A stretch of 23,992 nucleotides of DNA from a virus, in IMG/VR virus record IMGVR_UViG_3300017971_000761, positions 1 through 23,992 of that record. The stretch is one strand, 5' to 3'. Every line of letters starts with the position of its first letter. Positions within the stretch are counted from its first letter, which is position 1. Shown here one piece after another: positions 1 to 23,992 of the stretch. Under the pieces are notes generated by a model. That model made no database searches, was not told where the DNA came from, and saw nothing but the letters and a program-made list of their open reading frames with translations. The translations under genes were made by a program, and so were the position numbers.

Positions 1-2
1 AC

Positions 3-80
3 AACAACAGCAGCGACCCCCAGATGGAAGAGGTCGTGCTATCCATTCGCGGATTCGACCGAGTGCAGAACAACGCCTAG
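3..80 (+). CDS. C-terminal end of an upstream gene, probably tail tube protein (partial)
   Basis: An open frame enters from the left edge (first full codon at base 3) and stops with TAG at 78-80, giving 25 residues that end in IRGFDRVQNNA. The fragment is too short to identify by itself. In contractile and siphovirus tail modules the gene immediately before the frameshifted chaperone pair is normally the tail tube (major tail) protein, and the small polar C-terminus is compatible with that. The assignment rests on gene order only. Confidence 0.5.
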   Translation, partial: NNSSDPQMEEVVLSIRGFDRVQNNA

Positions 81-104
81 AGCGTTGACACAAAGAGTTA
101 GCGC

Positions 105-124
105 GCCCGCAACGAACCGCGGGC
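105..124 (+). other. Intergenic hairpin between tail-tube-position gene and chaperone gene
   Basis: GCCCGC (105-110) pairs perfectly with GCGGGC (119-124) around an 8-nt loop in the 76-nt gap between the partial first gene and the chaperone gene. No T-run follows, so it is not a canonical intrinsic terminator. A processing or attenuation hairpin that lowers chaperone expression relative to the tube protein would make sense here, but that is inference. Confidence 0.4.
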
Positions 125-156
125 CAAGACGTTAGAGAGCAACACAGGAGAGTTAG

Positions 157-897
157 ATGTTCATCGAATGCCCCAGTGGTCTGTCAGGCGAAATCCGCCG
201 TTTCAAGGTTTCCGATTACGATCTATTCGGAGACAAATCCCTCGCGCGCAAGAAGGGCCCGCAGGTCTCCGCTACCATCTGCAAGCGACTCTGGGAGAAC
301 ACCGTCTCCCCTGGTCCGTATGAGATGGACGACGACGGCAACCCGCAGTGGTTCAAGGACGTGATGGAGCACGACCGTTTCTTCATCCTGATGCAGGCCA
401 GGATCATGGCACGTGGCCCGAAGTACACGCAGCGGTTCAAGTGCGAGTTCGACTCCTGTGGTAGGTTCACGATGTGGGAGATCGACCTAAACGAGCTGGA
501 GATCAAGAAGGCCGCGGATGACGTCATTGACGCCTTCCAGTCCGGGAACCAGTTCGAGGTGATTCTCCCGCGTTGCCAGGAAACGGTGGTATTCGAGCTT
601 CCCACGTTCGAGGTACAGAAGCGTGTCGACGCCGAGGTCCAGAAGAACGGGAAGAGGCTCTCGTCGGTCTACGCTGGACGCATCAAGCGTATCGGTGAAC
701 AGACCATCCGCTCGCAAATCTGGAGATTCGTCCGCGACCTGGACGCCGAGGACTGGGAAGCTCTGGACGAAGCCTTCGACGATGTGGATTTTGGCGTGAA
801 CACAGCGATCGAGTACGTGTGCGGTGATGACGACTGCGCACTGGAGCAAACGCAAGAGCTGATCCTTGGTCGTGATTTTTTCATCGGGGGGCGGTAG
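157..897 (+). CDS. Tail assembly chaperone, zero-frame product (gpG-like; T4 gp26-like features)
   Basis: A 246-aa protein in the position between tail tube and tape measure, where tail assembly chaperones lie. ATG at 157 follows an AGGAGAG ribosome site. The middle of the protein (ARIMARGPKY, then a C-x4-C pair, then WEIDLNEL) resembles the conserved core I remember from T4 gp26/baseplate-chaperone-like proteins of many myoviruses. More cysteines near residue 140 and near the end could complete a metal site. The last codons read over T TTT TTC (876-882), a perfect -1 slippery heptamer in the right phase, and the -1 frame stays open to 1124. The short form would be the abundant product and the fusion the rare one. 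In the known G/GT systems these coat the tape measure and recruit tube subunits. The chaperone role is inferred from position and frameshift; the gp26 likeness is only remembered. Confidence 0.75.
   Translation: MFIECPSGLSGEIRRFKVSDYDLFGDKSLARKKGPQVSATICKRLWENTVSPGPYEMDDDGNPQWFKDVMEHDRFFILMQARIMARGPKYTQRFKCEFDSCGRFTMWEIDLNELEIKKAADDVIDAFQSGNQFEVILPRCQETVVFELPTFEVQKRVDAEVQKNGKRLSSVYAGRIKRIGEQTIRSQIWRFVRDLDAEDWEALDEAFDDVDFGVNTAIEYVCGDDDCALEQTQELILGRDFFIGGR
876..882 (+). other. Programmed -1 ribosomal frameshift site (T TTT TTC)
   Basis: The zero-frame codons are GAT TTT TTC ATC, so bases 876-882 form X XXY YYZ with X and Y both T and Z = C, and both tRNAs can re-pair after slipping back one base. 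The new frame continues at 882 without a stop to 1122-1124, while the zero frame ends 13 nt downstream at 895-897. A possible stem follows: GTAGCCGG (894-901) can pair with CCGG (909-912) and CTAC (917-920), with a bulge. Its spacing of about 11 nt is slightly long. Confidence 0.8.
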
Positions 898-1124
898 CCG
901 GCATTGACCCGGCCTTCTACGGCTTCCCATCTCCGAAGGTGATGAGAGACAACATCCGTTTCCTCATCACCGCGGCACCGCGCGGACAGTACGGGTCTTG
1001 GCTTCAGCTGTCGCTGACAGAGGTCATGGACATGGACCTGGAAATGTTCCAAGAGTGCCTAGAACACCAGCAGGAATGCAACGACGCCGTTGATGCGTGG
1101 GCGTCATCGAGAGGCAGGGGGTAG
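882..1124 (+). CDS. -1 frame extension of the tail assembly chaperone (gpT-like part of a gpGT-type fusion)
   Basis: Read after the -1 shift, this frame adds 80 residues to the first 242 residues of the upstream protein, giving a fusion of about 322 aa. It could also begin independently at GTG 939 or ATG 942, giving about 61 aa, but I see no good ribosome site there. The frame has no stop between the heptamer and base 1122, and it ends two bases before the tape-measure ATG, as expected for a gpT-like segment. The segment is rich in acidic and hydrophobic residues (DMDLEMFQECLEHQQ), suggesting a short helical domain. In lambda the T part contacts the tube subunit. Confidence 0.72.
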   Translation, partial: HRGAVAGIDPAFYGFPSPKVMRDNIRFLITAAPRGQYGSWLQLSLTEVMDMDLEMFQECLEHQQECNDAVDAWASSRGRG

Positions 1125-1126
1125 CC

Positions 1127-3775
1127 ATGGCGTTCTCTGCGCTCGGCATGGGCTTTTTATTCACGGCGAAGGACCTTGCAACGGCAAAGATTCGCCACCT
1201 GCAAACCAACGTCGGGAAGCTGGCGAAGGAGTCAGAAGCAGCTTCGATCAAGTATGAACGGAGCATGAAGCGCATCAAGTCCGGCGCGATGATGGTGGGC
1301 GGTGGTGTGGTTGGGCTGTTGGCCATAAACAAGGCATCCAAAGCGTTCGAGACATTCGAGAAGAACCTGGTCTCCGCAGGCTCCATCATGGGCGCCACAG
1401 CGGAGGAGATGAAGGCTCTAAAGGAAGCCGGAATCCAGGCGGGCATCGCGACGCAGTTTTCCCCGGCTGAAGCTGTCCAGGGACTTGAGAACCTCGGCGC
1501 CGCCGGCATGAACGCGCAGCAGTCGATCTCCACCCTGAACTCAGTTCTTGGTCTCGCGTCCGCGTCGCTGGGACAGCTTGGCGTGGCCGACTCCGCCTCG
1601 GTCGTAGTTGGTGTCTTGAACGCCTTCGGTGAAACCACGGACATGGCAGCCAAGCGCGTTGACCAGCTGGTCCAAGTGACGAAGAAATCCAACTTCCAGG
1701 CGCGAGACTTCTCTATCGCTCTGTCGCAAGCGAGCGCGCAAGCCAAGGCGGCTGACCAGAGCTTTGAGTCCATGCTGGCCACCCTCGGACTTCTGCGAAA
1801 CACGAACCTTGACGCCTCGTCTTCGGCTACCGCGTACCGTGAAGCCGTGCGCCGTCTGTCCGGCGACAAGCTCGCACAGAAGAAACTGTCCGAGCTGAAC
1901 GTGGACACCCTCGACAAGGAGACCGGCAAGATCAAGGACCTTGCAAAGATCGTCCTTGAACTCCAACCCAAGATCGCGAAGCTCAACGCGAAGGAGCGCA
2001 ACCTCGCACTGACGAAGATGTTCGGCGTTCGCGGAATGAAGACCTACAACGCGATCATGGCCGGCTATCACAAGCTGGTGAAGGAGGGGAAGGTCCAGGT
2101 TGGGGACTACGCTGGAGCGCACACGCTTCTGATGAAGTCGCTAGAGGACAGCGAGGGAGCCATGGCGAAATCGCGCGACGCCTACCTGCAAACAGCAGCA
2201 GGGCAGCGCGTGCTTCTGAAGGGCTCATGGGAGACATTCCAAGTGATCGCCGGCGAGACCTTCACACCGGTTCTTCTCCCTGCATTGCAGGGAACGATCT
2301 CCATGCTCAACAAACTGATAGCCATCGTCAAAGACATACCCGCGCCGATCAAGACGATGGTGGCGCAGTTCGCCGGATTCTCATCCGTCGCACTTCTCGC
2401 CGTCGGTTCGATGCGTCTCCTGTCCGGAGCTATGGGTCTTTTCTCTATGTCTGGCGCGGCTGGTCGGTGGCTTGAAACACAGTCGAAGCTAGGCGAAGGG
2501 ATGGACGCAGCTGGCAAGAAGTCGAAGAAGCTGGCCGGCTCCACTGGTCGACTCGCGAAGGTGAACGCCACACTTTCGCGCGGACTCTCCGGACTCGGCC
2601 GCGCGCTCCCGTTTATCGGAATCGCAGCCGCCGGCATTGCGTCCATCTACAACATGATCAAAGCCGACGAAAAGGCCGTCGAAGAGTACCGGCAGAAGCG
2701 CGCCGAATTCGAGAAGAAGCTGGCCATGCAAACCGCATCCGACTACGGGAGGATTGAAGCAGCAGCACAGCGCACGAAAGCCGCGGCGCTAGAAGCATCC
2801 GAGGCCCTTGTACGCAAGACGCAGGCACACAAGGGCCTGGCAAGGGTCAACCTCGTGAAGCTAGAAAAAGAGGTTCTCAAAGCCGTCATGAAGCGCAAAA
2901 GTCTCATGAACGAACTGGCCAGCGTCGAGACGCAACTGGAGAACCGCAAGCTCACCATGGCCAAGCGAGCAGAGAGAACCAAGGAAGCGATGCGAATCCG
3001 TGGAGAGCTACGCAAAGCAGAGGTGACAATCCAGGCGAACAAGTGGGCGGCTGCGCGAGTTCGTGGTCTGGACTCCGAGAACCAGCTTCGATACACGAAG
3101 GATGCAGAGAAGCGAAGGCAGCTGACCGGAAGGGCTGTCGCTGGCCGCGTAGCCCAAGAGCGCTACCTGTCGCGGCTGATCTTGATGGAGGAAAAGAAGA
3201 AGGAGACAGCCGAGAAGGCTGGTTTGTCGCGCGCCGCACAGGCGCACGGAGCCAATATCAAGAAGCTGCGAAAACAACGCGAGACAGAGAGGCTAGCGGC
3301 GGCTCGGCTCGCAGGGGCCGGTGGTGTTCGAGACCCGAGGGCGCGGCGCAGGATGGTGATGCGCGCAGCGAAGACAGACCTGGAAAGTGTGTCTCGATTC
3401 GGAACAGAGGCACAGCGCAGCCGCATCATGCAAGCCGTCACCACGGGCAACATTCCGGAAGGGATGAGCCAATCTGAGTTGGAGCGTGTGCGCGAGATGA
3501 CATCCGGCCGCGCGGGGCAAGATGTATTCATGGAGCGCGGTGGGCTACCAAGCCAGCGGGCATTCTTGGAAAGACTTGCGAACATCATGGAAACAAGACA
3601 GCGGGACCCTGGAGCAATCGGGGCAGGGAACGAGATAGCCCGCTCGATCACTGTCCAGCTAAACATGGACGGAGAGAAGATCGCCAAGAAGGTCGTTCTC
3701 TACGGAAGGGACACCAGCAATGACACTGGCACCGTCGCCGGAGCGGGGGAATTCTACGCGGAGGGGGTTGGCTAA
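1127..3775 (+). CDS. Tail tape measure protein (TP901 core family)
   Basis: An 882-aa protein, the longest in the window, directly after the chaperone pair. ATG at 1127 sits behind the purine-rich site GAGGCAGGGGG and two bases after the chaperone stop; an in-frame GTG at 1097 has no comparable site. Residues of roughly 60-290 match the TP901-type tape-measure core: an alternating helical region with SAGSIMGATAEEMKALKEAG, then QFSPAEAVQGLENLGAAGMN and VADSASVVVGVLNAFGET. A hydrophobic stretch follows around 410-450. Residues of about 525-720 are long, charged and probably coiled-coil. The protein sets tail length and is threaded through the tube during assembly. At about 0.15 nm per residue it would predict a tail near 130 nm. 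The stop overlaps the next ATG (TAATG), implying translational coupling. Confidence 0.93.
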   Translation: MAFSALGMGFLFTAKDLATAKIRHLQTNVGKLAKESEAASIKYERSMKRIKSGAMMVGGGVVGLLAINKASKAFETFEKNLVSAGSIMGATAEEMKALKEAGIQAGIATQFSPAEAVQGLENLGAAGMNAQQSISTLNSVLGLASASLGQLGVADSASVVVGVLNAFGETTDMAAKRVDQLVQVTKKSNFQARDFSIALSQASAQAKAADQSFESMLATLGLLRNTNLDASSSATAYREAVRRLSGDKLAQKKLSELNVDTLDKETGKIKDLAKIVLELQPKIAKLNAKERNLALTKMFGVRGMKTYNAIMAGYHKLVKEGKVQVGDYAGAHTLLMKSLEDSEGAMAKSRDAYLQTAAGQRVLLKGSWETFQVIAGETFTPVLLPALQGTISMLNKLIAIVKDIPAPIKTMVAQFAGFSSVALLAVGSMRLLSGAMGLFSMSGAAGRWLETQSKLGEGMDAAGKKSKKLAGSTGRLAKVNATLSRGLSGLGRALPFIGIAAAGIASIYNMIKADEKAVEEYRQKRAEFEKKLAMQTASDYGRIEAAAQRTKAAALEASEALVRKTQAHKGLARVNLVKLEKEVLKAVMKRKSLMNELASVETQLENRKLTMAKRAERTKEAMRIRGELRKAEVTIQANKWAAARVRGLDSENQLRYTKDAEKRRQLTGRAVAGRVAQERYLSRLILMEEKKKETAEKAGLSRAAQAHGANIKKLRKQRETERLAAARLAGAGGVRDPRARRRMVMRAAKTDLESVSRFGTEAQRSRIMQAVTTGNIPEGMSQSELERVREMTSGRAGQDVFMERGGLPSQRAFLERLANIMETRQRDPGAIGAGNEIARSITVQLNMDGEKIAKKVVLYGRDTSNDTGTVAGAGEFYAEGVG

Positions 3776-4368
3776 TGTACTGGCACACCGAACCCGAGCA
3801 TGGCGGGCTGGCGACCCTAGACCCGCTTGAAATGAAGATGTTCCAGTTCAACCCGGAACAGGTTCAAGCGTCAATCAGTGTGAGCTACGCGAAGCGCGCA
3901 GCGATCGGCGCAACCTACCAGAGGCTTCACTACCAGAACACGCAGAACACTGTCATCAACCTGAACCTGCGGTCGGACACACGGTTCCTTGCGGCTCGAC
4001 GCATTAACCCGGCAAAATTCAATCAAGGGAGCCAGCTGACAGGATCGCAGCAAAAAGAGATCAAGGACGAATTCAAGGACTATCAGCGGTTTTTGTACGC
4101 ACTAGCCTACCCACGCGGAGCACAAAACGATGTGCTCCGCCGGTCTCCTCCGGTGGCGCTTCTCGTGTGGCCGCAGTTGTTCGCCATCAAGGTTCGGTTG
4201 ATGAGCATTCGGTTTAACTGGACGCGGTTCGCAATCGACGGGCGACCGGTTGCAATGGAAGCCGCTTGCACATTCGAGACGGTTCAGAACTACCGACTGA
4301 CGCACGACCTAGCGCGCCGCAAGATGCTGGAGCGTCCAGAGCCGGCGGACAAGGTCAGGGACAAGTAG
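3775..4368 (+). CDS. Baseplate/tail-terminal protein resembling the N-terminal part of CIS7-type (Afp7/XkdP-like) adaptors
   Basis: A 197-aa protein whose start overlaps the tape-measure stop by one base. Near the N-terminus it reads FQFNPEQVQASISVSYAKR, which resembles the 'FNPxxxxxSxSxxW' strand pattern of the first domain of CIS7/Afp7 and XkdP-like baseplate proteins. Residues 60-170 contain beta-rich segments such as VALLVWPQLFAIKVRLMSIRF and end with a strand typical of this fold. The next gene supplies a LysM/gp53-like domain, which in one-piece family members is fused C-terminally. The pair therefore probably links tube, hub and wedge. The family call is from remembered pattern and gene order; an alternative is a generic tail-tube initiator. 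Confidence 0.6.
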   Translation: MYWHTEPEHGGLATLDPLEMKMFQFNPEQVQASISVSYAKRAAIGATYQRLHYQNTQNTVINLNLRSDTRFLAARRINPAKFNQGSQLTGSQQKEIKDEFKDYQRFLYALAYPRGAQNDVLRRSPPVALLVWPQLFAIKVRLMSIRFNWTRFAIDGRPVAMEAACTFETVQNYRLTHDLARRKMLERPEPADKVRDK

Positions 4369-4716
4369 ATGGCCTACCAGAGCACAGAGAGCCGAAACAA
4401 GCTCGTTCCGTCCTACACCGACCCGGTGTCCACGCGGCTAGTCCTTCGCGATAGAACGCCGTTCACTTTCCGCGACGACGAGCGCAACATCAACCACACC
4501 GCCTTGGACGATGACACATGGTGGTCACTCGCAGCGCGGTATTACCTGCAAATCAGCGACCGCCCGTCCGGACTGTGGTGGGTGATCAAGGACTACCAGC
4601 CGACGCCCGTGGTAGACCCTACGCTGACCATCCGACAGGACACGCTTGTGATCGTCCCGCACCCGGTGATGGTCATCACAGAGATTCTCGGAACAGAGCG
4701 CGAGGTCTTCCAGTAG
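4369..4716 (+). CDS. LysM-like baseplate wedge protein (gp53-like)
   Basis: A 115-aa protein whose ATG follows the previous stop with no gap. The central part fits the LysM/gp53 pattern: a threonine/aspartate-rich turn, then DDTWWSLAARYY, a linker, GLWWVIKDYQP, and a final beta strand with DTLVIVP. T4 gp53 and many phage LysM proteins sit at the baseplate hub-wedge interface, where the LysM fold binds protein rather than peptidoglycan. It lacks a signal peptide, consistent with an internal virion component. Zero-gap coupling with both neighbours suggests a fixed stoichiometry with the upstream 197-aa protein and the downstream hub. Confidence 0.72.
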   Translation: MAYQSTESRNKLVPSYTDPVSTRLVLRDRTPFTFRDDERNINHTALDDDTWWSLAARYYLQISDRPSGLWWVIKDYQPTPVVDPTLTIRQDTLVIVPHPVMVITEILGTEREVFQ

Positions 4717-5910
4717 ATGCATCAGATCGACACAAGCGCACCGCATGTCTTCGCTACTGTCCGGGCCAGGAAGAACTCGGCGCATAGGGATATCACCGAC
4801 CTAGTCACGGCCCTGAAGTTCACCGATTCAGGGACCCGTCGCACGAACAAGATCGAGCTGACGCTGGACGGCGAAGACGGCACGCTTTGGGGCGACGACG
4901 ACCTCATGCGCAAGGGCGGTCTGATCCACGTAGAGTTCGGCTACCCGGGGGCGATGCGGGACATCGGAGACTTCTCTATAAAGAAGGTTAAGGGCGGACG
5001 GCAAACCTTCACCCTGGAGTGCTACCAAGCGAAGCGCAACAAGATGGTCCGGACAAAGAAGACTCGGGTGTTTACTGGCATGAAGCACTCGGATGTGGTC
5101 CGGATTCTATTCCGCGAGAATGGGTTCTCTCGGTTCTACGTGGACAACACGGATATCACCTACGACACCATCACACAGTCGGAGCAATCTGACTGGGAGT
5201 TCCTGCAAGAGCTTGCAGACCTCGACCACTATGAACTCTTCGTTGACGGAGGCGGAGCGCACTACGAAAAGCCGAAGTACGGAGCGAAACCAAAGAAGCG
5301 GCTCCGGTACATCAAGGGCGTGGTAGGCGTAGGCATGATCGAAGACTGGGATGTTGATGACATCGGATCAAAGGTGCCAGGCCGCATTGTCCTTAAAGGA
5401 TGGGACTCGGTGAACGGCCAACCCATCAACGTGGTAGCAGACGGGAGCCTGACGAAGTACGAAGCGCTAAACGAGACCGATGACGTCGCATCGCCAGCCG
5501 AGGGCGACGCAACCGCAGAGGGAGAGCACGGGCAGGACCTGGTTCTCCCAACTGGAGCGCGCAACTACCAGGAAGCGAAGAAGCTGGCTGACTCGCTGTA
5601 CAAGACGTACAGACACGGCGCGGTCAAGGTCACGCTGAAGACGGTCGGCGACCCGTGGATTTTCAGCCGGACGATCATCCTAGTGGAGGGCATCGGCCCG
5701 TACCTAGACGGGCGGTTCTACACGAAGGAGGTGGTCCACAGCATCGGCGGTGGGTACGGCTGCGAGATCAAAGCGAACAAGGACGGATTGAACCGCAAGG
5801 GCAAGGCGAAGACGAAGACAGGCGGAGAGATTCCGGAGGACTTAATCAAGGGCGACGAGGACGAAATCCTAGGGCGCGGGCACATCCGCCACAACATCGA
5901 GAACATCTGA
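4717..5910 (+). CDS. Baseplate hub protein, phage late control gpD / gp27-like
   Basis: A 397-aa protein starting directly after the LysM-like gene's stop. The layout matches the gpD/gp27/VgrG N-terminal hub family: an N-terminal domain with ITDLVTALKFTDSGTRRTNK; a second stretch with YPGAMRDIGDFSIKKVKGG and a strand containing FTLECYQAK; TGMKHSDVVRILFRENGF, typical of the family's central domain; and YDTITQSEQSDWEFLQELAD, a widely conserved motif in which the protein is said to be read 'early in the fold'. A Gly/Glu-rich insert (about 250-275) precedes the last tube-like domain. It forms the trimeric hub at the tube end onto which the spike docks, and the spike gene follows two bases later. 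Confidence 0.85.
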   Translation: MHQIDTSAPHVFATVRARKNSAHRDITDLVTALKFTDSGTRRTNKIELTLDGEDGTLWGDDDLMRKGGLIHVEFGYPGAMRDIGDFSIKKVKGGRQTFTLECYQAKRNKMVRTKKTRVFTGMKHSDVVRILFRENGFSRFYVDNTDITYDTITQSEQSDWEFLQELADLDHYELFVDGGGAHYEKPKYGAKPKKRLRYIKGVVGVGMIEDWDVDDIGSKVPGRIVLKGWDSVNGQPINVVADGSLTKYEALNETDDVASPAEGDATAEGEHGQDLVLPTGARNYQEAKKLADSLYKTYRHGAVKVTLKTVGDPWIFSRTIILVEGIGPYLDGRFYTKEVVHSIGGGYGCEIKANKDGLNRKGKAKTKTGGEIPEDLIKGDEDEILGRGHIRHNIENI

Positions 5911-5912
5911 CC

Positions 5913-6497
5913 ATGGAAGAAGCAAAGCGCCTAATGTCCAGCGTCACCGGCCCGAAGACAATCCCGGGGCCATACCCACATTGGGGTCGAGTGATCAACC
6001 GCAATGACCCCGACGGACTTGGGCGCGTGAAGCTGGAGGTCTACGGTGTCACTCAGGAGAGCCACTGGGCCCCTGTAGCCGCGCAACCGTTCGCCGGGGC
6101 CCCTGACAAGGGTGGACCCCTTGTCCCCCCGCAGAACGCCGTTGGGCTCGTTCTGTTCATTGCCGGAGAGAAGGAACACCCTGTCTTCTTTCCGACTGGA
6201 TGGCCGCGCGGCGGGGTGCCCGATGGGCACGTCATCACATCGGACGGAGACAAGACGGTCTGGCAAACCGAACGAGTCGCCGTGGAGATCGATAGCAGGC
6301 TAGCTACATCAGAGGTCACCATCCGCGACAAGAACGGAGAGTCTCTCGTTTCGCTGACGTTGGACATCGGAACGAAACAGGCGCGCATTAAGGCCGCAAC
6401 TTCGGTTAAGATCGAATCCGTCGGCGCAGTTGAAATCAATGCAGCCGGAGTAACCATCAATGGGCGCCCCGTGGCGCCAGGGACGAAGCCGATTTGA
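5913..6497 (+). CDS. Baseplate spike, gpV/gp5-like OB-fold protein
   Basis: A 194-aa protein starting at ATG 5913, two bases after the hub stop. The first 100 residues read as the gp5/gpV OB domain: HWGRVINRNDPDGLGRVKLE, then SHWAPVAAQPFAGAPDKG and VGLVLFIAGEKEHPVFFPTGW. The C-terminal half becomes a repetitive beta structure (SEVTIRDKNGESLVSLTLD, IKAATSVKIESVGAVEINAA) expected for the triple beta-helical spike. It ends in INGRPVAPGTKPI, with no obvious His-x-His iron site as in P2 gpV. No lysozyme domain is present, unlike T4 gp5. It would form the membrane-puncturing needle. An earlier in-frame extension exists but covers the hub gene and is rejected. Confidence 0.85.
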   Translation: MEEAKRLMSSVTGPKTIPGPYPHWGRVINRNDPDGLGRVKLEVYGVTQESHWAPVAAQPFAGAPDKGGPLVPPQNAVGLVLFIAGEKEHPVFFPTGWPRGGVPDGHVITSDGDKTVWQTERVAVEIDSRLATSEVTIRDKNGESLVSLTLDIGTKQARIKAATSVKIESVGAVEINAAGVTINGRPVAPGTKPI

Positions 6498-7216
6498 GCC
6501 AGCTATCAGCCCCAACATGCGTATCCATCCCTGACCCGCCGGCTCGCCTTGAGCTGTCGCTCCCGGGTGGAATGATCATCAAGGGCATTCCGTCCATCGA
6601 GGGCGGGGTGACTACCGAGATCGGCGCAGTCCAGAGCCTGCTCGCTCAAGCGGGGCCGGCGCTCGCGGCGCTGCAGCCTCCATTACTCACCATCGACGCC
6701 GTGGTGGCCTTGTTCAATCTGTTCGGGGCGATCCCCGACCTTATCGCCGGCGACGTCGAGGGATACCTTCAGGCGGTGGAAGAAGCGTTCGAGAAGGTGT
6801 CAAAGCTCACCGGCTTGGTTCCGCAAGTGGCGGTCCCTCGAATGGTGGCCGACACGATCGCCATGCTATCGGCCGCTCTCGATGCGATGGACACACTCGT
6901 CGGCGATGTGGTCGACATGAAAGCCGAGGCTGAAGCAGCAGTGGTGCAAGGGCAAGCAACGAGCAACGCCTACCTAGAAGCACACGGAGAGTGCATCAAG
7001 GTGCAAGCTGACCAGATGGCGAAGCACATCGGGGCGAGCATGGGTCCGATCAATGACATCATGGGCATCGCGTCGAAGCTGATTCAGATGGTTCCTGGCG
7101 GTAGTGAACTTCCGTCCATCGCTGATGCATCGTCTGTTCCGCTAGAGAGTCTTAGCGCCACCATACAGGCGACGAAAACGGTTCTCGATCAACTGCAGAT
7201 TCCGGGGGTGCCATAA
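6494..7216 (+). CDS. Unassigned helical protein in the baseplate cluster
   Basis: A 240-aa frame that starts with TTG at 6494, overlapping the spike stop (TTGA), or possibly with ATG at 6571 (MIIKGIPSIEGG). I do not recognise a family. After a proline-rich opening (SIPDPPARLELSLPGG), residues from about 45 to the end are mostly Ala/Leu/Val-rich helices. A single cysteine occurs near residue 168. There is no signal peptide, and no PAAR-like glycine/histidine repeats although PAAR proteins often lie next to the spike. It ends by TAATG overlap with the gp25-like gene, so it is embedded in the baseplate operon and is probably structural. A hub-interior or spike-associated role is a guess. Confidence 0.6.
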   Translation: MSQLSAPTCVSIPDPPARLELSLPGGMIIKGIPSIEGGVTTEIGAVQSLLAQAGPALAALQPPLLTIDAVVALFNLFGAIPDLIAGDVEGYLQAVEEAFEKVSKLTGLVPQVAVPRMVADTIAMLSAALDAMDTLVGDVVDMKAEAEAAVVQGQATSNAYLEAHGECIKVQADQMAKHIGASMGPINDIMGIASKLIQMVPGGSELPSIADASSVPLESLSATIQATKTVLDQLQIPGVP

Positions 7217-7656
7217 TGGCTGACAGTGGGAGCAGAATCGGCCGGGGTGTGTCGGCTCCGCTGCGCCGCGAGGGCGTCGATTACGCCATGGTCGAAGAGT
7301 ATGCAATGGTTCTTGAGCACTGCGAGCAGATCCTAGGCGTTCGCGGACTGCGCGACGAGGGGCGGAGCGGCGGGGAGTACCCGTGGCGGAAGCGGTTCGG
7401 CGGAGCAGCGGACACGCTTCGACATCTAAACATCAGGACGCGCTCCATCGAGGGCGACATTGCAAAGGTTCTGGTAGCGGACGCAATCCAGGAATGGGAG
7501 CCGCGCGCCGATGTGGAGCTTCCAAACGTGGAATTCAGCATGGACCGCAGGACAGGCAACATCCGAGACATCAAGGTCCGGATTCGCCCCGATGGTGAGG
7601 GCAACTCGCCCGTGCAAGACGTGTCGCGGGTGATCACCAGCGAGGTTAGCAGATGA
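7216..7656 (+). CDS. Baseplate wedge protein, gp25/gpW-like
   Basis: A 146-aa protein starting inside the previous stop (TAATG). It carries the signature of the gp25/gpW lysozyme-like family: GGEYPWRKRFGGAADTLRH, then a helix with IAKVLVADAIQEWEPRADV including the conserved EPR motif of wedge proteins, and a final strand region (GNIRDIKVRIRP). The N-terminal 35 residues are less typical. gp25 proteins anchor the sheath to the baseplate wedge and contact gp6/gpJ, whose homologue is the next gene, overlapping by ATGA. The length is close to the family norm. Confidence 0.85.
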   Translation: MADSGSRIGRGVSAPLRREGVDYAMVEEYAMVLEHCEQILGVRGLRDEGRSGGEYPWRKRFGGAADTLRHLNIRTRSIEGDIAKVLVADAIQEWEPRADVELPNVEFSMDRRTGNIRDIKVRIRPDGEGNSPVQDVSRVITSEVSR

Positions 7657-9176
7657 CCAGACTCGTTATCCCTAGCGAGGTGGATCAGACCACCTTCGAT
7701 TTCGACGCATTCCTGGATAGGATTGACAGGTCGATCCCTACTGTATTCCCCGAATGGACGGATCGATCTTCAGCTGATATTGGGCGCATTTTCATCGAGG
7801 GCTTGTGTTTCGTGGGCGACGTTGTCGCGGACTTCTCGAACGCGCAAAGCCGCGAGGCTCATCTATCGGTATGCACGCAGCTTGTAAACGCGATGCGGCA
7901 CGCCCGCAAGCTGGCCTACACGCCGGCGGGCCGGTCCGCTGCGACTGTCACCATGAAGCTGACCCTTGACGCCGTTGCGGCTGCAGATGTCACCGCTACA
8001 GCCGGGAGCATCATCCGCGCGAAGTCATCCACTGCTGACGTCACCAGGGTACAGCTCACCTCCGACCTATTGGTCACCGCCGGGAACCTGTCGAATACTG
8101 GTTCGGCCGAACACTCTGAGAGCTTCACGCATTCATTTGTGTCCGACGGAAAGGCAGACCAGGAAGCCGAGCTATCCAACATCCCATTCCTGTCAGTGGT
8201 GTCCGTAACGGACACAATCGGCGCATGGTCTGAGGTGGAGAACTTCCTGGACTCCACTGCTACCGATCGGCACTATAGACTGCTCAGGACAGAGGACGAC
8301 AAGGCTTTACTGAAGTTCCCGGATGGAACAAACGGCGCTGTACCTGTAGGTCAGGTTGACACGGTCTACAAGACCGGCGGCGGCGAGATCACCATCGACG
8401 CTGGCGCCCTGGAGATTCCAGAGTTCAGTCTGACAGACGCGCTAGGGAACGCGGTGAGCTTCACTATCACGAACCCGGCCGCTTCTGTTGGTGGGTTGGA
8501 CCGCGAGACAGTGGACGAGATTCGTGTGAACGCTCCGGCTTCCCTGTCCGCCACAACGCGATCAATCACGAAGGAAGACTTCGAAACCAACGCCAAGCGA
8601 GTGAGCGGGATTGCTCGCGCGTTGATGCTGTCAGCCGACCAAGATTCAGGCATCGCAGAGAACACGGGTCAGCTATACATCGTGGCGAAGGGCGCGGCGC
8701 TGTCTTCTGGTCGGTACGCTTCTGCAACGCCTACCGCATCGCAAAAGGCTGAGGTCGAAGCACTGATCACCAACACCTATCCACCGACCATCACGTTCAC
8801 GTTCGATGTCTACGATCCAGTGTTCAACACAGTGAACATCGTGGCCCGTGTCGCACTGTCGCAAGGGGCGAACGCAGCGACAGCGGATACTACAATCAGG
8901 GCAGCAGTAGCCGACCTTTTCGCCGCACTAAATTCCGACCTGACAGAGAACACGGAGATTGACTTCGGATACAACTACAAGGACGCAGACGGGGCCCCGG
9001 CAAGCGCAATACCATGGTCCGATCTGTTCAACGCGGTTCGAGATGCGACGGGTGTTAGGGCTGTGGACAAGGCGACGTTTCAGCCATACACCGACGTTGC
9101 TTTGAACTATAATCAGTTTCCGGCGCTCGGTACTGTGACGCTCATCAACGACGATACCGGGCTGGCTTTGGTGTAG
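7653..9176 (+). CDS. Baseplate wedge protein, gpJ/gp6-like
   Basis: A 507-aa protein overlapping the gp25-like gene by four bases (ATGA). The opening (FDFDAFLDRIDRSIPTVFPEW, then RIFIEGLCFVGDVVADFSNA) matches the start of baseplate J proteins, which begin with a helical hairpin binding gp25. The middle contains the diagnostic GGLDRETVDEIRVNAPASL followed by SITKEDFETNAKRVSGIARA, conserved in gpJ, Mu gp47 and gp6. The C-terminal part (TITFTFDVYDPVFNTVNIVA, then WSDLFNAVRDATGVRAVDK) fits the gpJ end, including the 'LfnaVR' motif. It builds the inner baseplate ring with gpI. This is one of the firmest calls in the window. Confidence 0.92.
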   Translation: MTRLVIPSEVDQTTFDFDAFLDRIDRSIPTVFPEWTDRSSADIGRIFIEGLCFVGDVVADFSNAQSREAHLSVCTQLVNAMRHARKLAYTPAGRSAATVTMKLTLDAVAAADVTATAGSIIRAKSSTADVTRVQLTSDLLVTAGNLSNTGSAEHSESFTHSFVSDGKADQEAELSNIPFLSVVSVTDTIGAWSEVENFLDSTATDRHYRLLRTEDDKALLKFPDGTNGAVPVGQVDTVYKTGGGEITIDAGALEIPEFSLTDALGNAVSFTITNPAASVGGLDRETVDEIRVNAPASLSATTRSITKEDFETNAKRVSGIARALMLSADQDSGIAENTGQLYIVAKGAALSSGRYASATPTASQKAEVEALITNTYPPTITFTFDVYDPVFNTVNIVARVALSQGANAATADTTIRAAVADLFAALNSDLTENTEIDFGYNYKDADGAPASAIPWSDLFNAVRDATGVRAVDKATFQPYTDVALNYNQFPALGTVTLINDDTGLALV

Positions 9177-9177
9177 C

Positions 9178-9939
9178 ATGGTTGCCAACGCTTCATTCGA
9201 GACGACCGACTCCAGCAGCTACGCACTGGCGAACAGCTGGACGCTTTCCGGCACCGCGCAGACTGATTCCTTCGCATTGGCGGAGTTCACATCCGACGCA
9301 TACACCGCCGAGGATTTCGAGCGCGGTTGGTCGTCCAATGAAGACAGGATCGCCGCGTTCGTCGGAATCGGCACTGACCTCACAGCCGGCTCGTTCGACT
9401 CGACTACACCAGAGGCATTCGAGGACTTCGAGGAAGAGTGGAGCAGCAACGAGAACCGGTTGGTTGAGTTCGGCTCAACCGTGGCTGGAGTGTTCGACGC
9501 AGCGTTGGATGCATTCGAGGATTTCGAGGAAGAGTGGAGCAGCAACGAGAACCGCAAGACCGCGTTCACCGGCATCGGCGTGGACCTCACCGCTGGGCTG
9601 TATTGGAACACGTCCGCGTCTGCGTCTCTCGCCTACGAAGACTTTGGTGTGCTGGTGATACTCCCGGTCATTGCAGGGGCGGGGGCTTCTGGCGTTTCGC
9701 GCACCATCGATCGCACTGGGATGATCGAGGTCAGGATATCAGGAACATGGTCGGCAACGCTTGAGATTCAAGTGCAGCGCGATGGGTTCTCTTCATGGGT
9801 TGCAGTTGATGACAACATCACATCGAATGGAACAACGGAGCTAGAAGCTGGCATCACAGCGGTTCGAATGCACACAAGCGCGTACAGCTCCGGAACACCC
9901 GGCGCGCACATAATCTTCCGTGACATAGACACGGTATAG
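9178..9939 (+). CDS. Repeat-containing accessory tail protein
   Basis: A 253-aa protein between the gpJ-like gene and further beta-rich genes; ATG 9178 comes one base after the previous stop and has only a weak ribosome site. Residues 1-40 (NASFETTDSSSYALANSW) look like the beginning of a galactose-binding-like fold. Three imperfect repeats follow, starting at residues 45, 82 and 114 with the motif EDFExxWSSNExR; two of the three are followed by F-x-GIGxDLTAG. The last third is beta-rich (GMIEVRISGTWSATLEIQVQ) and resembles small fibre or decoration domains. No catalytic motif is seen. A role in host-surface contact is likely from its position between wedge proteins, but is inferred. The repeats are nearly identical at DNA level, suggesting recent duplication. 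Confidence 0.65.
   Translation: MVANASFETTDSSSYALANSWTLSGTAQTDSFALAEFTSDAYTAEDFERGWSSNEDRIAAFVGIGTDLTAGSFDSTTPEAFEDFEEEWSSNENRLVEFGSTVAGVFDAALDAFEDFEEEWSSNENRKTAFTGIGVDLTAGLYWNTSASASLAYEDFGVLVILPVIAGAGASGVSRTIDRTGMIEVRISGTWSATLEIQVQRDGFSSWVAVDDNITSNGTTELEAGITAVRMHTSAYSSGTPGAHIIFRDIDTV
9310..9560 (+). repeat. Three in-frame EDFExxW repeats within the accessory tail protein gene
   Basis: Repeat starts are at 9310, 9421 and 9517, 111 and 96 bp apart, both multiples of three. Bases 9415-9458 and 9511-9554 (44 bp) differ only at 9426/9522 (C versus T, silent). The first copy is more diverged (EDFERGWSSNEDR against EDFEEEWSSNENR), so the second and third copies arose more recently. Confidence 0.9.
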
Positions 9940-9957
9940 ACAGGAGACGGCAGAGTC

Positions 9958-10644
9958 ATGGCTTCAACCAACTGGACCGCATTGACTGGAGCGCTAGGAA
10001 GCGGCGACGCGGCGATCGGAGTGACGGAAGGTGCGACACCGCCGAACGGTGGCGGAACGTTCGTGTATGGCGCGAGATCGAAGACCGCAACGGAAGGCGT
10101 GATCGGCTTCTATCACAACGGGGCGAACTTCACGCCGCAGACATCCGGCGGTCATGTCTACGGGGCGATCACACGCAACGCCGGCGACAACGGAAACAGC
10201 CCAGTGCTCTTTCAGTCGCTTCAGTCAACGCTTGTGAGCAGCTCGGGTTACCTACTTGGTCTCACCGACGACACAGAGCCCGCGAACATCATCCTGAAGA
10301 AGGGCGCCATGTCAGACGGCATGGCATCCAACGACTCTGGCATCCTCCGCACTTCAACCGCATCGTTTGCCAAGGGGTCTTGGCTACACCTTCGCCTGGA
10401 CGTCATTGAACAACCAAGCGGCGACGTTCGCCTCCGCGTGTTCGCGAACGACCTGTCATCCAACGCCGTGACCTCCCCTTCATGGGCAGCCATCACAGGG
10501 ATGGCCGACTTCATCGACGACGCGCTAGGAGTCAACTCCGGCTCGGTTCCATATATCGGCGGCTACGCCGGCTTCGGTGGCTACTTCAACGGCATCAACC
10601 GCGTGCTGTACTTCGATCACATGGAGATCGCGCGCCAGGTGTAG
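9958..10644 (+). CDS. Putative lectin-like beta-sandwich tail protein
   Basis: A 228-aa protein of unrecognised family, with ATG 9958 after an AGGAGA site. It is rich in Gly, Ser, Thr and Asn throughout. The pattern near the C-terminus (GSWLHLRLDVIEQPSGDVRL, then GGYAGFGGYFNGINRVLYFD and HMEIARQ) is what concanavalin-A/LamG-like beta sandwiches show: a strand with 'W..lrldv', a glycine-rich turn, then a final 'yfDh.ei' strand. Such modules bind glycans at phage tail tips. No active-site residues can be named. It sits between two other beta-rich genes ahead of gpI and the fibre. Lectin-like fold is inference. Confidence 0.55.
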   Translation: MASTNWTALTGALGSGDAAIGVTEGATPPNGGGTFVYGARSKTATEGVIGFYHNGANFTPQTSGGHVYGAITRNAGDNGNSPVLFQSLQSTLVSSSGYLLGLTDDTEPANIILKKGAMSDGMASNDSGILRTSTASFAKGSWLHLRLDVIEQPSGDVRLRVFANDLSSNAVTSPSWAAITGMADFIDDALGVNSGSVPYIGGYAGFGGYFNGINRVLYFDHMEIARQV

Positions 10645-10647
10645 ACC

Positions 10648-11037
10648 ATGGCAGTCCCCCCACTAATGCACGCTATGGGCACCCATAGCGGACGAATCGA
10701 CCCGGTGAACTACGACCCGCCAGGAGGGACCTACGCATGGGTCTTCGGGTCCGACATCGAAGACGTTCTGGTGGACTTGTCGGTGGGCGACTTCGTCACA
10801 CTGACGCAGTCCATTGACGTCACCGCCGTTACCGTTCTCTCGTTCGCGTGCAAGTTCAGGCAAAGCCCTAGCACCACGGCGCAGTTCAAGCTGGAGGTGT
10901 ACGCAGGCACAGCATTGAAGTACACACTACAGCCATCGAGCGGAATCGCGCGGGACTACTCAGCGAGAACCATCAACGTCAGCACACTGACAGGCTCGCA
11001 AAACATCATCTTCAGGTTTGAGGCGGTGAGCCCGTGA
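10648..11037 (+). CDS. Small beta-rich tail protein
   Basis: A 129-aa protein starting at ATG 10648, three bases after the preceding stop. The sequence alternates hydrophobic and polar residues (VTLTQSIDVTAVTVLSFACKF, FKLEVYAGTALKY) and ends with NIIFRFEAVSP, typical of a single beta-sandwich or jelly-roll domain. I cannot place it in a named family. Its stop overlaps the GTG start of the gpI-like gene (GTGA), so it is co-translated with a baseplate component and is probably a virion accessory domain. A carbohydrate-binding module encoded as a separate chain is one possibility. Confidence 0.5.
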   Translation: MAVPPLMHAMGTHSGRIDPVNYDPPGGTYAWVFGSDIEDVLVDLSVGDFVTLTQSIDVTAVTVLSFACKFRQSPSTTAQFKLEVYAGTALKYTLQPSSGIARDYSARTINVSTLTGSQNIIFRFEAVSP

Positions 11038-12872
11038 GCACTGTTGTAGTAGAACTCCCTGGAGTGTACCTGGACACGGTTGCGTCGGCTGCTACGTCTG
11101 GAGTAATCCTTGCGAACACGGCCCCGGAGGCCAGCTCAATAGAAGCAGCAAAAGAGAAGGCGCTTGCATTTGACTTGCTGTGTACAAACGGCAACGCCGT
11201 AGACAAGACCAACACCGATGTTTGGGTGGACGGCGTTCAGGCTGTGTCGTCTGGCGTTGGCGCAAACGGATGGTCGGCCGTCTTCACCATCCTTGGTATC
11301 GCAACGGACTTGATCCCAGACTCTGACATGGAGCTTGCAGGGGTTGCAAGCTGGTCTTACTACACACAAACAAAACTGACAAAAGAGCCAGGCTCACCCG
11401 GCGGCTCCGGAACACAGGTGTTGAGGTTGCGTCGACTGCTGGGAACGAACTATGTTCGAACAAGCCCAGCGTCGTCGCCAAATCTTCCAGGCAACACCAC
11501 GGTTCGGATCAGGGGGTGGGCTCGCTCGGATGGAACAATAACGACCCCGCGCATCCGAGTGTGGGCTTCCCCTTCTTACACGCTGGTGTGGAGCGGAACA
11601 TCATCCACCACATGGCAGCCATTTGACTTCACCTATACCAACTCGTCGCCAGGGGCGAAGTCCCTTGTTCTTGAGGGCGACGCCTTTGGTGTGTCTGGTT
11701 TTTGTTGGGCAGAGTTCGATGACATCATAGTCGACGAGACAGCGGGAAGTGACTACAACGTAGCCCTCTCAAAAGCGGGTGAAGAGTGGGACTCTGAAGA
11801 GGTTGTGCCTGTCCGCGTTGTATCGCAGGACGATGGGGGGCCGGTCGATACACTGGATGAGACCTATTCGTTCACGGTGGAGGACTACGTCTTGCTCACC
11901 GTGGTGTCCGCATCCGCAGAGGGACCGGAGACTGTCAGAGTGACGTTCTCTGAGGGCATGCTAGCAAGCGCGGCAAGCGGTGCAACGGACGCCCTAAACC
12001 CGTCTCTATACACGCTGGCCTACTCACAGAGCGACGCGAATATCGCCGCTGTGTCTGCGTCCGTCACTGCTGTCTCGCAGGTCTCTGCCACTGTCTACGA
12101 ACTCACGACTGATATTCCGCTGACGTTCTGGAAGACGTACACCGTAACCGCCGAGGGCGTGGCGGATGATTCCGCAGCCGGGAACGTCACCGCATCGCCG
12201 AACGCTTCCGCATCGTTCACCGCGTGGGCTCCGCCGGACTGGCCGGACCGGAGGTCATTCGACTTTTACGAAATGTTCTCCGACCACGACCACACGCAAG
12301 ACGTGTCCGGAGACCTGGAGAAGACGTGCTCCATCATGCAAGACGTCATTGACGTCATGCTTTGGAAGGTGTCCGCCTTCTCGGATATATGGGATGTGGA
12401 TGACGCTCCGATCGAGCACGTCCGTGCGATGCTCGCAGACCTGGGGAACCCGTTCGATATCGACTTCACGGAAGCGCAGGAACGCAAGCTGCTGGAGCTT
12501 CTCGTTCCCATCTACAAACAGAAGGGAACAGAGGCCGGCATCATCAACCTGGCGCGCTTCTTTGCCGGGCTGGAGATCACCGACATCGTGCCAGGGCTAG
12601 AAGACACTTGGATTCTTGGCGACGAAGACATGGGGCTCCTTGGGGTCACCACGGTGCTGGCACCAAGTTCAAGCGCATCCAGGTTCTCGTTCAATGTGAT
12701 CGTTGACCGCGCGCTGACTTCGAGCGAGACTTCGATACTGGAAGAGATCATCCGCAAGATGAAGTGCGTTCACGAGCATGCGTACATCGTTGAGCCAGCA
12801 GACCCTGACCACGTTGATCACTGGGAGCTTGGCCTCTCTGAGATCGGATTCAACACCTACCTCCACACGTAG
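11034..12872 (+). CDS. gpI-like baseplate protein with N-terminal carbohydrate-binding-like and Ig-like domains
   Basis: A 612-aa protein with a GTG start overlapping the previous stop. The C-terminal part (about 399-612) resembles the P2 gpI/Mu gp48 tail-protein family: SFDFYEMFSDHDHTQDVSGD, WDVDDAPIEHVRAMLADLG and LLELLVPIYKQKGTEAGIIN, the last being the family's 'LL..iyk.KGT..gi..l' hallmark. In front lie a galactose-binding/CBM-like domain (about 90-231, with LIPDSDMELAGVASW and WAEFDDIIVDE) and a domain like bacterial Ig-like Big_5/SbsA repeats (about 278-395, TVVSASAEGPETVRVTFSEG). P2 gpI is only about a third of this length, so the extra domains are an expansion. gpI connects wedge and fibre. 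The added domains could reach host glycans. Domain borders are estimates. Confidence 0.75.
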   Translation: MSTVVVELPGVYLDTVASAATSGVILANTAPEASSIEAAKEKALAFDLLCTNGNAVDKTNTDVWVDGVQAVSSGVGANGWSAVFTILGIATDLIPDSDMELAGVASWSYYTQTKLTKEPGSPGGSGTQVLRLRRLLGTNYVRTSPASSPNLPGNTTVRIRGWARSDGTITTPRIRVWASPSYTLVWSGTSSTTWQPFDFTYTNSSPGAKSLVLEGDAFGVSGFCWAEFDDIIVDETAGSDYNVALSKAGEEWDSEEVVPVRVVSQDDGGPVDTLDETYSFTVEDYVLLTVVSASAEGPETVRVTFSEGMLASAASGATDALNPSLYTLAYSQSDANIAAVSASVTAVSQVSATVYELTTDIPLTFWKTYTVTAEGVADDSAAGNVTASPNASASFTAWAPPDWPDRRSFDFYEMFSDHDHTQDVSGDLEKTCSIMQDVIDVMLWKVSAFSDIWDVDDAPIEHVRAMLADLGNPFDIDFTEAQERKLLELLVPIYKQKGTEAGIINLARFFAGLEITDIVPGLEDTWILGDEDMGLLGVTTVLAPSSSASRFSFNVIVDRALTSSETSILEEIIRKMKCVHEHAYIVEPADPDHVDHWELGLSEIGFNTYLHT

Positions 12873-12881
12873 GAGAGCAGA

Positions 12882-14201
12882 ATGGACCGCAACGACTTTT
12901 TCTATCGTCAGAGAGTCACCGAGGCAGAGTTGGATGGAGCCTTCGATGATGCCGAGCAGGCACTGTGGGACCTCGCCACAGACACATCGCTATTCGGCGT
13001 GCTCACTGGTGGGGTAGCATCCGAGCACGCTCCGCAAAACATGACCATCGACCTGACAGGGCCGTGCGTCGGCTACGACCAGAACGGCAAGCGTTGTTAT
13101 TTTGGTCCGGTGCAGAATATCGACTGCTCGCAGGACAAAAACGGCGCGGCGACTGCGGTGGTCACTCCGGGCAATCACAAGTACCTGTCAGTGATCCTCC
13201 GGTTCGCGCGCAATAACACAGACGCGCGCACGGACGGGAACGGCGCGACGGTTTACTTCAATTCCGACGAGAGCTTCGTCATTGAGGTAGAGCAATTCTC
13301 CGAGGGGGCTGCGCCGGCCCTTCCGACTCCGCCATCCGATGGCATCCTCCTGTGTAACGTCCAGTTGCATCAGGGCGACACCACAATCGCGAACGCGGAC
13401 ATCGACACCACCAACCGGCACACCTACGAAGGTCCACCCGTAGTGTCTTCTGGTTGGTCCGAGCTTGCGCCGACAAACGACACGATGCAATCGACGTTTG
13501 ACGCTATCGACGCCAAGCTGATTTCGCGCGATGGCTCTGGAGACATCGACCAGACATTGCTTCCAGACGGGACAACGCGCGATCTCGGGAGCGCAGCCAA
13601 AAAGTGGGGCAGCCTCCACACGGAAGACGTCACTCTGTACAACGCGACCGTGGCAGGCGCCGTACAGATGAGCGCAGCAAAGCAGGTGACTCGCTACGAA
13701 AGCCTGGAGACGGTGTGGCCATACGAAGACGGGTCAGCGTCAACCGTCAACGACCAACCCGACTGGATTGTGATATTCGCCAACCCGTACACCCACGCAG
13801 CCCGCAACGTGTATGGCATCACAACCAACCAATACAACGGAGAGGAGTGTGTCCTTCCGTTGCGCGAGTTGATCCACGGTGCGACACTGCAATCCGTCCG
13901 AGCAACTTGGTATCAGAAGATCACCGCTACAACATCAGAGGCGTCAATCGGCATGTTCAAGGTAGCGAACACAGGAGTTCGAACGCAGGTGTTTGCGCCG
14001 GTTGATATCGCCGGGTTTGGCGCGTGGCAGGACGATCAGGTTTTGGCGTCCAGTATGGGAGAGGTTATTGACAAGTCGTCTTACCGCTATTTCCTGCGCA
14101 TCATCAACGGAACACACGGCTCGTCCGCTATCGATCCGTTTATTGCCGCCATCTCCCACATTCAAGACGTGACCGACCTCGGGAAGGCAGTGGCTGGCTA
14201 G
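12882..14201 (+). CDS. Tail-fibre-like protein
   Basis: A 439-aa protein; ATG 12882 is preceded by an AGGAG site embedded in the gpI stop region. The N-terminal 50 residues (MDRNDFFYRQRVTEAELDGA) form a likely baseplate-attachment helix, followed by a beta-rich region. Residues of roughly 220-250 contain TRDLGSAAKKWGSLHTEDV, the 'lGs...kWgsly' element that recurs in the shafts of many tail fibres. The C-terminal 180 residues (LETVWPYEDGSASTVNDQPD, FLRIINGTHGSSAIDPFIAA) are probably a globular receptor-binding head. No chaperone gene for fibre assembly is obvious downstream. Position after gpI is the classical location for fibre genes. Confidence 0.68.
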   Translation: MDRNDFFYRQRVTEAELDGAFDDAEQALWDLATDTSLFGVLTGGVASEHAPQNMTIDLTGPCVGYDQNGKRCYFGPVQNIDCSQDKNGAATAVVTPGNHKYLSVILRFARNNTDARTDGNGATVYFNSDESFVIEVEQFSEGAAPALPTPPSDGILLCNVQLHQGDTTIANADIDTTNRHTYEGPPVVSSGWSELAPTNDTMQSTFDAIDAKLISRDGSGDIDQTLLPDGTTRDLGSAAKKWGSLHTEDVTLYNATVAGAVQMSAAKQVTRYESLETVWPYEDGSASTVNDQPDWIVIFANPYTHAARNVYGITTNQYNGEECVLPLRELIHGATLQSVRATWYQKITATTSEASIGMFKVANTGVRTQVFAPVDIAGFGAWQDDQVLASSMGEVIDKSSYRYFLRIINGTHGSSAIDPFIAAISHIQDVTDLGKAVAG

Positions 14202-14205
14202 TCGC

Positions 14206-14235
14206 TTTCGCTTCACGAGCGCCACGTGTTACGCT
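14206..14235 (+). promoter_or_regulatory. Weak candidate promoter before the lipoprotein gene
   Basis: In the 73-bp gap after the fibre gene, TTTCGC (14206-14211) and TACGCT (14230-14235) are separated by 18 bp. The -10 keeps T1, A2 and T6 of the sigma-70 consensus; the -35 is poor. The sequence following it (CAGGATTCCGACAACCCACA) loosely resembles the CAGATGACGCACAC segment after the three promoters further right. Could equally be chance. Confidence 0.3.
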
Positions 14236-14274
14236 GTGGCAGGATTCCGACAACCCACAACGCAGGAGTTAGAG

Positions 14275-14841
14275 ATGAAGAACATTCGCCCCCTTTTGGC
14301 CGTCGCGCTTGCGGTCTCGCTTGCAGGCTGTTCAGGCTGTAGTGACACGCCATACAAGCGCATCGCTACCGCCTACCACACCCTTGACCTGTTCAAGGCG
14401 CTGGTCGAGGATTTCGACGGAGCGGTGACGAAATACGCAGCCGCGAAGCAGACCGAATGCCTGAAGACACACAGGCCGAAGACGAAGGAGTTCGACGCAT
14501 GCGTGATGCCTGCTGTCAGGCTGCTTCGGGCATGGACCGGGAAGAAGAATGGGAAGCCTACCGGGAAGGGTGTGCTCCCGGCTATCCAGTCCACGCAGCG
14601 AGCCGCCGCGATCGAACTGAAGGCCGTGCTCGCCTACATCAAGAGCCACGAGGCGGAGTGCGGCAAGAAGGACGCCCCGAAGAACTGCACCGGCGACTGG
14701 CAGGGACTACTGAAGCCATCGGTGTGTGCTCTCATGGAGATCATCGACCGGGCTGTGAAGCTCGGCGCCTACGACGTCACCACAAACCGAACTTACCTCA
14801 TGGTGAAAGCAGCGATTGCGGGATTCACCTGCAACCGATGA
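14275..14841 (+). CDS. Predicted phage lipoprotein
   Basis: A 188-aa protein. ATG 14275 was chosen because an AGGAG site lies 7 bases upstream and the signal peptide begins there; an in-frame GTG at 14236 would put 13 polar residues before it. Residues 1-18 form a signal with two basic residues and a hydrophobic core, ending in the lipobox LAGC with C19 as lipidated cysteine. S20 at +2 favours outer-membrane sorting in Gram-negatives. The mature part is helical and charged, with several further cysteines that could pair in the periplasm. Function is not recognised. Candidates are a superinfection-exclusion lipoprotein, a spanin-type lysis lipoprotein (but it is long for Rz1), or a virion-unrelated moron. 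It follows the fibre gene. Confidence 0.75.
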   Translation: MKNIRPLLAVALAVSLAGCSGCSDTPYKRIATAYHTLDLFKALVEDFDGAVTKYAAAKQTECLKTHRPKTKEFDACVMPAVRLLRAWTGKKNGKPTGKGVLPAIQSTQRAAAIELKAVLAYIKSHEAECGKKDAPKNCTGDWQGLLKPSVCALMEIIDRAVKLGAYDVTTNRTYLMVKAAIAGFTCNR

Positions 14842-14855
14842 AGGGAGAGAGAACC

Positions 14856-15077
14856 ATGGCAGCAGTAAACATTGGTCTCCTGGTTTTCGAGACGCTGGCG
14901 AAGCTGGCGCCGAAGCTATACGACTACGTGAAAAGTCTGATCGACGGCGGAGCTGACGCGGCCGAACTCGCGGCGAAGCCGGTGGAGGTCTTCGTCTCGT
15001 TCGGCGGTGGAGACGGGAAGGCGATCACGATCCAGCAGGACATCGAGTCAAACATGCTCGACCCTGACGCAGAGTAG
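14856..15077 (+). CDS. Small hypothetical protein (73 aa)
   Basis: ATG 14856 follows GGGAGAGAGAACC, a strong ribosome site, 14 bases after the lipoprotein stop; a larger in-frame reading that runs back into the lipoprotein gene is a shadow. The 73 residues start with an amphipathic helix (VFETLAKLAPKLYDYVKSLI), then an acidic and glycine-rich tail. There is no clear transmembrane segment, so a holin is not supported. It shares an operon with the lipoprotein, and the two may work together, but no family is recognised. It is convergent with the next gene, with a 34-bp gap that shows no terminator hairpin. Confidence 0.6.
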   Translation: MAAVNIGLLVFETLAKLAPKLYDYVKSLIDGGADAAELAAKPVEVFVSFGGGDGKAITIQQDIESNMLDPDAE

Positions 15078-15111
15078 CGCCCCTCTTCTTCGTTCTATCT
15101 TCAGGTGAAAA

Positions 15112-15387
15112 TCAGGACAGGGTGTTAGCGGGTCGCGCGATGGCGGCTAGCTCTCCGTTCAGGTGAGCCAGCGCGGTTCCGTCTCGCTGCATCATGGCGA
15201 TGGCGTTTTTCAATCCACCCGCGGACACAACATCAAGAGGGTTGAAGAGGAAGCAGGACCCGTTCGCGTTGCGGGTGACAGTCCAATCCCCTAGCTCGTC
15301 TAGTGCGACTCCGGCGTTCTCCCAGTGTCCGAGCACGGGGGTGCAAGCGTCGCCCTCCGGTGTGTAGAACGTGACCTCGATCAGCAT
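15112..15387 (-). CDS. Lone minus-strand small protein (91 aa)
   Basis: The only well-supported minus-strand gene. The start at 15387 is chosen because the complementary strand has GGAGG five bases upstream; a longer version starting near 15447 lacks this and would overlap the promoter. The protein begins MLIEVTFYTPEGDACTPVLG and is a compact alternating strand/helix sequence of about one small domain, with two cysteines and no membrane segment. The family is not recognised. Upstream lies a promoter-like pair (TTGACG, 17 bp, TACCGT), divergent from the first promoter of the three-unit region. A single gene oriented against two plus-strand blocks is a common place for regulators or morons. Confidence 0.65.
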   Translation of the reverse strand: MLIEVTFYTPEGDACTPVLGHWENAGVALDELGDWTVTRNANGSCFLFNPLDVVSAGGLKNAIAMMQRDGTALAHLNGELAAIARPANTLS

Positions 15388-15428
15388 GGTGTCCTCCTTT
15401 TTTGCCGCGGTTGGGTGCGACTGTTCCG

Positions 15429-15457
15429 ACGGTAACACCTGCGCCAAACGCCGTCAA
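15429..15457 (-). promoter_or_regulatory. Promoter for the minus-strand gene
   Basis: On the minus strand TTGACG (15457-15452) is followed after 17 bp by TACCGT (15434-15429), which keeps T1, A2 and T6 of the -10 consensus. Predicted transcription would start near 15422, leaving a leader of about 35 nt. The bases after the -10 (GGAACAGTCGCACC) resemble the GAAACAGATGACGCACC that follows promoter 2 with a short deletion. Confidence 0.6.
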
Positions 15458-15545
15458 TCTTCATCGTGAGCTGTTTTCGCCCCCCTGCTATTCAACGCTC
15501 ACAACCTCGCACTTCAGAGCGAATTGAAAAAAACTCAGAAAAGGG

Positions 15546-15574
15546 TTGCGCTCACCGGGTTGGTTTGTTACAAC
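15546..15574 (+). promoter_or_regulatory. Promoter 1 of the three-unit region
   Basis: TTGCGC (15546-15551), 17 bp, TACAAC (15569-15574), preceded by an A-rich tract (15521-15542) like an UP element. CAGATGACGCA follows at 15580-15590. The same -10 and downstream sequence recur at promoters 2 and 3, which makes this convincing despite a weak -35. Together with the divergent promoter, this explains the 195-bp gap between 15388 and 15582. Confidence 0.75.
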
Positions 15575-15621
15575 TGAATCAGATGACGCACACGGCACAC
15601 AACACCGACACGGAGAACACG

Positions 15622-15939
15622 ATGAACAGCTTCACCACCATGACCCTCTCGAACGGCGACACCCAGCGCGTGGACTTCGGCTTCCGCAACGACGACAACA
15701 CCCAGGACATCGGGCGTTACCGCAACCTTCTCCTTGACTGCGGTGTGAACGGCAACGTCTTGGTGACCTACGCCGTCTCCTTCGAGCTTCTCGGGGATGA
15801 CACCTACGTGTGCTCCTTCCGTCGTGAGTCCGGCAACGCTCCGGCTGCCATCGCCAAGGCGATGCGCGGGATGGCCGACGGCCACGCTAGCTACCTCGCG
15901 GAGCAGAAGCGCCGCGAGGCCATGGGCTGGCAGTCCTAG
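15622..15939 (+). CDS. Small hypothetical protein of unit 1 (105 aa)
   Basis: ATG 15622 has GGAG six bases upstream. An alternative in-frame ATG at 15583, inside the conserved CAGATGACGCA only 8 bases after the -10, would add 13 residues beginning MTH and would be read from a leaderless transcript. The protein has a beta-rich first half (MTLSNGDTQRVDFGFRND; LVTYAVSFELLGDDTYVCSF) and a helical C-terminus (AAIAKAMRGMADGHASYLAE) ending in KRREAMGWQS. No known family or membrane segment is seen. It is the first gene of unit 1 and is followed by the two-hairpin element. By position it corresponds to the small first genes of units 2 and 3, though their sequences are not similar beyond the leader. 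Confidence 0.68.
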   Translation: MNSFTTMTLSNGDTQRVDFGFRNDDNTQDIGRYRNLLLDCGVNGNVLVTYAVSFELLGDDTYVCSFRRESGNAPAAIAKAMRGMADGHASYLAEQKRREAMGWQS

Positions 15940-15945
15940 CCCACA

Positions 15946-15986
15946 CCGAGCCGCCGCGCTCGGCAAGGGTCCAACGGGCCCTTGCC
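15946..15986 (+). other. Two-hairpin intercistronic RNA element, copy 1
   Basis: Hairpin 1: CCGAGC (15946-15951) pairs with GCTCGG (15958-15963). Hairpin 2: GGCAAGGGTCC (15962-15972) pairs with GGGCCCTTGCC (15976-15986) around a 3-nt AAC loop, with one G-U pair. The two share two G bases. No T-run follows, so it is not a standard terminator. ACGCGACGAC comes next, as in copies 2 and 3. Confidence 0.8.
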
Positions 15987-16024
15987 CAACGCGACGACAA
16001 CGACCGAACGAGAGGAGAGAGACC

Positions 16025-16306
16025 ATGACCTTCGCCGAGAAAATCGCAGCCGCGCAGGAAGCCGCAGCGAACGCCCCGAAGCAACCGAACCGACGCGGTG
16101 GGCCGACCATCCGCGACCACGTCAGCGATGCACTGGACAATGGCGCGACCGAGTCGGCCGCAGTCCTTCGGCACGTGCTCAACAAGCAAGGGTTCCGGTC
16201 CGCTGCGCTGGACGCGATGAGCGACGCGGACTTGATGAAAGTGTGCGCCACGAGCCGCACCGTTGACATGACTCTGCGGCGCGAGCGACGCCGGCGCGGA
16301 CAGTAG
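16025..16306 (+). CDS. Small basic protein (93 aa)
   Basis: ATG 16025 follows GAGAGGAGAGAGACC, the same initiation region found before the next gene. The N-terminus is an alanine-rich helix (TFAEKIAAAQEAAANA), then a proline-arginine linker, then a compact helical part (IRDHVSDALDNGATESAAVL) that could be a small winged-helix-like or helical domain. The C-terminus is strongly basic (TLRRERRRRGQ), which suggests nucleic-acid binding. I do not recognise a family. It lies between the first two-hairpin element and the 366-aa gene, so it probably shares the unit 1 transcript. Confidence 0.68.
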   Translation: MTFAEKIAAAQEAAANAPKQPNRRGGPTIRDHVSDALDNGATESAAVLRHVLNKQGFRSAALDAMSDADLMKVCATSRTVDMTLRRERRRRGQ

Positions 16307-16347
16307 GCAACCAACCCAACCAACGACTACACGAGAGGAGAGAGACC

Positions 16348-17448
16348 ATGACCACCACGACGACGAAAAAGACGGTGAAGGAAGTTCGCAACGACCTGGA
16401 AAGCGCGATGCAGGAAGGGGGGCACCTCGGCGACCTGGTGAACTGGAGCATCCGCGTCGGGGCTGGTGTGCTACCGGAAGAGGTCGAGAAGGCGCTGACC
16501 GACAACGAGCTGGACACCAGCTACATGCCCAACCACCCGAGCGACCTGTCAGCTGTCCAGCGGGTGATGCGCGAGTTCAAGCGTCAGGGGTTCGTCTTCC
16601 GCAAGCTGGCGAACGACGACGGGCACACCCTGTGGGCGGTGGCTTCCACTGAGGTGGACGCGGACGCCAAGGTCGGGGACCGAGCTGGCGAGGTGGTCAA
16701 CCAGATGGCCTTCCTGAAGCCGACCGGCGAGATGGTCTTCGACCGCGAGGATGAGCCCACCGCGCAAGCTATGGCCGGAGCGTTCTCCCGGTACAAGGGG
16801 CGCTACGATCGGGACATGCTCCGCGGGATGGTCAAGAACTTCCTGCTCGGCAAGTTCAACGGCGTGAAGATGTCCTCCGGCATGGGTCTCTGCTTCGTGC
16901 CTACCGACGCGGTGGACGAGGTCCGGCGACTGGAGCAAGCCGTCGCGATGCTCGGCGAGTCCGAGTTGGGTGTGCTCCCGGTGCCCGGCACCCCCGGGGC
17001 GAAGCGCACGGTCGGGAACAGCATCCGCGAAGCGGTGGAGAGCAAGGTGGAGAAGTTCCGCGCCGAGATGGACGCCTGGAGCGAGGACACCCGCCCGAGC
17101 ACGATCGAGCGTCGCATGTCCGCCTACGCCGACCTCCGGCGCCAGGCGAACGACCTGCGGACCTTCCTGGACCAGACCAACGCGGACCTCCTGGAAGACA
17201 TCGACGGGCTGGCCAAGAACGCGAAGGCCATGCTGGAGAGCGCGGTGGACCCCGACGCAGAGAGCCGGAAACCGAAGACGGTCCGCAAGGCGAAGCCAGC
17301 AGCGAAGAAGGCCATCCCCGCGGAGCACGCCACCGACCGACCAGACCGGTTGCTCAAGGCGGACCTGAAGCGTACCTGCAAGGAGGCCGGCATCGACACC
17401 CGCGGGATGAAGGTCAAGGACATGCGGGAAGCCCTCGCGGCTCTCTAG
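16348..17448 (+). CDS. Unit 1 large protein with SAP-like C-terminus (366 aa)
   Basis: ATG 16348 uses a ribosome site identical to that of the previous gene. I do not identify the family firmly; similar proteins accompany phage MoxR/vWA genes in my memory (possibly DUF6744), but this needs a profile search. Visible parts: a helical N-terminal region with a hydrophobic WSIRVGAGVLPEEVEKAL; a central segment (FRKLANDDGHTLWAVAS; FSRYKGRYDRDMLRGMVKNF); a long charged helical/coiled-coil stretch at about 235-300; a Lys/Ala-rich linker at about 300-330; and a final 33 residues reading LLKADLKRTCKEAGIDTRGM then KDMREALAAL, the helix-extended-loop-helix pattern of SAP/HeH DNA-binding modules. As the first large gene before the RavA-like and ViaA-like genes it is a candidate third component or substrate adaptor. 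Confidence 0.72.
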   Translation: MTTTTTKKTVKEVRNDLESAMQEGGHLGDLVNWSIRVGAGVLPEEVEKALTDNELDTSYMPNHPSDLSAVQRVMREFKRQGFVFRKLANDDGHTLWAVASTEVDADAKVGDRAGEVVNQMAFLKPTGEMVFDREDEPTAQAMAGAFSRYKGRYDRDMLRGMVKNFLLGKFNGVKMSSGMGLCFVPTDAVDEVRRLEQAVAMLGESELGVLPVPGTPGAKRTVGNSIREAVESKVEKFRAEMDAWSEDTRPSTIERRMSAYADLRRQANDLRTFLDQTNADLLEDIDGLAKNAKAMLESAVDPDAESRKPKTVRKAKPAAKKAIPAEHATDRPDRLLKADLKRTCKEAGIDTRGMKVKDMREALAAL

Positions 17449-17459
17449 CGGCGAACCAG

Positions 17460-17485
17460 GGCGCCCTGGAGCAATCCGGGGCGCC
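17460..17485 (+). terminator. Hairpin after unit 1 (possible terminator)
   Basis: GGCGCCCTGG (17460-17469) pairs with CCGGGGCGCC (17476-17485) around AGCAAT, a 10-bp stem with one G-U pair, 11 bases after the 366-aa gene's stop. The next bases are not T-rich, so intrinsic termination is doubtful. A Rho-assisted or processing role is possible. It overlaps a perfect palindrome at 17456-17469. Confidence 0.45.
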
Positions 17486-17544
17486 ACAGCCAACCCGCCC
17501 GACCTCGCTCCGAGAACGAATCCGAAAAAAGTTTTCCGAAAGTG

Positions 17545-17572
17545 TTGACACCCCGGCTCACTGTGATACAAC
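17545..17572 (+). promoter_or_regulatory. Promoter 2 of the three-unit region
   Basis: TTGACA (17545-17550), a perfect -35, with 16 bp to TACAAC (17567-17572), preceded by an A/T-rich tract (17524-17541) like an UP element. CAGATGACGCA follows at 17579-17589. It drives the small zinc-site protein and the RavA-like gene. Confidence 0.85.
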
Positions 17573-17616
17573 AGAAACAGATGACGCACCGAAACACACA
17601 CACCGAGGAGAGCACA

Positions 17617-17781
17617 ATGAACACCGACACCAACAACACCCCTGTCATCAACCTCGACCCCGCCGAGCACAAGGACTGTGTATGCTGCGACGGCCACCCG
17701 GACGACGACGGCTTCTTCATCAACGAGGTTGGCGACTGGGAGCCGTGCGCCATCTGCGGCGGATGGGGATGGCGCGACTAG
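17617..17781 (+). CDS. Small cysteine-rich, probably zinc-binding protein of unit 2 (54 aa)
   Basis: ATG 17617 has AGGAG a few bases upstream; a second in-frame ATG at 17581, in the conserved CAGATGACGCA, would add 12 residues (MTHRNTHTEEST). The protein carries CVCCDGH (residues 21-27) and CAICGGWGW (44-52), two cysteine pairs 20 residues apart of the kind that bind zinc in rubredoxin-knuckle or DnaJ-like zinc ribbons. Between them is an acidic loop (PDDDGFFINEVGDWEP). It has no recognisable family. As the leading gene of the RavA-like unit it may be an adaptor or redox/metal partner of the ATPase, which is inference from position. Confidence 0.75.
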   Translation: MNTDTNNTPVINLDPAEHKDCVCCDGHPDDDGFFINEVGDWEPCAICGGWGWRD

Positions 17782-17787
17782 CCCACC

Positions 17788-17829
17788 CCGAGCCGCCGCG
17801 CTCGGCGAGGGTCTCACGGGGCCCTCGCC
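17788..17829 (+). other. Two-hairpin intercistronic RNA element, copy 2
   Basis: Hairpin 1: CCGAGC (17788-17793) with GCTCGG (17800-17805). Hairpin 2: GGCGAGGG (17804-17811) with CCCTCGCC (17822-17829), extendable by G-U and C-G pairs towards the loop. Compared with copy 1 an A-T pair has become G-C on both sides of the stem. ACGCGACGAC follows again, then the ribosome site of the RavA-like gene. Confidence 0.8.
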
Positions 17830-17860
17830 CAACGCGACGACCCAACCAAAGGAGAGACCG

Positions 17861-19012
17861 ATGACCACCACGAAGACCCCAGCCGAGAAGCTGTCCACGA
17901 TGCGGAGCCAGCTCCGCGGTAAGTTCCTGGAGCGCACCGCCGAGATCGACGGGCTGCTTTGCGCGATGCTAGCGCGACACCACGTGCTTCTGCTGGGCCC
18001 TCCCGGCGAAGCGAAGTCCGCCCTGGCCTCTGTGGTCACCGACGCGATCACCGGCGCCGACCTGTTTCAGGTCCTGCTCACGAAGACCACCACGCCGGAG
18101 GAAATCTGCGGGCCCCTGGACCTCCCCGCGCTGGAGCAAGGGCACTACCGGCGGAAGGTGGACGGCTACCTCCCGACCGCTCACATCGCCTACATCGACG
18201 AGACGTTCAAGGGTAGCTCCGCCATCCTGAACACGATGCTCACCGCCCTGAATGAGCGTTCCTTTGACAACGACGGCGGACGCCACGACATCCCCTTGAT
18301 GACCGCGGTGGGTGCGAGCAACGAACTCCCCGACGATCGCGACCTCGGCGCCCTGTATGACCGCTTCCTGCTGCGTTACTGGGTGGAGCCTGTCAAGACC
18401 CGCTCCGCCCGTCGGACGCTTCTACAGCGCAACGGGGCGAGCCTGAACATCACGGAGACGATGACCCTGGCCGAGCTGGAGACGGCGATCGAAGACGTCG
18501 AGAAGGTCACCCTGGAAGACACCATCGTCGACCGGCTGCTGGACATCCGCGAAGCCCTGGAGGACATGAGCATCGTCGCCAGCGACCGCCGATGGATCCA
18601 GATCATCCGGCTCCTGAAAGCCCGCGCCTACCTCGACGGCTGCGACTCGGTGGAGACCAGACACCTATCCATCTTGTGCGACTGCCTGTGGAAGGAGCCC
18701 AAGGAGCGGAGCGAGGTGGTGAAGGTTGTGAACAAGCTGGCGCACCCCGTCACCGCGGAAGCCCTCGAAGCCCTCGACGCGGCCGAGTCCGAGGTGGAGA
18801 AGGTGCCCGGGTTCACCGGCTCGAATCACGCGGACGTCATCAACGGCGTTCGGGCTGTGGTCCGCAAGCTGACCGCGGTGGTCAACGACCTCGACGGACT
18901 GCCCAGCAAGGCCCCCGAGTCCGAGTCCGCCGAGATTGACCAGGCCATGGCGAAGGTCGACGCAATGATCTCCGCCGCGAAGGCGAAGGCCGAGAAGCTG
19001 GTCGAACTGTAG
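17861..19012 (+). CDS. RavA-like MoxR-family AAA+ ATPase
   Basis: A 383-aa protein; ATG 17861 after AAAGGAGAGACCG. Walker A is GPPGEAKS (46-53), Walker B IAYIDE (109-114), then the MoxR-type NTMLTALNERSF (124-135) and sensor region VGASNELPDD followed by LYDRFLLRYWVE with an arginine suited to the finger role. TTPEEICGPLDLPAL and the ASNELP motif match the RavA branch more closely than generic MoxR. E. coli RavA is about 498 aa; here the sequence after about 320 is a helical, charged tail, so the LARA domain that binds the lysine decarboxylase in E. coli is probably missing. MoxR ATPases remodel or load client proteins together with a vWA partner, and a ViaA-like protein is encoded by the next unit. 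Its own promoter and a strong terminator bracket the unit. Confidence 0.88.
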   Translation: MTTTKTPAEKLSTMRSQLRGKFLERTAEIDGLLCAMLARHHVLLLGPPGEAKSALASVVTDAITGADLFQVLLTKTTTPEEICGPLDLPALEQGHYRRKVDGYLPTAHIAYIDETFKGSSAILNTMLTALNERSFDNDGGRHDIPLMTAVGASNELPDDRDLGALYDRFLLRYWVEPVKTRSARRTLLQRNGASLNITETMTLAELETAIEDVEKVTLEDTIVDRLLDIREALEDMSIVASDRRWIQIIRLLKARAYLDGCDSVETRHLSILCDCLWKEPKERSEVVKVVNKLAHPVTAEALEALDAAESEVEKVPGFTGSNHADVINGVRAVVRKLTAVVNDLDGLPSKAPESESAEIDQAMAKVDAMISAAKAKAEKLVEL

Positions 19013-19021
19013 GCTCTCCTG

Positions 19022-19060
19022 GACCGGCCCGGGGTGGCTCCCGGGTCGGTCGTTTCTTCT
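19022..19060 (+). terminator. Intrinsic terminator after the RavA-like gene
   Basis: GACCGGCCCGGG (19022-19033) pairs with CCCGGGTCGGTC (19040-19051), 12 bp with one G-U, loop GTGGCT, followed by a T-rich GTTTCTTCT. It lies 9 bases after the stop and just before promoter 3, cleanly separating units 2 and 3. Confidence 0.85.
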
Positions 19061-19072
19061 GAAACAAAGTGC

Positions 19073-19101
19073 TTGACGCGGGGCCGATTCGGCGCTACAA
19101 C
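19073..19101 (+). promoter_or_regulatory. Promoter 3 of the three-unit region
   Basis: TTGACG (19073-19078), 17 bp, TACAAC (19096-19101), with CAGATGACGCA at 19108-19118. The -35 begins 12 bases after the terminator T-tract ends. It drives the 99-aa protein, the WGR-vWA protein and probably the genes after it. Confidence 0.82.
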
Positions 19102-19143
19102 TGTAACCAGATGACGCACGCAACCAACACACGGAGCAACAAC

Positions 19144-19443
19144 ATGAACGCCATCGACAACGCCGTCCGCATCGCCCGCAACGCCTACAACAACGCCATG
19201 AAGGAAGACTCCGTATTCCTCAACCTCCACGTTGTCGACGGCTGGTCCTGGTCTTCCCTGGTTACTGTGTCCGGCAAGTCATACGCATGCACCGCCGTCA
19301 CCCGCCGCGACTTGAACGGTGGCGAACAGCGGATGATCGAGGTCATGCCATGCGGTCCTAGCGTCAAGAAGAACTGGATCATGCTGGTCTCCCTGGAGGA
19401 CCACGAGGAAGCGGAGCACGTGAAGGGCGCAGAGTTCCACTAG
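19144..19443 (+). CDS. Small hypothetical protein of unit 3 (99 aa)
   Basis: ATG 19144 has GGAG seven bases upstream; an in-frame ATG at 19111 within the conserved downstream box would add 11 residues (MTHATNTRSNN). The protein begins with a helix (NAVRIARNAYNNAMKEDSVF), has a beta-rich middle (LNLHVVDGWSWSSLVTVSG, then KSYACTAVTRRDLNGGEQRM) and an acidic, histidine-containing end (DHEEAEHVKGAEFH). No family or membrane segment is recognised. It leads the unit that encodes the ViaA-like protein, in the same position as the small proteins of units 1 and 2. Confidence 0.7.
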   Translation: MNAIDNAVRIARNAYNNAMKEDSVFLNLHVVDGWSWSSLVTVSGKSYACTAVTRRDLNGGEQRMIEVMPCGPSVKKNWIMLVSLEDHEEAEHVKGAEFH

Positions 19444-19449
19444 CCACCA

Positions 19450-19489
19450 CCGGGCGTCGTGCCCGGCGAAGCTCCACAGGGGCTTCACC
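19450..19489 (+). other. Two-hairpin intercistronic RNA element, copy 3
   Basis: Hairpin 1: CCGGGC (19450-19455) with GCCCGG (19461-19466). Hairpin 2: GAAGCTCC (19468-19475) with GGGGCTTC (19479-19486), loop ACA, one G-U. The stems differ in sequence from copies 1 and 2 but remain paired. CGACGCGACG follows. Confidence 0.8.
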
Positions 19490-19519
19490 CGACGCGACGG
19501 ACGACCAAAGGAGAGCACG

Positions 19520-21244
19520 ATGATCAGACTGGAGAACACCCGCGGAGGCTCGAACAAGTTCTACGAAATCTGGACAGCCGACACATCCGGCCAGCACGTG
19601 GTCATGGCTCGGTACGGTGCCATCGGCACCCCAGGGACGACCATCACGAAAGACGCCTTCGACATGCCACGCAACGCGGAGCGATACATCGGCGCAGTGG
19701 TCAAATCGAAGCTCCGCCGAGGTTACGTTCAGGTGGCCGACCTCTCCAGCGTGCTCGGCACCCCCGAGAAACCCGAGGTGGTGGACGGCGTCCCCAAGGA
19801 CGTGGTCAACCCGGACGGCGATCTCGCCTTCGAGACCGACGCCGGAGTCCGGTACGCTTGGCGAAAATTCGTTGGCGCGGCCGACTGTCGCGACGCGGTG
19901 GAGACGATGGAGGCGGAGCACGAGGGGGGCGCCGAGTTCGTCCGCGAGGTGTTCGGCCGGCTCCACGACGGCGACCTCATCGAGAAGGCCGAGCCCGATC
20001 AGTGGGCGCAGTGGGCGCACGACCGAGCTTCCGAGGTCCCCGAGTTCGCCGCCATGGCCGACGAGGTCCGCGGAGATCGGTGGGAGTCTGGATGCGTCGC
20101 AGTCGCCGTCTCCCGCGCGGTGATGGCACAGATGGACCAGGACGCCCAGGACCAGGAGAACGGCCAGCAGAACGCGAACCAGGGCGCAGGAGAGGGAAGC
20201 CAGTGCGACCAGGACGGGGACCAGGACGGAGACGGCGAAGGACAGGGCAACGGGCCCGCTCTCCCAGAGTCCGGGGCGGGCACCCGCCAGGCCATCCGCC
20301 AGGCACTGCGCCAAGCTCAAGAGCAGATCGAAAACGAGCGCGAAGCCGCGGAAGCAATGGCCAGCGGATGGGGGACCGGCGGAGGCTCGGACGTCTTCCC
20401 GGGAGACGGGCTCGCGCAGAAGGCAGCCCTGGCTGACCTGGTCAAGGCCATCCCAGACTTTCGCCGCATCATGGAGATCGCTGGACGGATGCGCGGGGTA
20501 GCCGAGGCCAAGCGCAAGGAGCGGACCCGCGAGGTCCCCGAAGAGGTCGCGGACGTGGACCAGGGAGCCGACTTCGCGCGAACCCTCCCGGTTGAACTGG
20601 CGAAGCTCCGCGGAGCCCCCGGGCTGCGTCTCGACTTCTTCCGGCGCTACGTCGAGAAGTCCACCCTGGTCTACAGTCTCCAGGGCAACGAAGCGAAAAA
20701 GCGCGGACCGATCGTCGTCCTGCTGGATTGCTCCGGCTCGATGGAGGGACAGCGCGACATCTGGAGCAAGGCCCTCGCTATCGCGATGCTGAACGTGGCT
20801 ACCACCGAGCGCCGCCCCTTCGCAGCGATCACCTATGACGGCGACTGGCGCAACGTCTACGCCGTTGATCGCTCGTCAGCGAACTCGGCGGAGCGCGTTC
20901 GGAACACTGCCGAGCTACTCAACGAGCGCGCCGACGGACACTCCACCGACTGGGAGCGCCCCCTTCGGAAAGCGTGGGACGTGATGGAGGATGAGGACTT
21001 CGCAAAGGCCGATGTAGTGATGCTCACCGACGGATCGTGCCGAGTCTCCGACGAGTTCAAGCGAGAGTGGTCGGAGTGGCGAGAGGCGCGCGGGGTCACC
21101 GCGTTCGGGTTCTGCATCGACGGCCGGGTGGACAACCTCGACGCCATCATGGACGAGGTCCACACCATCGACTCCCGCGCAGCCGAGGACAACGACGGAT
21201 TCACCGCCATGGTCAACGAGGTGGTTGGCGACACCATCAACTAA
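19520..21244 (+). CDS. WGR domain fused to a ViaA-like von Willebrand A protein
   Basis: A 574-aa protein; ATG 19520 after AAAGGAGAGCACG. Residues 1-72 look like a WGR domain (NKFYEIWTADTSGQHVV, then ARYGAIGTPGT). A helical part and an acidic, Gln/Gly-rich linker (206-245) follow. Residues 316-396 resemble the ViaA stem before its vWA domain: EVPEEVADVDQGADFARTLP, then FFRRYVEKSTLVYSLQGNE and RGPIVVLLD. The vWA domain (397-574) has a full MIDAS set: DCSGS (403-407), T476 in HSTDWERPL, and D504 in MLTDGS, so it should bind Mg. ViaA partners RavA in E. coli, and the RavA-like gene is adjacent. WGR domains also occur in MolR, encoded near the MoxR/vWA genes yehL/yehP in E. coli, so this fusion joins known associates. 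Function in the phage is not known. Confidence 0.87.
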   Translation: MIRLENTRGGSNKFYEIWTADTSGQHVVMARYGAIGTPGTTITKDAFDMPRNAERYIGAVVKSKLRRGYVQVADLSSVLGTPEKPEVVDGVPKDVVNPDGDLAFETDAGVRYAWRKFVGAADCRDAVETMEAEHEGGAEFVREVFGRLHDGDLIEKAEPDQWAQWAHDRASEVPEFAAMADEVRGDRWESGCVAVAVSRAVMAQMDQDAQDQENGQQNANQGAGEGSQCDQDGDQDGDGEGQGNGPALPESGAGTRQAIRQALRQAQEQIENEREAAEAMASGWGTGGGSDVFPGDGLAQKAALADLVKAIPDFRRIMEIAGRMRGVAEAKRKERTREVPEEVADVDQGADFARTLPVELAKLRGAPGLRLDFFRRYVEKSTLVYSLQGNEAKKRGPIVVLLDCSGSMEGQRDIWSKALAIAMLNVATTERRPFAAITYDGDWRNVYAVDRSSANSAERVRNTAELLNERADGHSTDWERPLRKAWDVMEDEDFAKADVVMLTDGSCRVSDEFKREWSEWREARGVTAFGFCIDGRVDNLDAIMDEVHTIDSRAAEDNDGFTAMVNEVVGDTIN

Positions 21245-21263
21245 TCAACTAGAGGAGAGCAGC

Positions 21264-21635
21264 ATGGAAGCGAGCTTCTACATCAACCACGCCGCGAGCC
21301 AGATGAAGGCGCGCGGCGACAACACCCCGACCCCAGGGTGGTGCGCGAATGTCACCGCCCTGGTCAACGAACTCGGGGACCGGTTCGGCGGTCCAGATGT
21401 CCTGGCGCACTGGATCATGGAGCGAGCGCGCTCAAACTACCAAGGCATCACCAAGGCACAGCGCCACCGCATCGCACGCGCGAGCGGTGGCGACCAGGCA
21501 ACCTTTCATAGGCTCATCGCGTTCGAGTGCGGAGACCTGCGCACGAAGCGCTGGAGACACAACTGGACCGCAATGGACATCACCACCTATCTCGAAACCC
21601 TACGACAGGAGCGAAGACATGAGCAGCCGGTATAG
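21264..21635 (+). CDS. Hypothetical protein (123 aa)
   Basis: ATG 21264 has AGAGGAGAG immediately upstream and lies 19 bases after the WGR-vWA stop, so it is likely part of the same transcript. The protein is mixed and slightly basic, with FYINHAASQMKARGDNTPTP at the start, a central helical part (VTALVNELGDRFGGPDVLAH) and ARASGGDQATFHRLIAFECG near the end. A small helical, possibly DNA-associated, domain is plausible, but no family is recognised. Its last 17 bases overlap the next gene. Confidence 0.68.
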   Translation: MEASFYINHAASQMKARGDNTPTPGWCANVTALVNELGDRFGGPDVLAHWIMERARSNYQGITKAQRHRIARASGGDQATFHRLIAFECGDLRTKRWRHNWTAMDITTYLETLRQERRHEQPV

Positions 21636-21879
21636 CAACGACAGCGACAAGGGGATCACCATCCACAGAGCGGTGGACATCATGCTCGTCCGCAAGGGAT
21701 GGAGCCCGGTCGACCTCATCCGCAGGATGGGGATTGAACACCGCCCGACCTTCTACCGCATGTTCCACCGAGCCGACGGGCCAACCGACATGGAGATGGA
21801 CTCTCTCGCCGCAGGTCTCGGAGTCTCCACGCGCAAGCTCAAGACAGCCGCAAAAAAGGAAACCATCAAGGACCGGTAG
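21619..21879 (+). CDS. Small helix-turn-helix (XRE/Cro-like) protein (86 aa)
   Basis: ATG 21619 lies inside the end of the previous gene, with CAGGAG seven bases upstream. Residues 14-80 read like an XRE-type domain: ITIHRAVDIMLVRKGW (helix 1), SPVDLIRRMGI (helix 2), EHRPTFYRMFHRADG (recognition helix and turn), then DMEMDSLAAGLGVSTRKL (helices 4-5). The recognition helix carries His, Arg and Tyr residues. Length fits a Cro-like regulator. It could control the surrounding early genes, for example the divergent promoter region at 15430-15570, but no operator has been identified. Confidence 0.72.
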   Translation: MSSRYSNDSDKGITIHRAVDIMLVRKGWSPVDLIRRMGIEHRPTFYRMFHRADGPTDMEMDSLAAGLGVSTRKLKTAAKKETIKDR

Positions 21880-21936
21880 GACAGAAAGCGACGCACCACC
21901 CGGGCACACTAGCGAGCCCACCGAAAGGAGAAGACA

Positions 21937-22788
21937 GTGAAGATTGAACGCAACACCCCGAAGCCCGGGGTCTACTTTGACGTGCCATTTGAGGAGTACC
22001 TGACTTGGGATGCGCTCTCTCGGTCCGAGGGGGTAACCTTCGAGACCACCACGCCGGCGCAATACCGCTACCACCTTGACCACCCAAAGAAGGTTGGCGA
22101 CGCGGCTGACCTCGGCTCCGCCGTGGACACCTACGTCTTCGAGGGGGCAGAAGCGTTCGGCGAGAAGTTCCACCGCATCCCGCAAGGCATGCGACGCGAC
22201 AAGCGCACGAAGGCATACAAGGAGCAACTGGCAGAAGCAGACGGCCGCCGCATGTTGCGAGCCGAGGACTACGACGAGGTCGAAGCACTGGGCAAGGCCG
22301 CCGTGAATCACGACGAGGTCAAGGCGTTCCTGGCCGAGGGCTCCGCACAAATGACCATCGTCTGGGAAGACAGGAGGACGGGCATCCTTTGCAAGGCGCG
22401 CCCCGACTTCTACTCCACAGCGAAGGGCGCCCCGGTCATCCTTGACATGAAGGTCACCCGCAAGTGGGAGCCTGAAGCATTCGCGCGAGACCTGCCGACG
22501 TCGATGCTCCATTGGCAAGCCGCGTGGTACCTGCGAGGCGCATCCGAGGCTTTTCAGTTCGAGCACGACAGCTTCATGTTCTTCCTGGTGAAGCCCACCC
22601 CCGTCCACACGGTGAGCGTCGCGGACACGTCGCTCGGAACCATCGACCTGGCGAACGCGCAGATCGATCGCATGCTCGCGCGGTTCAAGCTATGCGCCGA
22701 GCGCAACGAATGGGAGAAGGACATCCCCGGCATCGTGCCGATCGACCTCCCGAGCTGGTACTACCGATCCTTCGACGAAGCTCAGTAA
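21937..22788 (+). CDS. RecE/DUF3799-like PD-(D/E)XK nuclease
   Basis: A 283-aa protein with a GTG start at 21937 behind AAAGGAG. The opening (GVYFDVPFEEYLTWDALSRS) is typical of the RecE C-terminal/DUF3799 family ('G.y..i....Y....a.S.s'). The nuclease core reads LGSAVDTYVFEGAEAFGEKF (59-78), then TGILCKARPDFY (148-159), then VILDMKVT (167-174), giving D157, D170 and K172, and QAAWYLRG (194-201) with the expected Gln and Tyr. The RecB-type motif I usually has a histidine where D64 stands here. RecE-like nucleases resect dsDNA ends and work with a single-strand-annealing protein. The next gene, 12 bases downstream, is a candidate partner. Confidence 0.82.
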   Translation: MKIERNTPKPGVYFDVPFEEYLTWDALSRSEGVTFETTTPAQYRYHLDHPKKVGDAADLGSAVDTYVFEGAEAFGEKFHRIPQGMRRDKRTKAYKEQLAEADGRRMLRAEDYDEVEALGKAAVNHDEVKAFLAEGSAQMTIVWEDRRTGILCKARPDFYSTAKGAPVILDMKVTRKWEPEAFARDLPTSMLHWQAAWYLRGASEAFQFEHDSFMFFLVKPTPVHTVSVADTSLGTIDLANAQIDRMLARFKLCAERNEWEKDIPGIVPIDLPSWYYRSFDEAQ

Positions 22789-22800
22789 AAGGAGAGACCC

Positions 22801-23988
22801 ATGACGAACAAGAAGACCCCCGCGCCCGCGACGCCGGCTCACCCCGAGGTCATCGACCAGAGCGGACTTGCGGTGAACTCGCACAAAGAGCTTTCGCCCG
22901 AGCGACTCCGCGCCCGCATCAACAAGATTCAGGAGCTGATCGCGGATGTCCTCGTCGAGGATGTCCATTATGGCATCATCCCCGGCACACGGAAGCGCAC
23001 TCTCTACAAAGCCGGAGCTGAATACTTGATGCTTCTGTTCGGGCTCCATCTCACCGACGTGGAGGCCGAAGACATTTCCGGCAAGGACGAGGTCCGCTAT
23101 CGCGTGACCACCCGTCTCCGCGATGCTCGCGGGTTCATCATCGCCACCGGCGTGGGTGAGTGTTCCAGCTCCGAGGAGAAATACGCCTGGCGCGCAGCGG
23201 TGTGTGATGAGGAATGGGAGGACTACCCCGAACACCGGCGCCGGAAGAAGTGGAAGCAGTCCGGCGACTGCATCAAGCAAGTCTCCACCACGCCCGCCGA
23301 TCAAGCGAACACGGTCCTGAAGATGGCCAAGAAACGCAGCATGATTGACGTGGTCCTGACGGGGACCGCAGCGTCGGATTGTTTCGAGCAGGACATGGAG
23401 GAAGGCAGCCCGGCCAGCGAGCACAACAAAGCGAACAAGAGGCGCGGAAGCAACCGCCGCAAGAAGGCCGGCGGTAAGGCGCAACACATCGCTGCGATCC
23501 AGTCGGTGAAGGTCAAGAAGACCGGCGGAGACGGCGACAAGGCGTGGACAATCTGGACCGTCACCGCCGAAGACGGGAAGGCGTTCGATCTCGCCTTTGA
23601 CAAGAAGCTCCACGCGGTGGCCGACGAGCTGGCCGGAACCGGCGTGGTGGTTTCCATCGAGTGGGAGTCCACCCAATACGGCCCCAAGCTGCTGGGCATC
23701 ACCGACCACACCCCGCAGACACCAGCCGACGAGCCACCACCGCCCGATGACGGCGATGCACTGCCACCCGGGGACCAGGACACCCCCGAGGGGGAGAACG
23801 CCCAGGAGAACGCGAACCAGGGCGCCACAGGCGGAGCCACCCTTGCAGACCTGAAGGCGGAGAAGGAGCGCACCGGGCTGACCTGGGACGACATCCGCAG
23901 CATCGCCAAGAAGGCCGGAGTCAAGGGAGCGTCGTCGAAGTCCTGGAAGCCGGACGAGATCGCACGCATCATCGCGGAGCTTCCTTGA
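22801..23988 (+). CDS. Recombination-associated protein: possible annealing domain, OB-like domain and SAP/HeH-like tail
   Basis: A 395-aa protein; ATG 22801 after AAAGGAGAGACCC. Part 1 (about 30-200) has patterns I associate with a conserved phage/bacterial family: VEDVHYGIIPGTRKRTLYKA, GVGECSSSEEKYAWR, NTVLKMAKKRSMIDVVLTGT and ASDCFEQD, reminiscent of Rad52/ERF-like annealing proteins, where a late helix carries 'K.A.KRa..dA'. Part 2 (228-302) looks like an OB fold (SVKVKKTGGDGDKAWTIWTV; GVVVSIEWESTQYGPKLLGI). An acidic Pro/Gln linker (305-345) follows. The last 48 residues (LADLKAEKERTGLTWDDIRS, IAKKAG, KPDEIARIIAEL) resemble a HeH/SAP module. Position after a RecE-like nuclease supports an annealing or ssDNA-binding role, but the assignment is tentative. 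Confidence 0.6.
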   Translation: MTNKKTPAPATPAHPEVIDQSGLAVNSHKELSPERLRARINKIQELIADVLVEDVHYGIIPGTRKRTLYKAGAEYLMLLFGLHLTDVEAEDISGKDEVRYRVTTRLRDARGFIIATGVGECSSSEEKYAWRAAVCDEEWEDYPEHRRRKKWKQSGDCIKQVSTTPADQANTVLKMAKKRSMIDVVLTGTAASDCFEQDMEEGSPASEHNKANKRRGSNRRKKAGGKAQHIAAIQSVKVKKTGGDGDKAWTIWTVTAEDGKAFDLAFDKKLHAVADELAGTGVVVSIEWESTQYGPKLLGITDHTPQTPADEPPPPDDGDALPPGDQDTPEGENAQENANQGATGGATLADLKAEKERTGLTWDDIRSIAKKAGVKGASSKSWKPDEIARIIAELP

Positions 23989-23992
23989 CGCA

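Follow-up and report, generated by a model that had tools for sequence, protein, structure and literature searches.

In the right half of one phage record, the same two-hairpin RNA element stands three times between a small and a large ORF, which raises the question of what a single fold, reused in three operons, may do there. The window analysed here is the complete IMG/VR virus record IMGVR_UViG_3300017971_000761 (23,992 bases), which is probably a genome fragment. Its left half encodes the tape measure and baseplate proteins of a contractile-tailed phage, and a 47-nt direct repeat (9412–9458 and 9508–9554, 96 % identical, 96 nt apart) lies within the ORF at 9178–9939. Its right half holds three co-directed units.

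Organization of the repeated units

All three units follow one order: a promoter-like site, the leader motif CAGATGACGCAC, a small ORF ending in UAG, 6 nt, hairpin 1, hairpin 2 (which has a GG in common with hairpin 1), ACGCGACG, a ribosome-binding site and a large ORF. Apart from the elements themselves, the features are as follows.

15546–15574, + strand: promoter-like site of unit 1 (TTGCGC-17-TACAAC)
15580–15591, + strand: leader motif CAGATGACGCAC of unit 1, exact match
15622–15939, + strand: small ORF 1, 105 aa, its UAG ending 6 nt before hairpin 1
16025–16306, + strand: ORF after element 1, 93 aa, without a Pfam match
16348–17448, + strand: DUF6744 protein (PF20529, E value 1.3e-9)
17460–17485, + strand: end hairpin of unit 1, after the DUF6744 gene, 11 bp, GCAA loop, without a T-run
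17545–17572, + strand: promoter-like site of unit 2 (TTGACA-16-TACAAC)
17578–17589, + strand: leader motif CAGATGACGCAC of unit 2, exact match
17617–17781, + strand: small ORF 2, 54 aa, two CxxC motifs, UAG end
17861–19012, + strand: MoxR-type AAA+ ATPase after element 2 (PF20030, PF07728, PF17868)
19022–19051, + strand: end hairpin of unit 2, terminator-like, between MoxR and promoter 3, 13 bp, T-rich tail GTTTCTTCTG
19073–19101, + strand: promoter-like site of unit 3 (TTGACG-17-TACAAC)
19108–19119, + strand: leader motif CAGATGACGCAC of unit 3, exact match
19144–19443, + strand: small ORF 3, 99 aa, UAG end
19520–21244, + strand: WGR-VWA protein after element 3 (PF05406, PF13519)

The promoter-like sites were read by eye, in a block that is similar in all units; a consensus promoter scan that requires a T as the final base of the −10 box reported none of the three. 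Exact copies of the leader motif are confined to these units. None of the small ORFs has a match in Pfam or PHROG; the protein of small ORF 2, 54 aa with two CxxC motifs, is presumably zinc-ribbon-like.

Using BLASTn between units, we found two common blocks, the promoter with its leader (identity 78 % for units 1 and 2, 77 % for units 1 and 3 and 81 % for units 2 and 3) and the stretch from stop codon to ribosome-binding site that holds the element (86, 72 and 75 %, respectively). This second block starts 1–2 bases 5′ of the stop codon and ends past the element at the ribosome-binding site, and its onset at the stop codon is an observation that goes beyond the preliminary description of this locus. 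The small ORFs between the two blocks are unrelated, with no detectable similarity. The large ORFs all lie in frame +1 relative to the small ORF, across gaps of 85, 79 and 76 nt (units 1–3). Stop-codon read-through or frameshifting was considered and ruled out, as no slippery site was seen and UAG closes more ORFs here than any other stop codon (17 of the 27 taken as genes, record positions 1–23988).

Two adjacent hairpins with compensated changes

The preliminary description placed the element at 15946–15986, 17788–17829 and 19450–19489, with two adjacent hairpins in each copy, and these coordinates proved correct.

15946–15963, + strand: hairpin 1, copy 1, 6 bp, 6-nt loop
15962–15986, + strand: hairpin 2, copy 1, 11 bp, loop AAC, GG in common with hairpin 1
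17788–17805, + strand: hairpin 1, copy 2, 6 bp, 6-nt loop
17804–17829, + strand: hairpin 2, copy 2, 11 bp, 4-nt loop
19450–19466, + strand: hairpin 1, copy 3, 6 bp, 5-nt loop, one compensated pair
19465–19489, + strand: hairpin 2, copy 3, 11 positions, one C.A mismatch, 3-nt loop

Hairpin 1 starts 6 nt past the UAG in all three copies, and its last two G are the first two of hairpin 2. The stem changes reported earlier are likewise as described: copies 1 and 2 have CCGAGC/GCTCGG in hairpin 1 where copy 3 has CCGGGC/GCCCGG, while hairpin 2 changes from GGCAAGGG/CCCTTGCC to GGCGAGGG/CCCTCGCC in copy 2 and reads GAAGCTCC/GGGGCTTC in copy 3. The GG common to both stems, the ACGCGACG 3′ of each copy and the absence of a T-run were all confirmed; directly 3′ of hairpin 2 stands CAACGCGACG in copies 1 and 2 and CGACGCGACG in copy 3. 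From hairpin 1 to tail, the element measures ~50 nt with two stem-loops, and some 8–17 nt separate its end from the next ribosome-binding site. Because copies 1 and 2 are nearly duplicates of each other (86 % over a stretch of 80 nt), most of the evidence comes from copy 3.

Between copies 1 and 3 there are nine stem substitutions across the columns compared (four pairs from hairpin 1, eleven from hairpin 2); eight of them make up four compensated pairs and one breaks a pair (C.A). Random placement of nine substitutions did as well or better with a joint frequency of ~0.0001, the same test giving 0.0004 for copies 2 and 3 and 0.015 for copies 1 and 2, with copy 3 re-registered by hand with one gap and the three comparisons being non-independent. 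When the 3′ partners of 18 pairs were shuffled on MAFFT's own alignment, 14 of 500 shuffles equalled the observed number of doubly changed pairs (three, in hairpin 2). Folding energy z-scores were −3.3, −2.3 and −2.3 for copies 1–3, and the elements are among the most stable 0.2–0.6 % of 11,966 62-nt windows of the + strand. Hairpins with at least nine uninterrupted pairs are frequent in the record (22, overlapping ones counted apart, vs 4–17 in 20 simulated sequences), so a single hairpin alone is unremarkable. A coding origin of the covariation was ruled out, as the 1-nt insertion in the hairpin 2 loop of copy 2 shifts the frame inside the element.

In all, the window contains three intercistronic elements that are paralogues of one another; each combines two covarying hairpins and is set between a small and a large ORF, in units with similar promoter-like blocks. 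The compensated pair changes and the partner shuffles support the earlier proposal of a structured RNA kept by selection, and the structure of the element looks to be under selection.

Complementarity between the hairpin 1 loop and the tail

A further feature, absent from the preliminary description, is a complementarity between the loop of hairpin 1 and the tail of the element. The loop segment concerned is CGCCGCG (CGTCGTG in copy 3).

15990–15996, + strand: tail CGCGACG, copy 1, complementary to 15952–15958 with one C.A mismatch
17833–17839, + strand: tail CGCGACG, copy 2, complementary to 17794–17800 with one C.A mismatch
19493–19499, + strand: tail CGCGACG, copy 3, 7 bp with 19455–19461

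The fold chosen by RNAfold is not the two-hairpin form, rather a long hairpin with seven outer positions, a 3×3 internal loop and the 11-bp hairpin 2. Its energies are −28.5, −30.5 and −28.9 kcal/mol for copies 1–3 vs −23.7, −22.7 and −24.4 kcal/mol for two hairpins, the copy 2 value of the latter having been computed with a poorer loop closure, worth 2.6 kcal/mol in the long fold. With the tail removed from the folding input, the two-hairpin fold or a near variant is favoured. Shuffled tails and shuffled loops paired equally well in 10 and 9 % of cases for copy 1, 3 and 9 % for copy 2 and 0.5 and 2 % for copy 3, and no doubly changed pair occurs in the loop–tail (outer) stem across the three copies; on these grounds, we regard the loop–tail pairing as suggestive. 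It may form a pseudoknot with hairpin 1 or, alternatively, a long hairpin that excludes hairpin 1. From the size of its footprint, a ribosome standing at the UAG is expected to occlude the 5′ arm of hairpin 1; in a fold modelled for this case, the long hairpin can still form. A pairing between leader motif and element was also looked at and dropped, the partial complement having been seen by eye in copy 3 only.

Relatives of the element and of the units

No homologue of the element was found in Rfam, 318 loci or 297 genomes. With the entire record as query (E≤5), Rfam returned a single unrelated sub-threshold match at 9775–9870, which is no ribozyme, and with the element 1 region (E≤10), it returned nine matches, each far under its gathering score; among the models, the hammerhead ribozyme scored 11.3 bits on the minus strand of that region vs a gathering score of 37. 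A self-cleaving ribozyme was ruled out for want of an Rfam match. Searches with our element model (R1) gave nothing credible in 85 MoxR-relative loci (L164–L248) plus the window (best E value outside the window 0.46) or in 68 further loci (best E value 0.13), no match at E≤1 in sets of 82 (L005–L008 excluded) and 75 loci and no match in the 297 genomes. The best match among the remaining eight loci (E value 0.0003, L318 and its near-copy L322) lies on the opposite strand of a 429-aa ORF and was taken as chance. Hairpin-pattern scans returned 0, 68 and 8 loci, and BLASTn of element 2 against phages returned two weak matches (E value 0.3). The promoter pattern hit two loci in viral contigs, one in another phage's VWA-like gene and one in unrelated sequence, and both were taken as chance.

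Scans that used MoxR or VWA as the only query protein yielded no loci, the conserved protein at 22801–23988 yielded 80 viral and 75 genome loci and the MoxR alignment yielded 80 viral loci. Among the 161 loci searched, no other protein of the record had a match at E≤1e-4, nor did eight of these proteins at E≤10. Such empty searches weigh little, as near-identical records may be missing and the scans need exact short matches. With no homologue beyond the record, the evidence for conservation of the element comes from three paralogues, of which two are close, and the element is so far private to this record.

The MoxR–VWA pair itself is common among the 85 MoxR-relative loci (80 viral contigs, one phage and four plasmids), 84 of which show a match to VWA and 13 one to DUF6744; bpMoxR ternary systems are treated in PMC7159879. 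On Alicyclobacillus and Brevibacillus plasmids, the DUF6744, MoxR and VWA genes are adjacent, without promoter–small ORF–element modules. The window has the same DUF6744–MoxR–VWA order (16348–21244), split by two such modules.

Three unrelated MoxR–VWA contigs (L243, L225 and L213), hand-picked from a list of 107 repeat pairs, contain their own sets of hairpins repeated between genes, in some cases immediately 3′ of a stop codon, so repeated intergenic RNA folds occur in some other MoxR–VWA phages. L243 has two identical 55-nt hairpins (1681–1735 and 2902–2956, −35.5 kcal/mol), each only a few bases 3′ of a stop codon and ahead of the next ribosome-binding site, and, near its MoxR–VWA cassette, two type II hammerhead ribozymes (RF02276; 1362–1427 and 6816–6883; 40.6 and 49.9 bits, above the gathering score). 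In L225, an intercistronic block (2674–2721 and 7053–7100) combines a variable hairpin with a constant GTTCGCCGTCGTTCCGAGAATTGG-like part, and blocks of this type recur in several copies across its 37-kb phage record. L213 has two copies (5092–5150 and 5873–5931) of an adjacent hairpin pair, an 11-bp hairpin with a CTTTT loop followed by CGCAA/TTGCG; its stems seem to share bases, as in the element, and no sequence likeness to the element was seen.

Comparison with published repeats

A literature search of open-licence PubMed Central papers, judged on titles and the opening lines of abstracts, brought up no description of such an element. Among the papers found, the nearest published repeated intergenic inverted repeats in phages are the SAS and ESAS of cluster K mycobacteriophages, which according to PMC3203893 are short intergenic repeats with inverted repeats, located before some gene starts (SAS, a start-site repeat of 13 bp; ESAS, inverted repeats of 17 bp with a variable spacer). 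In contrast, the element described here is compact, lies 3′ of stop codons and covaries. The nearest repeated RNA folds among these papers are the hammerhead ribozymes flanking prophage genes, which are repeated, intergenic and, in the account given in PMC3088659, proposed to divide phage transcripts; unlike them, our element has no Rfam ribozyme match (record at E≤5; sub-threshold only on element 1).

Possible functions of the element

Two of the roles suggested earlier, mRNA processing or stabilisation and partial termination, fared differently. The position fits the former, a structure without a U-tract directly past the small-ORF stop codon, whereas partial termination is possible but weaker. 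Of the two parts of an intrinsic terminator, a GC-rich hairpin and a U-tract, a hairpin is present and the U-tract absent, and the terminator scan was blank at all three copies. What each copy presents is a stable intercistronic hairpin after an upstream gene and without a U-tract, as in decay terminators. The reading that we tentatively place first is that of a cis-acting intercistronic mRNA element forming or protecting the 3′ end of the small-ORF message, because intercistronic hairpins lacking a U-tract are documented to stabilise the RNA of the upstream gene (PMC5927463). Of 34 stabilised operon segments in E. coli, 26 are reported to end just past a stable hairpin with no U-tract after it, and the decay-terminator hairpins described there (malE–malF, puf and others) are, like ours, stable, within an operon and after the upstream gene (PMC5927463). 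The phage element differs from them in its two overlapping covarying hairpins, its loop–tail complement, its invariant tail and its presence in three operons.

Under this 3′-end reading, each element would be transcribed within the operon RNA, and the 11-bp hairpin 2, just past the small-ORF stop, would block 3′-to-5′ exonucleases and may also end some transcripts. A stable small-ORF message would then outlive the large-ORF part and yield plentiful small protein, with DUF6744, MoxR and VWA made in smaller amounts. The fold of hairpin 2 might be shaped or timed by hairpin 1 and the loop–tail pairing, and a ribosome at the UAG, by covering the 5′ arm of hairpin 1, would favour the long hairpin. 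The compensated changes in both hairpins are consistent with 3′-end protection, as are the similarity that extends from the stop codon as far as the ribosome-binding site, in contrast to the differing small ORFs, and a hairpin 2 without a U-tract that is about as long as the hairpins at 17460–17485 and 19022–19051. However, a plain decay barrier would have no need of an invariant tail ACGCGACG or of a complementary loop, conservation is known from three paralogues only, two of them close, and the promoter-like sites were read by eye and are absent from the consensus scan output. A moron terminator as the sole role was ruled out: element 3 lies between promoter 3 and VWA, and full termination there would silence VWA. 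A terminator-like hairpin precedes promoter 3, and the stretch from element 3 to the VWA start showed no promoter-like site; RNA polymerase expressing VWA is therefore expected to start at promoter 3 and transcribe through element 3.

A more elaborate proposal, which we consider improbable, is that a compact pseudoknot of hairpin 1, hairpin 2 and the loop–tail pairing, set exactly after the stop codon, acts as a sensor of the terminating ribosome: by giving up hairpin 1 in favour of the long hairpin, it would decide whether polymerase or nuclease halts past the small ORF or proceeds into MoxR or VWA; the element would then represent a new class of phage cis-acting RNA. A put-like RNA antiterminator that binds its own RNA polymerase and carries it past the end hairpins of units 1 and 2, joining the units into long transcripts as well, is the foremost of the bolder alternatives, yet still an unlikely one. 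HK022 put is described as an RNA of about 70 nt with two stem-loops that follows early promoters, putR lying about 270 nt from the start (PMC9378689), and PMC11658703 also informs this reading. The element resembles put in size and form: both are phage RNAs of about 60–70 nt that occur more than once in a genome, two stem-loops lie within ~70 nt downstream of a promoter (the promoter being a reading), the elements begin, counted from the stop codon, 357, 201 and 333 nt past the start of the leader motif in units 1–3, unit-end hairpins lie 3′ of elements 1 and 2 and the invariant tail and possible pseudoknot would suit an RNA with a specific binding partner. The comparison with put, made by description, covers size, place and stem count, and the element has no Rfam match. 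Moreover, the phage element follows the first ORF and begins exactly at its stop codon, which is unexpected for such an RNA, and only one of the two unit-end hairpins resembles an intrinsic terminator.

The element could also be bound by a protein of phage or host (a small protein or a new RNA-binding protein) that controls the operons post-transcriptionally. This would fit an element in which all copies keep the tail and most of the sequence around the loop closure, and which ends some 8–17 nt short of the ribosome-binding site; with that site outside the fold, and with small proteins that are mutually unrelated and belong to no Pfam or PHROG family, we think it improbable as well. Cleavage by an endonuclease, for instance RNase III acting on the long hairpin, could part the small-ORF from the large-ORF message. 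The long hairpin may resemble phage RNase III sites and comes out as the nested fold of lowest energy in each copy, but in its outer stem no pair is doubly compensated and two copies have a C.A mismatch, and the loop–tail complementarity is marginal in copies 1 and 2 (equalled by 3–10 % of shuffles), so that such processing appears less probable again. Lastly, the elements could be functionless by-standers of a duplicated promoter and intercistronic block, given that all copies lie within one record and that copies 1 and 2 match at 86 % across 80 nt. This is very improbable: the random-placement test of compensated pairs already disfavours it, eight of the nine stem substitutions between copies 1 and 3 falling in such pairs, and the ORFs between the blocks retain no detectable similarity.

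Significance

Intercistronic hairpins without a U-tract were already known to shape operon output. In the present case, a phage uses one fold repeatedly, in three operons around a MoxR–VWA cassette and with unrelated ORFs in between, which offers three natural modules for comparing the roles of decay barrier, antiterminator and ribosome-sensing switch. The element could explain how small and large proteins come to be made in unequal amounts from one promoter.

Follow-up and report, generated by a model that had tools for sequence, protein, structure and literature searches.

What might a MoxR-type AAA+ ATPase and a vWA protein, resembling the RavA-ViaA pair of E. coli, do for a virus? The question is raised by a viral DNA stretch of 23,992 nucleotides, the whole of which is called the window here. 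MoxR/vWA machines are known mainly for maturing metabolic, respiratory or ribosomal complexes, and a client has been identified for few of them. A sequence-only reading of the window had recognised the pair and had suggested virion parts, replication proteins or host membrane complexes as clients; its observation was confirmed and its interpretation was partly supported. Here we show that the pair belongs to a three-gene cassette (DUF6744, RavA-like and ViaA-like), which is found in many phages and plasmids. We propose, with slightly less than even confidence, that its products form a mobile-element-encoded MoxR AAA+/vWA machine, a putative ATP-driven remodeller of DNA-bound replication/recombination complexes.

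The features of the locus are collected in Table 1. Both ORFs of the pair have exactly the coordinates reported earlier, show strong third-position GC (0.89 for the RavA-like and 0.83 for the ViaA-like ORF) and are preceded by a ribosome-binding-like AAAGGAGAG. The pair lies outside the tail genes, as had been claimed. The further claim that it has promoters of its own found support, since the promoter-like TTGAC-N17/18-TACAAC occurs twice in the window against 0.01 expected, once 5' of each gene, and the terminator-like stem separates the two genes. The small ORF between them had a third-position GC of 0.84; it matched nothing in Pfam or PHROGs and had no homologue in related loci.

Table 1. 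Features of the cassette and its surroundings (positions in the window)
Feature	Position	Strand	Location or basis
DUF6744 protein, 366 aa	16348..17448	+	just upstream of RavA-like gene; PF20529 match
Promoter-like element TTGAC-N17-TACAAC	17545..17572	+	5' of RavA-like gene
Small ORF, 54 aa, CxxC-type zinc-ribbon-like motifs; GAGGAGAG ahead of start	17617..17781	+	sequence reading
RavA-like MoxR AAA+ ATPase, 383 aa	17861..19012	+	ORF, profile and PDB matches
Terminator-like hairpin, 13 pairs, 10 GC, directly 3' of RavA-like gene	19022..19051	+	
Second promoter-like element TTGAC-N18-TACAAC	19073..19101	+	5' of ViaA-like unit
Small ORF, about 99 aa from second internal ATG (listed ORF 19069-19443)	19144..19443	+	
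ViaA-like vWA protein, 574 aa	19520..21244	+	ORF, Pfam and profile matches
RecE/exonuclease VIII-like PD-(D/E)XK nuclease, neighbour outside cassette	21937..22788	+	phrog_412 E 2.6e-55, DUF3799 E 7e-17

Profile search placed residues 1-293 of the ATPase on RavA (NF010054, E 9e-64), and RavA chains in PDB matched residues 8-283 (E 4e-53), in agreement with the RavA-type assignment made earlier. The MoxR-type AAA+ core of RavA is present, with Walker A GPPGEAKS, Walker B IDE, sensor 1 N154, an arginine finger and AAA_lid_8. The match stops at residue 293, equivalent to position 301 in the model (498 positions). LARA would start roughly at the point where the protein terminates, and it is therefore absent, as had been suspected. 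The ViaA-like protein comprises a WGR domain (3-72), a helical N-terminal domain (about 105-222), an acidic linker (about 223-250), the stem (253-390) and a vWA domain with MIDAS (396-557). Its residues 332-505 matched positions 245-426 of the ViaA model NF008230 (E 4e-21), and the full MIDAS (D403-x-S405-x-S407, T476, D504) was invariant or nearly so in 44 aligned sequences. Thus, the stem and complete MIDAS attributed to it earlier were both recovered, adjacent to the RavA-like gene. The scores were far below the equivalog cut-offs (216 bits vs 681 for the RavA-like protein; 75.9 bits vs 500 for the ViaA-like protein, whose match is not full-length), and the proteins are therefore relatives, not orthologues. 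Judged by these profiles, the pair is RavA/ViaA-like and not RavA/ViaA proper. Its kinship with RavA and ViaA might suggest that the pair helps to take over the host by way of its respiratory or membrane complexes, on the model of E. coli RavA-ViaA. However, LARA is lacking, enterobacterial RavA forms its own long branch apart from the DUF6744-linked proteins, and neither a fusion of DNA-binding type nor DUF6744 has a place in that model, which we consider hardly probable at all.

The WGR domain reported on the ViaA-like protein matched PF05406 (38.6 bits vs a curated cut-off of 22, E 1.2e-9), with residues 3-72 spanning positions 6-75 of 79. WGR of PARP2/3 binds DNA breaks (PMC4081085), and fusion of the ViaA-like part to a domain of this type suggests work on DNA-bound replication or repair complexes. 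The signature in the window is degenerate (RYGAIG instead of xWGRxG), and this domain may bind something other than DNA. Structure prediction did not confirm a WGR fold: pLDDT was <50 for residues 1-84, as the domain is missing from all other aligned sequences. Among the viral loci examined, WGR was fused to ViaA in the window only. A one-sequence model had indicated that WGR itself was confined to the window; this was rejected, as the Pfam model found WGR genes in other viruses. Separate WGR genes occur near the cassette in five records (p about 0.003). They adjoin DUF6744 in L145, L141 and L054, the signatures being QWGRRG in L145 and HWGRVG in L141, and lie farther away in L069 and L134, where the L134 domain is on a protein reading like an ATP-dependent DNA ligase. 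WGR was thus present in only 6 of about 70 cassette-bearing viral records and is therefore not essential to the general mechanism.

Both genes of the pair are real, but the description as a two-gene pair had missed a linked third gene, DUF6744 (PF20529, E 1.3e-9, 37.8 bits vs a curated cut-off of 27). The AF2 model of its product (pLDDT 88) is alpha/beta with long helices, and a fold search of PDB matched no solved fold (best E 0.076). The C-terminal tail (about 330-366) is modelled as a SAP-like helix-loop-helix with helices at 337-346 and 356-365. SAP was sub-threshold on this protein (14.9 bits vs 23.9) and clear at the C-terminal end of DUF6744 from the nearest relative, L010 (38.2 bits, E 1e-9). 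Tails with a net charge of +3 or more were present in 12/32 proteins; basic or SAP tails are found in only part of the family. Group B loci have an upstream gene of 405 aa and group C a gene of ~300 aa; both were considered as a hidden DUF6744 and rejected at profile-profile probabilities <1%, and the group C gene is a reverse transcriptase.

Single-protein searches of IMG/VR returned no close relatives, and alignment-based searches found relatives; the conservation left in widely divergent ViaA alignments was too low for them to serve as queries. RavA-like genes were found at 108 non-redundant viral loci. Two matches in Campylobacter phages A11a/A18a were set aside, being likely enterobacterial DNA. 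A ViaA-like gene was adjacent (<=4 kb, same strand) in 103/108, and DUF6744 was linked in 68/108, always within 6 kb and on the same strand in 67 of the 68. At the 66 loci with all three genes, the order was DUF-RavA-ViaA in 43, RavA-ViaA-DUF in 16, RavA-DUF-ViaA in 6 and other in 1. In the reverse test, all 15 plasmid records retrieved by DUF6744 queries alone also showed a RavA-like match no more than about 3 kb away. The Nocardia plasmid with the cassette also carries relaxase and conjugation genes, and that of Pseudanabaena the CyRepA1 plasmid replication gene. Capsid/portal searches, meant to show that the cassette plasmids are not phage-plasmids, were uninformative, as they also came up empty for two real phages of that set.

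The plasmids bear directly on the view that the pair is a virion-assembly chaperone remodelling tail or capsid proteins, as proposed for ATV p618/p892 and group 2.2 jumbo phages. Such a role has precedents in passages of PMC7824862 and PMC7911831; moreover, the cassette of the window comes after the virion genes, and in L010 homologues of the genes at 9178-15077 occupy this same position ahead of the cassette. True plasmids, which need no virion, carry the same trio, which makes virion assembly less likely; the separate promoter-like sites and the recombination/replication neighbours described below also speak against it, and we regard it as unlikely. Plasmid carriage and this neighbourhood likewise weaken the earlier suggestion of a virion-part or host-membrane client. 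About equally unlikely, in our judgement, is a role in anti-phage, inter-plasmid or counter-defence conflict, in which DUF6744 would be the sensor or effector of a ternary MoxR/vWA machine. The best Pfam model for the ATPase is indeed bpMoxR (PF20030, E 6.5e-51), from the MoxR-vWA-beta-propeller ternary systems, the architecture is of three genes, and DUF6744 is almost wholly restricted to mobile elements in this sample. Against this, Pfam search revealed no nuclease, TIR, peptidase or nucleotide-signalling effector domain in any of the three proteins, and PADLOC showed only weak P-loop and WGR similarity and no other system match.

Recombination/replication genes neighbour the cassette in 39/68 loci, with a PD-(D/E)XK nuclease in 20/68 and a Sak4-like ATPase in 12/68. 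The Sak4-like recombination gene was closer to the cassette than by chance (p about 0.001), and linkage of DnaB was marginal (p about 0.05). A Rad52-like gene neighbours the cassette in Moorella phage MTATph1, a RecE-like gene neighbours it in the window, and in several plasmids DnaN, SSB, primase-type zinc finger or helicase genes lie near it. Phage replication genes are clustered anyway, and this neighbourhood is therefore weak evidence; the phrog_2 terminase, tried as a distance control, had too few matches (7/44 records). Ribonucleotide reductase genes near DUF6744 in MTATph1 and HVTV-1, and the metal-insertion role of NorQD (PMC13036017), recall metalloprotein maturation. The pair would then supply a phage enzyme, for example ribonucleotide reductase, with its metal, just as NorQD and related pairs serve metalloenzymes. 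The large subunit was present in just 5/44 cassette-bearing viral records, each time >35 kb from the RavA-like gene, and ribonucleotide reductase was rejected as the client; no other conserved metalloenzyme neighbour was seen, and metal insertion appears highly unlikely.

For remodelling of DNA-bound complexes, we envisage a mechanism analogous to that of NorQD. The RavA-like protein would form an ATP-driven hexamer, and the ViaA-like protein would dock in its ring and pass on force, as NorD does for NorQ. DUF6744 may be the dedicated client or a client adaptor, and WGR on ViaA together with the SAP-like tail of DUF6744 could anchor the machine at nicks or ends of phage DNA, where ATP cycles would load, unload or dismantle replication/recombination proteins during phage DNA replication. 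Our tentative conclusion, for which the chances seem appreciable but short of even, is that this undescribed phage/plasmid trio remodels DNA-bound replication/recombination complexes, with WGR/SAP recruiting it to DNA in some viruses, and is the first MoxR/vWA system with a mobile-element nucleoprotein client. The conservation of the cassette (>60 viral loci, 15 plasmids), its private third protein, which matches no known fold, and the DNA-binding appendages that recur with it suggest a class of client that has yet to be linked to MoxR ATPases. The trio is a defined, testable set and, if the proposal is true, would give DUF6744 its first functional setting.

Compared with E. coli RavA-ViaA, the window pair shares the AAA+ core and AAA_lid_8 at about 40% identity, the ViaA stem, the vWA/MIDAS region and gene adjacency, but differs in its missing LARA, its DUF6744 partner, WGR at the ViaA N-terminus and the hairpin and second promoter-like site between the genes. 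The MoxR-vWA-beta-propeller ternary conflict systems (PMC7159879) similarly combine a bpMoxR ATPase, a vWA protein and a system-specific third protein, whereas our cassette has no beta-propeller, VMAP or effector match and a phage/plasmid setting. With other WGR proteins (MolR, PARP1-3, retron-type WGR_XIII) it shares the PF05406 score over cut-off and a weak PADLOC WGR_XIII match; in contrast to these, its W-G-R signature is degenerate and the domain is joined to a ViaA-like vWA protein. MTATph1 (OR602862) has the order DUF6744, RavA-like, ViaA-like and then the Rad52-like gene, although its ViaA lacks WGR and its DUF6744 lacks the tail; its cassette proteins are annotated merely as 'ATPase' and 'hypothetical'. 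MoxR/vWA pairs encoded by phages are not rare (>100 viral loci). The relevant passages of the literature already describe a vWA partner gene next or close to the gene for a MoxR-type or AAA ATPase in Bacillus phage 0305phi8-36 (orf66/orf63; PMC2147016), in haloviruses Hardycor1 and HVTV-1 (PMC7911831) and in jumbo phages, with ATV cited (PMC7824862). Those passages report a metallopeptidase fusion in jumbo phages instead of a WGR fusion and do not mention DUF6744; in HVTV-1, gp25 is a DUF6744 protein about 15 kb from the pair. Thus, phage MoxR/vWA pairs are already known, and the DUF6744 link, the plasmid spread and the DNA-binding appendages appear to be new.

We located a third gene in the window, coding for a DUF6744 protein, which the sequence-only reading had missed (Table). 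The gene order DUF6744, RavA-like ATPase and ViaA-like vWA protein is identical to that of Moorella phage MTATph1 (OR602862), where MazE-like and Rad52-like genes follow. Alignment-based scans of IMG/VR, with near-copies dropped at 90% identity, yielded the ATPase in 108 viral loci. A ViaA-like gene was nearby in 103 of these, on the same strand in every case. DUF6744 was present in 68, always within 6 kb, on the same strand in 67 and at times between the other two genes; since the sample was drawn with sequences of the same family, 68/108 is not a population frequency.

Features of the window, and WGR genes in other cassette-bearing records
Feature	Position	Setting	Evidence
DUF6744 gene	16348-17448	window	PF20529, E 1.3e-9
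Promoter-like TTGAC-N17/18-TACAAC	17545	just 5' of RavA-like unit	consensus match only
Small cysteine-rich ORF	17617-17781	first ORF of RavA-like unit	
RavA-like gene	17861-19012	window	
Strong terminator-like hairpin	19022-19051	between the two units	
Promoter-like TTGAC-N17/18-TACAAC	19073	just 5' of ViaA-like unit	consensus match only
Small ORF	about 19144-19443	first ORF of ViaA-like unit	
ViaA-like gene	19520-21244	window	
WGR gene, L145		adjoins DUF6744	E 8.6e-19
WGR gene, L141		adjoins DUF6744	E 2.9e-13
WGR gene, L054		between DUF6744 and RavA	sub-threshold, 7e-5
WGR gene, L069		about 6 kb from RavA	
WGR gene, L134	record L215, about 5000-6500, minus strand	about 9 kb from cassette	WGR N-terminal to DNA-ligase-like sequence (EQKYDGIR)

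The window is a complete IMG/VR record of 23,992 bases. Its left part encodes the tail and baseplate of a phage with a contractile tail; unassigned genes and then the cassette follow. To the right lie a RecE/exonuclease VIII-like nuclease gene and one gene without assigned function (22801-23988), whose product matched phrog_10048 (E 2.4e-37, function unknown) and gave no match in Pfam and PDB comparison; judged by its position, it is perhaps a strand-annealing protein. The coordinates first read for the RavA-like and ViaA-like ORFs were exact, and both have ribosome-binding-like sites and base composition of coding type. RavA likeness extended over residues 1-293 of the ATPase (E 9e-64; PDB RavA, E 4e-53), which has no LARA domain, and ViaA likeness over residues 332-505 of the vWA protein. 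The WGR domain proposed for the latter was recovered at residues 3-72, above the Pfam cut-off. Since scores were far below the NCBI equivalog cut-offs (216/681 and 76/500 bits for the RavA-like and ViaA-like proteins, respectively), the two proteins are related to RavA and ViaA without being their orthologues. For the ViaA-like protein, AlphaFold2 modelled the helical N-terminal domain, the stem and the vWA domain with confidence (pLDDT mostly >85), and Foldseek retrieved vWA structures, including one NorQD complex chain. The WGR part had no resolved fold in the model because none of the 43 other alignment rows carries this domain. Its signature is degenerate (RYGAIG), and DNA binding by the predicted WGR is therefore subject to real uncertainty.

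The TTGAC-N17/18-TACAAC arrangement occurred twice in the window against 0.01 expected. From these promoter-like sites, the hairpin between them and the leading small ORFs, the RavA-like and ViaA-like genes look like two adjoining transcription units, in support of the earlier suggestion that the pair has its own promoters.

Linkage of DUF6744 was also seen outside phages. A reverse search of plasmids with DUF6744 alone (two queries) gave 15 records, and in all 15 a RavA-like match lay no more than about 3 kb away. Several are true plasmids as judged by other genes, for example a Nocardia plasmid with relaxase and conjugation genes and a Pseudanabaena plasmid with the CyRepA1 replication gene; neighbours of the cassette on these plasmids include DNA polymerase III beta, a primase-type zinc finger, SSB and helicases. 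The archaeal virus HVTV-1, whose AAA/vWA pair is already known (PMC7911831), encodes a DUF6744 protein, gp25 (Foldseek match of fitting length; profile E 2.3e-26), about 15 kb from the pair. In cellular genomes, only 4 of 28 non-redundant loci found with ViaA had DUF6744, one being near-identical to the Pseudanabaena plasmid. Short LARA-less pairs without DUF6744 (L170, L173, L175-L183, L189, L193-L197) formed a single well-supported archaeal clade of Sulfolobales and Desulfurococcales, with one contig labelled Euryarchaeota. Listeria plasmids such as pCFSAN004330 (L205, 6995-7939; 40.6% identity to the window protein) carry a lone shortened RavA-like ATPase gene with no vWA partner annotated.

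Fifteen further viral loci, forming one clade of the ATPase tree, never had DUF6744; an unrelated 405-aa gene took its place 5' of a DNA polymerase A block. This protein, of no known family, is encoded directly 5' of the RavA-like gene (L020-L038, 15 non-redundant loci, e.g. L028:8639-9856), as part of a fixed block that also encodes DNA polymerase A, an HTH protein and an SSB-like protein. In 11 other loci (L082, L090, L097, L098, L101, L107, L108, L110, L111, L112, L126) a reverse transcriptase gene lies 3' of the ViaA-like gene (e.g. L082:12948-13871; RVT_1, E 1.9e-25), with a ~2000-aa ORF on the opposite strand; these are perhaps diversity-generating retroelements linked to a MoxR/vWA pair. 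The RavA/ViaA genes in the UNVERIFIED records of Campylobacter phages A11a (L004, MG065691) and A18a (MG065686) are near-identical to enterobacterial chromosomal ravA-viaA, and probably represent host contamination or mis-assembly.

The DUF6744 model (54 sequences, pLDDT 88) showed a mixed alpha/beta head and a bundle of long helices, with no matching structure in PDB (best E 0.076). In the window protein it ends in a C-terminal helix-loop-helix, sub-threshold for SAP (14.9 of 23.9 bits). In L010, which the ATPase tree places closest to the window (support 98), SAP was clearly recognised in the tail (38.2 bits, E 1e-9). Strongly basic tails occur in other DUF6744 proteins, but many lack a tail; 12 of 32 tails had a net charge of at least +3. 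L010 also carries a putative amidoligase gene 5' of the cassette (6243-7394; PF12224, E 7.7e-56).

A Pfam search for WGR across cassette-bearing records detected separate WGR genes in five (Table), which occupy three parts of the ATPase tree, the window being additional. Their distances to the cassette were below random placement (p about 0.003), L141 and L145 being related. The L134 protein reads like an ATP-dependent DNA ligase. The sole remaining match contains a stop and is remote from the cassette of its record, which is of the reverse-transcriptase type. Fusion in one virus, as in the window, together with neighbouring genes elsewhere is the classical sign of a functional link.

Within the fetched flanks, 39 of the 68 DUF6744 loci had a recognisable replication/recombination gene: PD-(D/E)XK nuclease (20), Sak4-like ATPase (12; AAA_24, which we take to mark Sak4-type recombinases), ResIII helicase (10), DnaB (10), PolA (8), ligases (6) and SNF2 helicase (5). 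Compared with random positions within the same records, Sak4 lay closer to the cassette than expected, at a median of 7.9 kb (p 0.001), and DnaB marginally so (p 0.05). Ribonucleotide reductase, also considered, was rare and far.

MoxR rings work with a vWA protein, in the manner of NorQD (PMC13036017): a finger of this partner is inserted into the pore, and ATP cycles turn its vWA domain, straining the bound client. WGR binds DNA breaks in PARP2/3 (PMC4081085). The genes of the cassette are linked, and by analogy with NorQD the RavA-like ring would drive the ViaA-like protein, DUF6744 may serve as private client or adaptor, and WGR and the SAP tail could tether the assembly to DNA. The complex, its DNA binding and its client are here extrapolated from knowledge of the MoxR family, and the likely task would be remodelling of replication/recombination complexes on the element's own DNA. 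Viral MoxR/vWA pairs are on record (PMC2147016, PMC7911831, PMC7824862; the ATV pair is cited through these). In the literature searched, DUF6744 was not mentioned, nor was the WGR domain together with MoxR. Thus, the MoxR/vWA pair itself is ordinary for viruses; what appears undescribed is the cassette with DUF6744, its distribution across phages, plasmids and an archaeal virus, and its WGR/SAP appendages.
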